DNA of 64,000 nt from positions 19,924 through 83,923 of the forward strand of contig JBBHKE010001892.1 of the NCBI GenBank assembly GCA_037447655.1, in the 5' to 3' direction. A program made the translations under genes and the position numbers. Shown one piece after another: positions 1 to 64,000 of the stretch; within the stretch, counting starts at the first letter, position 1, and each line of letters opens with the position of its first letter. Below the pieces are notes generated by a model, which was not told the DNA's origin, searched no databases, and saw only the letters and a program-made list of their open reading frames with translations. This DNA is from Zygnema cylindricum (taxonomy: Eukaryota; Streptophyta; Zygnematophyceae; Zygnematales; Zygnemataceae).

Positions 1-1125
1 GTTTGCCAAATTAGTTCCACCTTTGTATGTCAGGTTGTTACGTACAAAGATAACTACACTCTCTCCAGTACCTATATTCAAGACAGGATTCGATTTTTTC
101 CAATTGCTTTGTCCAAATATGTACACTACAAGACATGAGTTCACAAAACGTAAGTCTACTCAATACCGTATTTTCTAATCCAGTACATTTAATACTATCA
201 AACTTTTTTTACCATCAACAATCTTTTAATTACCACATAGTTAGTGTTTAGACGGACAATTTTGTCCACTACCAAGGACCAACAACATCAGAATGAATTT
301 GCTGTAAAAGTCTAGTTGACCGATGTTCAAACTCTCTAAAGAAAGACAGTCTATGGATTTTTCCTAAAGCGCAACCATCACCTGTTTTAACAGGCAGATT
401 TGTGATTGATACACCATTAATTTTCTAACAACTACCATTTTTTTCAAACTATCATAATTTACATGACCTAATCTTTTATGCCATAACTCATCTGAATGCA
501 AAACACTTGAGTACAGAACATCACATGTATAAACCTGTTTCGTTAACCTTTTTTAGCTTAGGACAGAACTTATATCCATGACCTCTCTCACATCAATAGA
601 AACATGCATTGTTGGACTGTATGTTTCCACCTTGATTAAACCGTTTGAACTGATTTTGTGTAGTAAATTGATTTCTTCGCTGATTAAACTATCCTTTTCT
701 CTCAAAGTCTGAATATAAAGCCTCTACTTTCTCAACGTTGAAAATATTAGATGCAGCTTCCTCTTCTAGTAAAATATTAATTGCCTACTGTAAAGTCCAG
801 CTAGCCTTATCTTTTTGTTTGAGCATATCAGACGCTCCTTTATACCACAAGGGAGAACCCTCATTAGTAATGCTGCTTGCTGAAACTCAAGAAACACGCC
901 TCCTGCACAAGCATGTTCATCTACAAAGATGCAAAATTTGTTAGAATATTCAACTATTGTACCGTCAATGTACTTATAGTCCCAATTTTTTCCAGCCAAG
1001 AGAAGTTCTTCCTGGATATTAGCCTTTTCATAATCATTTTTAAAAGATATCCAGATATCAAGTGTTTTTTTTCATTTTTATCCGTGACATTGCTAAGTCC
1101 TAACATATACAGAATTTTAGAATAG
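1..1125 (-). pseudogene. Decayed Ty1/copia fragment (gag to integrase)
   Basis: Minus-strand reading gives a copia-like gag stretch at about 1125-740 (a frame contains EYSNKFCIFVDE and FQQAALLMRVLP, matching the EY-x-F...DELA...FQQA..L-x-LP pattern of copia gag). Below it, at about 560-420, comes the GAG-pre-integrase signature ELWHKRLGHVNYDSLKKMV. At about 420-250 is the start of integrase, ending IHSDVVGPW, with a zinc-type Cys (GCALGKIHRL). The pieces lie in different frames with stops, and protease is not seen between gag and pre-integrase, so the copy is internally deleted and dead. It differs from the three families described below. Nothing recognisable is left at 1-240. Confidence 0.7.
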
Positions 1126-1249
1126 AAAGAGCTTGAGTATTTTTCTTTGACCATGACGGATCAGATTCATCCAGCAAACCATCCAATATATCCAAAAGAT
1201 TCACATTCTCAAAGTGAGTCTCCACCATATCAGCCCAATAAGCATATTT

Positions 1250-2621
1250 TAATACAAAGGTAGAACGCTCAGTGAAGCGAGCACCAAGTTACCCTGTAGA
1301 TCTGCACCCAACCCCTCTTTGTTAGATCCCGTCGTTCCCTCCCTTTCCCGCTGAAGAGGAGATTTTGGTCTAGGTTCCAATGGAGTCCTTGGATCACGAG
1401 TCGCAAGAGGAGTTGCCTGACCTTGAGGTTGTCTTCTTGCCGAGGGACCTGCCCTACGAGGAGGAGATACCTGTTCACTAAGGATCCCTCTTGATCTCCA
1501 TCTAGCCTCTTGAATGAGGAGCAGTTCCTGTTCCAATGCCTTCTTTCTTTCCTCTTCAAGAGCATTCCACTCTATTGTGACCGGTTTGGCCTCCGCCGTA
1601 GCCTTACTCTGCAATCGCAGTATATCTACCAGTTTCTGTGTGTTGCTCACCACACTTGAGAGATCCGCAATCCCCAAACGTGGTACTTCAGGGTTTGTGG
1701 GTCTTGAACGCCTCAACCCTTTAGAAGGTCGAACAACCAGTGTTGAAAGAGACAAGGAGCTTCGAGAGACTGAGGCTAAAGGGAAGAACAACTCCTCTTG
1801 AAGTCGGGGAGCAAACCTACCCTTGCTGTCTCGATGGTTCAACCGGTGCACTCTTTTTGGCTCTGGTAACCCATGCTTGCTGGATCCTTCCCCAGCCCGA
1901 GCCCAAGAGGTCGCCCCGCCCGTAGACCGTCTACTGGGTGTAGTGTCTTGAGATAGGGTGGGCGGCTGGTGTGAAGTCGATGGCATCCCCTGTTGCTCCC
2001 GGACTAAGGTTGGAGAGTCGCTCTAGAAAGAATTGCCCATGATTTCCACTACACCTCCCACTGGGCGTACTATCCTGGCTCGGTCTGTTCTGGCAACCTG
2101 TTGCACCGACTCTTTCTTAACCTTCAACTCATGGAGATTGTGAAGGGCAAAGATTTCCTTGCAGCTTGGTCGGTTAGGATTTGCCAAAATTTCATGATAC
2201 ATGTACATCTCTACTATCGGAGCCTTCGATCTCGTATAGCGCCCTACTTCGAGATGGTGACCAGGGAGCGTTTCCTTATGGGCCAAACCCTTCCTACGTG
2301 CTTGAGGGGCTAACATATGTCTCTCAACCCTCTCCATGGCCCAAGCCCTTGCAGCTTGGGACAATGTAGGGAAGTTCTCGAGAGAAAAGATAGGCGGAGG
2401 TAGAGGAGAGGGTTGTCTCTCTGTCTGTTTTGGAGGAGTCTCAACTATGATAGGCTCAGGCATCATTCCCTTAAGAAACAACTGTATGTTTAAATTGGAG
2501 GCAAAGGGGACTTATTCCTCGGGCACCTGTGACTCTTCCTCTTGTGCCACTGCTTCTTGCCTCTCTTGTTCTTTCGGACTAACACCTGAAAGATCCCTAT
2601 CTTGAGCTTCTCCTCCTCCCA
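1250..2621 (-). pseudogene. Unidentified gag-like or structural protein, two in-frame stops
   Basis: One minus-strand frame of about 457 codons runs from an ATG near 2621 (MGGGEAQDRDLSGVSPKEQ) to about 1250. It is broken only by a TAA near 2510 and a TAG near 2023. The protein is rich in Pro, Gln, Arg and Glu, with low-complexity basic stretches (PPRRAGPSARRQPQGQ), a predicted helical segment around SLENFPTLSQAARAWAMERVERHML, and a coiled-coil-like stretch (EEERKKALEQELLLIQEARWRS). The DNA is clearly more GC-rich than its surroundings. I recognise no domain. Length, composition and position among retroelement debris suggest a gag-type capsid protein or another transposon ORF, but a decayed host gene is possible. 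Confidence 0.45.
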
Positions 2622-3922
2622 TTACTGACCAGAACAGAGGAGCTTAATCCCTTTATAAAAGTACCCCACTCTAAGCATCTATCCTCTTTAACCAAAGGTG
2701 ACAGGTGGCTTTTTTAGTACTATGCTGATCCACTGGAAGCCCACTAAATGCTACACCCCCGAGCGTCCTCCAAAGAATAGAACGAGGAATGCGAGTCTTT
2801 AAGTCCAGCCCACAAGAACTCCGGACATGAAACAAGGACGACCACAATAGTGTGCAAATAACTCCCACCCAAAAATATTAAAACAATAAAAATCGGCTCT
2901 TTTAGATTAAACAATATCACCTTGCCCCAGAGAATGGAAATAAAGATAGAAATCAATGATAATGGTGAAGGAAGCTCACATACCCCGGAGTGCAACGATG
3001 ACAAAACTCAGAAGAAGAAAGCTCTCCAAATTGCCCTGAAGACAAATATGATTTTCCCTCACACCTCGGTTCCACCGTACAGATCCGACCAGACTCTTCT
3101 AAGTTTCAAATAGCGAAAGTCCAAACCGCCCAAAGAGAGGATAGTGCCAACCACCCATCCGAGCTACGGTTTCCACGAAAGACAATCCTAAACAAAGATG
3201 GCAACAGATTTCACGACACAATGCAATAGTTCTCCTACTGAAAGATTGATTGAATTCTCTAGGGGTTTTCTCAAGAGACAGTACTTAAAAAGCAACCTGT
3301 CTCCTTCGGCCCCAAGTGCCTCATAAAACCAAAGTTAGTCCTACTGCAGGTGCCAAAGTCAAAGCAATGGCAGAAGTAAATCAACGGCCAGCAATTGTTA
3401 TTGTACGGAAATAAGACAAAACATAATGTACTACACTCAGGGCAAAAAGTTAGGCAACCTGTTTCTGCTGGATTGGCAGCCAAATTCCTCTTATGGTACA
3501 CTAATGGGCAACAAAGTCCTGATTTTATGTGAAACGCCTAACTTTGACCCCTTGTCCTAAATGCTCTGCCCGTCAGCTGGGATTGAGCTAACATCCTACT
3601 AACGGCTAATAGCAGGATCTATTGGACAATCCCAAAGTTTATGTGACATTCCACAATGTACCCTTGTGCTATAGCTACATAGAACAGGGGCCATAGTATG
3701 GAGCCGCCATCGTTGCAACAGACTAACTCCGCCGTTCAACCTCTGTTTGAGGTGAACTAAAGTGCGTTGTGCTCCTAGGTGAAAATACAAGGATCTCATC
3801 TGGCTAGTTGTCCTCCATTCCCCTATACGCTAGGGTCCATACATGGTGAAATGAGGCCCTGGAGCTCTAAGGAGTAGAAATGTGTCGAAGATGCACACGA
3901 ACTTGACACATTGCCTTCTTTT
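2622..3922. other. Intergenic, no supported gene
   Basis: Only short open stretches on both strands, none with a recognisable motif. It may be the leader or LTR region of the unidentified minus-strand element at 1250-2621, but no paired repeat is visible in the window. Confidence 0.4.
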
Positions 3923-4156
3923 TTATTCTCTTCTGTCTACTTTGGTTGTTGCGATCCCTAGAGAATTTGACCCACTAAATCTGGGTGGACCTCCATATAT
4001 TACTGATGGCTTCTTCACCCTTCTACTCACTATTCCCCATAAATGCTTCTCATGAAACGCACCCTTGATCATGGTTTCCAAATAGATAAACCCTGTTCCG
4101 TTGAATAAAGGCACCCTAGATGGTAGGCCCATACCATGTAATTCTGTGGCCACCAT
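3923..4156 (-). pseudogene. gag N-terminus of copia family E
   Basis: Reads MGLPSRVPLFNGTGFIYLE then HEKHLWGIVSRR, the same N-terminal gag block as copia elements A and B in this window (MGPPSRVPIFNG..., LWGIVSG). The frame opens at an ATG inside the adjacent LTR (4156-4154) and passes through a second ATG in the primer-binding site (4132-4130). It loses similarity near 3930, so only about 75 codons remain. It lies directly downstream of LTR E (4137-4527) in the minus direction, which makes that LTR a 5' LTR. Confidence 0.75.
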
Positions 4157-4527
4157 TGGCACACAGAATGAGCACTCTACCAAAAGCCCTCTAGGATATA
4201 GCATGCTTTCCCTCTTTGCATAAGAATAGTAGTCAGAATGAACCCTAACAGGTTTGACTTACCTCACCCCTGTGAGTGCTCGACTCCCCTGAGTCAAATG
4301 CAAAAGAAATCTCCAAATTTGCTATATTGAGCTGTTAATTAGATGAGGCCAAAGTAAGCCTTTTTTATAGAAGCAAGCTAGGAGAGAGGCGGCTGCCTCA
4401 TATTTTCATAAGTCCTAAAACCCCTCTCTAACCCCCTACTACTGAAGAAGTACCTTTTTAATCAAAAGATTGTATGGTATAGTAAGGTACACAAGCCGTG
4501 GTACTTTCTGTACGGTAAGTGTACGAC
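4137..4527 (-). mobile_element. LTR of copia family E, U5-side half (interrupted by A1)
   Basis: Diverged copia LTR. On the minus strand it ends CCACAGAATTACA followed by a PBS-like TGGTATGGGCCTACC. It keeps the family hairpins GACTC-AGGG-GAGTC (4282-4295) and CTCAC-AGGG-GTGAG (4263-4276). Element A1 is inserted at 4528; the rest of this LTR resumes at 10966. Without A1 and one TSD copy the LTR is about 960 bp. Confidence 0.75.
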
Positions 4528-5574
4528 TGAAACTCTGAGACCTCCATAAGTCCTCAGAGTGGACAGCTTCCAAGAAGCCTCTAGGATATCCTGACCCCTT
4601 TGTGTTTTAGCAAAATTAACTGCCGCCCTGGCAAACAAAAACCCTGACTACCTTCACCCCTGTGAAGGCAAGACTCCCCTGAGTTGATAGCAAAAAGAAT
4701 CTCTGAATTTGCTCCCCTGAGCAGTAAGTTATGGAGGGTCAAAGTTGACCTTTTGTACAGAAGCTCTCTGGGAGAGAGGGTCCTATCTTCTAATTTTTTC
4801 TAAGTCCTATCTCTCTCACAGACTCTATCTACTGATGTACGGAACCAATCAGATTTCAGTTCCGTACGTAAAAGTACAACTGCCGGTGTACTTTATGTAC
4901 GGATATTGTACGACATGGCCTAAATGTCCACACGTGGAGTATCCGGATTCGCTCCTTAAATCCTCGGAGATGCCGCACTCCAATGTCACATCGCCACGTG
5001 TCATCCGATGTGGCGCTGCCCACAAACCGCCGAATTCTCCTTCCGCGATCTCGGCGCAATTTCCGGCCGTCCGATTAAACTCGTTTTTGATCGTAGCCGT
5101 AATAAATACATGCGCGGTATTTGTTTCGCGTCCGAAATCAATGCGCGGTATTGATTTCATATCCGTACCGCAATTCGTACTTTTACAATTCCATATCTAT
5201 GTGTCCCGTAAATAGTTATAGTTAAATGAATTATCCTACGTGTACATGTATAAATAATTATCGTACTATATACTATGCATCAGTACCTCTAGACTTAACG
5301 GCTCAGGCTACCGGCTATCTCCTAGCTGTCGGCCGGCAGGTACCAGGATCAAATCCTGCCGCCGGCATATACCTTTTAGTAATTAATCCGTAGACTAATA
5401 TAAATTTCCCGTAAACCTGAGGATAGCTTAGGTAGCCATGGCTCTAGCTTCCTCTCCAATTTCTCAGTGACTGCGACAAGTTTGAGAGTTGGAGAGAGAA
5501 GTTAGAGGTAGACTGCCTCGGCTTCTTTGTTTCTATTTAGACCTAGAAAATACTTAAAACCATTAATTTCTACA
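4528..5574 (-). repeat. 3' LTR of copia A1
   Basis: Direct repeat of 9913-10960. Contains the antisense tRNA-like module (5292-5377), a cluster of seven GTAC sites with a CCAAT box (about 4834-4912), G-box-like CACGTG cores (4931-5005) and the palindrome AGCCATGGCT (5434-5443). The open stretch at 4745-5215 has a matching copy in the other LTR and is not a gene. Confidence 0.95.
5292..5377 (+). promoter_or_regulatory. Antisense tRNA-like Pol III module in A1 3' LTR
   Basis: Plus strand, opposite to the element's coding strand. A-box-like CGGCTCAGG at 5299-5307 (consensus TRGCNNAGYNGG), B-box-like GGATCAAATCC at 5346-5356 (consensus GGTTCRANTCC), then TTTT at 5374-5377. The T-arm-like part AGGTACCAGGATCAAATCC resembles the T arm of eukaryotic initiator tRNA-Met, including A at tRNA position 54. 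No full cloverleaf with a paired acceptor stem is evident. Confidence 0.6.
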
Positions 5575-5587
5575 CTCCCCTTATTTT

Positions 5588-6502
5588 CTAGTCAATCTTT
5601 AATTTCAGACCACACTTCTCCCTGCAGAAAATTAGCTTAGGGGAAGGCACAGGTTTGGTCATCATATCTGCTACCATCTCACTATCTGGCCTGTACTCTA
5701 AACTGATTATTTTGTTTTCTACTTTTTCTCTAACAAAGCTGAGTCTGATGTCCATGTGTTTGGCTTTAAAATGATGTTTAGGATTGGCAGAAATAGCGAT
5801 TGTTGCCTGATTATCACAAAATATTTTCTGCACACCACTCTTAAGGTGACCAAGCTCACCAAGCAAAGACTTGACCCACATCAATTCTTTTACAGCAGAG
5901 CAAGAGGCCATATACTCAGCCTCCATGGTGGACTGAGCAATAACCTTTTGCTGTTTGCTACTCCAACAGCAAGCCCCATCACCCACATATAATACATATC
6001 CAGAAGTGCATCTCCTCATCGGAGCATCACCATAACTGGCATCACTCCAAGTGGTGATGTCAGTATTCTCCCCACCCAAATGCAACCATAGATCCCTAGT
6101 TCCTATCAAGTATCTAAGGACTCTCTTAGCTGCCTCCCAATCCTTCTTAGTGGGAGCATTTAAACTTCTACTCAGCACTCCTACAGCTGCAGCTAAATCC
6201 GGCCGGGTACAATTCATAAAATAGATTAGACTTCCCACTACTTGCCTGTAAGGAATAGTCTGCATGAACTTCTGTTCATCAGGAGATAATACCTCGTCTA
6301 AGACTATGACTCCTTCTTCCTCACTCCCCTCACTTCCCTTCTTTAACTCCATTGGAGTTGTACAACTATTAGCTTTATCCATTTGAAATTTTTCAAGCAT
6401 GTTCCCTATTGCTTCCTTTTGAGTCAATCTTATAATTTTCCTTTTCCGGTCTCTCTCTACTTGAATTCCCAAAATATATCTTGCTTCTCCCATATCCTTC
6501 AT
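5588..6502 (-). pseudogene. A1 pol: RT C-terminal part and RNase H
   Basis: Open frame of 304 codons, 3' part of the A1 polyprotein. It begins at the RT connection (KDMGEARYILGIQVERD) and runs through the typical copia block TRPDLAAAVGVLSR. RNase H follows, with WSDASYGDAP, the Glu of STMEAEYMA and the Asp of FCDNQATIA as likely active-site acidic residues. It ends about 14 bp before the 3' LTR, separated by the polypurine tract. It is cut from the upstream RT by a frameshift in a homopolymer: seven A here (around 6541-6547) against six at the same place in A2. Confidence 0.9.
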
Positions 6503-6536
6503 TTCAAATCTCCCCTTAAGATCGGTTTTCAGTTTG

Positions 6537-6911
6537 TTAATTTTTTTCCATTGATTTACTTAAAACAAGCAAATCATCAACATAAATTGCAATAAATATA
6601 AGACCTTCCTCATCTTCGAAAACATAGATTGAGTGATCTGAGCTGATCCGAATATATCCCTGACCGGTAAGAAACTCATCAAGCTTCTTATTCCACTGTC
6701 GAGGCGCCTGTATCAAACCATAAAGAGATTTAATCAGCAGGCATACCTTACTCTCCTCTCCTTCCTCCACAAAACCTTCGGGTTGTCGCATGAAGATCTC
6801 CTCTTCCAATTCTCCATGCAAAAAGGCTGTCTTGATGTCCATCTGATGCACTTCCATGTCTTCCGCCATTGCTAAACTGAGAAGTATGCGGACGGAGGGA
6901 AATCTGACCAC
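6537..6911 (-). pseudogene. A1 pol: RT catalytic core
   Basis: Frame of 124 codons containing MDIKTAFLHGELEEEIFM (copia RT) and the catalytic motif IYVDDLLVLSKS with the YVDD box. It overlaps the upstream frame by about 40 bp and ends at a homopolymer frameshift. In A2 and B the same region is continuous, which shows these are breaks and not programmed junctions. Confidence 0.9.
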
Positions 6912-8767
6912 CGGGGCAAAGGTTTCCTCGTAGTCAATTCCTTCCTTTTTGTAAATCCCTTTGCCACTAATCTAGCCTTGTAGCGCTCGATTGTGTTATC
7001 TGGGTTCAGTTTTAGTTTGAAAACCCACTTACAACCGATTGGTTTTCGGTTAGGTGGACATTCCACCAGCTCCCAAGTATCGGCTGCCATGATTGAAGCC
7101 ATCTCCTCATTGATGGCTGTCTTCCATCGGTTTCTTTCTGGACAAGTCATCGCCTCTCCATAAGTTTGAGGTTCATCTTGATGAGATAGTTTAGTTACCT
7201 TGTTAATAACCTGTTTTTCTTGCAGTCTTTTGCTACTTCTCCTCCCCCCCTCAAAATCTGAGGCCGGAATAGATGGTTCTCGTGGATTCTTTCGAACAAA
7301 CTCGACTTCTCCCCTATCCCTTGATTCCGAATCAATTTCCACCACGTCTTCCGCTTCGAGTAGAGTTGTCACTGGAGTTTCCACAGCCGAGTCCTTTTCG
7401 GTCTGATTTGTACCTGCAAGAATGTCATCTTCTCTAAAACCTGGATAGTTAGGAAGCTCAAAGTCATCGGAATTTTCTGACTCAAATCTGATTTTTACTG
7501 ACTTCGTATATTTGAAGGGATCCACAGACTTTCCTTCATCCATAACTACTAGATGCTTTACTAAGATTATATCTTCCCTTTTTAGATCATAAACTCTATA
7601 TCCTTTAACATCTTCATCATATCCTAATAAGTATCCCGGTTTTCCTTTAGGATCTAGCTTCCAATTGGACCGATCAGTATCTAGACTGAACACTTGACTG
7701 CCGAAAACCTTTAAGTGAGATATGTCTGGTTTCCGGCCTGTCCATCTCTCATAAGGTGTTTGATCTTTTATAGCTGAAGTAAGAACTCTATTCTTGAGGT
7801 AATTAGCACAGTTCATAGCTTCTGCCCAAAACCTTTTTCCTATCTTTTTATCTGACAACATACTTCTAGCACTATCACTTAGTGTTCTATTTAACCTTTC
7901 AGCTACCCCATTCTGTTCCGGATTTTCTGGAACTGTCTTTTGGTGTTGAACCCCATCTTCCCTCAGAAAATCCTCAAACTGGTTAGAAGTATACTCTCCA
8001 CCATTGTCACTCCTTACTCTCTTGATTGGAGTTTCATGGAGTTTTTCGCTCCATGCTTTATATTGTCTAAAGCAATCCTCAGCTTCGGACTTGTTTTTCA
8101 AAAAATATACCCGGGAATACCGAGACCAATCATCAGTTATAGTCATCATAAATCTCTTCCCCCCCGGTGAGGGCACTTTAGCCGGTCCCCAAATATCTGT
8201 GTGTACTAGATCTAGATTTTTTTCTCCCTTATAGGTGGCTGATTTAGGAAAGGGTAATCTGTGTGCTTTACCTTGAGCACATCCACTACAATCACTTATA
8301 TCATCACTCTCACTGAACTGAATCCCTTCCACCACTCCCATCTTTTTCATCTCTCTTAACTTATCTAGATTCACATGCCCAAGCCTCTTATGCCACATCA
8401 TAATATCATGAACACCAGCGTAATAAAGTTTTTTCTTTTCATTACTTAAGATCAGCCTAAACATCCCATGGCTACCTTTCTCAGCAATGAAATAGACATC
8501 ATCCTCAAAACTAGCAGTAAAGACTCCTTCCCTAGTGCTAGTAAAAAAACCCTTATCATCTAATACTGATGTAGAGATAAGATTTTTGTTCAGCTCCAGA
8601 ATAAACAATACATCGGAGAATGTTAATATGGATGCCTTTCCTTCTACTAACACTTTCAGATCTACCGATCCTACAAGAGTAGTGGTGACTATCCTCCCAT
8701 CCCCGTACTCTATCTCTACGGTGGGAATCTTTCTTATCTTAGTGAACACACATGTGTATGGAGGCAC
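6872..8767 (-). pseudogene. A1 pol: pre-integrase, integrase and RT N-terminus
   Basis: Frame of 631 codons. Order: end of protease (TVEIEYGDGRIV), GAG-pre-integrase (MMWHKRLGHVNLDKL), HHCC zinc site (DCSGCAQGKAHRLPF), integrase core with catalytic Asp in VHTDIWGPA, Asp in RSDNGGEY and Glu in EQNGVAERLNRTL. Then the copia linker (TPYERWTGRKPDISHLKVFG), an acidic variable region, and RT start (WKTAINEEM, WVFKLKLNPDNTIERYKARL). It ends where a frameshift follows VAKGFT. It would encode cDNA insertion and the first part of reverse transcriptase. Confidence 0.92.
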
Positions 8768-9932
8768 CTGAATCTATGATCCAGCCTGCTTCACCTTTCA
8801 ATCCACCGTAAGCACATTTCTGCCTTCGTGGAATTTCGACCTCATTTTTCGCCTCCAACTCCTCATCCAAAAGGAGCTCATCGTCCTCGTCCTCGGATTC
8901 CGCCTCAAGTACCTGTGTGACAAGGGCCTTTTTCTTTCCTCTCGGGGTACCACCAGTCTGCCCCTCCTTTAACCGAAGCTCGGTTAGCTTATTGCACTCT
9001 GCCATATAGTGCCCCGGTTTCTTACAAAAATGACATAAACCTTTGGGAGCCCTTGGTTCGAATTCGTCGGCCTGTTTTTTCTGCTCCCTACCCCCATAGT
9101 TTCCGACCGGTTTTCGGGAATCCCTGTTCCTCCAATCAGTGGTTGTTGCCAAGGCTTGGCCACTCTTTCCTCCCCTTCGGATCTCGATTGTATTTTCTTG
9201 AACTAGAATCATCCCTACCACTGAGTTCCATATCCACCTTGAGTCAGGCAAGTCCTGCACACGGTAAACTATGTTCACGAACTCATCAGGTAACTTCATC
9301 AGTAAACAGTTAACCTTTTCTTTTTCACTAAAATCTTTTCCCGCACTGTGTAGCTCCATGAAGAGTGTAGCAAGCTCATTGCAAAAATCCAACATATTTC
9401 CCCCTTTATATACATACTCCTTAACTTTCTGATCAGCCAACTGTTGTTGCTGAATCGTACCACTTCGGTACATCTCTATGAGAGCCATCAAAAGATCGGA
9501 TGCCCTTTCTACCTGCAAATGAGGACATGCAAGTCCTTGAGTGAGATGGCGTAGGATGAAGTGCTTTGCCGCCATATTGTTGAAGTCCCAGGTTTCAGTA
9601 TCATTCTCCTCGCTCCTCGGAATAGGTGACATGAACGTCGAACCAGTTGCTATTGGTGTGGTCGTCTCCTTCTCCTTTCCTTTGTCCACCACCTCTCCTT
9701 CTTTTGTTTCCTCCGTTGAAGGTGAATCCTCTTTCCTGGTGAATCTGGTTCCTCCAAACCCTGGAGGAATTCCAAGACTTGATGGACGCCCCAACCGTCC
9801 ACTCACTATCCCCCAAAATCTTTTTTCGCATAGAGCTCCTATCATCATACTTTCCTAGTATATGAAGCCAGTTCCATTAAAGATTGGTACCCTAGAGGGT
9901 GGGCCCATAACCTGAAACTCTGAGACCTCCAT
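8739..9932 (-). pseudogene. A1 gag and protease
   Basis: Gag starts either at an ATG in the LTR (9932-9930) or at the ATG in the PBS (9908-9906); both are in one frame with MGPPSRVPIFNG. A TAG near 9856 breaks the N-terminus, leaving a 369-codon frame from 9848. It contains a capsid-like UBN2-type gag domain, then a CCHC zinc knuckle CHFCKKPGHYMAEC (Cys-X2-Cys-X4-His-X4-Cys). An acidic linker follows, then the aspartic protease motif WIIDSGASIHMC (catalytic Asp in DSGA). The frame shifts after this motif at about 8767-8739. Confidence 0.88.
9898..9912 (-). promoter_or_regulatory. Primer-binding site of A1, overlaps gag ATG
   Basis: GGTTATGGGCCCACC directly next to the 5' LTR end. It is a 15-nt perfect complement to the anticodon stem-loop of plant initiator tRNA-Met as I know that tRNA. 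The gag ATG lies inside it and pairs with the CAU anticodon. Confidence 0.8.
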
Positions 9933-10960
9933 AAGTCCTCAGAGTGGACAGCTTCCAAGAAGCCTCTAGGATAATCCTGACCCCTTTGTGTTTTATCAAA
10001 ATTAACTGCCGCCCTGGCAAACAAAAACCCTGACTACCTTCACCCGTGTGAAGGCAAGACTCCCCTGAGTTGATAGCAAAAAGAATCTCTGAATTTGCTC
10101 CCCTGAGCAGTAAGTTATGGAGGGTCAAAGTTGACCTTTTGTACAGAAGCTCTCTGGGAGAGAGGGTCCTATCTTCTAATTTTTTCTAAGTCCTATCTCT
10201 CTCACAGACTCTATCTACTGATGTACGGAACCAATCAGATTTCAGTTCCGTACGTAAAAGTACAACTGCCGGTGTACTTTATGTACGGATATTGTACGAC
10301 ATGGCCTAAATGTCCACACGTGGAGTATCCGGATTCGCTCCTTAAATCCTCGGAGATGCCGCACTCCAATGTCACATCGCCACGTGTCATCCGATGTGGC
10401 GCTGCCCACAAACCGTCGAATTCTCCTTCAGCGATCTCGGCGCAATTTCCGGCCGTCTGATTAAACTCGTTTTTGATCGTAGCCGTAATAAATACATGCG
10501 CGGTATTTGTTTCGTGTCCGAAATCAATGCGCGGTATTGATTTCATATCCGTACCGCAATTCGTACTTTTACAATTCCATATCTATGTGTCCCGTAAATA
10601 GTTATAGTTAAATGAATTATCCTACGTGTACATGTATAAATAATTATCGTACTATATACTATGCATCAGTACCTCTAGACTTAACGGCTCAGGCTACCGG
10701 CTATCTCCTAGCTGTCGGCCGGCAGGTACTAGGATCAAATCCTGCCGCCGGCATATACCTTTTAGTAATTAATCCGTAGACTAATATAAATTTCCCGTAA
10801 ACCTGAGGATAGCTTAGGTAGCCATGGCTCTAGCTTCCTCTCCAATTTCTCAGTGACTGCGACAAGTTTGAGAGTTGGAGAGAGAAGTTAGAGGTAGACT
10901 GCCTCGGCTTCTTTGTTTCTATTTAGACCTAGAAAATACTTCAAACCATTAATTTCTACA
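9913..10960 (-). repeat. 5' LTR of copia A1
   Basis: Direct repeat of 4528-5574 with about 0.8% difference. U5-side hairpins as in A2. The 3' terminal hairpin (stem ACTCTGAGGAC / GTCTCAGAGT on the minus strand) carries an ATG in its loop. Confidence 0.95.
10678..10763 (+). promoter_or_regulatory. Antisense tRNA-like module in A1 5' LTR
   Basis: Same arrangement as in the 3' LTR: A-box-like CGGCTCAGG (about 10685-10693), B box GGATCAAATCC at 10732-10742, TTTT at 10760-10763. One difference from the other LTR (GGTACTAGG for GGTACCAGG) sits just before the B box. Confidence 0.6.
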
Positions 10961-10965
10961 ACGAC

Positions 10966-11534
10966 ATGGCTTAGCAGGAGACGTTTGTCGCCCCTTAAAT
11001 TTTTCTGGTGTTCTCAGTGAAATCCGCAATGCAATGGGATTCTGCCATGTGTTATCCGATGATGTTATGTCCGAAAATCGCCAAAATGCCATTCCGTGAT
11101 GTCGGCTCAAATACGAGTTGTCCGATGTAGTCTGGCTTTTAATGTTATTTGTTCAAACAAATGTCAGGTACATTTTTTTCATGCGGGGTATCGTACAACT
11201 GGTTTTAACCAGTTAAATGATTAATGGTTCACTATCAACTTTAGTAGATATCAAACCCTATATAATTCAACAATTTTCTACGACTTACCAGTTAGAGTGA
11301 ATGGCTACGCCTAGCTCTGCCGGTCAAAGGTTTGAGTCCTACCAAACTCACCTTTTTGTGAAAGAGTGACTTTGTCACTCTTATTCCCCCATATCTTCCT
11401 ACCCCCATCTTCCCTTAGCCATGGCTTTATCTCTCTCTCCTAAGTCTCAAATGACTACAAGAAGTGTGGGGACTTCCAGAGTGAGATTAGGAGTCAGACC
11501 TAGAAAATACATTATAAATTCCTAATTTCTACAA
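10966..11534 (-). mobile_element. LTR of copia family E, U3-side half
   Basis: Continues LTR E from 4527 after removal of A1 and one TSD copy (the join reads GTGTACGACATGGC, the motif also found in A LTRs). It starts TGTAG on the minus strand at 11534. It contains AGCCATGGCT (11417-11426) and the tRNA-like module at 11288-11357. Confidence 0.7.
11288..11357 (+). promoter_or_regulatory. Antisense tRNA-like module in LTR E
   Basis: B-box GGTTTGAGTCC at about 11329-11339 matches GGTTCRANTCC at 10 of 11 positions. It sits inside a T-arm-like hairpin, and TTTTT follows at 11353-11357. The A box (TAGAGTGAATGG) is weak. Confidence 0.5.
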
Positions 11535-11567
11535 CAAGTGAAGCCGTGTATACGGAAAACTACATAT

Positions 11568-12760
11568 TGTTGGAATTCAAGTATTTTCTAGGTCTAGAGA
11601 TTGCAAAATAAAAAGCAAAATAGTAGATATTGACAGCCTGCCTCTAACTCCTCCTCAAGTCCCCACACTTGTCGCAGTCACTGAAGACTGGAGAAGGAGT
11701 TAGCCATGGCTGCCTGTGCTGTCTAGAAGGAGACAGACAGTTGTTTTATAGGGGGTTTTTCTCTAAATGGTAGTTTTGACAGGGCCAGGATTTGATCCTG
11801 GTACCTGCCACTTGTCTCAACCGCAACAGCCGGTAGTCTTAACCAGATAGTCTAAATTGTATTAGATATTACGGGGTATGATGTTTATTTAAACAGTTAC
11901 AATAATACTAATTCATTTAACTAGAACTATATGCATAGAGCATAGAAACAGTTATGTAAAGTACGACGTACGGTACTACTAGAAATAAATACCGCGCAGT
12001 TTGTTTGACGCCGGAAAGAATACCGCGCAGTTATTTATGACGGCCACGATTGAAAACCAAAATTGATTGAACGACCGCGAAGGATGCCGAGATCGCGGCG
12101 TACGATTTTGGCGGTTTGCGATCACCGCCACATTGCGTGACACGTGGTAACACTACGTTGGATTGCGGCAACTCCGAAGATTACGGGAACAAATCCGGAT
12201 ATGACACGTGTCGACATTTTGGCCATGTCGTACAATGGCCGTACAGAAAGTACACCGGCACCTGTACTTTTCTGTACGACACAGTAATTTGATTGGTGCC
12301 GTACTTCAGTAGATAGAGTTTTAGAGAGGGAATAGGACTTAGATAAATTTTGGATAGGCACTGCCTCTCCCAGAGAGCACCCTGTATAAATGGCAAACTT
12401 TGGGCAGCCATAACTATCAATTTACTTGACCATTTTCAGTGATTCTTTTTGCTGCGGACTCAGGGGAGTCCAGGCTACACAGGGGTGTAGTTGGTCAGAG
12501 TTTTTGTTTGCCAGGGTGGCTTTATTTCTAAGGGAAAGTCAAAGTGGGTGAATGTGTCCAAATCTCATATTCTAACTTTGCATTCTGTGGTGGAACTGAG
12601 CACACAGAAAGTGTTATTTCACAGGGGTGAATCTATATTGGGTTTCTGACTGTCAAGGGGTCAGTCACTTGGGTTTATATTAACTTGGAGTCGGCACTAT
12701 CTAGATTAGCTTCTTTTGGATCTGCATACTCTGAGGGCCAATGGAGGTCTCAGAGTTTCA
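11568..12760 (+). mobile_element. Solo LTR C1 (copia family C), TSD CATAT
   Basis: TG...CA segment of 1193 bp flanked by CATAT at 11563-11567 and 12761-12765, with no internal region. Ends in ATGGAGGTCTCAGAGTTTCA like family A. Carries hairpins GACTC-AGGG-GAGTC (12457-12470) and CTACAC-AGGG-GTGTAG (12475-12490), GTAC clusters, and AGCCATGGCT (11702-11711). Same length as solo LTR C2 at 35024-36216. The open stretches at 12122-12420 are inside the LTR and are not genes. Confidence 0.9.
11764..11850 (-). promoter_or_regulatory. Antisense tRNA-like module in LTR C1
   Basis: Minus strand: A-box-like TGGTTAAG, then a perfect T-arm CCAGG-ATCAAAT-CCTGG (about 11785-11801). The terminator run is reduced to ATTT. 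The 3' half resembles initiator tRNA-Met. Confidence 0.6.
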
Positions 12761-12765
12761 CATAT

Positions 12766-13795
12766 AACATGGAGAAGGTTCCTTGGTTGGTAGAGATACT
12801 CCATTTCCTATCCTTATGTAGATAAACACCCTTTTTTGAAAATGGTGGCAAATGTAACCTTAGCTATTGATCAAAATTTTGAAATTGGCAAAATGTTTGC
12901 CTTCAAAAACGAAATGGTAAGATGAAGTGGCAAAATTCTAATGCTTAACAAACTTCAAACAGAGATGCACTAGGGTGCGCCAAACTTGAAAGGGGGGAAC
13001 CTCAAAATTTCGGTGGTCTCGCCACCCTAGGGGAAAGCACATGGCTCATGCGACGTGTACGCACGGAAGCGCTTGCTCATCGAGGATTTTTTTTTCCTTT
13101 TCTAAGCAACCCATTTTTACATGTTCAGTCTGTGAAAAGTGTCCTCATTGTGCACGGTCGCCACAAATTGTCGGGTTGGCGACGTGGCGTTTCCGATAAA
13201 AAGTGTAATGGCATCTGACGGTCAACTTTTACGCTTACAACCTTGGAGAATTTTCCGTAAATATGTTTTCCTTAGAAAAAAAAAATGGAACGAACGTATA
13301 CGAAACGACACGGCCCTTAGTTACAACCCCATTTTTTTTGCTGATGGAAGATTACCCTAAGTAAGAATTTCAAGTAAACACATATTGACACCTGAAATTC
13401 GGGTCCGTCAGATTTGCGCTAAAAAACAAAGTAAGTTCGATAAGTTACAAGTACATGGGGTGGTACCCTTAACCGTATTGTATTTTTTTTTATTTTTTTT
13501 ATTAATTTCCATAGTGGAGTGATTCCCGTTATGGTGATGCTCAATTCGAATTCCATGAGATGAGTCAGGGTCATCGTTACATGGTAGTAAGCCATATGGG
13601 CAGACTCTGCTTCCTCGAGGATAACGAAAAACATAATCCCTCTTGGATTTCAGTTCAGCAACGAAGCATTGTAGTCGCTGATAAGGAAAACATTCAATAT
13701 CATGGAAGTGCTCCTACAGAAACAAATAGCGATTCAAATTCGTCGATGGATGACTAACCAGCGACAAAGCGTAATCGTCGGTGGTAAGTTGGTGT
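12766..13795. other. Intergenic, one small unassigned ORF
   Basis: No retroelement similarity seen. A 65-codon plus-strand frame at 13560-13757 (starts MSQGHRYMVVSHMGRLCFLE, acidic Ser-rich end) has no recognised motif. It could be a gene fragment or chance. T-rich tract near 13482-13500. Confidence 0.35.
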
Positions 13796-14404
13796 TGTAG
13801 AAATTAATGGTCTTTTAAAGTATTTTCTAGGTCTAAATAGAAATATAGAATGAAGCCGAGGCAGTCTACCTCTAACTTCTCTCTCCAACTCTCAAACTTG
13901 TCGCAGTCACTGAGAAATTGGAGAGGAAACTAGAGCCATGGCTACCTAGGCTACCCTGATGTTTACGGGAAATATATATTAGGGGTTTATTTTATAAAAA
14001 GATATGTGCTGGCCACAGATATTGAACCAGGCACCTACCGGACGACAAGTTGCCGGTAGACGGTAACCTTAGCCGTTAAGTCTTGATGTAGTGTTATGTA
14101 CTATATGGTTTGATAATTAATTAAACATTAATACGTAGGATAATCCATTTAACTAAAATAGTTTACGGGATACATAGAACCGGTAGTGTAAAAGTACGGA
14201 TTACAATACAGATAAGAAATCAATACCGCGCATTGATTTCTTAAGCGAAACGAATACCGCGCATGTATTTATTACGGCTACGATTAAATGTGAATTTAAT
14301 CGGACGACCGAAATTAACGCCGAGATCGCGGAAGAGGATTTCGGCGGTTTGTGGTCATCGCCACATCAGATGACACGTGGCGGAATGACATTGGATCGCG
14401 GCAT
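13796..14404 (+). mobile_element. 5' part of a copia family-A-like LTR, truncated
   Basis: Begins TGTAGAAATTAATGG like A LTRs and follows them through the tRNA-like module, GCGCGGTATT-type repeats and the CACGTGGC G-box region. It stops at GGATCGCGGCAT, where the gypsy inverted repeat begins. The U5 half is missing. A tRNA-like module on the minus strand (about 13995-14082) has B-box-like GGTTCAATATC and a TTTTT run. Confidence 0.8.
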
Positions 14405-14408
14405 TGTT

Positions 14409-14597
14409 GTGCATGTGTCAAATAACATGAAGATGCATGCAATATCATCAGTTGTGCTCAACTTAAACTCAAATGATAGCGAGATATCGGAAATGAAATA
14501 AATTATAAAAGTAAAAATGGGTAAATACAACAACAAACAAGGTGGAAGAAAAAGAAAGGTCAACGACTTAGCTGGTTATGGTTAGGTCGGTTTATCC
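14409..14597 (-). repeat. Left arm of 189-bp inverted repeat (gypsy LTR start)
   Basis: Reverse complement of 16765-16953, same length with no indel and only scattered substitutions. The right arm directly follows a polypurine tract, so the repeat is the 5' end of the gypsy LTR. Here it lies inverted and joins directly to RT coding sequence at 14594-14605. Confidence 0.85.
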
Positions 14598-15185
14598 TTT
14601 CTCGGACTTGCTAATTATTATCGCAGGATTGAATCTAATTTTAGCACCATCGCATCTCCGTTAAACGACCTTCTCAAGAAGGAAGTGGCGTTTATATGGG
14701 GTCCCGATCAGATTTCCGCATTTCAAAAAATAAAAACCGTTTTATCAAGTGCTCCAATTCTCCGTCCTCCCAATTACAAACTCCCTTTTTGTCTCCAAAC
14801 AGATTTTGGGAATCCCGGAATTGCTGCTATTTTGACACAAAGAGAGTTAAGCGGAGAGGAATACGTAGTTGCTTACGCAAGTAGAAGCAATAAACGGGCT
14901 GAATCAAATTATAGTAGCTACGAAGGAGAGTGTCTAGCCGCGGTTTGGGGAGTCATTCACTTCCGCCATTATTTGTACGGAAAACCTTTCACACTCTTAA
15001 CTGACCATCAGCCCTTACATTGGCTGATGACGAACGATAAGCTTTCCGGGAAGTTAGCCCGATGGGCTTTAATATTACAAGAATATGACGTTGAAATAAT
15101 TCACCGACCAGGTCTGCTTAGTCTAAACTCAAACGGAATTTCCCAAAATCCTTTGCCCCGAACAACAGATAACGGAGTTCCATAG
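14598..15185 (+). pseudogene. Ty3/gypsy pol: RT C-terminus and RNase H
   Basis: Starts abruptly inside RT at FLGLANYYRRIESNFS, the thumb/connection motif of Ty3/gypsy RT. RNase H follows: first Asp in LQTDFGNPGIAAIL, Glu in YEGECLAAVWG, Asp in LLTDHQPLHWL, ending YDVEIIHRPG. A TAG at 15183 interrupts it. The upstream part of RT is on the other strand at 18651-19426. Confidence 0.92.
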
Positions 15186-16456
15186 GATTTCGATGACAAC
15201 GATGTTCCCGTCATGTCGATGGGTTCTTATCTTACATACTGCCTGGCGTCTATTCTAAACCCCCGACCCGCCACAGATCCTTGGCGTGATGGGCCTCTCA
15301 CTCTTTTCCTATCCCTCAGACCTTCAGGTCCTGCACCACCTCTGATGAAGAAGACAGAGTGAAAAATAGGGCCAAAGGTTACCTTTGGCTCGGGGGATCT
15401 TTAGTTCGGTTGTTGGCAGACGGAAGCCATAGGCACGTTCCACGGCCTACCGAGCGTCTTTCTCTCATTGAGCAGATTCACACCGAGCTTGGTCACTACG
15501 GTACCAAGCGAACGTTAAGTCTAGTTCAGGCACATTATTGGTGGTAAGGAATGAGAGCTGATGTCGCTGCTTTTCTGCACAAGTGTGCCACCTGTGACCG
15601 TCTCCGAACTTCTTTCTCTAATCAGCAGACTACGCTTCAACCTCTACCTATTAGGGGTTTGTTCTATCGATGGTCGGTCGATTTGGCCGGACCTTTTCCT
15701 ATCTCACGTAGGGGTAAACAATATATCATGATTATGATTGAAAATTTCAGTAAGTGGGTAGAAGTCGTAGCCCTGCCTCATAAGACCGCTAAGTTAACCA
15801 CCGCAGCTTTTAAGGAACATGTCCTTATGAGATATGGTGCCCCAGCCGAGGTCCTTACGGATCAAGGTACAGAATTTCGGGGAGAATTTCAAGAGATGCT
15901 TGATGAGGCTCTCATCGATCATCGTCGTTCTAGTCGGGATCACCCCCAGGCCGATGGCCTGGCTGAACGAGCAGTCTAAACATTTAAACGTGCCTTGCGT
16001 AAGCAATGCTTAGAAAAACACATTTTGGTTTGGGACAAGTCCCTTGGTTACATTACCATGGGATATCGCATGTCGGTTCAGGCTAGTCTGGCTAATTTCA
16101 GCACGTATTATGTTTTATTTGGATGACAACCGTTGCTCGGTCGCGATATTCAGAAGGTCGCAAGCTTCCCACTTCCGCTGAAGTCTGACACTATTTTTTT
16201 GGAAGAACTCACTCGCCGTGCTTTGCTTTTTTCCCGTGAAATGCCCATGGCTTTTGATAACCTGCAGATTGCCCAGCCACGAGACACACATCGGTTTGCC
16301 ACCACTCGCAGCGGCAGCTACAGGCCGCAACAGAAGCCCTATCGGGTGGGAGATTATGTTTATCTGCGCAGGCAATCTTTTGACACTTTGGACACGGATG
16401 TTTCTACACACATCCTACGAATTATCGCGGTGGATCCAAACGGGATGTTGGGATAA
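15186..16456 (+). pseudogene. Ty3/gypsy integrase with C-terminal domain, several stops
   Basis: Mostly one frame from about 15350. Order: H2C2 zinc site (IHTELGHYGTKRT ... CATCDR); integrase core with Asp in WSVDLAGPFP, Asp in LTDQGTEF and Glu in HPQADGLAERAV; then the GPY/F-like C-terminal module (YRVGDYVYLRRQS). Stops lie at about 15548, 15977, 16124 and 16454, and a frameshift separates this from RNase H near 15350. It would encode the enzyme inserting cDNA into the host genome, but is dead here. Confidence 0.88.
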
Positions 16457-16750
16457 CAAGGAGCGGACACGCGGACTTTTCGAGAGCACTCCAAGAATTG
16501 TGCTCCGTGTTACTTACCAGATTTGTCGCAGGATATGGATCCTATGCGGATGCCGATAACGGAGGGGACGGCATATACCTTTTGTCATTGATCGGACGGG
16601 GAAACTACCATGTTACTTTGTGATCATTGCAATCAAGGGTTTCACATGGAGTGTTTGGTGCCACCTTTATTGGCAGATCTGGATGGTCACTGGTTTTGCC
16701 ACGGATGTCGCGAGCTACCGGTCGTGTTGGCCAGCTCCTCTGCCAGCTAA
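16457..16750 (+). pseudogene. Gypsy tail with PHD finger
   Basis: Same frame as integrase after the TAA at 16454. First a Cys pair in NCAPCYLPDLS, then, after TGA at 16589, a PHD finger: SDGETTMLLCDHCNQGFHME followed by C, PPL and WFCHGC, ending at TAA 16748-16750. Visible zinc ligands fit the Cys/His pattern of PHD fingers (LLCDHC, FHMEC, WFCHGC); the first Cys pair (FCH then stop) is damaged. PHD fingers typically read histone H3 tails. By position this takes the place that a chromodomain has in chromoviruses, so a role in insertion-site choice is plausible inference. Confidence 0.8.
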
Positions 16751-16764
16751 AGAGCTGAGGGGGG
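16751..16764 (+). promoter_or_regulatory. Polypurine tract of gypsy element
   Basis: AGAGCTGAGGGGGG immediately upstream of the LTR-start repeat (16765-16953). This is the expected plus-strand primer for reverse transcription. Confidence 0.7.
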
Positions 16765-18650
16765 GGATAAACTGACCTAACCATAACCAGCTAAGTCGTT
16801 GACCTTTCTTTTTCTTCCACCTTGCCTGTTGTTGTATTTACCCATTTTTACTTTTATGATTTATTTCATTTCGGATATCTCGCTATCATTTGAGTTTAAG
16901 TTGAGCACAGCTGATGATATTACATGCATCTTCATGTTCTTTGACACATGCACGATAGCTGTCATGCCGCATCTCGTCGGCTACTTTAGTTGTTTATATT
17001 TGGGTGTTAGGACGGGCAGCCGCTACACTAATTTGTCTTTGGGTATTCTTTGGGTTTCGCAGGACTGTACGACGTGTACCGTACAACCTACATTTTCCGT
17101 AATTTCCGGGATGATGATTTGGACCGTACCCGCGGTCCTCCCGTACGACGTATATTTTCCGCGATTTTCGTCGACAATGGATTTGATTATTTCTTGTCGA
17201 CCATACGACTCACGTTGACCGGAATTCTCGCGGCCACAAATTGGAGCGTACTTGCGGTCCTGCCGTACCTGTTTTTATTTCCCAGATTTTCCGCCGACGA
17301 CTCATATTCGAATTCACGTCGGTGCAAATAATCATTCCGTACCACATCTATCGCCCGCGATTTCCGCCGACGGCTACTTTGGTGATTTCACGTAAACCGT
17401 ATGACTTACCTTTATCGGAATTTCCGCGACTACAAATTGGATCGTGCCTTCGGTCCTAGTGTACCTACGTTCATTTCCCGAAATCCTGGCCGACGACAAT
17501 TTGGAATCATTTCGCGCGAGGGAGCATCTCGACCGTCGACGCGAAGTATACGATTTTCGTAATATCTCATCTGGACCGTTGACACGTGTGACAGACAAAG
17601 CGACTGTCAGTTCTGACGAAGTGACGCGATTGGACATTTAAAAGTCGTGAACCATTTGGAGGTTCACGCATTCACATGTAGATAGGAAGGGTTTTGATCC
17701 GTAGGTTATAGATTCTGTAACGTAGGGCATAGGATTTCGGCTCTCTATTGGCTGAATCCAAACTAGACGCAAATATTTACATAGCACGCTGTACTCTGAT
17801 TGGCTTGTTTTCGCTAGGCGTAGTTTTGGTTACTTAGTGCATTTCGCATAATTTCCTGCACACAATTTTCAAGTGCAGGAATTATTCGTTTGATTTATTT
17901 TCAGTATTGAAGATTCTCTGCAGCCATCTTTTTATTTGTAAAATTGTCCTGACAGCTTAGAGGCGATTTTCTGCCTTTGCGTGAAGCGTCTAGTTTTCTA
18001 TTACATTATCAATATCTTGTAAAGCCCTACAAATTAGTCTATACGGCTTCGGCCAAGACCTACATGGTTTCCCTTCACTTTTCTCATCCTTTTGAGTGGA
18101 TTTCGACCGCGATCTCACAACACCAACTTCTTTTCCCGACTGTGGCTGAAATTTAATTAGTGTGGAAGTTGCATGTTGGGATTATTGTTGTGTTGTTTTT
18201 ATTTATTGTGATTGTGTTTTTATTTCTATTTGGCTTTTGCGCATCTTTTGAGTTTGGTTATCTCAAACCTCATAAGTGTCGGGCATATTGTCATTTTTGG
18301 TTTTTATTTATCTTTCTCGGTTGTTTATGCTTTGATTTATTCTATTTAAGTATAAATTCAGATTTTCCTTGATAAGATAACTAATGCAAGGAATATAAAT
18401 AGACTGTGGGGCCTAGTGGTCATCCATCGGCTTAGTATGGCTCTCCAGCCGGGAATGCTAAGCTAGGAGGTAGCCACTAGGCTCTCTGGTCTTTATCATG
18501 TTCCCTACAAGAGTTATCCCGTTAGGACAGCAAAGCAAGAAATATTCCAACCGGAACAAGGGAAAATCCAAATCCGATCAAAAATACACTCTTTTCAAGC
18601 CAACCGAAATACAAACAAGACAAAAACACACAACCAAACCGTCAAGCTGC
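16765..18650 (+). mobile_element. Probable gypsy 3' LTR region
   Basis: Follows the polypurine tract. The first 189 bp are the right arm of the inverted repeat. The rest is non-coding and promoter-like, with degenerate GTAC-rich repeats at about 17110-17500 (ACAAATTGGA-x-CGT...CGGTCCT units). A structured hairpin lies at 18413-18487. The right end is uncertain: it stops at or before the jump into minus-strand RT at 18651. Open frames here look like chance products. Confidence 0.55.
18413..18487 (+). repeat. Nested three-tier hairpin
   Basis: Outer stem GCCTAGTGG / CCACTAGGC (9 bp, perfect), middle stem GCTTAG / CTAAGC (6 bp), inner GGCT-CTCC-AGCC. The left arm GGGCCTAGTGGT matches an A-box at 10 of 12 positions. 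No B box seen. Could be a structured RNA or cruciform near the LTR end. Confidence 0.5.
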
Positions 18651-19927
18651 CCGAGAAAGGATCGCAAACTGGTGAGGTCCGTGGGAGCAGGCAATTTACT
18701 GATCGCCTCTACCTTTTCTTCGAGAGGAGTGATCCCCTCAGCCGAGAAAAAATGGCCGAGGTAAGGCACTCCCTTGGCTCCAAAGGTGCATTTCGCTGGA
18801 TGACATTTTAATCCGACCTTTTTCAATTCAGTCAATACCCATTCGATGTGAGCAGCGTGCTCTTCAATAGTAGCCGAAGCAATGATAAGGTCATCGATGT
18901 AACATCTAGCAAACTTACAGCCTCCAAGAACGGAGTCCATGACTTTTTGAAATACTGCCGGAGCATTTTTCAGTCCGAATGGCATTACGGCCCATTCCCA
19001 TCGGTCGTCGCTACCCCAAAAGGCAGTTTTATGCCGGTCTTTTTCCTCTATCTCGATTTGATTGAATCCTTGACGGAGGTCAAGGATACTATAATAATTT
19101 GCTCCGCCTACATGATCAAAAATTTCTTCGACAAGAGGCATGGGATGACGATCTTGAAGTGTTCTAGCATTTAGTTCACGATAGTCACCACACATTCGAC
19201 GTTCAATAAAATTACCCTCGGAATCCTTTTTCCGAGGCATGACAGTGGGAGTTGGGAATGTGGAGTCTGAACGATAAATTAGGCCAACTTCCTCTAGTTC
19301 AGCACATCGCTTGTCTACCATTTCCCATTCAGTTTCTGACAAACGATGTTTCGGTTTAAATATAGGGCGATCATCTTCGAGATCTATCGACATTTTATAA
19401 GCGGTGTGACGACCGAAATCATTCATAAAAAAGGCAAAGGCATCGATATTTCATAAAACTACGTCATTCAGTAACTCTTGTTCGGCCTTTGTTAGATTGG
19501 TGCCAAATTTCCATTTAGGAGCATCGGGATTTTCGGTTGTCATAGCTTCCATGGCTTGTGCAAAGGCCAACTGCTCATCTGCAATAAGCGTTTGACCTAA
19601 CTCGTAAGCTACAGGTGTCTGTTTAAGACAATTAACCGAATTATTCAAACTGCGTGTTGGAAAACCAGCACTCCAATGAGGAGTGGGTGGAATATGCATG
19701 GGACTTGTAGACTGGACAACCGTGTATGCGGGAATAGACCAGGACATATGGCTAGGATTGAGGAAATCGTAGATAGAGATTTTCGGAAATGGTGGAATTG
19801 GAGAAGGAAAGAGGAAAAATTGAAATGTGGTCCCTTCGAGAGTGGTAGGGAAAGATTTTCTTAGTGATGCATTCCCCCCCCCCAGCTTGTTGAGACAGAT
19901 GTGCCTGAGAGTGGCGACCAGCTGCAA
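18651..19927 (-). pseudogene. Ty3/gypsy RT N-terminal half (inverted)
   Basis: One minus-strand frame with a stop near 19450. Upstream linker (LAFAQAMEAMTTENPDAPKW), then the gypsy RT entry block (AELEEVGLIYRSDSTF), primer-grip region (MCGDYRELNARTLQDRHPMP), LDLRQGFNQIEIEEKDR, and the catalytic YIDDLIIAS. It ends PTDLTSLRSFLG at 18651, exactly where the plus-strand half at 14598 resumes (FLGLANYYRR). The two halves share the 12 bp ATCCTTTCTCGG. Confidence 0.92.
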
Positions 19928-20305
19928 ACCGAAGACCTACAACAAAAGACAAAGACTGACGGTCCATGACACGACCTAATAAAGTGCATCTTTGACGTTC
20001 AATAAGACCAGGAGCGGCAGTAGTGTCGGGAATGAAATGCATTAGGTGTTTTCCTTCCGTAGAGGTATGCTCTTCGAGCTCACCGATATGAATGTTTTGG
20101 AGCATGCCAGGACCGTCATTAGAGAATGCATGTGAATGTGGGTAAGAAACTAAGGTAGGAAGCACCTTGAGAGGTTGACCCGGGACATTGACACTGAAAT
20201 TAGGGGGACAGTCCTTTTGAATACAAGGCTCCACCTTATGAAAAGGAAGAAGGGCAGCCTGAATGTCTGTAGGAGGAGGACGAACTAACAAGTTGGCCTC
20301 CAAGA
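19928..20305 (-). pseudogene. Gypsy pol between protease and RT (decayed)
   Basis: Minus-strand frame with VRPPPTDIQAALLPFHKVEP and PPNFSVNVPGQPLKVLPTL. It lies between the protease-like part and RT, where gypsy polyproteins carry a variable linker. A frameshift near 19930 leads into the RT frame. No separate domain recognised. Confidence 0.6.
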
Positions 20306-20553
20306 TGAAACTCTGAGACCTCCATAAGTCCTCAGAGTGGACAGCTTCCAAAAAGCCTCTAAGATAACTCTGACCCCTTTGTGTTTATGCAAAAACAACT
20401 GCCACCCTAACAAACAAAAACTCTGACTACCAGCAACCCTATGAAGGCAAGACTCCCTTGAGTCTATAGCAAAAAGAATCTCTGAATTTGCTCCCCTGAG
20501 CAGTAAGTTATGGAGGGTCAAAGTTGACCTTTTGTACAGAAGCTCTCTGGGAG
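20306..20553 (-). mobile_element. U5-side copia LTR fragment inside gypsy pol
   Basis: About 248 bp matching the last part of family-A LTRs (TGAAACTCTGAGACCTCC... to CTCTCTGGGAG), minus orientation. One end is the true LTR terminus, the other lies in mid-LTR. There is no TSD, so it is truncated or was copied in by repair. Confidence 0.85.
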
Positions 20554-21126
20554 GACAATGAATGAAATATTTCGGCCCCCACCGAATTCCCTGAAAATGC
20601 CGGTATGGAGGAGGCCGCATTTGCCATAATAGGCATGGGCTTCCTAGCCGAAATTAGCGGAATGCAGATTTTGCGTTCCGGGAAGCTAGTGGGCCTATAA
20701 GAAAATCTCTGATCATGCATGTCAACACCACCCCCTACACGAAAAATAACGTCCTGTCCCACTAGGCATTCATAGTCACTACATTTTGTGACTAGAGCGT
20801 GAACAGAGATTTCAGCAAAGTTTGTGGCCGTTTCATTCTAGAACCTGAAAACAAGCGGTTCCTTAGTGATTCCTAAGACCGGTTCGGTTGTACCCGCTGA
20901 TGTTAACAAGCGAGTAAAAGTGGACTGAAGCTTGTCCGAAGTTAGACCAAGCGTCAGTGCAAAGCTAGAGCCCAATATCACCGGCTTTGCACCCGTATCC
21001 ATGAGAGGTAGGGAAAGGGCTATACCATTGATCAACAATGCACCCTTCGCATTATCCAAAAAACTGATGTGAGGATCGAGAGACTTTCGCTCCTCTATGG
21101 AAATAGGCTGAATAGCAGCAAGATTT
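20554..21126 (-). pseudogene. Gypsy aspartic protease region
   Basis: Minus-strand frame contains ALSLPLMDTGAKPVILGSSF, with the DTGA catalytic motif of retropepsins, and LTLGLTSDKL. A stop near 20838 follows, then continuing gypsy-type sequence (ECLVGQDVIF). The upstream side (higher coordinates) is cut by a copia LTR starting at 21127, so gag of this element is absent from the window. Confidence 0.8.
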
Positions 21127-22186
21127 TGTAGAAATAAATGGTACATTTTTAGTATTTTCTAGGTCTAAATAGAAATATAGAAAGAAGCCGAGGCAGTCTA
21201 CCTCTAACTTCTCTCTCCAAACTCTCAAACTTGTCGCAGTCACTGAGAAATTGGAGAGGGAGCTAGAGCCATGGCTACCTAGGCTATCCAGAGATTTACG
21301 CGAAATTTATATAAGTTAAAGGGTTTATTTTATCTAAAATATATGTGCCGGCCGCAGGATTTGATCCCTGCACCTACCGGCCGGCAGACAGCAGATAGCC
21401 GGTAGCCTTAGCCGTTAAGTCTAGGACTAGTGTTACGTAGTATATAGTTTGATATTTATTTTAACATGTCTGCGTATGATTAATCATTTAACTGTAATTT
21501 ATTACGGGATACATAGATCCGGTAATGTGTAAAGTACGGATTACGGTACGGACAGAAAATCAATACCGCGCATTTATTTCTTAATTGAAACGAATGCCGC
21601 GCAAGTATTTATTACGGCTATGATTAAATCCTGATTTAATCAGACGGCCGGAATTAGCGCAGAGATCACGGAAGAAGATTTCGGCGGTTTAAGGCCATCG
21701 CCACATCGGATGACACGTGACAAAATTCCATTGGATCGTGGAATCTCCGGAGATTATAACACCTAATCCGAATATGACATGTGTCAACATTTAGGCCATG
21801 TCGTACAATGTCCGTACCTAAAGTACACCGGCAGCTGTACTTTTGCGTACGGAACTCAATTCTGATTAGTTCCGTACATCAGTAGATAGAGTCTGTGAGA
21901 GAGATAGGACTTAGAAAAATTAGGAGATAGGACCCTCTCTCCCAGAGAGCTTCCGTACAATAGGTCAACTTTGACCCTCCATAACTTACTGCTCAGGAGA
22001 GCAAATTCAAAGATTCTTTTTGCTATCGACGCAGGGGAGTCTTACCTTCACAAGAGTGTAGGTGGTCAGGGTTTTTGTCTGCCAGGGTGGCAGTTATTTT
22101 TGCTGGAACACAAAGGGGTCAGGATTATCCTAGAGGCTTCTTGGAAGCTGTCTACTCTGAGGACTTATGGAGGTCTCAGAGTTTTA
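21127..22186 (+). mobile_element. Copia family-A-like 5' LTR F
   Basis: TGTAGAAATAAATGG start and ...GGTCTCAGAGTTTTA end (terminal CA mutated to TA). It is followed by PBS GGTTATGGGCCCAC (22187-22200), after which element sequence stops. So it is a 5' LTR of a truncated element. In this copy the LTR-internal gag frame is closed by the TAG made at the LTR end. The open stretch at 21971-22396 is mostly LTR and not a gene. Confidence 0.88.
21337..21421 (-). promoter_or_regulatory. Antisense tRNA-like module in LTR F
   Basis: A-box-like GGCTAAGG (21406-21413 region), T-arm-like GCAGG...CCTGC enclosing GGATCAAATCC (21357-21367), and TTTT at the distal end (ATATATTTTAG on the minus strand). Confidence 0.6.
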
Positions 22187-22204
22187 GGTTATGGGCCCAC
22201 AGTA

Positions 22205-22445
22205 TGGTTTTGCATGCATAATACTTTATTTATGTACGGCGGTCTTATATTTTCGTGTAGTACCGCGTACAGTATGTCGTTTTTTTGGTACCATATGTTG
22301 ATTGGTTTGCGCGCTTACCTTTGTACGGCGTGCGATAGAGTAGTACCTTTTTGTAGGAGTTTGGAGTATTTAGGGCTTAGTCGTTTTGGGGAATAATTAT
22401 CTTTTGTAAGAGGGGAAAAAATTCGGTGAAATATATTTGTCTTTT
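22205..22445 (+). repeat. 240-bp direct repeat, copy 1
   Basis: Matches 24035-24282 (TGGTTTTGC-TGCATAATAC ... GTGAAATATATTTG) with about 10% difference by eye. Its end (GGGGAATWATAT...GAAAAGCTTCGG) also resembles the short inverted LTRs at 42062-42413, so both copies may be LTR remnants of one small element. Confidence 0.6.
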
Positions 22446-22451
22446 GCTAGA

Positions 22452-22609
22452 GTAAAAATAACCTATATTATATTTTTTTACGCTAATTAAACCTCACCTA
22501 AATTAGAATAATGAAAAAATTAGAATCGATTACTCTATTTGATGTGATAGACTCGAAATTTCGAGCGACCGAATTAGAGTAATTTACTCTAATTACGATT
22601 CGCGGTGTA
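22452..22609 (-). mobile_element. Truncated CACCG-type MITE
   Basis: Right end TACTCTAATTACGATTCGCGGTG then TA. The body matches the right part of the complete MITE 36419-37040; the left part is missing. Confidence 0.75.
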
Positions 22610-22635
22610 GTGTACAGATCTTGAGAACATGACAG

Positions 22636-22878
22636 CAAGGCGTGATGTGACGGGATCGCACGCGCAAAAATCAAAAGTACGATACTGTACGTTATTAGCC
22701 GGTATTGATAACACGACATTTTGGCGAGTACGGATATTGAGAAAACGACAACTTGGTGTGATGTCCCGGATCACACGCGCAAAATTTTAAAGTACGATAC
22801 TATACGTTACTCAACCGGTATTGATATCACGACATTTTGGCGTGACGTCGATTTTGTTTGGCGTGATGTCGATTTTGT
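22636..22878. repeat. Short tandem duplications
   Basis: Two copies of a ~90-bp unit, offset about 116 bp (CACACGCGCAAAA...AGTACGATACT...CCGGTATTGAT...CACGACATTTTGGCG), then two copies of a 22-bp unit (GCGTGAYGTCGATTTTGTTTGG). Confidence 0.7.
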
Positions 22879-24034
22879 TTGGCCTTTTATCATACCACTA
22901 CAACCACGCGAAATACAACAAATAGAATTGTACCACGTGTCTCTTTTCATTACATCAAAATGGAACACGTGTCTACTTGCATTACAACAGAATTCTGCAA
23001 TCATTCAACGGCTCACGATATTACACCAAAAAAATACGACGGTCAACAATCGCTGTCACCAAAGACGACAAACAAAACTCAAAACATTCAACGGCTCAAG
23101 ATCTCAATCAAAAAAATCAACGATCAATTCTCGTTAACACCAGAGACAAATCCGACTACAATGCTTTCCCCTTTTAGAAAAATGGCAAAGCAAAAACATG
23201 AAAACGATTAATATCATATTGAGGTTAGTAGGGGATTTTACTGAGAAGGTTGGCCTTTGGGCATTTAAAATTTACATGACAAACGTGTGGCTCTAAGAAA
23301 AGTTTAAAATAATGCGACGAATCTCCGTGGCAGTTCGACGTCCGTACTGGAAACTCTTCGTTTTTGCAGTTTGTTCCGCTTTACGTCAAAACTGTACGGC
23401 TGACGAGCTTAAGGTACTTCTGAGCGTGTACCTCTGTCTGTCACAGTTTTTGATGCAAAACCCATTGTTTTGACCGTACAGCGACAGCCTGACAGCCTTC
23501 TCTTCTCTAAATGAAATTCAACACTAATGTTATCGAACGGAAGAGCTTTTTTATTTTTTTAATATCTTTGGTCGTAGTTTGATGGCATATCTAATGCTAA
23601 AATATCAGAAAAAGAAATGAGGAAGCCATAGCGTACATTTGAAGTACCAATGGCATCACGAGGTACAATAGCATGATCTCGAAATGTCATAAAACCCCAA
23701 ACATCTACAATGTCACAAAAAACTCGATGTCCACAACCATCGCCAACGTCAATTTTAAAAAGTTTCATACTTGTCAACATTTCGTTTTGTAGTCCGTTGC
23801 ACATTTTGTAGACGCATACAATTGTTACATATTTAGAGTAACGAAGGCCAAAGTAACGATTTCGATCTTGGACATGGGAACACTTTGAAAAGTACAATGG
23901 GAAATTTGCGCTAAAATCCAAAGTTACATCGACATCTCAGTTATGTTGAGCGTCGTAATATAATTTATGTTGTTGCGTGTGTTGTTTTGTTTTTTTTGTT
24001 TGGCGTGGTTTGTTCGCTTGAATATAGTTTGGTC
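22879..24034. other. Intergenic with shared repeat and unassigned ORF
   Basis: 22893-23060 is the reverse complement of 50075-50232, so it is part of a dispersed element. A 120-codon minus frame at 23559-23921 (contains DVGDGCGHRVFCDIVDVWGF) has no recognised domain. A stretch at 23790-23830 resembles repeats at 47600 and 62670. Nothing convincing as a gene. Confidence 0.4.
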
Positions 24035-24282
24035 TGGTTTTGCGTGCATAATACTTTATTTATGTATGGCGGTCTTATATTTCGTGTAGTACAGCGTACA
24101 GTATGTCGTTTCGTTAGTACCTTAAGTTGATTGGTTCGCGCGCTTACCTTTGTACGATGTGCGATAGAGTAGAACCTTTTGGTAGGAGTTTGGATTATTT
24201 GGGACTTAGTCGTTTGGGGGGAATATTATCTTTTGTAAGAGGAGAAAAGCTTCGGTGAAATATATTTGACTTTTATTGGAGT
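24035..24282 (+). repeat. 240-bp direct repeat, copy 2
   Basis: Counterpart of 22205-22445. Confidence 0.6.
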
Positions 24283-24291
24283 CTTCTCATC

Positions 24292-24543
24292 TTGCAGTAT
24301 TTTTCTTTCGCACTATTTTATTTTTTTCTTCTATCATTGTGTAATTTTATCCTAACAACCACCAAGTCCCCCACCACCTCCTCTTTCCCCACCTCCACCA
24401 AAGGGTCCACCCCCATCAAAGTCGCCACCTCCACCGCCCTCTCCACCACGACCTCCACCCTCACCTCCTCTTCCGCCCCCCTCCCGCCTCCACCTCCTTC
24501 CCCTCCACCTCCCTCACCTCCACTTTCACCCCCTCCTCCATGA
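24292..24543 (+). other. Proline-rich low-complexity ORF
   Basis: 83 codons. The hydrophobic start (FALFYFFLLSLCNFIL) resembles a signal peptide; a Thr/Ser-rich part follows, then runs of PPPP and SPP. This matches the outline of hydroxyproline-rich cell-wall proteins. The DNA is a CCACCT/CCTCC repeat, which alone can give such an ORF on either strand. I would not call it a gene without transcript support. Confidence 0.25.
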
Positions 24544-25428
24544 CCTCCCCCATCAGACAGCTCCCCTCCTCTACCCATGGAATCCACCTATCCTCCACCT
24601 TCACCACCAGTCGAGCCTTCATCTCCTCCTCCTGCGGACCTTCTTTCACCTTTGTTTGTTGAAAACCCCCAATGTAGAAGCTTTTAAATTTTGCTTCAAA
24701 ACAATTTTATAACCCTTTTATTTGAAGCACACATGAAGGTTTCACTAATTCTCTAAAAACGTCAAAGATCATGGAGGAAGCGTATAAATAATTATAATGT
24801 GGTGCTTTTTAACAGTTCTGCGTTTTAGGACAGTAGTTAAAATAGAGTGCGAGCAAACAAATTTAAATAATTTCTTGTATTTTGTGTATATTTTATGTTT
24901 ACACGTGCACACACCCACGTAATATTACGTCCCTATGGTCGTAAATGGGTGGCAAGCTATTTGAAACTAATACCTTGTGAAATGATAAATTTTACGGAAA
25001 AGGTCAAGAACCAAAATCTATTGGCCACAAACGGACATAAACGGTGAATTTTTGAGGCTAGTAGATAATTATTCCTAAAGAACATATATTGTTTATATCT
25101 CATGGGTTCTTCTTAGTATTTTTTAATTGGCAACCGTTGATTTCGTCAAATCTAATAGTCCTGGTTTAACCCAGCTTTGGTTTTCTTTAAAGCCCTCAAT
25201 AGGACTCTATTTTTTTTGAAAAAATTGGCATTTTGACGCCTGTTCATTTCTTTAACTATTGATGTGCAACTCAACCCTCAGTTTGAACTTTTATTTTTAC
25301 ACCACATACAAAATGGGTTTACAAAATGGGTTTTGTGCATATTGTACGATACAACATATTGCATGCACATAATATGTGGCTGCTATGTGGCAGTTTGATG
25401 GTGTGGAATGCTTCAACATTTTGTTACG
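24544..25428. other. AT-rich intergenic
   Basis: No gene seen. About 25257-25390 weakly resembles the TIR element at 34377-34661 (GATGTGCAACTCAACCCT). Confidence 0.4.
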
Positions 25429-25433
25429 TTTCT

Positions 25434-26483
25434 TGTAGAAACAAATTTTTTTTTAGTATTTTCTAGGTCTGAAAAGAAATATAGAAGTCGAGGCAGTCTA
25501 TCTCTAACTTCTCTCTCCAACTCTCAAACTTGTCGCAGTCACTGAGAAATCGGAGAGGAAGCTAGAGCCATGGCTACCTTGGCTATACTGAGGTTTACGG
25601 GAATTTTTATATTAGGGTTTATTTATTTATTTAAAAGGAATGTGCCGGCGGCAGGATTTGATCCTTGTACCTGCCGGCCGGCAGTCAGGAAATAGCCGGT
25701 AGCCTTAGCCGTTAAGTCTAGAGGTAGTGTTACGCAGTATATAGTTTGATATTTATTTAAACATGTATACGTTCGATAAACCATTTAACTGTAATGAATT
25801 ACGGGATACATAGATCCAGTAATACGTAATGTACGACTTACGGTACGGACATAAATCAGTACCGCGCATTTTGTTTCATAAATGAAACAAATACCGCGCA
25901 TGTATTTATTACGGCCACGATTAAAGCCGAATTTAATCGGACGGCCGGGATTAGCGCCGAGATCGCGGAGGAAGATTTCGGCGGTTTGTGGCCATCGCCA
26001 CATCAGATGACGCGTGGCGAAATTCCGTTGGATTGTGGAATCTCCGGAGATTATGGCACCGAATCCGGATTTGACATGTGTCGACATTTTGGACATGTTG
26101 TACAATGTCCGTACATAAAGTACACCGGCAGCTGTACTTTTGCGTACGGAACTCAATTCTGATTGGTTCCGTACATCAGTAGATAGAGTCTGTGAGAGAG
26201 ATAGGACTTAGAAAAATTAGAAGATAGGACCCCCTCTCCCAGAGAGCTTCTGTACAAAAGGTCAACTTTGACCATCCATAACTTACTGCTCAGGGGAGCA
26301 AATTCAGAGATTCTTTTTGCAACCGACTCAGGGGAGTCTTGTCTTTACAGGGGTGGAGGTGGTCAGGGTTTTTGTCTGCCAGGGTGGCAGTTATTTTTGC
26401 TGGAACACAAAGGGGTCAGGATTATCCTAGAGGCTTCTTGGAAGCTATCTACTCTGAGGACTTATGGAGGTCTCAGAGTTTCA
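25434..26483 (+). repeat. 5' LTR of A2
   Basis: Pair of 28860-29910. AGCCATGGCT at 25567-25576. Antisense tRNA-like module at 25633-25718 (minus): GGCTAAGG A box, GGATCAAATCC B box, TTTT. The frame at 25785-26156 lies wholly within the LTR and has a matching one in the other LTR. Confidence 0.95.
25633..25718 (-). promoter_or_regulatory. Antisense tRNA-like module in A2 5' LTR
   Basis: CGGCTAAGG A-box-like, palindromic CTGCCGGCCGGCAG in the variable region, B-box GGATCAAATCC, and CCTTTTAA downstream. Confidence 0.6.
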
Positions 26484-26498
26484 GGTTATGGGCCCACC
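26448..26498 (+). promoter_or_regulatory. A2 terminal hairpin with ATG, and PBS
   Basis: Stem ACTCTGAGGAC / GTCTCAGAGT with the loop ATG at 26464. It is followed at 26484-26498 by PBS GGTTATGGGCCCACC containing a second in-frame ATG. Confidence 0.7.
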
Positions 26499-27128
26499 CT
26501 CTAGGGTACCAATCTTTAATGGAACTAGCTTCATATACTGGGAAAGTATGATGATAGGAGCTCTATGCGAAAAAAGGTTTTGGGGGATAGTGAGTGGACG
26601 GTTGGGGCGTCCATCAAGTCTTAGAATTCCTCCAGGGTTTGGAGGAACCAGATTCACCAGGAAAGAGGACCCACCTTCAACGGAGGAAACAAAAGAAGGA
26701 GAGGTGGTGGACAAAGGAAAGGAGAAGGAGACGACCACACCAATAGCAACTGGTTCGACATTCATGTCACCTATTCCGAGGAACGAGGAGAATGATACTG
26801 AAACCTATCCGATCTTTGGATGGCTCTCATAGAGATGTACCGAAGTGGTACGATTCAGCAACAACAGTTGGCTGATCAAAAAGTTAAGAAGTATGTATAC
26901 AAAGGGGGAAATATGTTGGATTTTTGCAATGAGCTTGCTACACTCTTCATGGAGCTACACAGTGCGGGAAAAGATTTCAGTGAAAAAGAAAAGGTTAACT
27001 GTTTACTGATGAAGTTACTTGATGAGTTCGTAAACATAGTTTACCGTGTGCAGGACTTGCCTAACTCAAGGTGGATATGGAACTCAGTGGCAGGGATGAT
27101 TCTCGTTCAAGAGAATACGATGGAGAAG
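26464..27128 (+). pseudogene. A2 gag, deleted
   Basis: Frame MEVSEFQVMGPPSRVPIFNG begins in the LTR and runs through the PBS. It ends near 26830 because a deletion of about 90 bp (relative to A1) shifts the frame after NDTET. The capsid part resumes at 26820 in another frame (IEMYRSGTIQQQQLADQKVK, KVNCLLMKLLDEFVNIVYRV). It then hits a second, large deletion at about 27120 within QENT. The zinc knuckle and protease that follow in A1 are gone. Confidence 0.9.
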
Positions 27129-28846
27129 CCGAGTTTGTTCGAAAGAATCCACGAGAACCATCTATTCTGGCCTCAAATTTTGAGGGGGGGAGGAGAAGTA
27201 GCAAAAGACTGCAAGAAAAACAGGTTAATAACAAGGTAACTAAACTATCTCATCAAGATGAACCTCAAACTTATGGAGAGGCGATGACTTGTCCAGAAAG
27301 AAACCGGTGGAAGACAGCCATCAATGAGGAGATGGCTTCAATCATGGCAGCTGATACTTGGGAGCTGGTGGATTGTCCACCGAACCGAAAACCAATCGGT
27401 TGTAAGTGGGTTTTCAAATTAAAACTGAACCCAGATAACACAATCGAACGCTACAAGGCCAGATTAGTGGTAAAGGGATTTACACAAAAGGAAGGAATTG
27501 ACTACGAGGAAACCTTTGCCCCGGTGGTCAGATTTCCCTCCGTCCGCATACTTCTCAGTTTAGCAGCGGCGGAAGACATGGAAGTGCATCACATGGACAT
27601 CAAGACAGCCTTTTTGCATGGAGAATTGGAAGAGGAGATCTTCATGCGACAACCCGAAGGTTTTGTGGAGGAAGGAGAGGAGAGTAAGGTATGCCGGCTG
27701 ATTAAATCTCTTTATGGTTTGAAACAGGCACCTCGACAATGGAATAAGAAGCTTGATGAGTTTCTTACCGGTCTGGGATATATTCGGATCAGCTCAGATC
27801 ACTCAATCTATGTTTTCGAAGATGAGGAAGGTTTGATATTTATTGCAATTTATGTTGATGATTTGCTTGTATTAAGTAAATCAATGGAAAAAATTAACAA
27901 ACTGAAAACCGATCTTAAGGGGAGATTTGAAATGAAGGATATGGGAGAAGCAAGATATATTTTGGGAATTCAAGTAGAGAGAGACCGAAAAAGGAAAATT
28001 ATAAGATTGACTCAAAAAGAAGCAATAGGGAACATGCTTGAAAAATTTCAAATGGATAAAGCTAATAGTTGTACAACTCCAATGGAGTTGAAGAAGGGAA
28101 GTGAGGGGAGTGAGGAAGAAGGAGTCATAGTCTTAGACGAGGAATTATCTCCTGATGAACAGAAGTTCATGCAGACTATTCCTTACAGGCAAGTAGTGGG
28201 AAGTCTAATCTATTTTATGAATTGTACCCGGCCGGATTTAGCTGCAGCTGTAGGAGTGCTGAGTAGAAGTCTAAATGCTCCCACTAAGAAGGATTGGGAG
28301 GCAGCTAAGAGAGTCCTTAGATATTTGGTAGGAACTAGAGATCTATGGTTGCATTTGGGTGGGGAGAATACTGACATCACTACTTGGAGTGATGCCAGTT
28401 ATGGTGATGCTCCAATGAGGAGATGTACTTCTGGATATGTATTATATGTGGGTGATGGGGCTTGCTGTTGGAGTAGCAAACAGCAAAAGGTTATTGCTCA
28501 GTCCACCATGGAGGCTGAGTATATGGCCTCTTGCTCTGGTGTAAAAGAATTGATGTGGGTCAAGTCTTTGCTTGGTGAGCTTCGTCACCTTAAGAGTGGT
28601 GTGCAGAAAATATTTTGTGATAATCAGGCAACAATCGCTATTTCTGCCAATCCTAAATACCATTTTAAAGCCAAACACATGGACATCAGACTCAACTTTG
28701 TTAGAGAGAAAGTAGAAAACAAAATAATCACTTTAGAGTACAGACTAGATAGTGAAATGGTAGTAGATATGATGACCAAACCTGTGCCTTCCCCTAAGCT
28801 CATTTTTTGCAGGGAGAAGTGTGGTCTGAAATTAAAGATTGACTAG
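27071..28846 (+). CDS. A2 RT-RNase H, open frame after deletion
   Basis: 591 open codons; the first ~17 codons are gag DNA read out of frame. True pol sequence starts at EFVRKNPREPSILASNFEGG. Then copia RT: WKTAINEEMASIMAADTWEL, WVFKLKLNPDNTIERYKARL, HMDIKTAFLHGELEEEIFM, catalytic IYVDDLLVLSKS. RNase H: TTWSDASYGDAP, STMEAEYMASC, FCDNQATIAISANP. It ends at TAG just before the polypurine tract. The frame differs from gag, so it would need re-initiation. Whether anything is made from it is unknown, but it lacks the stops and shifts seen in A1. Confidence 0.88.
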   Translation: MDMELSGRDDSRSREYDGEAEFVRKNPREPSILASNFEGGRRSSKRLQEKQVNNKVTKLSHQDEPQTYGEAMTCPERNRWKTAINEEMASIMAADTWELVDCPPNRKPIGCKWVFKLKLNPDNTIERYKARLVVKGFTQKEGIDYEETFAPVVRFPSVRILLSLAAAEDMEVHHMDIKTAFLHGELEEEIFMRQPEGFVEEGEESKVCRLIKSLYGLKQAPRQWNKKLDEFLTGLGYIRISSDHSIYVFEDEEGLIFIAIYVDDLLVLSKSMEKINKLKTDLKGRFEMKDMGEARYILGIQVERDRKRKIIRLTQKEAIGNMLEKFQMDKANSCTTPMELKKGSEGSEEEGVIVLDEELSPDEQKFMQTIPYRQVVGSLIYFMNCTRPDLAAAVGVLSRSLNAPTKKDWEAAKRVLRYLVGTRDLWLHLGGENTDITTWSDASYGDAPMRRCTSGYVLYVGDGACCWSSKQQKVIAQSTMEAEYMASCSGVKELMWVKSLLGELRHLKSGVQKIFCDNQATIAISANPKYHFKAKHMDIRLNFVREKVENKIITLEYRLDSEMVVDMMTKPVPSPKLIFCREKCGLKLKID

Positions 28847-28859
28847 AAAATAAGGGGAG

Positions 28860-29910
28860 TGTAGAAACTAGTGTTTTTTTAGTATTTTCTAGGTCTGAGA
28901 AGAAATATAGAAGTCGAGGCAGTCTATCTCTAACTTCTCTCTCCAACTCTCAAACTTGTCGCAGTCACTAAGAAATCGGAGAGGAAGCTAGAGCCATGGC
29001 TACCTTGGCTATACTGAGGTTTACGGGAATTTTTATATTAGGGTTTATTTATTTATTTAAAAAGGAATGTGCCGGCGGCAGGATTTGATCCTTGTACCTG
29101 CCGGCCGGCAGTCAGGAAATAGCCGGTAGACTTAGTCGTTATGTCTAGAGGTAGTGTTACGCAGTATATAGTTTGATATTTATTTAAACATGTATACGTT
29201 CCATAAACCATTTAACTGTAATGAATTACGGGATACATAGATCCAGTAATACGTAATGTACGACTTACGGTACGGACATAAATCAGTACCGCGCATTTTG
29301 TTTCATAAATGAAACAAATACCGCGCATGTATTTATTACGGCCACGATTAAATCCGAATTTAATCGGACGGCCAGGATTAGCGTCGAGATCGCGAAGGAA
29401 GATTTCGGCGGTTTGTGGCCATCGCCACATCAGATGACGCGTGGCGAAATTCCGTTGGATTGTGGAATCTCCGGAGATTATGGCACCGAATCCGGATTTG
29501 ACATGTGTCGACATTTAGGCCATGTCGTACAATATCCGTACATAAAGTACACCGGCAGTTGTACTTTTACGTACGGAACTGAAATCTGATTGGTTCCGTA
29601 CATCAGTAGATAGAGTCTGTGAGAGAGATAGGACTTAGAAAAAATTAGAAGATATGACCCTCTCTCCCAGAGAGCTTCTGTACAAAAGGTCAACTTTGAC
29701 CCTCCATAACTTACTGCTCAGGGGAGCAAATTCAGAGATTCTTTTTGCAACCGACTCAGGGGAGTCTTCCTTTACAGGGGTGGAGGTGGTCAAGGTTTTT
29801 GTCTGCCAGGGTGGCAGTTATTTTTGCTGGAACACAAAGGGGTCAGGATTATCCTAGAGGCTTCTTGGAAGCTGTCTACTCTGAGGACTTATGGAGGTCT
29901 CAGAGTTTCA
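28860..29910 (+). repeat. 3' LTR of A2
   Basis: Pair of 25434-26483. U5 hairpins: TGCTC-AGGG-GAGCA (29715-29728), GACTC-AGGG-GAGTC (29753-29766), CTTTAC-AGGG-GTGGAG with G-U pairs (29770-29785), CTGCC-AGGGT-GGCAG (29803-29817), terminal hairpin 29878-29906. The patch at about 29505-29590 matches A1 better than the partner LTR. tRNA-like module at 29058-29145 (minus). Confidence 0.95.
29058..29145 (-). promoter_or_regulatory. Antisense tRNA-like module in A2 3' LTR
   Basis: As in the 5' LTR; the A box is changed (GACTAAGTC) while B box GGATCAAATCC and TTTT are kept. Confidence 0.55.
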
Positions 29911-29915
29911 TTTCT

Positions 29916-30294
29916 TTAGTGTATTGTTCTGCTTATTTCTGATTTCTTTTTAAGATGGTTTTAATTTTCTCGACGCCAACGATTGTTTCTCAATTTTCAC
30001 AATTCGATTCTGTGAATCTTGTTTTCTTATTATCTTTCCCATGAAATACACAGCACCAAAGTAAGTGGTCGCTAATCACTAAATATTAGAAGTTTTATCA
30101 TTTATATTTGTTTTTGTAGCCCGTTATCTCTGAATTGTTGAAGATTTATCTTTCTAACTTTTCATTTATATTTATAAGTTACATCTTTGAAGCGCAGACG
30201 ACGGCTTATCAAAAGTTTCACCGTATTTGAAAACCCTAGATTGTGTACAGCGTCATTGAAAAATCTATGCTAAAACGTACGGTCAGGTAGTAAT
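29916..30294. other. Intergenic, nothing recognised
   Basis: AT-rich, no ORF or repeat similarity seen. Confidence 0.4.
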
Positions 30295-31255
30295 GTGAAA
30301 TTTTGTGGGCACCACAGCCTCCCACAGAATGCACACCTTCTTCTCCACTATTAGATACACCCAACAACCCAATACGCTTTAGACTATTACAGCCACCCTG
30401 GCAAGAAATGACTTTGATCAATCTTGGCCCTATGAGGACAAGACTCCTGTGAGTCCAACGCAAAAATAATATCCAATTTTGCTTCTTGAGCAGTTATTTG
30501 TGGCTATTCAAAGACAACAGATATATACAGATGGCCTCTGGGAGAGAGGACTTCAAAAGTACTCTAAATCTTCTAAGTTTTAGTCTGTCTACTCTCAACG
30601 CCTATCTAATAAACCCTCCGCCAACGGGAGGACTGCAATGTACACTAAAGTACTATGCAATATGCACCTAGCCGCCATAGAATGTGTACGGCACCTGTAC
30701 GACACCACTTAGGAGAAGTTATTTGTCATGTCCAACACCATCGTTTTGTCTCCTTCTTATCCAGCTTGAAATGAGATGCTGCCACGTGTCGATTAATGGT
30801 GCTTTTGGCACACGCGGCCAAAAGAACCATTCCGGTCCATCGACGCTCAAGCGAGCCGTCTGGTTCTATTTTCTTATCAAATGTCATCCGCTCATGGTTG
30901 ACGGCGCGCAGAATGTTTGTTGCAGCCGTCGTACTATTTCCATTCGATGTGTTCCTGTACGTCTAATATTGTTAGATGAATTAGGCCCCTTCTAACGTGT
31001 TTTATTATTTTACCATACTTTGTGTCTGTGACGACTCTTCAATGAATTACCGGATAAGGCGGTCGGCTACAAGTGATTCTGTATGACCTAAGACCAAATC
31101 TAAGCCAGGTCAGTCCTTTTGACTGGTCTATTTATCTCCGTTTCCTTGGTTTTGAAGGTAATGGACAACCATGGCTTCCCTTACTTTTGTCTACCCGGCA
31201 TTAGTCTTGAGAACTAGCTGTATGATAGGAATTACCTTTTTCATGTTTTCAACAT
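30295..31255 (-). mobile_element. Diverged copia LTR remnant G
   Basis: Minus-oriented. It keeps landmarks of the family in order: terminal hairpin-like ATTCTGTGGG/CCCACAAAAT, GCC-AGGGT-GGC, GACTC-ACAG-GAGTC, GTAC sites, a CCACGTGTC G-box, tRNA-like module and CCATGGCT. Ends are approximate and no TSD found. The open frame at 30684-30995 lies inside. Confidence 0.6.
31051..31120 (+). promoter_or_regulatory. Degenerate tRNA-like module in LTR G
   Basis: A-box-like CGGATAAGGCGG, weak B box AGACCAAATCT, TTTT after it. Same place as in the other LTRs. Confidence 0.4.
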
Positions 31256-31301
31256 ATTGTACTTTTGGAAATTCATCATTATGTTTGTAGGTGGGCTCTA
31301 C

Positions 31302-31521
31302 TACACCGTGAATCGCTATTAGCAAAGTGAAATAAATAGCGTTATGAAACAAATACCGTTATGAAAGCTATTTGGGAATTTGGGGATTTTCAAGGAAATC
31401 ATGACTCTAATAAGGAATTTAGGGTTTTCCAAAATAGAATTATTAATTGTATTTGAGAATCACGGTCAAAAAAAGAGGACCGCAAATAGCGTCATGAACA
31501 CTAATAGCGATTCACGGTGTA
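31302..31521. mobile_element. MITE, CACCG family, TA target
   Basis: TIRs CACCGTGAATCGCTATTAG and CTAATAGCGATTCACGGTG flanked by TA on both sides; about 220 bp, no coding capacity. Confidence 0.85.
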
Positions 31522-33030
31522 GCTATCACCAATTCAAAATCCTTTTTAAAAAGTGTGATGATCCTCAAAATCATGCTTATCCCCATTAGTGCACTTTTTG
31601 ATCAAAAGTGAATGTTGTACAACAAAATACAACTAATTTGAAAAATAGAAAAGAGGAAATTAAAATTCTTGGATAACAAGAAGTGGAGCGGACCATCAAT
31701 TTTGTTACGCGTGTAATCAGTGGGACAACAGAACAATCACAACAAATTGGTTTCAGAACAAACACCCGAGCAACTTAAGTCAAATAACATCCTCATTTCG
31801 AACAAATAAAGTTATAGCAAAATAAAGTACTAACTGAAATTTTGAGCTAAACGACAGAGTTAGTATACCATTTATACAATTTTTCATTCCATTAAACAGT
31901 CCCTAGTTGAGTTTACTCTGGCGGTACTGTTGCATAAGATACACAAACAGAGTGTTTTTTGTTTAAATGGAAAATAACCTTAAATAAGGTCCACTAAAAC
32001 TTGTCGGCTATGTCACCAACAAATGGACAACTGGGAAGCTGGACTATAGTGGCTTTGATAAGCTAAACTGCTTTATGACTCATTGAATTGTGGTCCTACT
32101 TGAGGGGTCTTTAAAAGGAAAATTTATTGCAAAATTTCTGATCGTAAAACCATCTTTGTACAATGCAAGCTTCGTCTAAAAGATTAAAATAAATAAAATA
32201 ACACACAAAACAAGTGCAACTATAGGGTTTGTCAAATAAGAGAACTTGGCTTTGAAATATATTAACGCCCCTCTGCTATAAAATTCCACCATGTTGAGAG
32301 GATACTTGTTTCCTGCATTGTTTATGACAACATTCCAAGCAAATTTAAAATGTGAGGTAGATACCCCATTGGAATCACTTGTAAACATCCAGCTACTCTC
32401 GATTTGAAAATGATTTTTTCGTCCCAAATAATGAGGGCTCTATTGAGCGCGAGTCCCCTAGTTCCACAAATTCTTGAAATTGCCACCGTTTTTGTCGGTC
32501 GAGCCTTCCGAAGATAGGGGGAGATGACGGCAACGATGGCTCGTGCTCCAATCCCATCAAGATCTCTTTCAAAAACCGAGGAACTACACGAGTGGAAATT
32601 TCTTTTTCCATGTCAGGTAGGGGTGATTTGTTACGTCCCCTCTAGTATATAACTCCAACCAACAACCACTTGAGAGGGCGTCACATCCGTAAATGGTGTT
32701 GATCGTCGGACATGGAATGACCACTTCCTAATGTTTTAGGCTCTAGTCGAGGTTAATGTGTAGATCCCCCCGAACCTAAGAGGAAAAAGATCATGTGGAT
32801 TAGTATGTTGATAGGTATCACGAGACCCACAGGGATCCCCACGTTGACTGTTTAGTATCTCAAACTCTTTTGTAAAATAAAACCTCTGGATACAATACGT
32901 TTGGGGTTTTTACTCCAGTCTTGACAAATAGAGGAGGTAAAGGGGGTTTATTTTTCAAACCTCTTTACCCCATTACTCAAGATGCTCCTCATCTCCAACC
33001 AAGTATCAACATCCAGTGTTTTGAGGAGAC
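31522..33030. other. Intergenic, two unassigned minus ORFs
   Basis: A minus frame at 32176-32427 (84 codons with stop) ends in a hydrophobic segment (VALVLCVILFILIF) like a tail anchor. A minus frame at 32393-32611 lies upstream in another frame. Neither has a recognised motif. They could be exons of a decayed host gene. Confidence 0.35.
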
Positions 33031-33251
33031 TACGTCGTGTATAGCTATTAGTGTTAATACTTTTTCCGCCACTTAAATCATCTTCTCTCCGTACACAATT
33101 GTCCGATTTTCAATTTAAGACCGCCTATTCGAAGTTGAGATTCTTACCTTTCAATCCCAGCCGTCATATCAACAATCCGATAGTTTTGTGTGGGAAAAAT
33201 ATGTTTTAAGTGGCAAAAAAAACATTAACACTAAAAGGGATACACCGTGTA
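33031..33251. mobile_element. MITE, second type (CCACTTAAA core), copy 1
   Basis: Inverted ends CTACGTCGTGTAT / ATACACCGTGTAG. Subterminal inverted motif CCACTTAA / TTAAGTGG plus an internal TCTCCGTACAC block. Related copies at about 33596-33790 and 43477-43696. Confidence 0.65.
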
Positions 33252-33595
33252 GAGAGGCGATGGTTGAAAGAGATGCGTACTTGATTCCTCAAAAAATATG
33301 CCACGTAAGCGAGAGTTAGTGTACTTTCACGACATTATGGAAACTTGGGTGACTTTATTTAGCGTCTCCGTACAATTACTGGCAACTCTTAATAGAGGAA
33401 CAACCTTTACCCGTGTTGTACTTTTTTATTTTATTCTCTTAAGGTTCTTAGAGCGTGCGCGATAGGTTTTCTCAAAGCCACTTTGACATGTTTTGAGCAA
33501 TGGCTTAACACCTCTAGGTGGTCGATGTCGACAATTTCTTATGGTCGATATGTTACTCCACTATTGTAAAACGGATTTTTGTGACACGACACAAT

Positions 33596-33790
33596 GTGTC
33601 GCTATTATTGTTAATGTTTTTTTGGCCACTTACAACATCTTTTCTCCGTACACGTTTGTCGGATTATGGATCTGACTGTTGCGATTGAAATCTAGAATTC
33701 TCACCTTCCAATTGGTGGTCTCCATATGAAAATCAGACAAGTGCTTATGGAGAAAAGATGTTTTAAGTGGCCAAAAAGATACTAAAGGCT
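33596..33790. mobile_element. MITE, second type, copy 2 (ends unclear)
   Basis: Shares GGCCACTTA-AACATCTTTTCTCCGTACAC and its inverse with the copies at 33031 and 43477; the ends are decayed. Confidence 0.5.
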
Positions 33791-34069
33791 ACTCTAGCAA
33801 TAAATTTACCATAGATCACTCGTATTTAATGGATCGTCAAAAATATTCAGCCTCTCGCCCGCCACCCCTTTCTCCCAGCAGTTTATCCTTACGTTTCCGT
33901 ACTCCATTTCGTACTTTTTTTGTACAAACAGCACCTCCCACCAAATATTTGGCTATAATTTTTGTTGGTCCAAGAGTCGATATTTCAATCCCTCTCACCA
34001 ATCGATATTTCAATATATCAATATCAGACGCATCCTGATATGAATTACACGATACACAATCCACTGCAG

Positions 34070-34290
34070 TACACCGCGAATCGCTATTAGCGTTAGTCAC
34101 GCTAATTCGGCGCCCCTAAATTTTTACCCAAATTCGTAAATAGAATGATTAATTCTATCTAAAAAACCTTATTAATCAAATTAGAGTGACTTATTTCCTT
34201 CAAAATCCCTAAATTCTCAATGAGCATTAATCACACTAATTGGTTTTCAACAATAAATATTTCTTAACTCTAATAGCGATTCGCGGTGTA
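34070..34290. mobile_element. MITE, CACCG family
   Basis: TA-CACCGCGAATCGCTATTAGCG ... CTAATAGCGATTCGCGGTG-TA, 221 bp. Internal AATTCGGCGCCCCTAAA block shared with the copy at 37282. Confidence 0.85.
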
Positions 34291-34376
34291 CTTTACTTTG
34301 CTATGATTTTTGCGGTTCATCGCATCTTGCCATGCAACTTTTGCTTCCGACCGAAAAAAATGCCCTGAGTGTACCA

Positions 34377-34661
34377 TAGTTCAAAAGTAGGCGTTTTATG
34401 GTAGGCCTTTTGTGGCACAAGTTGTGTTATGGGCATTTCATATGATCAACTTAGATCGCTACTTTAATCACTACTTTAATCACTACTTTGATCAGCGACC
34501 GTCCGATGACGTTTAATTCTCTATCAAACGATGTGCAACTCAACCCTATTACTTTTTTTATTCATTTTGCGACCAATACAATATGGGTCTTAAGGTCATA
34601 TTGTATGTTTTGGGTACAATAGGCATATCGCATAGGCCTACTTTTACCTACTTTTGAACTA
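34377..34661. mobile_element. TIR element, GTTCAAAAGTAGG type
   Basis: TA-GTTCAAAAGTAGG ... CCTACTTTTGAAC-TA; 285 bp, non-coding. A longer relative lies at 63096-63547, and part of one at about 25257. Confidence 0.75.
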
Positions 34662-34664
34662 CTC

Positions 34665-35018
34665 AGTGAACCGACGCGTATTTTATCGATCGTATTTATT
34701 GTGAGATCGACAACATCAGTCTCACCCAGCTGGCAGTCAAAGATCTTCCTTGTAAAGATACGTCCGGCATGGATGATCGAAAAAATCGACAAAGCAATGA
34801 GCATGAGAAAATCTGGGTTTTGTCCACATTTCCATGGGATGAATTTTGTCGACCGTATCTAAAGTAAGATCCGCAAACATCGCTCACGTCCCGTTGGCAA
34901 TATTCCAAAACAAGATACGAACAACCTTTCTTATCATAGTTTCAATAGTTTGCATATGAAAACATTAACCTCTTTTTTGTCATCATCATTAGGATGGCCA
35001 CCTAGCCAACCAGCTAGT
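34665..35018. repeat. Unknown dispersed repeat, copy 1, part 1
   Basis: Matches 46665-46960 (GACCGTATTTATTG...CCAGCTGGC...GATCTTCC...GATACGAAC). Interrupted by solo LTR C2; resumes at 36222 and again at 37041. Confidence 0.65.
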
Positions 35019-35023
35019 GTTTG

Positions 35024-36216
35024 TGAAACTCTGAGACCTCCATTGGCCCTCAGAGTATGCAGATCCAAAAGAAGCTAATCTAGATAGTGCCGACTCCAAG
35101 TTAATATAAACCCAAGTGAATGACCCCTTGACAGTCAGAACCCCAATATAGATTCACCCCTGTGAAATAACACTTTCTGTGTGCTCAGTTCCACCACAGA
35201 ATGCAAAGTTAGAATATGAGATTTGGACACATTCACCCACTTTGACTTTCCCTTAGAAATACAGCCACCCTGGCAGACAAAAATTCTGACCGACTACACC
35301 CCTGTGTAGCCTAGACTCCCCTGAGTCCGCAGCAAAAAGAATCACTGAAAATGGTCAAGTAAATTGATAGTTATGGCTGGCCAAAGTTTGCCATTTATAC
35401 AGGGTGCTCTCTTAGAGAGAGGGTCCTATCTGCCAAATTTTTCTAAGTCCTATCTCCCTCTAAAACTCTATCTACTGAAGTACGGCACGAATTAAAACAC
35501 TGTGTCGTACAGAAAAGTACAGGTGCCGGTGTACTTTATGTACGGCCATATTACGACATTGCCAAAATGTTGACACGTGTCATATCCGGATTCGTTTCCG
35601 TAATCCCCGGAGTTGCCGCAATCCAATGTAGTGATACCACGTGTCACTCAATGTGGCGGTGATCGCAAACCGCCAAAATCGTACGCCGCGATCTCGGCAT
35701 CGTTCGCGGCCGTCCGATCAAATTTGGATTTCAATCGTGGCCGTCATAAATACGTGCGCGGTATTCTTTCCGGCGTCAAACAAACTGCGCGGTATTTATT
35801 TCGTATCCGTACCGTACGTCGTACTTTACACAACTGTTTCTATGCAGTATGCATATAGTTCTAGTTAAATGAATTAGTGTTATTGTAACTGTTCAAATAA
35901 ATATCATACCCCGTCATATCTAATACAATTTAGACTATTTGGATAAGACTACCGGCTATTGCGGTTGTGACAAATGGCAGGTACCAGGATCAAATCCTGG
36001 CTCTATCAAAACTACCTTTTAGAGAAAACCCCCTATAAAACAACTGTCTGTCTCCCTCTAGACAGCACAGGCAGCCATGGCTAACTCCTCCTCCAGTCTT
36101 CAGTGACTGCAACAAGTGTGGGGACTTGAGGAGGAGTTAGAGGTAGGCTGTCAATATCTACTATTTTGCTTTTTATTTTGCAATCTCTAGACCTAGAAAA
36201 TACTTGAATTCCAACT
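35024..36216 (-). mobile_element. Solo LTR C2 (copia family C), TSD GTTTG
   Basis: 1193 bp, same length as C1, inverse orientation, flanked by GTTTG (35019-35023, 36217-36221). Terminal base mutated (TG...CA became AG at one end, read as ...CCAACT on plus). AGCCATGGCT at 36073-36082. Confidence 0.9.
35935..36020 (+). promoter_or_regulatory. Antisense tRNA-like module in C2
   Basis: Best tRNA match in the window. A-box-like TTGGATAAG, T arm CCAGG-ATCAAAT-CCTGG, then GCTCTATCA, which follows the 3' half of initiator tRNA-Met (T arm and acceptor) closely, and TTTT at 36017-36020. Confidence 0.65.
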
Positions 36217-36221
36217 GTTTG

Positions 36222-36418
36222 TACTTGTGTCTGTACTATACATATCACGCGGTTTGCGAGGTTTGCCAAAAGCTTCTAGAAGATTTGGAGACCACAAATT
36301 TGTCGGCCCGAGAATGAAGTTATATGCAACAAATGGGTGGTTTTCCAGACTGGCATGAAGCTAACCTAGTGGGTGCCGCCTCGGGCGGACGACACGAGTC
36401 AGCTGTAAGATTGTAAAG
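36222..36418. repeat. Unknown dispersed repeat, copy 1, part 2
   Basis: Matches the 47045-47160 region (GAAGATTTGGAGAC..., CCAGACTGGCAT). Confidence 0.6.
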
Positions 36419-37040
36419 TACACCGCGAATCGTAATTAGAGTAATGAAAAAATTAGAGTAAAAAAACAAAAAAAAACAATTTGAGTTATTGACGCTAATT
36501 TATGTGATAGAGCTTTTTCAACTATGAAATCTACTCTAATTTATTTAGTTATTCTATATTGGGTTATGTTGGCGATATTTATGTGCGCGATAATTATTAA
36601 CACTAAATTACGTAGACGTACAAAATGTGTCAGTCCGGTGTAGTATTGACGTCATTACGACGCTAATAATATTTGTCGCATTGAATGTCAGTTAATGTTC
36701 ACGTTGACAACAATGTTGTCGACGGACGAGAGTTAGGCAAACGGCTTTTTTTTTATGTGATTGATTTTTTTGTTTACTGCGATTTCACGTGCGAGCGCGA
36801 TTCTATAAAATCATTATTTGCACTTTTTTACTTATAAAAGTACAGTTTTGCACGGTCAGACGTCGTCCGTACTCCACACTAATTAAAAATAACCTATATT
36901 AGAATTTTTTACGCTAATTAAACCTCTCCTAAATTAGAATAATGAAAAAATTAGAATCGATTACTCTATTTGATGTGATAGAGTCGAAATTTCGAGCGAC
37001 CGAATTAGAGTTATCTACTCTAATTACGATTCGCGGTGTA
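36419..37040. mobile_element. MITE, CACCG family, long form
   Basis: Perfect 25-bp outer repeats TACACCGCGAATCGTAATTA-GAGTA and inverse (TA being the target). 622 bp, non-coding. Parent form of the truncated copy at 22452-22609. Confidence 0.88.
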
Positions 37041-37215
37041 TAGATTATTGGCCCTCTCGGTAGGGTGGCGATTTACTGCGGGTGACGATTCACTGCGTCA
37101 TAGGGCAGACCTTAGCTCGTCAGCAATTTGTCCCTTCTAGATTGCCAGTTGTCACCTTGTCGGTGGCATAGCCAACAAAAGCTGTCGGTTTGAGTGAACA
37201 AGAAGGAGATTCTCC
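37041..37215. repeat. Unknown dispersed repeat, copy 1, part 3
   Basis: Matches 47240-47380 (ACGATTCACTGCGTCA, TAGCTCGTCAGCA, TTTGAGTGAACA). Confidence 0.6.
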
Positions 37216-37281
37216 ATTAAAAACAAAAAGAATTCGTTATCAAATCAGATGCGAAAGAATCCCAAGAGTAAAAAATTTAAC

Positions 37282-37501
37282 TACACCGCGAATCGGTATT
37301 ATTGTTATGCATGCGCCCCTAAAAATTCAGCGCCCTTGAATTTTTACCCAAATTCTTAAATAGAGTGATTAAAATAACCCTAAAAAACAAACTAGAGTGA
37401 CTGATTTCCTTGAAAATTCCCAAATTCACAATTAGCGTTAATCACACTAATTATTTTTTAACACTAAATATTTGTTACGGCTAATAGCGATTCGCGGTGT
37501 A
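37282..37501. mobile_element. MITE, CACCG family
   Basis: TA-CACCGCGAATCGGTATTA ... CTAATAGCGATTCGCGGTG-TA, 220 bp. Confidence 0.85.
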
Positions 37502-38363
37502 TAGGGCTATAATATGCACCGACAGAGTAGCGTAGGGAGACTTTAGGGTGAAGTTCCATTGGACGAAAAGTGAGGTTGTTTACATAAATTAGGACCTCTC
37601 CGTACTACGCCGTAACTTTTATTTTGTTTTTATGCAGAAAACAACATTATAGAGAATCTTGCAAATATTCTCCAAAAGTCTATGAGTTTGCAATGACCGC
37701 TGGATTTTTTTTCGTGAAGCATTCGCTCCGAAAGTTTCTATAAATGGTGAAGTTTCTCGTGAGGTATATTACCAATTACAGAAAAATTTCAGCCGCGGCA
37801 TGTTGGATAATGAGCATACGTGTCAAGATGGCAACCAACGGAAATCAAAAAATGTCGCACACGATATACGCATTCAAAAATCCAACAGAAAATACAAACG
37901 AAATCTCGTAACACACTTTTGTCACGCTAATTTTGTTAGTGCCCATTCGTCACACTATTTTTTGGCAACCCTCATTCCTCACGTGTAAAAACAAGAACTC
38001 TAATAAAATGAGGTGGTATCTTACAAGGCGTCTGCAAAAAGTACAAAAGTTGTGTTGAACAATGACATGGTACGCAAATGAAGATTTTTTGTTGGAGTGA
38101 AAATCATTGACATTTTTCATGTTAAAAATAGGATCATTTAATTCAACTATTCACCAGCGAAAGCATTTAGAATTTTACAAACATCATGACAATTTTTGAA
38201 TCACATATTGCAATGGAATTCAATCAAATAGATGGTATATTCAATCTAAATTTTTACATCCTTTTCTTCCTCTACTTCACTTCCTTTTTTTATATAGATT
38301 TAGCTATACTACACTCCCTCCTAAAATACTCTCTCCTAAAACACCAGAAGACAAAAACTACAC
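37502..38363. other. AT-rich intergenic
   Basis: No gene or repeat recognised. Confidence 0.4.
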
Positions 38364-38582
38364 TACACCGCCAATCGTTATTAGCGTTGTGTACGCTAAT
38401 TCCGTCCCGCTTTTTTTTTTTTTATTCTCAAATAGAATTGTCCACACTATCTAAAAAAACCCTAATTCCTAATTAGAATAGACGATTTCTTCGAAAATTT
38501 TCAAATTCCCAATTAGCGTAAACCACGCTAATTATTCGTATACGCTAAAAAAACTTACACGCTAATAACGATTGGCGGTGTA
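38364..38582. mobile_element. MITE, CACCG family, variant ends
   Basis: TA-CACCGCCAATCGTTATTAG ... CTAATAACGATTGGCGGTG-TA. Both ends carry the same GCC/GGC change, so the inverted repeat stays matched. Confidence 0.85.
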
Positions 38583-38635
38583 CTTCTTTCTCCTCACGTC
38601 ACAAATTCCACTCAGACTCCACTTAGGCAAATTTG

Positions 38636-39479
38636 TAGTGTTGGGTATCGAGGACCCATTGCCGATATTCGATATATATCGAATTTCAAGTACCCGATAA
38701 TCGATATATCGCTTCGATATATCGAATTTCAAATTATCGCGATATATTGCCGATATATCGCCGATATATCGTATCGTCAATATATCGAAGCTAAAAAAAA
38801 ATAAAATCCCACAGGTTTTCAAAGTCTCGTGACTTCGGACAAAGTGATTGTAAAATCTTTGCCGGAAAGAAATACGGTTTTTTCCTGAAAGTCAGCAGAG
38901 TGAAGGAGATCTCTGAGGTACATTGACGAGGTACACTTGTGAAGTACACGTACATCATATGCAAGTACGATTTTCCAGACGAAAAAGGTCGGTTTCCAGA
39001 TATTCGATGATTTTTGAGATTTGGTAGTCAGCTTACGTGAAACCACTCATATCAGAACACGTATGTAAAACTTTTTGACAAAAGATACGCGATGTACCCG
39101 AGACCTATGTAATACATAAATTTTGCTGTCCGTACTATTACAGAGACCTCCTCGTGTAGCCATACCCCAAATAATTAATTATTAGAATTTCAGAATTAGT
39201 ACTTTTTTGTCGGTTACATTTTGCGGCGTCTACCTTTAAGTCACGGAACGAAAATCACGGCGTACGTGGCGTATTAGACAATTTGACTTTTTTCGCTAAA
39301 ATAACATATTATATAAAAAAATAAAAATAAAATATTTAAAAAATACTATATATCGCGATATATATCGCGATAATTTATGTTGGTCTCGGTACGATATATC
39401 GAGGATCCTCCTCGATCGATATTCGATATATCGAATATCGAGATTATCGCGATATGAATCTACCCGATACCCAACACTA
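38636..39479. mobile_element. hAT-like non-autonomous element, TSD CAAATTTG
   Basis: TIRs TAGTGTTGGGTATCG / CGATACCCAACACTA with a perfect 8-bp TSD CAAATTTG (38628-38635, 39480-39487). 844 bp. The interior is rich in CGATATAT palindromes. No transposase frame. Confidence 0.85.
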
Positions 39480-39926
39480 CAAATTTGACACTTAGACGTT
39501 GACTCAGACGTAAGCGCATAAAATAACATTAGTGCGCCGAACTTCTACGTGACCTGGACATAAAAAAGTACCAGGGTCATACGCGCACTAAATAAATTAC
39601 TAATCGTACAGGACCACCAAGCACAATCTCCAAAAGTATCACATGCGCAGAATGCGCACCGGTCAAACAACTAACGTACAATTCATCACACGGAGTAACG
39701 TACATAACATCTTTGAAACACCAATGCTCTCCGTACACGATTAAAAGGTACGTAAGCGAACGTCAACCAAAACTCCACGACAAAATGAAACGATATCGGT
39801 CGTACAAATGTACGCCGCAACGCAAAGGACAAATCTCCACATCGAACCGAAATAGAATCGTGCGTCGTGAAGTGAAACATCGTCAATCTTCGCGGACGTC
39901 CGATTCACACAAATGAAACGTCACAG

Positions 39927-40719
39927 CAGAGGTCGCAAACGGTCAACAGAAACCGTGACCGAGCGTTAACCGACTGAACAAATTCAGTTGCCAAATTTTG
40001 AGGGTCGGGCGGTTGCGGTCGATTGATTCACTAAAAAAAAAAATGGTCGGTTACGGTCAGTCAACCAGAAAACCAAAAAAATGAAAATTTTGTACTGTCT
40101 ACACAATCAAACATTATTGTACTTTGTACTGTTTGGTATCGTGACATCATAATTAGCGTCGCAAATCTGACACAGTAGTACATTATTCATTTCGCAAATC
40201 TTAGGGAACGCGACAAAGCGTCACAAATTTGACACGGTCAACACTATTCATTTCCATATTTTGGGGAAAACGACAAATCGTAATTATTGGCTTATTCATA
40301 CGTTGTACATTACACCGTCGATCGTATTTAGCGTGTAGAAATTATTAGAGTAAAGAAAAAATTAGCGTCATTAATTCTAATTCAGTGCCAGAAGACGTGG
40401 CAATTTATGGTCCACTTCCTTAAATAGCGTCATTTATTCTATTTAAGGTTCAAGGGTCAAAATTTAGGGGCGCCGAATTAGTGTTCAACACGCTAAATAC
40501 GATCGACGGTGTAATTAATTTTGTACTTTTTCGGTTAGGGGCGGGCACGGTTAGTCGCGAGATATCAAGTGTCGGTTAACTTTTATTTTTGTAAACATCG
40601 GTCGGTTAACAGTTAATAATTTTGGAGCGTGACAAAACCCGGTCGGGCGTCGGTTACTCAGATTTTGAAAAAAAAACGGTCAGTTTTGGTTATGTAAAAT
40701 TTGACTTTTGCGACCTCTG
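39927..40719. mobile_element. hAT-like non-autonomous element, TSD CGTCACAG
   Basis: TIRs CAGAGGTCGCAAA / TTTGCGACCTCTG-type, 8-bp TSD CGTCACAG on both sides. It contains two copies of a ~62-bp unit (AGCGTCGCAAATCTGACAC) and the nested MITE 40311-40513. A related copy lies at 48326-49076. Confidence 0.85.
40311..40513. mobile_element. MITE, CACCG family, nested in hAT element
   Basis: TA-CACCGTCGATCGTATTTAGCG ... CGCTAAATACGATCGACGGTG-TA. Matched variant ends again. Confidence 0.85.
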
Positions 40720-40746
40720 CGTCACAGTACCGCAATCCTCAACAAG

Positions 40747-40949
40747 TACGCCGTGAATCGTTATTATACTGTAGAAATAATTACTGTCAAGCATTAATTA
40801 GTGTCATCCATTCTAATTTAGTGCTAAGAGACGTGGCAAATTATGGACCACTTCTTTAAATAGTGTAATTTATTCTATTTAAAGTATCAATGTCAAAATT
40901 TTGGGGTGCCGATATAGAGTACATAAGGCTAATAAAGATTCACGGTGTA
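40747..40949. mobile_element. MITE, CACCG family
   Basis: TA-CGCCGTGAATCGTTATTA ... CTAATAAAGATTCACGGTG-TA. Similar interior to 49859-50060 (AAATTAGTG...ACGTGGCA). Confidence 0.8.
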
Positions 40950-42061
40950 CCGTACAAGTACAAATCAACCAATCAGCCGCGGCGCGCGAAACGTGCGCCG
41001 GCGAAGTACGACACCACAGAATTACCTCAATACAAAGACCACTGCGATCGCTATGACACATAACCGCACAGTGACCTAAACTCGCTGTACCAACACTTCA
41101 ATACGACAAGACACAAATAACACCGACACAAAATTAACATTTAAACCAAGGGTATCATGATTGGAAAACTGACAATCAACGCTAACACAAATCCCACAAT
41201 GTAAAGCCTAACAATCCCCCTCTTAATGTGGGAATTGTCAAACGGCCACCTCAACTCCAAAGCAATGTAAACAAACTTACATGAAACAACAAAAGACAAA
41301 CTAGGCGGCCACGCAACAAACACGCGTCGGCCGATTACAAATTTGAATCTAACAACTCTTTGTCTTTCACGTTTTTTGGCTCTTATTTCGTCTCCTCCGA
41401 TAGTTAAACAATATCCAGCCCAGTTTTGAGCGTGCTTAGATAATAGTGAGGTTGTTCGAATAGGCAAGGATGCTAAAAGGCGAACCACATTATATGACAA
41501 TCGGTTCTGTAAAAGCGGAAGTGTGGTCTTCGGATGAGCGGCTTGTTTTTTATGAGACGATTGTTCGAGCTTGTAAATCAAAACAACATACTACGCAACT
41601 TCGGCAGATGTGTCTATTCGCACAATAACTTTAAAATCCCCCTTTTGTTTTGGGAATTGTCGGCAATCTTTTACATGCTTTTCTGAATTCTTTCTCCTCA
41701 TCCTTTCCATATCACATCTTTATCTCTATCCGGATCGAGATATGAATCATCGAGCACATGATTCTTTCCCCTTCTATTTCTTGTTTTAGGTTGAAATCAA
41801 GAATTATTGTACGGCATCAATTGTCCAAAAAATTCGGAAATTGGTCCTCCGAATTTCTCGCACCACCATACATCCAAAATTGATCGGTAGGAGGAAATTG
41901 TTCCTCAAACTAGATGGCCTAAAACCGGAATGGTTTTCCGACGAGAGACAAACGAGCAGCCGCGTGGGAAGGAGCCACCATGGGGGAAGGAGTTGATTTA
42001 CTATTCTTCGTTTTCAACCCAATAGCTACCAATTGCGAGAACTCTTACCTTTGATGCCAAT
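40950..42061 (-). other. Retroelement debris with polypurine-like tracts; unassigned ORF
   Basis: Two similar minus-strand tracts GACAATTCCCA...AGGGGGATT occur near 41212-41235 and 41638-41662 and look like polypurine tracts ahead of LTR starts. A 146-codon minus frame at 41141-41581 spans one and has no recognised domain. 41850-42050 on the minus strand looks like leader/gag start following the LTR at 42062-42220. Confidence 0.4.
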
Positions 42062-42220
42062 TGATAGGATTGACACCTTTCAACAAGGCGGAAAACACAC
42101 AAACCACGGAAGCATTCGCCAAAAAAGACAAAGTTAATAGACTAAAGAATATAATACTTAGCCAAAGCTTTTCTCCCACCATATAAATTCCCAAAATGAA
42201 AACACCACTTAACTCCAACA
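42062..42220 (-). repeat. Short LTR, left arm of head-to-head pair
   Basis: On the minus strand TGTTGGAG...CTATCA, 159 bp, followed by ATTGGCATCAAAGG, similar to the common plant PBS for tRNA-Met 3' end. Inverted partner at 42262-42413; the flank ATAATCACT/AGTGATTAT is also inverted. Confidence 0.65.
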
Positions 42221-42261
42221 ATAATCACTACGGATCTTAAAACAAGATTTTTAGTGATTAT

Positions 42262-42413
42262 TGTTGGAGATAAGTGGTGTTTTCGTTTTGGGGAATTATA
42301 TAGTGGGTGAAAAGCTTCGGCTAAATATTGTTTCTTCTAGCCGATTATGTTTGCCTTTATTGTGTGTTGTTGTGTGTTGTTCTCTGTCTTGTTGACTAGT
42401 GTAGATCTTATCA
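42262..42413 (+). repeat. Short LTR, right arm of head-to-head pair
   Basis: TGTTGGAG...CTTATCA, 152 bp, then GTTGGTAGCGGATCTCAGAG (PBS-like). Downstream leader and short gag-like start (MVGKKMIKNSTPAPKGGSFS, 42452) resemble the left side. Confidence 0.65.
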
Positions 42414-42639
42414 GTTGGTAGCGGATCTCAGAGTGCTTTTGATTGGTTGCTATGGTGGGGAAAAAAATGATAAAAAATTCAACTCCTGCCCCAAAAGGCG
42501 GTTCTTTCTCCCATGGCAGTGGACTATATCTGTATGAATCAAATTTTCAAATGAAACATAGTTTTCCAAGTTTACGTAACGCCAAGTTATACAGCGATTT
42601 CGTTAATCCCCACACCATTCACCACTTCAATTTTGAAAC

Positions 42640-43440
42640 CGTATGAATAGCCACATAAGTACAAACTCCTTATACGAGATCGAACGCCCGCATAAATGCT
42701 TTTTTTTTCTTCTTCTTCTCGCTTCCTTTGACAAACGCCGCCTTCTTCAGTTTCTCCTTCCTTCCCTTAGATATTCCTCCTGCATACCTCTATGTGCTCT
42801 CGTTGATTCGACGCTAGCGAGAGACCCAAAATTCTAAAGCGATATTTATTTAGCTTGTCCTCTTACGTGTCCCCAAACCTCACATGCGTTCCCCTATCCT
42901 CCTCCTCTAAATTGTAGACGCCCTCTTCTCTTTCTCTTCTCCTTCTCCTTCTCTTTCTCTCAAATCGGAACAAGAAAACGATTCCTTCTCTCCATTAAAA
43001 ATTTTCCGAAGTCGATTCAAAATAAATTGGAATCGGATAAATTTCTTCCAAATTACATAATTAGCGCCATTAAACCGAACTGATTTCCTCGACATTTAAA
43101 AATTCTCCAATCGGAATCACCATCAACCTTTTGCTTGCCTTTACAAATAATGTCTCATTTTCTCCACTCTCGTCTCCAACTCTATCTCGATCTTCTGTTT
43201 TCTTCGTCCATACAAAGCTTCTCAGTCCTAGTAGTCTAACTCCTTCATGCACCCTAAAGATGATCAATGCTACCTCATTGATACGAAATTACTGTACTGG
43301 TACTATATACCAAATACTTCAACCAAACAAAGAACCACCTAATCTTAGACAACTGAAATTGGGAAGACGCGGGAAGAAGATCGTAGTAATTTTTTTTTCT
43401 TGACCATGGCTAGAAACGGAAAGACATCGGAAGAAGACTC
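42640..43440. other. CT-rich stretch, possible old gene 5' region
   Basis: Strong pyrimidine tracts (42695-42780 and 42915-42965) like plant 5' UTRs, but no following gene is recognised. A 90-codon plus frame at 43131-43403 has no motif. Confidence 0.3.
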
Positions 43441-43476
43441 GTGAATAAGTATACACGTGGAAAGCACGCAAAAAAC

Positions 43477-43696
43477 TACACTGCTAATCGTCATAAGTGT
43501 TATTTTTTTTCTACCACTTAAACATCTTTTCTTTGTGCACACTTATCGGATTGTCAATCCGATAGGTGCTATTAGAAGGCAAGATTTTTAAGTTCCTATT
43601 GGCGGCCTCTGATTAAACAATCCGACAAGTGTGCTCGGAGATAGTTGTTTTAAGTAGCAAAAAAAAATGTTAACATTAATAATGATTAGCGGTGAA
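43477..43696. mobile_element. MITE, second type, copy 3
   Basis: Ends CACTGCTAATCGTCATAAG / AATGATTAGCGGTG, internal CCACTTAAACATCTTTTC and inverse. Confidence 0.65.
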
Positions 43697-44323
43697 GTGA
43701 ATAAGTCCGCAAGGGGGAAGCATGCGGAAAACGTTGAGGCGCTATCTTCCCTTTGTTTCCGAAACCAAACAAGACTAGAAGAACTTCAAGGCTACGAAGT
43801 ACAACACACAAAACACCTTGGTACAAAGAAAAATGTAGACCCGAATCAAATCCAAGCGTTTACGATGTACATTCCGGTTTGCTAAAACATTGGTAAGGGC
43901 TCTTGTCCCTCAGGCGCTGCATTAATCCTATGGACACCTTTACTGGTAATAATATTTTAATCACTTATCCATCAGGCTTTGCCAGCAAGACACCTTTAAT
44001 CACTTACCTATCAAGTCGTGCCAACAAGACACCTACTCGCATTTGTGTTTTATTGCGATTGGTGCCACGTAGGTTGTTGTTCAAATGTCGACAATAGTCA
44101 ACTATTTTAAAAGCAAAAAATCTCAACGTCGTATCTATACGACCAAATGTATATTAAAATATCTAGAAGCGTACGTGAATGTACAATTTCTACCTTCTGA
44201 TTTTGTAGTGCTGCACCAAAAGTGATGTGGTTCTTTTGAAAATTGCAATATGTACAAACGCACTACCATTTGTAATGTACATGGATGTCAATGGAGGCGT
44301 GAAAAGATATCCTTCAACAAATA
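43697..44323. other. Intergenic
   Basis: A 72-codon plus frame at 43667-43885 has no recognised motif. CATCAGGCTTTGCC.. and CTATCAAGTCGTGCC.. at about 43970-44030 are a short tandem duplication. Confidence 0.35.
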
Positions 44324-44398
44324 TTTTTTTGTCAAACAGGGTGGAATCAAATCCACCCAATCCTAAGGCACACGTCCTTAGCCACATGTAAGGTTGTT
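44324..44398 (-). ncRNA. tRNA-like or SINE-like sequence
   Basis: Minus strand: A-box TGGCTAAGGACG; hairpin CTAAGG...CCTTAG; T-arm-like GGGTGG-ATTTGATT-CCACCC; then an A-run (GACAAAAAAAT). B box imperfect. Fits a tRNA-derived SINE head or tRNA pseudogene better than a functional tRNA. Confidence 0.4.
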
Positions 44399-44916
44399 AC
44401 CTCACGTGCATCGTGGATCATATCTTACTTTTCTAAGTGTTCTAATCGTTCACGTAAAGTGTATGGCTAATGTCCTCCTCGAGGACACTTGAGGACACCA
44501 GCCGGACACTGGATAGAATGAGTGTTTGTTTCGAAAACACAAATAAGGACGGTCGTAGTTGTCACCCAAAAGTTTGGAGAAACTTAAAGGATCTCTAAGA
44601 AACATGTTTTGTAAAAAAAAAAAAAAAGGTACGGCTTTGTACGAAAAGGTGCATTTTTCGGTAAACGACCTCACTTTTAGCCTAAATAAATTTATGGCCA
44701 ATGAGAGACACTTGTGCGCCGCCCGATTTCGGACAAGGTGGATTCAAAATGCACCAAAATCAACTATAAATCTTTGTCGAAAGACATCCTGTCACGATCC
44801 TTTTGCCTTCCTTTTGCCCTTTGCGGCCTGCCACATTTTTTTTTTCATGCTTTTAGGTTGTCTGAAATATTTCGTGTGTACAATACCACAATGCACCGTA
44901 GGCTGGTACAAATTTT

Positions 44917-45677
44917 TAGTGTTGTGTATCAGTAAGGATTTACCGATAACCGATATGGACCTTTTTTCGGGTTCCTGATAATCGATATATTGGTACGATA
45001 TATCGACATCGGTCTTATCGCCGATGATTAGCCGATAATATCGGGTACTTATCGATACGTATAATGATAATAACTATCGGCGATAATCAGATGGACCGTT
45101 ACATATAAATGCCCAGACAAGCAACAGACGTCAGATTCCTGACGCGCAATGACTTTACTCCCTCGATTGGTAAAAAATCGAGATTATTCCTAATTTGAGG
45201 GGGTTTTCAAAAATTCCTGCTGCCAACATTTTTAAAATATGGCGTCTGGAAATGGCGGCAGTCTGACAAGTGTGTTCGTCTGCTTCTTTCAGTCTGTTCG
45301 TCTTTTTTTGGAAAAAGTTTGATTCAAAAATTTTACTATGTATTTTATATTTTTCGTTTCGACAGTATAGTTTTATAACAATAAAGTATTAACTTATGTT
45401 GTCCACGTTTATGTGCAGCGCTGTCCGTATAAATTTGTAGTTAAATAGATACGCGGAACAGATTCTTATACGTGGCATTCCACGCTATATAATGAAAATA
45501 ATATAATACAGTATGTTATATAGTACTATTGTACACATACTAATTTTTTTAAATGTTATCGCCGATATGGAATTTGTTGGTCCCAGACTGATATATCGAG
45601 ACCTCTGACCGTTCGATAGCCGATAACTATCGGTATCGGTGTTATCGCGATAAGTTTTTTACCGATACACAACACTA
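44917..45677. mobile_element. hAT-like element, TSD CAAATTTT
   Basis: TIRs TAGTGTTGTGTATC / GATACACAACACTA, 8-bp TSD CAAATTTT (44909-44916, 45678-45685), 761 bp. The interior has AT-rich CGATAT palindromes as in 38636-39479 but is diverged. Confidence 0.85.
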
Positions 45678-46099
45678 CAAATTTTCCATTTTGATTGTAC
45701 GCTTGAATAATCTTTGACGATTGCATACGTGGCATCCAAAATTTTGCCACGTATGTGGTAGTCCGCTTACTGTCACGATATGATGGAAACTTAGCCATCA
45801 TTACTGCGATATAATTCTTCGTACAAATCCGTACATATTACAAGCAACTCCTGATCGAGGAACGGCCTTAACCGTATTGCAATTTTGTTTTTCTTTTAAA
45901 ATCCGTTGCCCGCACGAGGCGCTTCGTTTCTAACAACTTTTTGTAAATTTGTTGTTTAGTAAGTTGTTGCCTAGAAGCTGCTTTGACATCTCCTAACCAA
46001 TGGCGTCACATGATTAGACTTTAAATGGTCGATGTCGACAATTCTTGATGGTCGATATAGTAATCCCTTATTATAAAACGCCTTACTATGGTTTTTACT

Positions 46100-46615
46100 G
46101 CTCGCCGTGAATCACTATTAGCGTTCATGACTCTAATTGAGGTACCCTGTTTTTTTCAGCAAATTCTCAAATAGAATTAATCATTCTAAATGTTTCTAAA
46201 CGTTATTTGAGGTACCCCATTAAATAGGGTACATAACTCTAATATAGTGTAATTTTAAATAGTGTGGTGTACGGTCTATCATATTTGTACCATTTTGTAC
46301 TTTTTAAAATCGAAAAGTACAGAAACAATATTGACGTTGTCGCGCTGACATGTAACTGCGTGAAAATTATCTGGCAAGTGCGGATGTCAAAAATACGCGA
46401 CGGCGTTCTATTTCAGCGATATTGTATTTGCACATATTTTAGTGTGAAGGTATTATGCGCCGACAATTATTACAAAGCTGTGTACAAATTAGAGTTAACG
46501 ATAAATTAGAATAAACTTTTTTTCCCAAAAAAATGAGATTCTCAAATAGCGTAATTGATGCTAATTGTTTCATTACGCTATCTATTTCATTACGCTAATA
46601 GCGATTCACGGTGTA
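46100..46615. mobile_element. MITE, CACCG family, mid-size form
   Basis: Left end decayed (CGCCGTGAATCACTATTAGCG), right CTAATAGCGATTCACGGTG-TA. Interior GAGGTACCC...GTACGGTCTATCATATT matches 47696-48265. Confidence 0.8.
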
Positions 46616-46664
46616 CTTCCCGACAATGAATCGGAAAAGTGAGGTCTGAGTGAGTCGAACCTTC

Positions 46665-47390
46665 CAAAAGCATTTTGTTGACCGTATTTATTGCAAGATT
46701 TACAGAATAAATCCTATCCAGCTGGCTGTCAGAGATCTTACCGACCAAGATCGAAACAGCCTGGATGATTCGAAAATCATTTGGCATGAGAAAATCTAAC
46801 TATTGTCCACATATACATGTGACGAATTCTGTCCACTGTAGCTATTGTAAGATCGGCAAGATCAATCAGGTCCAGCTGGCAGATATCTGGAATAAGATAC
46901 GAACGGCCAGGATCTTCAGAAATTCATTTGGATTCCTCTAACCTCCTTTTTGTCAGCATTAGCGCGGCCAGCCATCGGGAGTCAGGACTGTAGGAATCAA
47001 GTGGCTCTAAGGATCAAGCGGCTAACCTGGTTGGCCAGCAGCCTGTGGAAGATTTGGAGACTGCATATTTTGTCTGCCCGAATCTGAGAGCTGATCACCT
47101 TTCTGGTCAAACGTGTGGAAGCTTTTGCGACAAACGAGCGGCTATCCAGACTGGCATACAAGGATGCCAGGTGGCAGAAGCCGAGGGCGGAGTCACGCCT
47201 CAGCAGCAAGGATTGTCGAGTGTACAATATGGCCCTCCAGGTACGGTCACGATTCACTGCGTCACAAGGCAGCCTAGCTCGTCAGCAGCCACTCTCGTCC
47301 AGCTTTGCTAGCTATTATAATTTGTCGGCGATGTAGCCGACAGAATCTCGTGGTTTCAGTGAACATCATTAAAGTGATTGTCCCAATTAA
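46665..47390. repeat. Unknown dispersed repeat, copy 2 (uninterrupted)
   Basis: Collinear with 34665-37215 after removing LTR C2 and a MITE. No ORF of note and no terminal repeats seen. Confidence 0.65.
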
Positions 47391-47695
47391 AACAAAATAC
47401 AATCGTTTATCTTATCGTAAGGAATAGCACCGTAGGAGTGAATTCAACCAGGAGGTTACTCCATGCAAAGAGTGTAAGGGTATGTCTCCATGTACTTCTA
47501 ACTTAGCGAACTTACTTTGTATTTTTATCGCGGATTCGTCGGACCCAGTTTTCAAGTGTCCCTATGTGTAACAACGAAATCGTAACATACCATTTGGACG
47601 ATTGTATACGTCGGCATTACTTGTGACGGTTGTCAACGTCTACAATCTGTGATGACGCACGTTGTTTCTGCTTTGCCCTTTTTCATTCTAGTCGC

Positions 47696-48265
47696 TACAC
47701 CGTGAATCGCAATTAGCGTTCATGACTCTAATTGAGGTACCCTGTTTTTTTCGGCATATTCTCAAATAGAATTAATCATTCTAAATGTTTCTAAACGTTA
47801 TTAGAGGTACCCCATTAAATAGGGTACATAACTCTTATATAGTGCCATTTTTAATATTGTGGTGTACGGTCTATCATATTCATACCATTGTGTACTTTTT
47901 GAAATAGAAAAGTACAAAAACAGCATTGACGTTGTCGCGCTGACATGTAACTGAGTGAAAGTTATCCGGCACTTGCGGATGTCATAATTACGCGACGGTG
48001 TACAATTTCAGCGATATTGTACATGCACATATTTTAGCGAGACGATATTATGTGCCGACAATTATTACGGCGTGCGATTTCAGCGATATTGTACATGCAC
48101 ATATTTTAGTGTGACAATATTATGCGCCGACAATTATTACAAAGCTGTGTACAATTAAGAGTTAACGATAAATTAGAAAAAACATTTTTTCCCTAAAAAA
48201 TGAGATTCTCAAATAGCGTAAATGATGCTAATTGTTTCATTGCGCTAATGGCGATTCACGGTGTA
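47696..48265. mobile_element. MITE, CACCG family, mid-size form
   Basis: TA-CACCGTGAATCGCAATTAGCG ... CTAATGGCGATTCACGGTG-TA. Contains an internal ~80-bp duplication (TTTCAGCGATATTGTACATGCACATATTTTAG twice) absent from 46100-46615. Confidence 0.85.
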
Positions 48266-49860
48266 GTGTTGGGTATCGAGGACCTCTTGCCGATATTCAA
48301 TATATATCGAAATTTAGGTATCCGACAGAGGTCGCAAACGGTCAACCGAAATCGTGACCGACCGTTAACCGACCACCCGAGCCGGATCCGGAACGGATTC
48401 GGTTGCCAAATTTTGAGGGCCAGGCGGTTGCGGCCGGTTGATTCTCCAGAAAAAAAAACGGTAGGTTAAGGTCGGTCAACCAAAAAACCAAAAAAAATGA
48501 ACATTTTGTACTGTCCATACAATCCAACATTATTGTACTTTGTACTTTTTGGTATCATGGAAGTACGTGACATCATGATTAGCGTCGCAAATCTGACACG
48601 GTACTAACACTATTCATTTCGCAAATCTTAGGGAACGAGACAAAGCGTCGCAAATCTGACACGGTAGTACACTATTCATTTCGCAAATCTTAGGGAACAC
48701 GACAAAGCGTCGCAAATCTGACACCTTAGTAACACTAGTCATTTCACAAATCTTAGGCAACGCGACAAAGCGTCGCAAATCTGACACGTTAGTAACACTA
48801 TTCATTTCACAAATCTAAGGGAACCCGACAAATCGTAATCATTGGCTTATTCATCCGTCGTACATAGGTTAATTTTGTACTATTTTGGTTACGGGCGGGC
48901 ACGGTTAGTCGCGAGAAATCGAGTTTCGGTTAACTTTTATTTTCCTATCGACGGTCGGTTAACGGTTAACAATTTTGAAGCGTGACATAACCCAGTCGGG
49001 CGTCGGTTACTCAGATTTTGAAAAAAAAAAAACGGTCGGTTTCGGTTATGTAAAATTTTGACTTTTGCGACCTCTGGTACCGGATAATCCATATATCGCT
49101 TTGATATATCAAAAATCAGAATATTGCGATGTATCGCCGATAGATCGTATCGCCAATGTATCGAGGCATTTAAAAAAAAATGAAAATTTTCACAAGTCTC
49201 CAAAGTCACGTGCCTTCGGACATGATGACCGTAAAATCTTTGCCGAAAAGAAATACGGTTTTTTCTTGAAAGTCAGCAGAGTGAAGGAGATCTCTGAGGT
49301 ACATTGACGCGGTACACTTGCGAAGTACACGTATATAATACGCAAGTTCGGATTTCCACGCGAAAATGGTCGGTTCTCAAATCTTTGACGATTTTAGAGA
49401 TTTGATCGTCAACTTACAAGGAACCACTCAAATCAAAACGCGTATGTAAAAACTTGTTTACAGAAGATAAACGATGTTAACCGAGGCCTGTGTAATTCAT
49501 AAATTTTGTTGTCCGTAATATTACAAAGACCTCCTTAAGTAACCATACCCCAAATAAGTAATTATATGAATTCCAAAATTTGTGTTTTTTTGTAAGATAC
49601 ATTTTGTGGCGTCTACCTTTAAAGTCACAGAACAAAAATCACGTCGTACGCGGCGTATGAGACAATTTGTTTTTTTCTCGAAAATAACATATTATATTAA
49701 AATATAAAATATTAAATTTAAAAATATTATATATCGCGATATATAGCGCGATGATTTATGTTGGTCTCGGTACGATATATCGAGGAGTTTGCTCAATCGA
49801 TATTCAATATATTGAATACCGAAATTATTGTGATATGAATTTACCCGATGCCTAACACTA
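48264..49860. mobile_element. hAT-like element with another hAT-like element inside
   Basis: TAGTGTTGGGTATCGAGG ... CCTAACACTA, related to 38636-39479 (shares GAAAGTCAGCAGAGTGAAGG). No matching 8-bp TSD because MITEs abut both ends. Confidence 0.75.
48326..49076. mobile_element. Nested hAT-like element, degenerate TSD
   Basis: CAGAGGTCGCAAACGG ... TTTTGCGACCTCTG, flanks GTATCCGA / GTACCGGA (6 of 8). Has four ~62-bp tandem units at 48582-48835, where its relative at 39927 has two. Confidence 0.8.
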
Positions 49861-50060
49861 CACTTTGAATCGTTATTAGCCTTATGTACTCTATATCGGC
49901 ACCCCAAAATTTTGACATTGATACCTTTAATTGAATAACTTACACTATTCAAGGACGTGGACCATAATCTGCCACGTCTCGTGGCACTAAATTAGAATGC
50001 ATGACGCTATTTTTTTCTTTACTCTAAAATTTCTTTAGTCTAATAACGATTCACGGTGTA
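49859..50060. mobile_element. MITE, CACCG family
   Basis: TA-CACTTTGAATCGTTATTAG ... CTAATAACGATTCACGGTG-TA. Confidence 0.75.
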
Positions 50061-50640
50061 CTAGTCGCCTTCGTCTCTGGTGATAATGATAATTGATTGT
50101 CGATTGTTTTTGTCTAAGATTGTGAGTCGTTGAGTGATGTGAGTTTTGATTGGCTTTGTTATGTTCCAATTTTGATGTAATGAAAAGAGACATGTTGGTA
50201 CAATCCTATTTGTTGTATTTCACGTGGTTGTAATGGTAACGATTCGCGGTGTACACTATTGCACTGTACGGTACAATACAACTGTCGATCGTAGAGAATC
50301 TGCAAATTGGTGAAAGCCAGAAAGTACATATTTTCAATACGCTCGGCCGCCGTGCATCGCGCCGTGCTGGTTTTTTCAACATGGACATCAGCTTCAACAG
50401 GCGAACGGAACAGACTATTTCTAGCGTGTTTGTATTATTTTTGTGTAAATACACCACGAATTGTTTTTAGTGTTTATTTTACTAATTCAGTACCCGTAAA
50501 TGCTGAGCCTCAAACATAAAATAGGATTAGTATTTCTATTTTTTTCCTTTACGTTAATGTAGGTACGGTTTATATAGTATCGATGCTACAGATTTGGGTA
50601 GTTATTAAATAGTAATTACCATGCAGTACATCGTGAATCG
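50061..50640. other. Dispersed repeat pieces
   Basis: 50075-50232 is the inverse of 22893-23060. 50236-50254 and 50625-50645 are single CACCG-type ends (GATTCGCGGTG-TA; TA-CATCGTGAATCGCTATTA). Confidence 0.5.
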
Positions 50641-51404
50641 CTATTACTCTATTAGGGCTGATGTTTTCTGCTTTACGGTTGACACTATTGAACGTCGCTA
50701 TTGTTAAATTTCAATCCCACGGCAGAAATAAATCATTGTATATAATTTATGTCAATTGAAACAAAATAAATGTATGATAAATAAAAACCATATGGGAGCA
50801 CAATCGTCCACTAAAACAAGAAGAAGAAATGAAATGACAAACTAAATCGTATCATGCGTCAGAAATCAACATCTAATAAACATATTTCATGAAAAAGAAA
50901 AAATTTTACGCTAAATACTCGTATGTTACGGGTTTATTAATTATTTGCCATCGAAATCCATGGCGGAAAGGTTCATGTATGTAAGGATGACGAAGACAAG
51001 TGGATGGTTTAATTCACGTTTTGTTCATGTAGGGTGTTTGATCAAGCGTAAAATTTTCACATTAATTTGAGCGTTCGATCTCAATATAATGAACGATATG
51101 AATGAAAGGACTGGATATATCACATAGTATTAACTATTTTTAATGTTAAATCTAGAATACACATTAAACCATTAACATTGTCCAACCATTATTCGTTAAA
51201 ACAGAATACTAATGGTTTTTGTTTTTTTTTATATTAAGATGTTGCATGTATATATTTTATCAATACAAAACATTACAAAAGAAGAAAACAAAAAAAAAAG
51301 ACAAACAAAATATATAACCACAATACAACCTTGATCACATAACAAAAACGAAAGAAAAAAATGAAAACAGTAAGAAAAAAAGAAGAAACATCAGACTTAA
51401 CTAG
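50641..51404. other. AT-rich intergenic
   Basis: Nothing recognised. Confidence 0.4.
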
Positions 51405-51941
51405 GATTCAACCAACTTAGTCCAAAGACACAGAAGGTTGGAACAACATCACTATCAGCTCGATGGTTGACTAACACTACAAACACGTATTTTCTTTTAT
51501 TTTTTATTATAGTTAGAATATGCTGATTACTTTAAGTACTTTTTTTTTTATGAAGCACTTTAGTCGAAGACCCAGATGGTTGCAAAAACACATTATCAGC
51601 TCAAAGGCTGATTAACATTAGAATCACTTATTATTTATTAATTTTCGTTTTTTGTTATAGTAGATTGATTACTTTGAGTACTTTGTTTTTCTTTTTCTTT
51701 TTTTGTGATCAACCAACTTAGTCTTAAGACTTAGAAGGTTGCATAAACATCACTATCAGCTTGGAGGCTGACCAACATTACAAACACTTGTATACATTCA
51801 TAATATTTGTTTGTTAGATTACATTGTTCCTTTGAATAAATTTTTTTTTTGTTTTTTCGATCAACCAATTTAGTCAAAAGACCAAAAAAGTTTATGAACA
51901 TCATTATCAGCTCAAAGGCTGACCAACATTACAAACATTGG
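51405..51941. repeat. Tandem array, ~150-bp unit, about four copies
   Basis: Units start near 51405, 51556, 51708 and 51858 (CAACTTAGTC...AGGTTG...ATCATTATCAGCTCAAAGGCTGACCAACATTACAAACA). A decayed further unit follows element B at about 58236 (GACCAACATTACAGACATTG). Confidence 0.75.
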
Positions 51942-52832
51942 TGTTGAAAAGAGGTAATTAATAGTTCACTTCCCTATTTTAGTTTCGCTTTAAAGAAAGA
52001 GAGTGAGGACCAAAGGCGCGCCATGGCTGCTGCCATATTTAGAAAGTGGCAGTTTTTGCAGTTTAGGGTATTTTGGCTAAAATGATGCCTAGGTCTAGAT
52101 TTGCACCTATGGCCTCTAAATTATTTATAGCCTTACGCCTTAACCATTAAGGCGTTACGAAACGATACACGTGACGGGTTTCATAAATATATAAACATTA
52201 ACGCAACAGCTAATTAACAGCAGACTAACCAAAAGGAGCAATTTCTGCATGTACGCGAATCTGAACCGTGTAAAATATGTTTTGATCGGACGGCCGGCAT
52301 TATAGCCGCCACGCGAAGTGAGCTTTTTGGCGGCATACGGATATAGCGTCACGGGGTGCCACGTGGCGCCACATTATTTGATACCGGAGAAGATGGGAGG
52401 AGGAACCATGGCTTCCGATATGACAGGTGTCACCTTGTAGACCTTGTCGTACAATGGTTGTACAATAAGTACATCGCCCATTGTACCTTCTTGTACTTTA
52501 TAGTGTTCCTATTGGACTAGGGTTTAATAGTAGGTAGTCGTGAGTAGGCAGACCGAGACTTAGTAATATTTAGGTACTTCTCTCTCTAAGAGAGCTTGTA
52601 ACTATAAAGGTCATCTTTGACCAGCCATAACTTACTGCTCGGGTGAGCAAATTCAGTAATTCTTTTTGCGTTTGACTCAGGGGAGTCTTTTCCTCACAAG
52701 TGTGAGAGTGGTCAGAATATTTGTGTGCCTGGGTGGCACTTATTCAGCGGGAAAGTAGAAGGGGCAAATATTATCCTAGAGGCTTTACATAGGCTGCTCA
52801 TTCTGTGGGTCAATGGAGACCACAGAATTTCA
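51942..52832 (+). repeat. 5' LTR of B
   Basis: Hairpins TGCTC-GGGT-GAGCA (52636-52649), GACTC-AGGG-GAGTC (52674-52687), CTCAC-AAGT-GTGAG (52693-52706), GTGCC-TGGGT-GGCAC (52725-52739), terminal hairpin 52800-52828 with ATG at 52813. GCCATGGC palindrome 52020-52027. Confidence 0.95.
52079..52160 (-). promoter_or_regulatory. Antisense tRNA-like module in B 5' LTR
   Basis: A-box-like TGGTTAAGGCG inside hairpin GCCTTAA-TGG-TTAAGGC. B box damaged (GGTGCAAATC). TTTT at the 52079-52082 complement. Confidence 0.55.
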
Positions 52833-54120
52833 CGTTATGGGCCCACCCTCTAGGGTGCCAATATTTGATGGATCAGACTTTCTTAATTGGGAAATGATGA
52901 TGGAGGGAGAACTATTTGAGAAGCATCTATGGGGCATAGTGTCTGGACAAATTCGATGCCCACCACCACCTGGGTTTGGAGGGACACGTTTTTCTGGCAC
53001 CTCCGCCTCTACAGTTGGTAGAACAGCTGCCACCATCACCGAGGATGAAGATGAGGAAGGAGAAGAGATTGTCATGGAAGGAGAAAAAGAAGGAGTTGCA
53101 ACTCAAGTAACACCATTGCCGAAGGCGATACCGGCAGCAGCACCACCAGCAACAACGACAAGGGTTCAGACCGAAAGATCATAGTATGAAAAGTGGAACT
53201 ACAAAGACAAGGTTGCTAAGCTCTTAATTCTTAAAAGTGTAGCAAAGGGCATTGCCATTCCCCTTATGCATGTCAAATCGTCATCTCAGATTTGGATATC
53301 ACTAGTTAACAAATATAAGAGTGGATCATTGCAGCAGCAACAGTTGGCAGAAAATAAGATTGCAGCTTATACTTATAAGGGAGGAAGTATGGATAATTAT
53401 TGAAATGATTTAGGAGCATTGTTTGGAGAGTTAGAGAGTGCAGGTAACTCATGGTCTGAGAGACAAAGAGTGAACACATTAATGATGAAACTACCTGAAG
53501 AGTATGAGAATATCATTAACCGATTGCAGGACATAGGAGATAGCAATTGGAATTGGGATGACACTGTGGGAATGATTTTAGTGAAAGAAAGCACCATAGA
53601 GCTTAGGAGAGGGAGTCCAAGTGTTCAAGCATTGTCTGCAGGAGCTGATTGGCGGAAGCGTGATGAGGGGAGAGGGAAAGATCCTTATCGAAACTTTGGT
53701 GGAAGAGGACAAGGAGGTGGCAGATTTGATAGACAGGGGAGAGGAACTTCTCGAGGAGGATTATGTCACTTCTGCAAGAAACCGGGACACTATATGGCAG
53801 ATTGTGTCAGACTTGCAGATCTTCGACTGAAAGATGGTCAAGGAACCTCAAAGGACGGAGGAAAGAAAAAGGCTTTCCTGACTCAAGTTCTTGATGAGGA
53901 AGTGGAAGAAAAAACTGAACCTGAAGAGGAGCTTGAGGAGCTTCTCCTTAATCCGAAAAACACTGAAAAACATGTCGACATTCCACGGAGACAAAAGTGT
54001 GCTTTTGGAGGTAAGAGGGATCCACCCGAGGATGGGTGGATCATAGACTCAGGGGCTTCAATGCATATGTGCAAAGATAAGCGGTGGTTCACTAAACTGA
54101 GAAAGATCCCAACAGTTTAG
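52813..54120 (+). pseudogene. B gag and protease, two internal stops
   Basis: The frame begins METTEFHVMGPPSRVPIFDG: the first ATG is in the LTR, the second (52837) in the PBS. Stops at 53182 (TAG) and 53401 (TGA) interrupt an otherwise same-frame gag with capsid block (QRVNTLMMKLPEEYENIINR), Arg/Gly-rich segment, CCHC zinc knuckle CHFCKKPGHYMADC, acidic linker, and protease motif WIIDSGASMHMC. It ends at TAG 54118. Gag would coat the RNA; protease would cut the polyprotein. Confidence 0.9.
52833..52847 (+). promoter_or_regulatory. Primer-binding site of B, overlaps gag ATG
   Basis: CGTTATGGGCCCACC; 14 of 15 nt fit the anticodon arm of plant initiator tRNA-Met. ATG at 52837. Confidence 0.75.
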
Positions 54121-55041
54121 ATAGAGTACGGAGATGGTAGAGTAGAAACCACAAGTCTTGTTGGAACTGTTGACTTGAAGGTTCTAGTTGATGGAAAGGC
54201 CTCAATTGTAACACTCTCAGACGTTCTTTACATTCCACAACTTATTAAAAACCTAGTCTCAAAAGCTGTCCTAGATGAAAAGGAGTTTGAAACAGGAACT
54301 AGGAAAGGAATCTTCACAGCAAGCTTTGATAATGAGGTGTATTTCATAGCTGAGAAGGGCAGTCAAGGAATGTTCAGAATTATACTTTGCAATGAAAAGA
54401 GTGTTCTCTACTCGTGTGCAAGTGAGATGATGCTTTGGCATAAAAGGTTGGGGCATGTGCATCTAGATAGATTAAAGAAAATGAAGAAAAAGGGAATAGT
54501 GGAGGGTATTACTTTTGAAGATGATGAGACCTTTGATGATTGTAGTGGATGTGCCCAAGGGAAGATTCATAGACTTCCATTTCCAAAGGCAACCACATTT
54601 AGGAGAGAGAAAGTATTAGATCTAGTTCACACTGATGTTTGGGGACCTGCTAGGTTTGCTTCTCATGGGGGGAAGAGATGGATGTTAACTATCACAGATG
54701 ATTGGTCTAGATACACGAAGGTATACTTTCTCAGACATAAGTCAGAGGTATTAAGATGTTTCAAAGAGTATAAAGTATGGAGTGAAAAGCTACATGAAAC
54801 CTCAATAAAAGAGATAAGAAGTGATAATGGGAAAGAATACACCTCAAGGGATTTTGAAGAATATCTTAAAGAAGAAGGAATTCATCATGAGAAAACTGTT
54901 CCCTATAATCCGGAACAAAATGGAGTAGCAGAAAGAGTGAATAGAACTTTAGGAGATATGTCCAGAAGTATGTTAAGTGATAAGAGGATAGGGCTGCAGT
55001 TTTGGGCTGAGTCTATGAACTATGCTAATTTCATCAAAAAA
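54121..55041 (+). pseudogene. B pre-integrase and integrase core
   Basis: Same frame as gag-protease after TAG 54118. GAG-pre-integrase MMLWHKRLGHVHLDRLKKM, zinc site DCSGCAQGKIHRLPF, catalytic Asp in VHTDVWGPA, Asp in RSDNGKEY, Glu in EQNGVAERVNRTL. It ends at a TAG created by one extra A in a run (55037-55042), which shifts the frame. Confidence 0.92.
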
Positions 55042-57250
55042 TAGAGTCTTAACTTCAGCAAATAAGGAGGAAACTCCGTATGAGAGGTGGACAGGAAGAA
55101 AGCCTGATTTGTCTAGTTTGAGAGTGTTCGGAAGTCAAGTCTACAGTTTGGATTCCGATAAGACTAAATGGAAGTTAGAGGGAAGAGGGAAACCAGGATA
55201 TCTTCTAGGATATGATGAGAGCACAAAAGGATACCGAGTGTATGACTTGAAAAAGAGAGATATAATTTTGGTAAAACACATAGTGGTGATGAATGAAGAG
55301 AAGTCCATTGATCCATTCAAATATAATAAGGAAGTCAAAATCAGATTTGAAACGGATCAATTTTCTGACTTTGACTTTGAAAATGAAGAGAAGGAAGAGG
55401 GAGAAAAAGAAAAATCTGCAGATCTACCAAAGGAGAAGGAGGAAAGGACAACATCCGAGGCAACGCCACAGTACGAAGTGGAAACCGATGAGGAACTTGA
55501 TGAGACACCGGAATTGGAAGATAGGGAAGCTGAAAATCTCCCAAAACGAAACCCAAGGATGCCTTCCATACCGGCGTCCGATTTTGAAGGGGGAAGAAGA
55601 AGTAGTAAACGACTTCAAGAAAGACAAGTAAATAACCAACTCACAAAGATGTCTCACCCAGATGAACCTCAAACATTCTTAGAGGCCATAAACACTCCAG
55701 AAAGTAGCCGGTGGATCACAGCTATAAATGAAGAAATGGCCTCTATCATAGAAGCCAATACATGGGAGTTGGTAGATTGTCCACCGGACCGAAAAACGAT
55801 TGGATGTAAGTGGGTGTTTAAACTTAAATTAAACCCGGATAATACCATTGAGAGGTACAAAGCTAGGTTAGTTGCAAAAGGTTATACACAGAAAGAGGGG
55901 ATAGACTATGAAGAAACCTTTGCACCTGTAGTCAGATTTCCTTCTGTTAGAATCCTTTTAAGTATAGCTGCAGCGGAGGATATGGAAATCCACCAGATGG
56001 ATATTAAAACTGCCTTTTTGCACGGAGAGTTGGAAGAAGAAATTTACATGAGGCAACCGGAAGGATTCGTGGAAAGTGGGGAAGAAAACAAAGTTTGCAA
56101 ACTGATAAAATCACTCTATGGGCTTAAGCAAGCCCTGCGACAGTGGAATATAAAGCTCGACGAATTTCTGACCGGTTTGGGGTATATCAGAATTAGTTCA
56201 GATCACTCTATATATTTATTTGAGGATGAGAATGGAGTGATATTTATTGCTATTTATGTGGATGATTTGTTAGTCTTAAGCAAGTCCTTAGATAAAATTA
56301 ACAAACTAAAACGGGATCTTAGAAGCAGTTTTGATATGAAAGATCTTGGCGAAGCAAAGTACATTTTGGGAATTCAAATGGAGAGAGATAGAGGGAATAG
56401 AATTATAAGACTCACTCAAAAAGAAGCAATCGGTAATATGCTAGAAAAATTTCAAATGGAGAAAGCAAACGGATGTACTACTCCTATGGATTTGAAGAAA
56501 GTGAGTGAGGGGAGTGAAGAGGGAGGAATATTCATCATTAATGATGAGATGGACGAGATAGAAAGAAAATTTATGGAAAATATCCCTTATCGGCAGATTG
56601 TAGGCAGTTTAATTTCTTTTATGAACTGTACCCGTCCGGATATAGCTGCAACTGTAGGTGTCCTTAGTAGAAATCTAAATGAACCAAGAAAGAGAGATTG
56701 GGAGGCTGCCAAAAGGGTGATGAGGTATCTGGTGGGGACAAGGGAATTATGGTTGCATTTAGGAGGGGAGCACACTGACATCACCACTTGGAGTGATGCC
56801 AGTTATGGAGATGTGCCTTTAAGGAGGTGTACGACTGGATATGTGTTGCAAATTGGATCCGGTGCATGTTGTTGGAGTAGCAAGCAACAAAAAGTAGTTG
56901 CTCAGTCCACTATGGAGGCTGAATACATGGCTTCCTGTGCTGCCACCAAAGAATTAATGTGTGTTAAATCTCTTCTTGAAGAACTTGGGTTCATGAAGTG
57001 TGGAACTCAAAATGTTTTTTGTGATAATCAAGCTGCTATCTCGATTGCAGCTAATCCGAAACATCACTTCAAAGCTAAGCATATGGATATTAGACTAAGC
57101 TTTGTCAAGGAGAAGGTAGAAAATAAAATTATTAAACTGGTTCATAAAACTGATAGAGAAATGATTGCAGACATGATGACAAAAGCAGTGCCTTCCCCTA
57201 AGTTGATTTATTGCAGAGAAAACTGTGGATTAAAATTGAAAAGTGACTAG
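55022..57250 (+). CDS. B integrase C-terminus, RT and RNase H (open)
   Basis: 742 open codons. Copia integrase tail (TPYERWTGRKPDLSSLRVFG, GYLLGYDESTKGYRVYDLKK), acidic linker, then RT (INEEMASIIEANTWEL, WVFKLKLNPDNTIERYKARL, QMDIKTAFLHGELEEEIYM, catalytic IYVDDLLVLSKS). RNase H follows (TTWSDASYGDVP, STMEAEYMASC, FCDNQAAISIAANP). It stops at TAG 57248, 13 bp before the 3' LTR. Intact, but separated from gag-integrase by the frameshift at 55040. No internal start signal is evident. Confidence 0.9.
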   Translation: MLISSKNRVLTSANKEETPYERWTGRKPDLSSLRVFGSQVYSLDSDKTKWKLEGRGKPGYLLGYDESTKGYRVYDLKKRDIILVKHIVVMNEEKSIDPFKYNKEVKIRFETDQFSDFDFENEEKEEGEKEKSADLPKEKEERTTSEATPQYEVETDEELDETPELEDREAENLPKRNPRMPSIPASDFEGGRRSSKRLQERQVNNQLTKMSHPDEPQTFLEAINTPESSRWITAINEEMASIIEANTWELVDCPPDRKTIGCKWVFKLKLNPDNTIERYKARLVAKGYTQKEGIDYEETFAPVVRFPSVRILLSIAAAEDMEIHQMDIKTAFLHGELEEEIYMRQPEGFVESGEENKVCKLIKSLYGLKQALRQWNIKLDEFLTGLGYIRISSDHSIYLFEDENGVIFIAIYVDDLLVLSKSLDKINKLKRDLRSSFDMKDLGEAKYILGIQMERDRGNRIIRLTQKEAIGNMLEKFQMEKANGCTTPMDLKKVSEGSEEGGIFIINDEMDEIERKFMENIPYRQIVGSLISFMNCTRPDIAATVGVLSRNLNEPRKRDWEAAKRVMRYLVGTRELWLHLGGEHTDITTWSDASYGDVPLRRCTTGYVLQIGSGACCWSSKQQKVVAQSTMEAEYMASCAATKELMCVKSLLEELGFMKCGTQNVFCDNQAAISIAANPKHHFKAKHMDIRLSFVKEKVENKIIKLVHKTDREMIADMMTKAVPSPKLIYCRENCGLKLKSD

Positions 57251-57263
57251 GAATTAAGGGGAG

Positions 57264-58154
57264 TGTTGAAAAGAGGTAATTAATAGTTCACTTCCCTATT
57301 TTAGTTTCGCTTTAAAGAAAGAGAGTGAGGACCAAAGGCGCGCCATGGCTGCTGCCATATTTAGAAAGTGGCAGTTTTTGCAGTTTAGGGTATTTTGGCT
57401 AAAATGATGCCTAGGTCTAGATTTGAACCTATGACCTCTTGATCATTTATAGCCTTACGCCTTAACCATTAAGGCGTTACGAAACGATACACGTGACGGG
57501 TTTCATAAATATATAAACATTAACGCAACAGCTAATTAACAGCAGACTAACCAAAAGGAGCAATTTCTGCATGTACGCGAATCTGAACCGTGTAAAATAT
57601 GTTTTGATCGGACGGCCGGCATTATAGCCGCCACGCGAAGTGAGCTTTTTGGCGGCATACGGATATAGCGTCACGGGGTGCCACGTGGCGCCACATTATT
57701 TGATACCGGAGAAGATGGGAGGAGGAACCATGGCTTCCGATATGACAGGTGTCACCTTGTAGACCTTGTCGTACAATGGTTGTTCAATAAGTACATCGCC
57801 CATTGTACCTTCTTGTACTTTATAGTGTTCCTATTGGACTAGGGTTTAATAGTAGGTAGTCGTGAGTAGGCAGACCGAGACTTAGTAATATTTAGGTACC
57901 TCTCTCTCTAAGAGAGCTTGTAACTATAAAGGTCATCTTTGACCAGCCATAAGTTACTGCTCGTGTGAGCAAATTCAGTAATTCTTTTTGCGTTTGACTC
58001 AGGGGAGTCTTGTCCTCACAAGTGTGAGAGTGGTCATAATATTTGTGTGCCTGGGCGGCACTTATTCAGCGGGAAAGTAGAAGGGGCAAATATTATCCTA
58101 GAGGCTTTACATAGGCTGCTCATTCTGTGGGTCAATGGAGACCACAGAATTTCA
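57264..58154 (+). repeat. 3' LTR of B
   Basis: Pair of 51942-52832. tRNA-like module at 57401-57480 (minus) with canonical B box GGTTCAAATC. Confidence 0.95.
57401..57480 (-). promoter_or_regulatory. Antisense tRNA-like module in B 3' LTR
   Basis: A-box-like TGGTTAAGGCG, B box GGTTCAAATCT, TTTT at the distal end (57401-57404 complement). Confidence 0.6.
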
Positions 58155-58159
58155 ATTGG

Positions 58160-58950
58160 TATATATATATATATATTTTAAATACAACACAAATACTTTC
58201 ACCACTTTGTTTCGTGTGATACTTGATTACTTCGTTTTTTTTTATGTGACCAACATTACAGACATTGTTTTTTTTTAATACAATACAAATACTTTGAATA
58301 CTATGTTTTGGTGAAACTTTGATTTACTTGCAAGTTAGCAAGTATTACTGATATTTTTGTTTATGTGGAAAAACATAACAAATACTTTGTTTCTTATAGC
58401 CTAAAAAATTTTAGTGACTAAAAATAATAATCTAAAACCCTAAATTGGGTATTAATCAAACCCCTATAAACCTTTAATCACGTAATGATAATGTGCTAAT
58501 CAAGCCCCTAAAACCCCTACACACGCATCTTTGAGAAAAATAATAAATATTTATATATATAAATATAATAAATATATTTAAAAAAATATAAATATAAAAA
58601 AAGAGAAAAAAAGTTTGTCATCTTAATTTTAGAAAACAACACCACTCTAATAATATCGACGCTTGTTAAAATTGGACTTTTTTAAGTCCTTTGTTTTTTG
58701 TCAGATTAAGTTGAGTCGTTGCTTTCAATCTATATAAAAGGAAAAACCAAAGTTAAGATTTTGTATATGTTGCTAAAAAAACCAAAGCTAGGCGCATGTA
58801 TAGATAAATGTTCTAACAATATGAGTTTTACAAGACAAATCCATAGCTGTCATCCTTTTGAAAAAAATGAAACACAAGTTTATTAATTTTTGATTTTTTA
58901 AAGTGTAATTGTTCAAAAAATAGAATTTATTTGTTAATTTTGATAAGAAG
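58160..58950. other. Very AT-rich intergenic
   Basis: TA repeat at 58160-58178 and A/T runs near 58540-58610. The start still belongs to the tandem array interrupted by B. No gene. Confidence 0.5.
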
Positions 58951-58954
58951 AGAT

Positions 58955-59395
58955 TCTTCATCATAATGAACACCAGTAGAATAATAAATAAAGACCATCA
59001 TCAACCCATCTTTCACTAGGAATAGACAATGCTATAGAAAAATTAGCATTCCAAATATGAAAAACAGTATCAAATATTATTCCAGCAGCACGAACTTCAC
59101 CACAACCGCCCTAAACTTTATCAATAGTCATATACGTTTGATAATGATTAAAGTCTATGAATTGAAATCCATGTCCACAACTAATAAAAATAGCATGCTC
59201 ATCCCAATGACAAAATAAATAACTAATGATTACCATTTTTACATAAGAATATTTAGACTCACAACAAAACAATAATAGGGAAAGAGCACGAAACAAACAA
59301 TTCCCATCCCTTATAAAATGTAATAAAAAAAAATGAATTCGTGACATAATAAGCTTACCTAAAATAGAACTCCCAAAAGTCGACAAAATAAACAC
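58955..59395 (-). pseudogene. OTU-type cysteine protease remnant
   Basis: Minus frame contains IRDGNCLFRALSLLL (about 59314-59270), the OTU catalytic-Cys motif DGNC-x-FRA, then VKMVIISYLFCHWDEHAIFI as in OTU helices. After a TAG at 59111 it continues with GGCGEVRAAGIIFDTVFHIW. Finally, after a frameshift near 58980, comes GVHYDE, which holds the catalytic-His motif. OTU proteins remove ubiquitin, and OTU domains also occur in some transposons and viruses. The neighbours give no operon or element context. Dead as it stands. Confidence 0.6.
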
Positions 59396-60690
59396 TTACA
59401 CATAAATAACAAAAAATAAATAAACATTAATAAACAAATGAAAAAACAAAACAATTTGATTTTAATACAAAATTTCCCAAACATACAAAAATAAGGAAAT
59501 AGACAAACAAAATACGATTTATTTAAAAAGTAAAACAAAAAACACACATTAAAAAAAAAAACATAAGATAAACTTCACACAAACCATTATAAATCATTTA
59601 ATATGTAAATAACCACTTACTTAATATTTAAAGCCTTCGCAAATGAATGGAAAGAGTGACAATTTGTGAAGTATAAAGAAAATTAAAAATAGACGAGGAC
59701 CAGAAACAAATTCAAGGTAAAAAAGAAAGAATATGGTAGTTAATGATAATCTCTATACAAATATTATGGACCTAGATTCTTTGTACGCTTGACAAGACGG
59801 TTCGAAAGCGCTACACTACAATACAGCGACGACGACAAAGAGATCGCGACAGTTGACCCGCGGCCGACGACGTCAAGGATGGTTTGGTATGGACGGATTT
59901 GAGTCATGGGCGCTTAATCGTGAGACAACATTAATCACATCGCGACGTTTTTGTTGACGTAAGTTGACGTCAAATGCGATTCACATCCAAACAAAAAAAA
60001 GAACATTCGTTTCCTCATCTCATTCATCATCCATTTCTAGTGTGAATGCAACAATTATACATGGTAATGTACAAAAACGAAAGGCCCTTGGCAACCAATG
60101 GGCAAAGCATCGGGTTGCCCGCGACTAGTATTTGTAAGTGCTCGTGACGTCGCATAACTATCTGTGACATTGTCGACGTACCGCGTTGCAACTTGTGAGG
60201 TTTCACGGTTGAAGAAGATGCGCTTTGCCTTTGCGTCGCCTGTCCGGTTGACGTGAAATGGCATCAAAACTTTGAGACCCTTTCAAAAAAAAAAAAAAAA
60301 CCATACCGGACAAAAACAAACAAAACAAAACAAATTGTGCAATTTTCCTCGTCATACTAAACACAAACGGACAAAACACAGGGAATTGTGTATTTTTACT
60401 CGTCGCTTGAAATCGTTTGAAACTTATTGAGAATTTCAACAAGTGCGAATGTGTGTGCCTATTTGTTTAGCGGAAATACTTTCATTTAAAACACAACGCC
60501 GATGTGTTATAAAAAAAAGCTTGAAGATGGCGTTTATTTACATGGTTGTTAGTGGAAAAACACAAGACGACAACATGTAGTACATTTTAAGTTCAACGAT
60601 AACGCAGAATGTACTTCTGCTTTTTCCGATTTCTTTGAACTATTGTAATTCATGCGATACAACGCTAAGTTTTAAAGGAAAACAATAGAA
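59396..60690. other. AT-rich with dispersed repeat module
   Basis: 60130-60400 (GTGACGTCGCAT, GACATTGTCGACGTAC, GGTTGAAGAAGATGC) has a second copy at 62763-62960. No gene recognised; A-runs at 60280-60300. Confidence 0.45.
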
Positions 60691-60699
60691 AAAAACCAT

Positions 60700-62590
60700 T
60701 AGGGCACTTTCCTATGTAATCGAAATTTTAGAATTGTAACTTTGTTTCTAGCAAAGATTATCCGTACTACTTTTGGAGCATTCCCATGTAAATAAATGAA
60801 ATTGTTGCTTTAGACTGTGACGAATGTAGACGTGGGTGTAATTTGTGATGGTTATAGAAGATTACAAAACTCGCGACAATCGATGACGTTTAAAAAATAG
60901 TTGCGGTTCTAGATGTCTAGCAACTTCTTACATTGTAGATGTTTATGGTTTGTGACGTTTTGACGTCACGCTTAAATTATGAAAGCGTCGACGTCACACA
61001 TTCTAAAACTTTATGCCATGGTTTTCAGATTTTATTTTAGTCTTTTCCCAATCTACTTGCCATCAAAATACGACCAAAGATAGTAAAAAGAAATCGTTTC
61101 TTGAGATCTTTCATTTCATACCATTATTAGCGTTTTTCATTTTAAGAACAGTGAGATACACGCGGCATTGGGAGAGGGAGAAAGATAGAGGCGCTTTCAC
61201 AGAATTCGCTTTTGCGAAATGGCGTCCGTTGGTCGAGACCCCATCCACGGCCCTTGTACGGAAAAAAAAACACGGAAAAAAGTCACGCATAGGTTGGAAA
61301 CATGCAGTAGGTTTTCTTTTTGGTAATCCGCGCACAAAAATTGTCAAAACTTATTACAAGTGCGACAACATCTGCCAATTCACTCACCTTATGGAACTTT
61401 ATTTAAAATCACCTCGCGAGGTAATTATATATAAAGTTTGAAAATGAACTGGAAGGACACGGAAATGGGTCGAAACGCGCTAGACGACAAACTAAAATAC
61501 ATATAAAGTTTCAAGGTAACAACCTTATACAGTGGTAATTTTAATTTTTTCGTACGACTACAAATTTTCTCGTTTTTTTCGAAGTTATGGACGAAAACGA
61601 CAAAAAATAACTGTAACTTTCGCACATTGGAAAATACCTTTACTTTGGCACGTGGGGACATACTTTAAGACCGTCTCTTCATGTAATCATAACTTGGCGA
61701 ACTGACTTTCTATTATAGCGAGGTTTTTTAAGGGCAGCCTCTCATGCAATCGAAACCTAATCTCGCTACTTTGTTTTTTAACGAAGGTTTTAAGTACTTA
61801 TCGGTCCGCTGTAACTCGATGAAATCGTTACATTAACTTTTGACAGATGTAGACGTGGGTGTAATTTGTGACAATTGTGACAACTACAAAACTTGCGATA
61901 ATTGATGACGTTTAACAAATAGTGACGGTTGTAGGCATCTAGTTTCTTGTGACATTTTAGATGCTTAGGGTTAGTGACCTTTTGACGTCACGCTCACTTA
62001 TGATAACATCGACGTCACTTATTCCAAAACTTCCCGCCATGGTTTCCCTATTTTGGTTTTTCATCCTTTCTCACTCTATTGGCCATCAAAATAAGGCCAA
62101 AGACATTCAAAAGTTATATTTTTTAGAAATAATTATTTGATATCGTTATTGTCGTTTTACATTGCAATAACTAAGAGGTAGACGTGGTAGTGGGATAGAG
62201 AGAGAGAAAGAGGCGCCTTCACGGACTTCGCTTTTGTGAAATGACATACATTGCTCGAGAACCCTCCATCTACCGCACGGAAAAATGTCCGCATCTGCAA
62301 ATGGAAGGAGTGCTTTCTTTTGGCACCATCGCACTTAAAAACCTCTGATACGTGCAACAACTTATGCGTATGCGTTCATATCTTGAAAATTTAATTAAAA
62401 TCACCTCGCGAGGTGCTTTCCGCATAAGTTTGAAGATGAGGTCGAGGGACGCGAATGTGGGTCGAAACGCGGTAGATGCTAAAATGCAGTCCATTTATAA
62501 TTTTAAGCTTACACAAATTGTGTCGTGGTAATTTCGTTTTTGTGGTAGGGTTGCAGATTTTCTCATTGCGGCCTAAGTTTTGGAGGAAAA
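60700..62590. repeat. Tandem duplication of ~1 kb
   Basis: Two units, offset about 1.0 kb (GTAGACGTGGGTGTAATTTG at 60827 and 61853; TCACCTCGCGAGGT at 61410 and 62401). Each has a TGACGTCA palindrome (60961, 61983). The 142-codon frame 61013-61441 lies in unit 1 and is not kept in unit 2, so it is probably not a gene. Confidence 0.75.
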
Positions 62591-63095
62591 CGACAAGAAA
62601 AAACTCTTACTTTATCACATGGGAGCGTGCCCTAAGTGTCCCAATGCCTTAAAACAAAATCGTTACTCGAAGTATGTGACAATTGTATACGTCGATAATG
62701 TCTGTAACATTTGTCAACGTCAACAATCTGTGTTGTCCCACCTTATTTTTTTGAATTGCTTGTGACGTCGCATGCCTTTGCGTGACATTGTAGACGTACA
62801 ACTTTTTAGCCTTATTCATGGTTGAAGAAGATGCCTTTGCCTTTGAGTCTTTTGTCAAGTCGACGTGGAATACATTGAAATCTCGAGACACCCGCAAAAA
62901 GAAATATGGACTAAAAACAACAAATGGTTTACTTTTCCTCGTCGTTTGAAAATTGCTTATAATTTTTTTTAGCCTTATGCGAAGGTGTTTTTCTAATTGT
63001 TGGCAGTGATACTCTAATTTAAAACACATCTTCGATGTGTTTTAAGGTGAGTTTTTTGGTGGTTGTGTCCTTTTTATCCTATGACGTTGTAAACA
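62591..63095. repeat. Second copy of the 60130-60400 module
   Basis: 62763-62960 matches 60130-60400. 62670-62730 also resembles 47600-47660 (ATTGTATACGTCG...TTGTCAACGTC). Confidence 0.55.
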
Positions 63096-63547
63096 TTGTT
63101 CAAAAGTAGGCGTTTTTTGGTAGGCCTTTTGTAGGCTGCCTTTAGCGTAAGTTGTGTTATGGGCTTTCCATGTGATCTTCTTTGATCGCTACTTTCATCA
63201 ACGACCGTCCGATCGTCCGAATCTGACAATAGTCCTATCGTAAGTTGTGTTATGGGTTTTTCATGTGATCTTCTTAGATCGTTACTTTCATCAACGACCG
63301 TCAGATCGTCCGAATCTGACTGTTTAAATAAAAAGTCGCTCAAAACTCACAGAAAAAGATTTTTTTGTCCGATTTTTTTTTTCAAATATAGACATGACGT
63401 TTAATTCTCTATCGATCTATGTGCAACTCAACCCTGCTACTAATGTTTTTCCTTTTTCGGCCAATAGAATATGGGTCTCAAGGCCATATTGTATGTTTTG
63501 CATACAATAGGCATATTGTATGGGCGTACGGTCACCTACTTTTGAAC
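63096..63547. mobile_element. TIR element, GTTCAAAAGTAGG type, long form
   Basis: GTTCAAAAGTAGGCG ... CACCTACTTTTGAAC-TA. Interior has a tandem pair of GTAAGTTGTGTTATGGG...GATCTTCTT...CGACCGTC units. Relative of 34377-34661. Confidence 0.7.
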
Positions 63548-64000
63548 TATGGTTGTAAATCATCGTTGTTCAAATCGCGCGATTTTTTCCCTTTTTTGCA
63601 ATTGAAACGTATAATTCGTGACTTTTAAAAAATCGTTAAAAAACGTGTACTGTTAAGTGAAACTGAAATTTTACGGAAACATGTAAACTAATTACTGTAA
63701 CTGTGCATTTTTTTACAGATATGTACGAAATAAAACGGGAAATATGCGTCGCAATTATTGGTAGTTTCTGTTCAGTGAGCTTAACAGAAATACCACACAA
63801 GATGTACGTTGTAATCGAAAATGTACGGACATTTTCGAAAAGAGACGTTCAACGTCACAAAAATTTCGCGCGTTCAGTTTCAAATTTGTATAGGCGTCTT
63901 CTTCAAATTTTTTTGAAAGAAGACGCCATGGAACTTTGAAAACGAAACCGCGAGGAAGCCGCTTCCCCATATCCTGCCCTCCTCCCTCCCAAGCATTTTC
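63548..64000. other. Intergenic, unassigned short frames
   Basis: A 78-codon plus frame at 63703-63939 has no recognised motif. Confidence 0.35.

Follow-up and report, generated by a model that had tools for sequence, protein, structure and literature searches.

Each of the 12 copia LTR copies found to extend into the region concerned in the window (the whole stretch of DNA analyzed here, 64,000 nucleotides from Zygnema cylindricum) carries, on the strand opposite to coding and at one homologous position in U3, a module in which an A-box-like stretch is followed by a B-box-like stretch poor in G. A run of at least four T's lies 13 to 19 nt past the B box in 11 of the 12 (background, 0.12 per site), the exception being solo LTR C1, which has TTT rather than TTTT. 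The earlier note on this DNA had described such an antisense module in every copia LTR reaching the region, with a T-run downstream in nearly all, and this observation is confirmed in the main. We hypothesize, at a probability of about one half, that the module represents the layout of a tRNA-derived type 2 Pol III promoter, which was captured once in antisense orientation in an ancestral U3 and perhaps still binds TFIIIC or yields a short antisense RNA.

Copia elements and LTR copies in the window

Copia-type LTR elements abound in the window, with the Pfam domains Retrotran_gag_2, gag_pre-integrs, rve, and RVT_2; the domain scan covered element A2 in three pieces and element B from its SH3/RVT_2 ORF only. 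These two elements, of 6.2 to 6.4 kb each, hold gag, integrase, and RVT_2 coding of the copia type, and rve precedes RVT_2 in one A2 ORF. The B polymerase ORF has 7,811 relatives, the best 120 of which, as listed, are 34 to 47% identical to it, and flowering plants make up most of the named relatives among these 120. The A2 gag ORF (8739-9854) gave a Pfam copia gag match and yet had no relative at an E value of ≤1e-3 among 2,796 protein-search candidates.

LTR copies were collected by self-comparison of the window and with an LTR profile, and those reaching the module region belong to A2 (two), A1 (two), F, C1, C2, the fragment starting at 13796, B (two), E, and G. The elements and LTRs to which the text refers are as follows.

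4528..10960, minus strand: copia element A2; LTRs 4528-5574 and 9913-10960, 99.1% identical; TSD ACGAC; coding pieces 5588-9854
25434..29910, plus strand: element A1; LTRs 97% identical; TSD TTTCT; internally shortened; one long ORF, 27065-28846
51942..58154, plus strand: copia element B; LTRs 98.7% identical; TSD ATTGG; coding 53404-57250
21127-22186: LTR F
11533-10961, resuming at 4527-4138: LTR E, split by the A2 insertion (TSD ACGAC)
13796-14404: LTR fragment
31120-30296: LTR G

Direct repeats of 5 bp flank A2, A1, B, and the solo LTRs C1 and C2 (those of C were read by eye). Since A2 is inserted in LTR E, E is the older of the two. The LTRs of A2 and B are about 0.9 to 1.05 kb long and those of C about 1.2 kb. 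A-type and C-type LTRs are some 71 to 73% identical across 920 to 970 bp, and B, E, and G are more diverged, so that the description of these families in the earlier note as differing over most of the LTR applies to B, E, and G but not to A and C.

Layout of the antisense module

The 12 modules are listed below by coordinates, strand, and principal motifs.

5292..5377, plus strand: module in the A2 3′ LTR (element coded on the minus strand); GGCTCAG 5300-5306; B box GGATCAAATCC 5346-5356; TTTT 5374-5377
10670..10770, plus strand: module in the A2 5′ LTR; B box 10732-10742
25627..25726, minus strand: module in the A1 5′ LTR; B box 25654-25664
29054..29153, minus strand: module in the A1 3′ LTR; B box 29081-29091; differs from the 5′ LTR by three substitutions in and next to the A-box-like stretch
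21329..21426, minus strand: module in LTR F; B box 21357-21367
11758..11856, minus strand: module in solo LTR C1; B box 11788-11798; assumed tRNAi-Met nt 42-69 matched 24/28 at 11780-11807
35929..36027, plus strand: module in solo LTR C2; B box 35987-35997; assumed tRNAi-Met nt 42-68 matched 24/27 at 35978-36004
13991..14090, minus strand: module in the LTR fragment 13796-14404; B box GGTTCAATATC
52073..52160, minus strand: module in the B 5′ LTR (B1); A box TGGTTAAGGCG; B box GGTGCAAATCT
57395..57482, minus strand: module in the B 3′ LTR (B2); A box TGGTTAAGGCG; B box GGTTCAAATCT; top tRNA-panel HMM match in the window, E 1.7e-5
11280..11362, plus strand: module in LTR E; B box GGTTTGAGTCC at 11329-11339; TTTTT 13 nt past the B box
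31044..31120, plus strand: weak module in LTR G; B-box-like AGACCAAATCT

The exact sequence GGATCAAATCC occurs seven times in the window, each time inside a module. The distance from A box to B box is 36 to 56 nt, depending on the A site chosen; in most copies of A and C, the wide scan scores highest for a different A-box site that precedes the B box by 56 nt, and the A box of these two families is therefore ambiguous. Single copies decay, as seen from the three substitutions in the A-box region of one A1 LTR and from a damaged B box in one B LTR.

Two further observations concern element B. Five of the 12 differences between its LTRs fall within 19 nt (52104-52122 and 57426-57444) that comprise the module linker and B box (scan-statistic P of about 0.00065), possibly reflecting gene conversion or a mutation hot spot. 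Its A box, inspected by eye, lies inside a perfect 9-bp inverted repeat, ACGCCTTAA-TGG-TTAAGGCGT, at 57457-57477.

Box scan and chance expectation

Both strands of the window (127,980 positions) were scanned for an A box, a B box, and TTTT at an A-B spacing of 33 to 60, using an assumed Pol III box consensus. Modules of families A, B, C, and E took the top seven positions and eight of the top nine; as for the other four, A1b and C1 ranked 10, the fragment ranked 17, and G, which had already been described as weak, ranked 222. With these settings and a bonus for TTTT, seven positions scored at least 14.5, all of them modules, compared with a mean of 1.12 and a maximum of 4 in 40 dinucleotide shuffles. 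When the bonus was dropped, 8 of the 10 positions scoring at least 13.0 were modules (shuffle mean, 6.22; maximum, 15). A narrower spacing of 36 to 50 gave 14 positions of at least 13.5 with the bonus, including 9 modules (shuffles, 8.03; maximum, 18), and 37 positions of at least 12.0 without it, including 10 modules (shuffles, 34.67; maximum, 45). Over the four settings, B2 always ranked 1, E ranked 2 to 4, B1 ranked 3 to 11, and C1 ranked 10, 1, 29, and 4.

The outcome of the scan thus leans on its settings, and the counts of high scores lie within the shuffle range once the bonus is dropped or the spacing narrowed. Because single scores of this kind arise by chance, the real evidence is the recurrence of the module in diverged families, always at the same homologous site of the LTR, LTR copies within one family being nonindependent observations. 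The motif GGWTCAAATCC, at no more than one mismatch, has 12 matches in the window against 3.18 expected.

Likeness to tRNA

A panel of 19 assumed plant tRNA sequences was used for a profile HMM and for ungapped comparison. In the HMM search of the window, modules held ranks 1 to 9 of 17 matches, all on the antisense strand and most of them individually weak: E values were 1.7e-5 for B2, 0.0089 for C1, 0.05 for C2, and 0.083 to 7.1 for six other modules, with the first nonmodule match at 8.3. Both halves of the tRNA model were matched, in order, only in B2, C1, and C2, the matches of A1, A2, F, and B1 spanning only half of it, and the modules of the fragment, E, and G were missed in this search. 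The best ungapped panel score was 10 to 21 on the module strand versus 8 to 10 on the other strand.

The identity of the tRNA that is resembled differs among families. In C2, 24 of 27 nt match assumed tRNAi-Met (nt 42 to 68), with A54 present, and in C1, 24 of 28 (nt 42 to 69); the A2 and A1 modules match it over nt 42 to 63. The reference in these comparisons is what we take to be the plant initiator tRNA-Met sequence. The B modules match the tRNA-Ser of the panel over nt 16 to 39 at 20 of 24 positions, the T half of B2 matches tRNA-Leu, and the E and G modules resemble no panel tRNA convincingly. Of the likeness to initiator tRNA proposed in the earlier note, only that of families A and C is therefore supported; the more specific claim that C2 follows the initiator through the T arm and acceptor is borne out over nt 42 to 68, although the match ends before the acceptor does.

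The order of the tRNA sequence appears to survive in the modules, but the tRNA fold hardly does. By eye, a T stem in tRNA register is complete in both C copies, and 3 to 4 of 5 pairs are present in the others inspected. ARAGORN at default settings reported no tRNA in the window, and Rfam found none in the window or in two module stretches. Relaxed to 50% and applied to 10 of the 12 modules, ARAGORN returned seven poor candidates (31 to 35) in 5 of the 10 pieces, with no common identity; four were on the module strand (F, C2, the fragment, and B2) and three on the other, and one was a tRNA-Ser-like fold over the B2 module. Given these mixed candidates and the negative default and Rfam results, an intact tRNA gene in the module is rejected.

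Primer-binding site

A primer-binding site (PBS) was located next to one LTR in each of four cases.

9898..9912, minus strand: PBS of A2, GGTTATGGGCCCACC, 15/15; complement of assumed tRNAi-Met nt 25-39
26484..26498, plus strand: PBS of A1, 15/15
22187..22201, plus strand: PBS of F, 14/15
52833..52847, plus strand: PBS of B, 14/15

The sequence GGTTATGGGCCCACC adjoins these LTRs directly, twice exactly and twice with one mismatch, and at up to two mismatches it has four matches in the window against 0.04 expected. Relying on an assumed tRNA sequence, we take it to be the complement of plant tRNAi-Met nt 25 to 39, and as this segment is internal to the tRNA, we infer half-tRNA priming. The earlier note had also considered the module a possible mimic of the primer tRNA. 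We reject this, since the segment that pairs with the PBS is absent from the modules: the good window matches to it (14 to 15 nt) are the PBS sites themselves, and none lies in a module.

Conservation and position of the module

Conservation was expressed as mean identity between five families (A, B, C, E, and G) within the initial 600 positions of the LTR. Compared with an LTR mean of 0.41, identity was 0.68 in the B box, 0.60 in the A block, and 0.48 in the module as a whole, versus 0.21 in the linker, 0.29 in the 5′ flank, and 0.50 in the 3′ flank. Blocks of the same length are equally high in 5.6% of cases for the B box, 14% for the A block, and 20% for the whole module, and four other U3 blocks are more conserved (0.75 to 0.86), e.g., GCCATGGCT (0.86) and CACGTGGC (0.80). 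The aligned T-run columns are poorly conserved (0.35), the T-run recurring at shifting positions. The greater conservation of the boxes compared with linker and 5′ flank is suggestive but not decisive. Identity in the boxes is above that of the linker and the LTR mean, but four U3 blocks exceed them and the module reaches only the top 20%; the argument that its retention suggests function is unsupported in that form, as conservation does not single the module out.

In the LTR alignment, the module is collinear in all families, between shared LTR blocks, which makes a separate SINE insertion in each family unlikely, and no SINE ends, TSDs, or tail were seen by eye at the modules there. Independent insertions being disfavored by this collinearity, the module was probably acquired in one ancient event.

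The most conserved U3 blocks between families, at 5433-5443 and 4993-5003, contain GCCATGGCT and the G-box-like TGACACGTGGC; these are probably Pol II elements.

Origin of the module and alternative explanations

We observe a tRNA-like order of boxes, on one strand and at a homologous position, and suggest a single origin by capture, in which a tRNA gene or tRNA-headed retroposon would have entered, antisense, the U3 of a copia element ancestral to all these half-tRNA-primed families. It would have left behind a type 2 Pol III promoter layout without a recognizable tRNA fold. In support, the top scan positions and the top nine HMM matches are modules, and the boxes (0.68 and 0.60) stand out from the linker (0.21). 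Counting against it, the HMM misses the fragment, E, and G, of which G fails the box scan too; the A box of A and C is ambiguous; conservation is modest; shuffles match the box scores when the TTTT bonus is left out and the spacing narrowed; and the tRNA panel and box consensus were assumed. The Pol III unit proposed in the earlier note accordingly stands as a predicted promoter only, in that the order of A box, B box, and T-run, the antisense strand, and the homologous place all agree with it, although no tRNA is recognized. If used, the promoter might produce a short antisense U3 RNA of roughly 75 to 110 nt, judging from box and T-run spacing; alternatively, TFIIIC binding alone might condition LTR chromatin. 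Putative transcription would leave the element when started in the 5′ LTR and head for the element body when started in the 3′ LTR, and because it runs antisense and would meet its own T-run first, the module cannot make genomic RNA.

A possible, though rather doubtful, alternative is a nonfunctional relic, i.e., a tRNA pseudogene or SINE head drifting in the ancestral LTR, with families too young for the boxes to have been erased. Variation of the boxes by family, the damaged B box in one B LTR, and conservation only moderately above the LTR average (the 5.6, 14, and 20% given above) are what such drift would leave, whereas between A, B, C, E, and G the boxes have outlasted the linker and 5′ flank, and the best composite window scores come from differently diverged families (A/C, B, and E). 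We regard it as highly improbable that the module is an ordinary Pol II or structural U3 motif with a chance resemblance to Pol III boxes; candidates for such a motif would be the inverted repeat ACGCCTTAA-TGG-TTAAGGCGT of B and, in A and C, the palindromic GGAT..ATCC core. In its favor are the greater conservation of other U3 blocks such as GCCATGGCT and CACGTGGC and the behavior of shuffled sequence, in which a score of 14.5 turns up roughly once in 64 kb and lower thresholds are reached no less often than in the window. However, modules also come first in the tRNA HMM search, which draws on more sequence than the boxes, and in B2, C1, and C2 the two halves of the model are matched in the right order; the layout of boxes and T-run is common to all five families.

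For families A and C only, the U3 of the genomic RNA might instead pair with the T arm of tRNAi-Met as a second primer-binding segment, in the manner of the Ty3 3′ PBS, a reading that we consider unlikely. The PBS (nt 25 to 39) and the U3 segment (nt 42 to 63/69) are adjacent and nonoverlapping on the tRNA, and the best window matches to assumed tRNAi-Met are the C and A modules plus the PBS sites. Predicted duplexes with the 3′ half of the tRNA reach −47.7 and −46.2 kcal/mol in C, −39.4 and −32.8 in A2, and −32.8 in A1; the 12 lowest-energy tiles of 18,276 in the window all lie in C, A2, and A1 modules, and for C the next panel tRNA reaches only −31.1 and −27.7. The two parts of the Ty3 3′ PBS are given as −14.8 and −20.5, obtained by a different method, in PMC11381356. 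On the other hand, B shares the PBS without comparable complementarity (best tile, −22.9; next elsewhere in the LTR, about −21.6), F is weak (−25.3), E pairs barely, and G and the fragment do not pair at the module. In three of the four A1/A2 copies, the tRNA-Ser and tRNA-Ile of the panel pair more strongly than the initiator does, the initiator is outside the four best panel tRNAs in F, the tRNA sequences were assumed ones, and the inferred primer is the 5′ half, without a T arm. It would be very improbable, too, that in A and C one tRNAi-Met bridges both RNA ends (PBS, nt 25 to 39; U3, nt 42 to 63/69) of a half-tRNA-primed copia while the other strand carries a Pol III-type promoter.

Relation to known systems

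Helenus (TRIMp3; Kojima 2024) is a clear precedent for tRNA-like LTRs: its LTRs hold a tRNA-like sequence with box A and box B, mostly without a functional tRNA, and the Pol III promoter function is described as unproven (PMC10886601). According to the same source, most fungal families have a Copia-like PBS on the anticodon loop, dominantly of tRNA-iMet, fungal Helenus is thought to be mobilized by Copia elements, TSDs are of 5 bp in fungi and plants, with one plant family (Selaginella), and partial likeness to a tRNA is noted for “not a few LTRs” (PMC10886601). The LTRs analyzed here are like those of Helenus in having a tRNA-like stretch that includes both boxes (9 of 12 modules by HMM, most weakly; G is weak by HMM and box scan). 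In contrast, Helenus is nonautonomous and 311 to 1263 bp long, the longest LTR given being 323 bp (PMC10886601), and A2 and B, as full-size copia elements with gag-pol and a length of 6.2 to 6.4 kb, are not Helenus elements. The module here is also antisense and has its own T-run, whereas the accessible text of PMC10886601 does not give the orientation in Helenus. The remark in the earlier note that no tRNA equivalent was known in copia LTRs therefore overstated the novelty, Helenus TRIMs having come before and the fungal ones perhaps being moved by Copia (PMC10886601). Among the literature surveyed by titles and abstract openings, PMC10886601 alone dealt with tRNA-like sequences inside LTRs in this sense; PMC3286476 concerns tRNA copies at a PBS, a different matter.

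The presence of a Pol III small-RNA gene sequence within the LTR is reminiscent of Cassandra, in which, however, the sequence is 5S derived and the Pol III promoter makes element RNA (PMC10886601); unlike Cassandra LTRs, the window gave no 5S rRNA match in the Rfam scan. In Ty3, the 3′ PBS part lies within U3, where it engages the tRNA through its T and D arms (PMC5371799, PMC11381356). The predicted complementarity of U3 to the tRNAi-Met T arm in families A and C resembles this bipartite PBS, although priming in Ty3 starts at the 3′ end of an intact tRNA (PMC5371799, PMC11381356) and the elements here are copia with an anticodon-arm PBS, of which B, E, and G are without the complementarity. 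Because the presumed primer is initiator tRNA-Met, a Ty3-like second tRNA contact in A and C is directly testable. Osser, Bryco, and part of Gymco-II are Copia with a PBS complementary to half-molecule tRNA-Met (PMC6317226), and the GGTTATGGGCCCACC PBS (15/15 in A2 and A1 and 14/15 in F and B) is similar; the accessible text of PMC6317226 does not mention a tRNA-like LTR module in those lineages.

The module pattern had no matches in viral_contigs. The PBS 14-mer matched 46 stretches, in which tblastn brought up no relative of the B polymerase ORF at E ≤ 1 (lowest E across all 46 records, 1.1, for 21 residues), and a protein-based search for relatives elsewhere yielded 21 stretches, none of which was confirmed. 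In the literature found, tRNA-like LTRs have so far been described in short nonautonomous elements, so that the LTRs of full-size copia families, if they have kept an antisense module of Pol III type, would be a new context for such sequences. The module could then account for antisense RNAs from LTRs or for the binding of Pol III factors at retrotransposons.

Two other kinds of repeat-related sequence were seen in the window. The stretches 14586-15185 and 18578-19450 have RT_RNaseH and RVT_1 domains, unlike the copia-type RVT_2, and a stretch of about 510 bp at 41983-42492 matches its own reverse complement at about 73% and is perhaps a foldback element.
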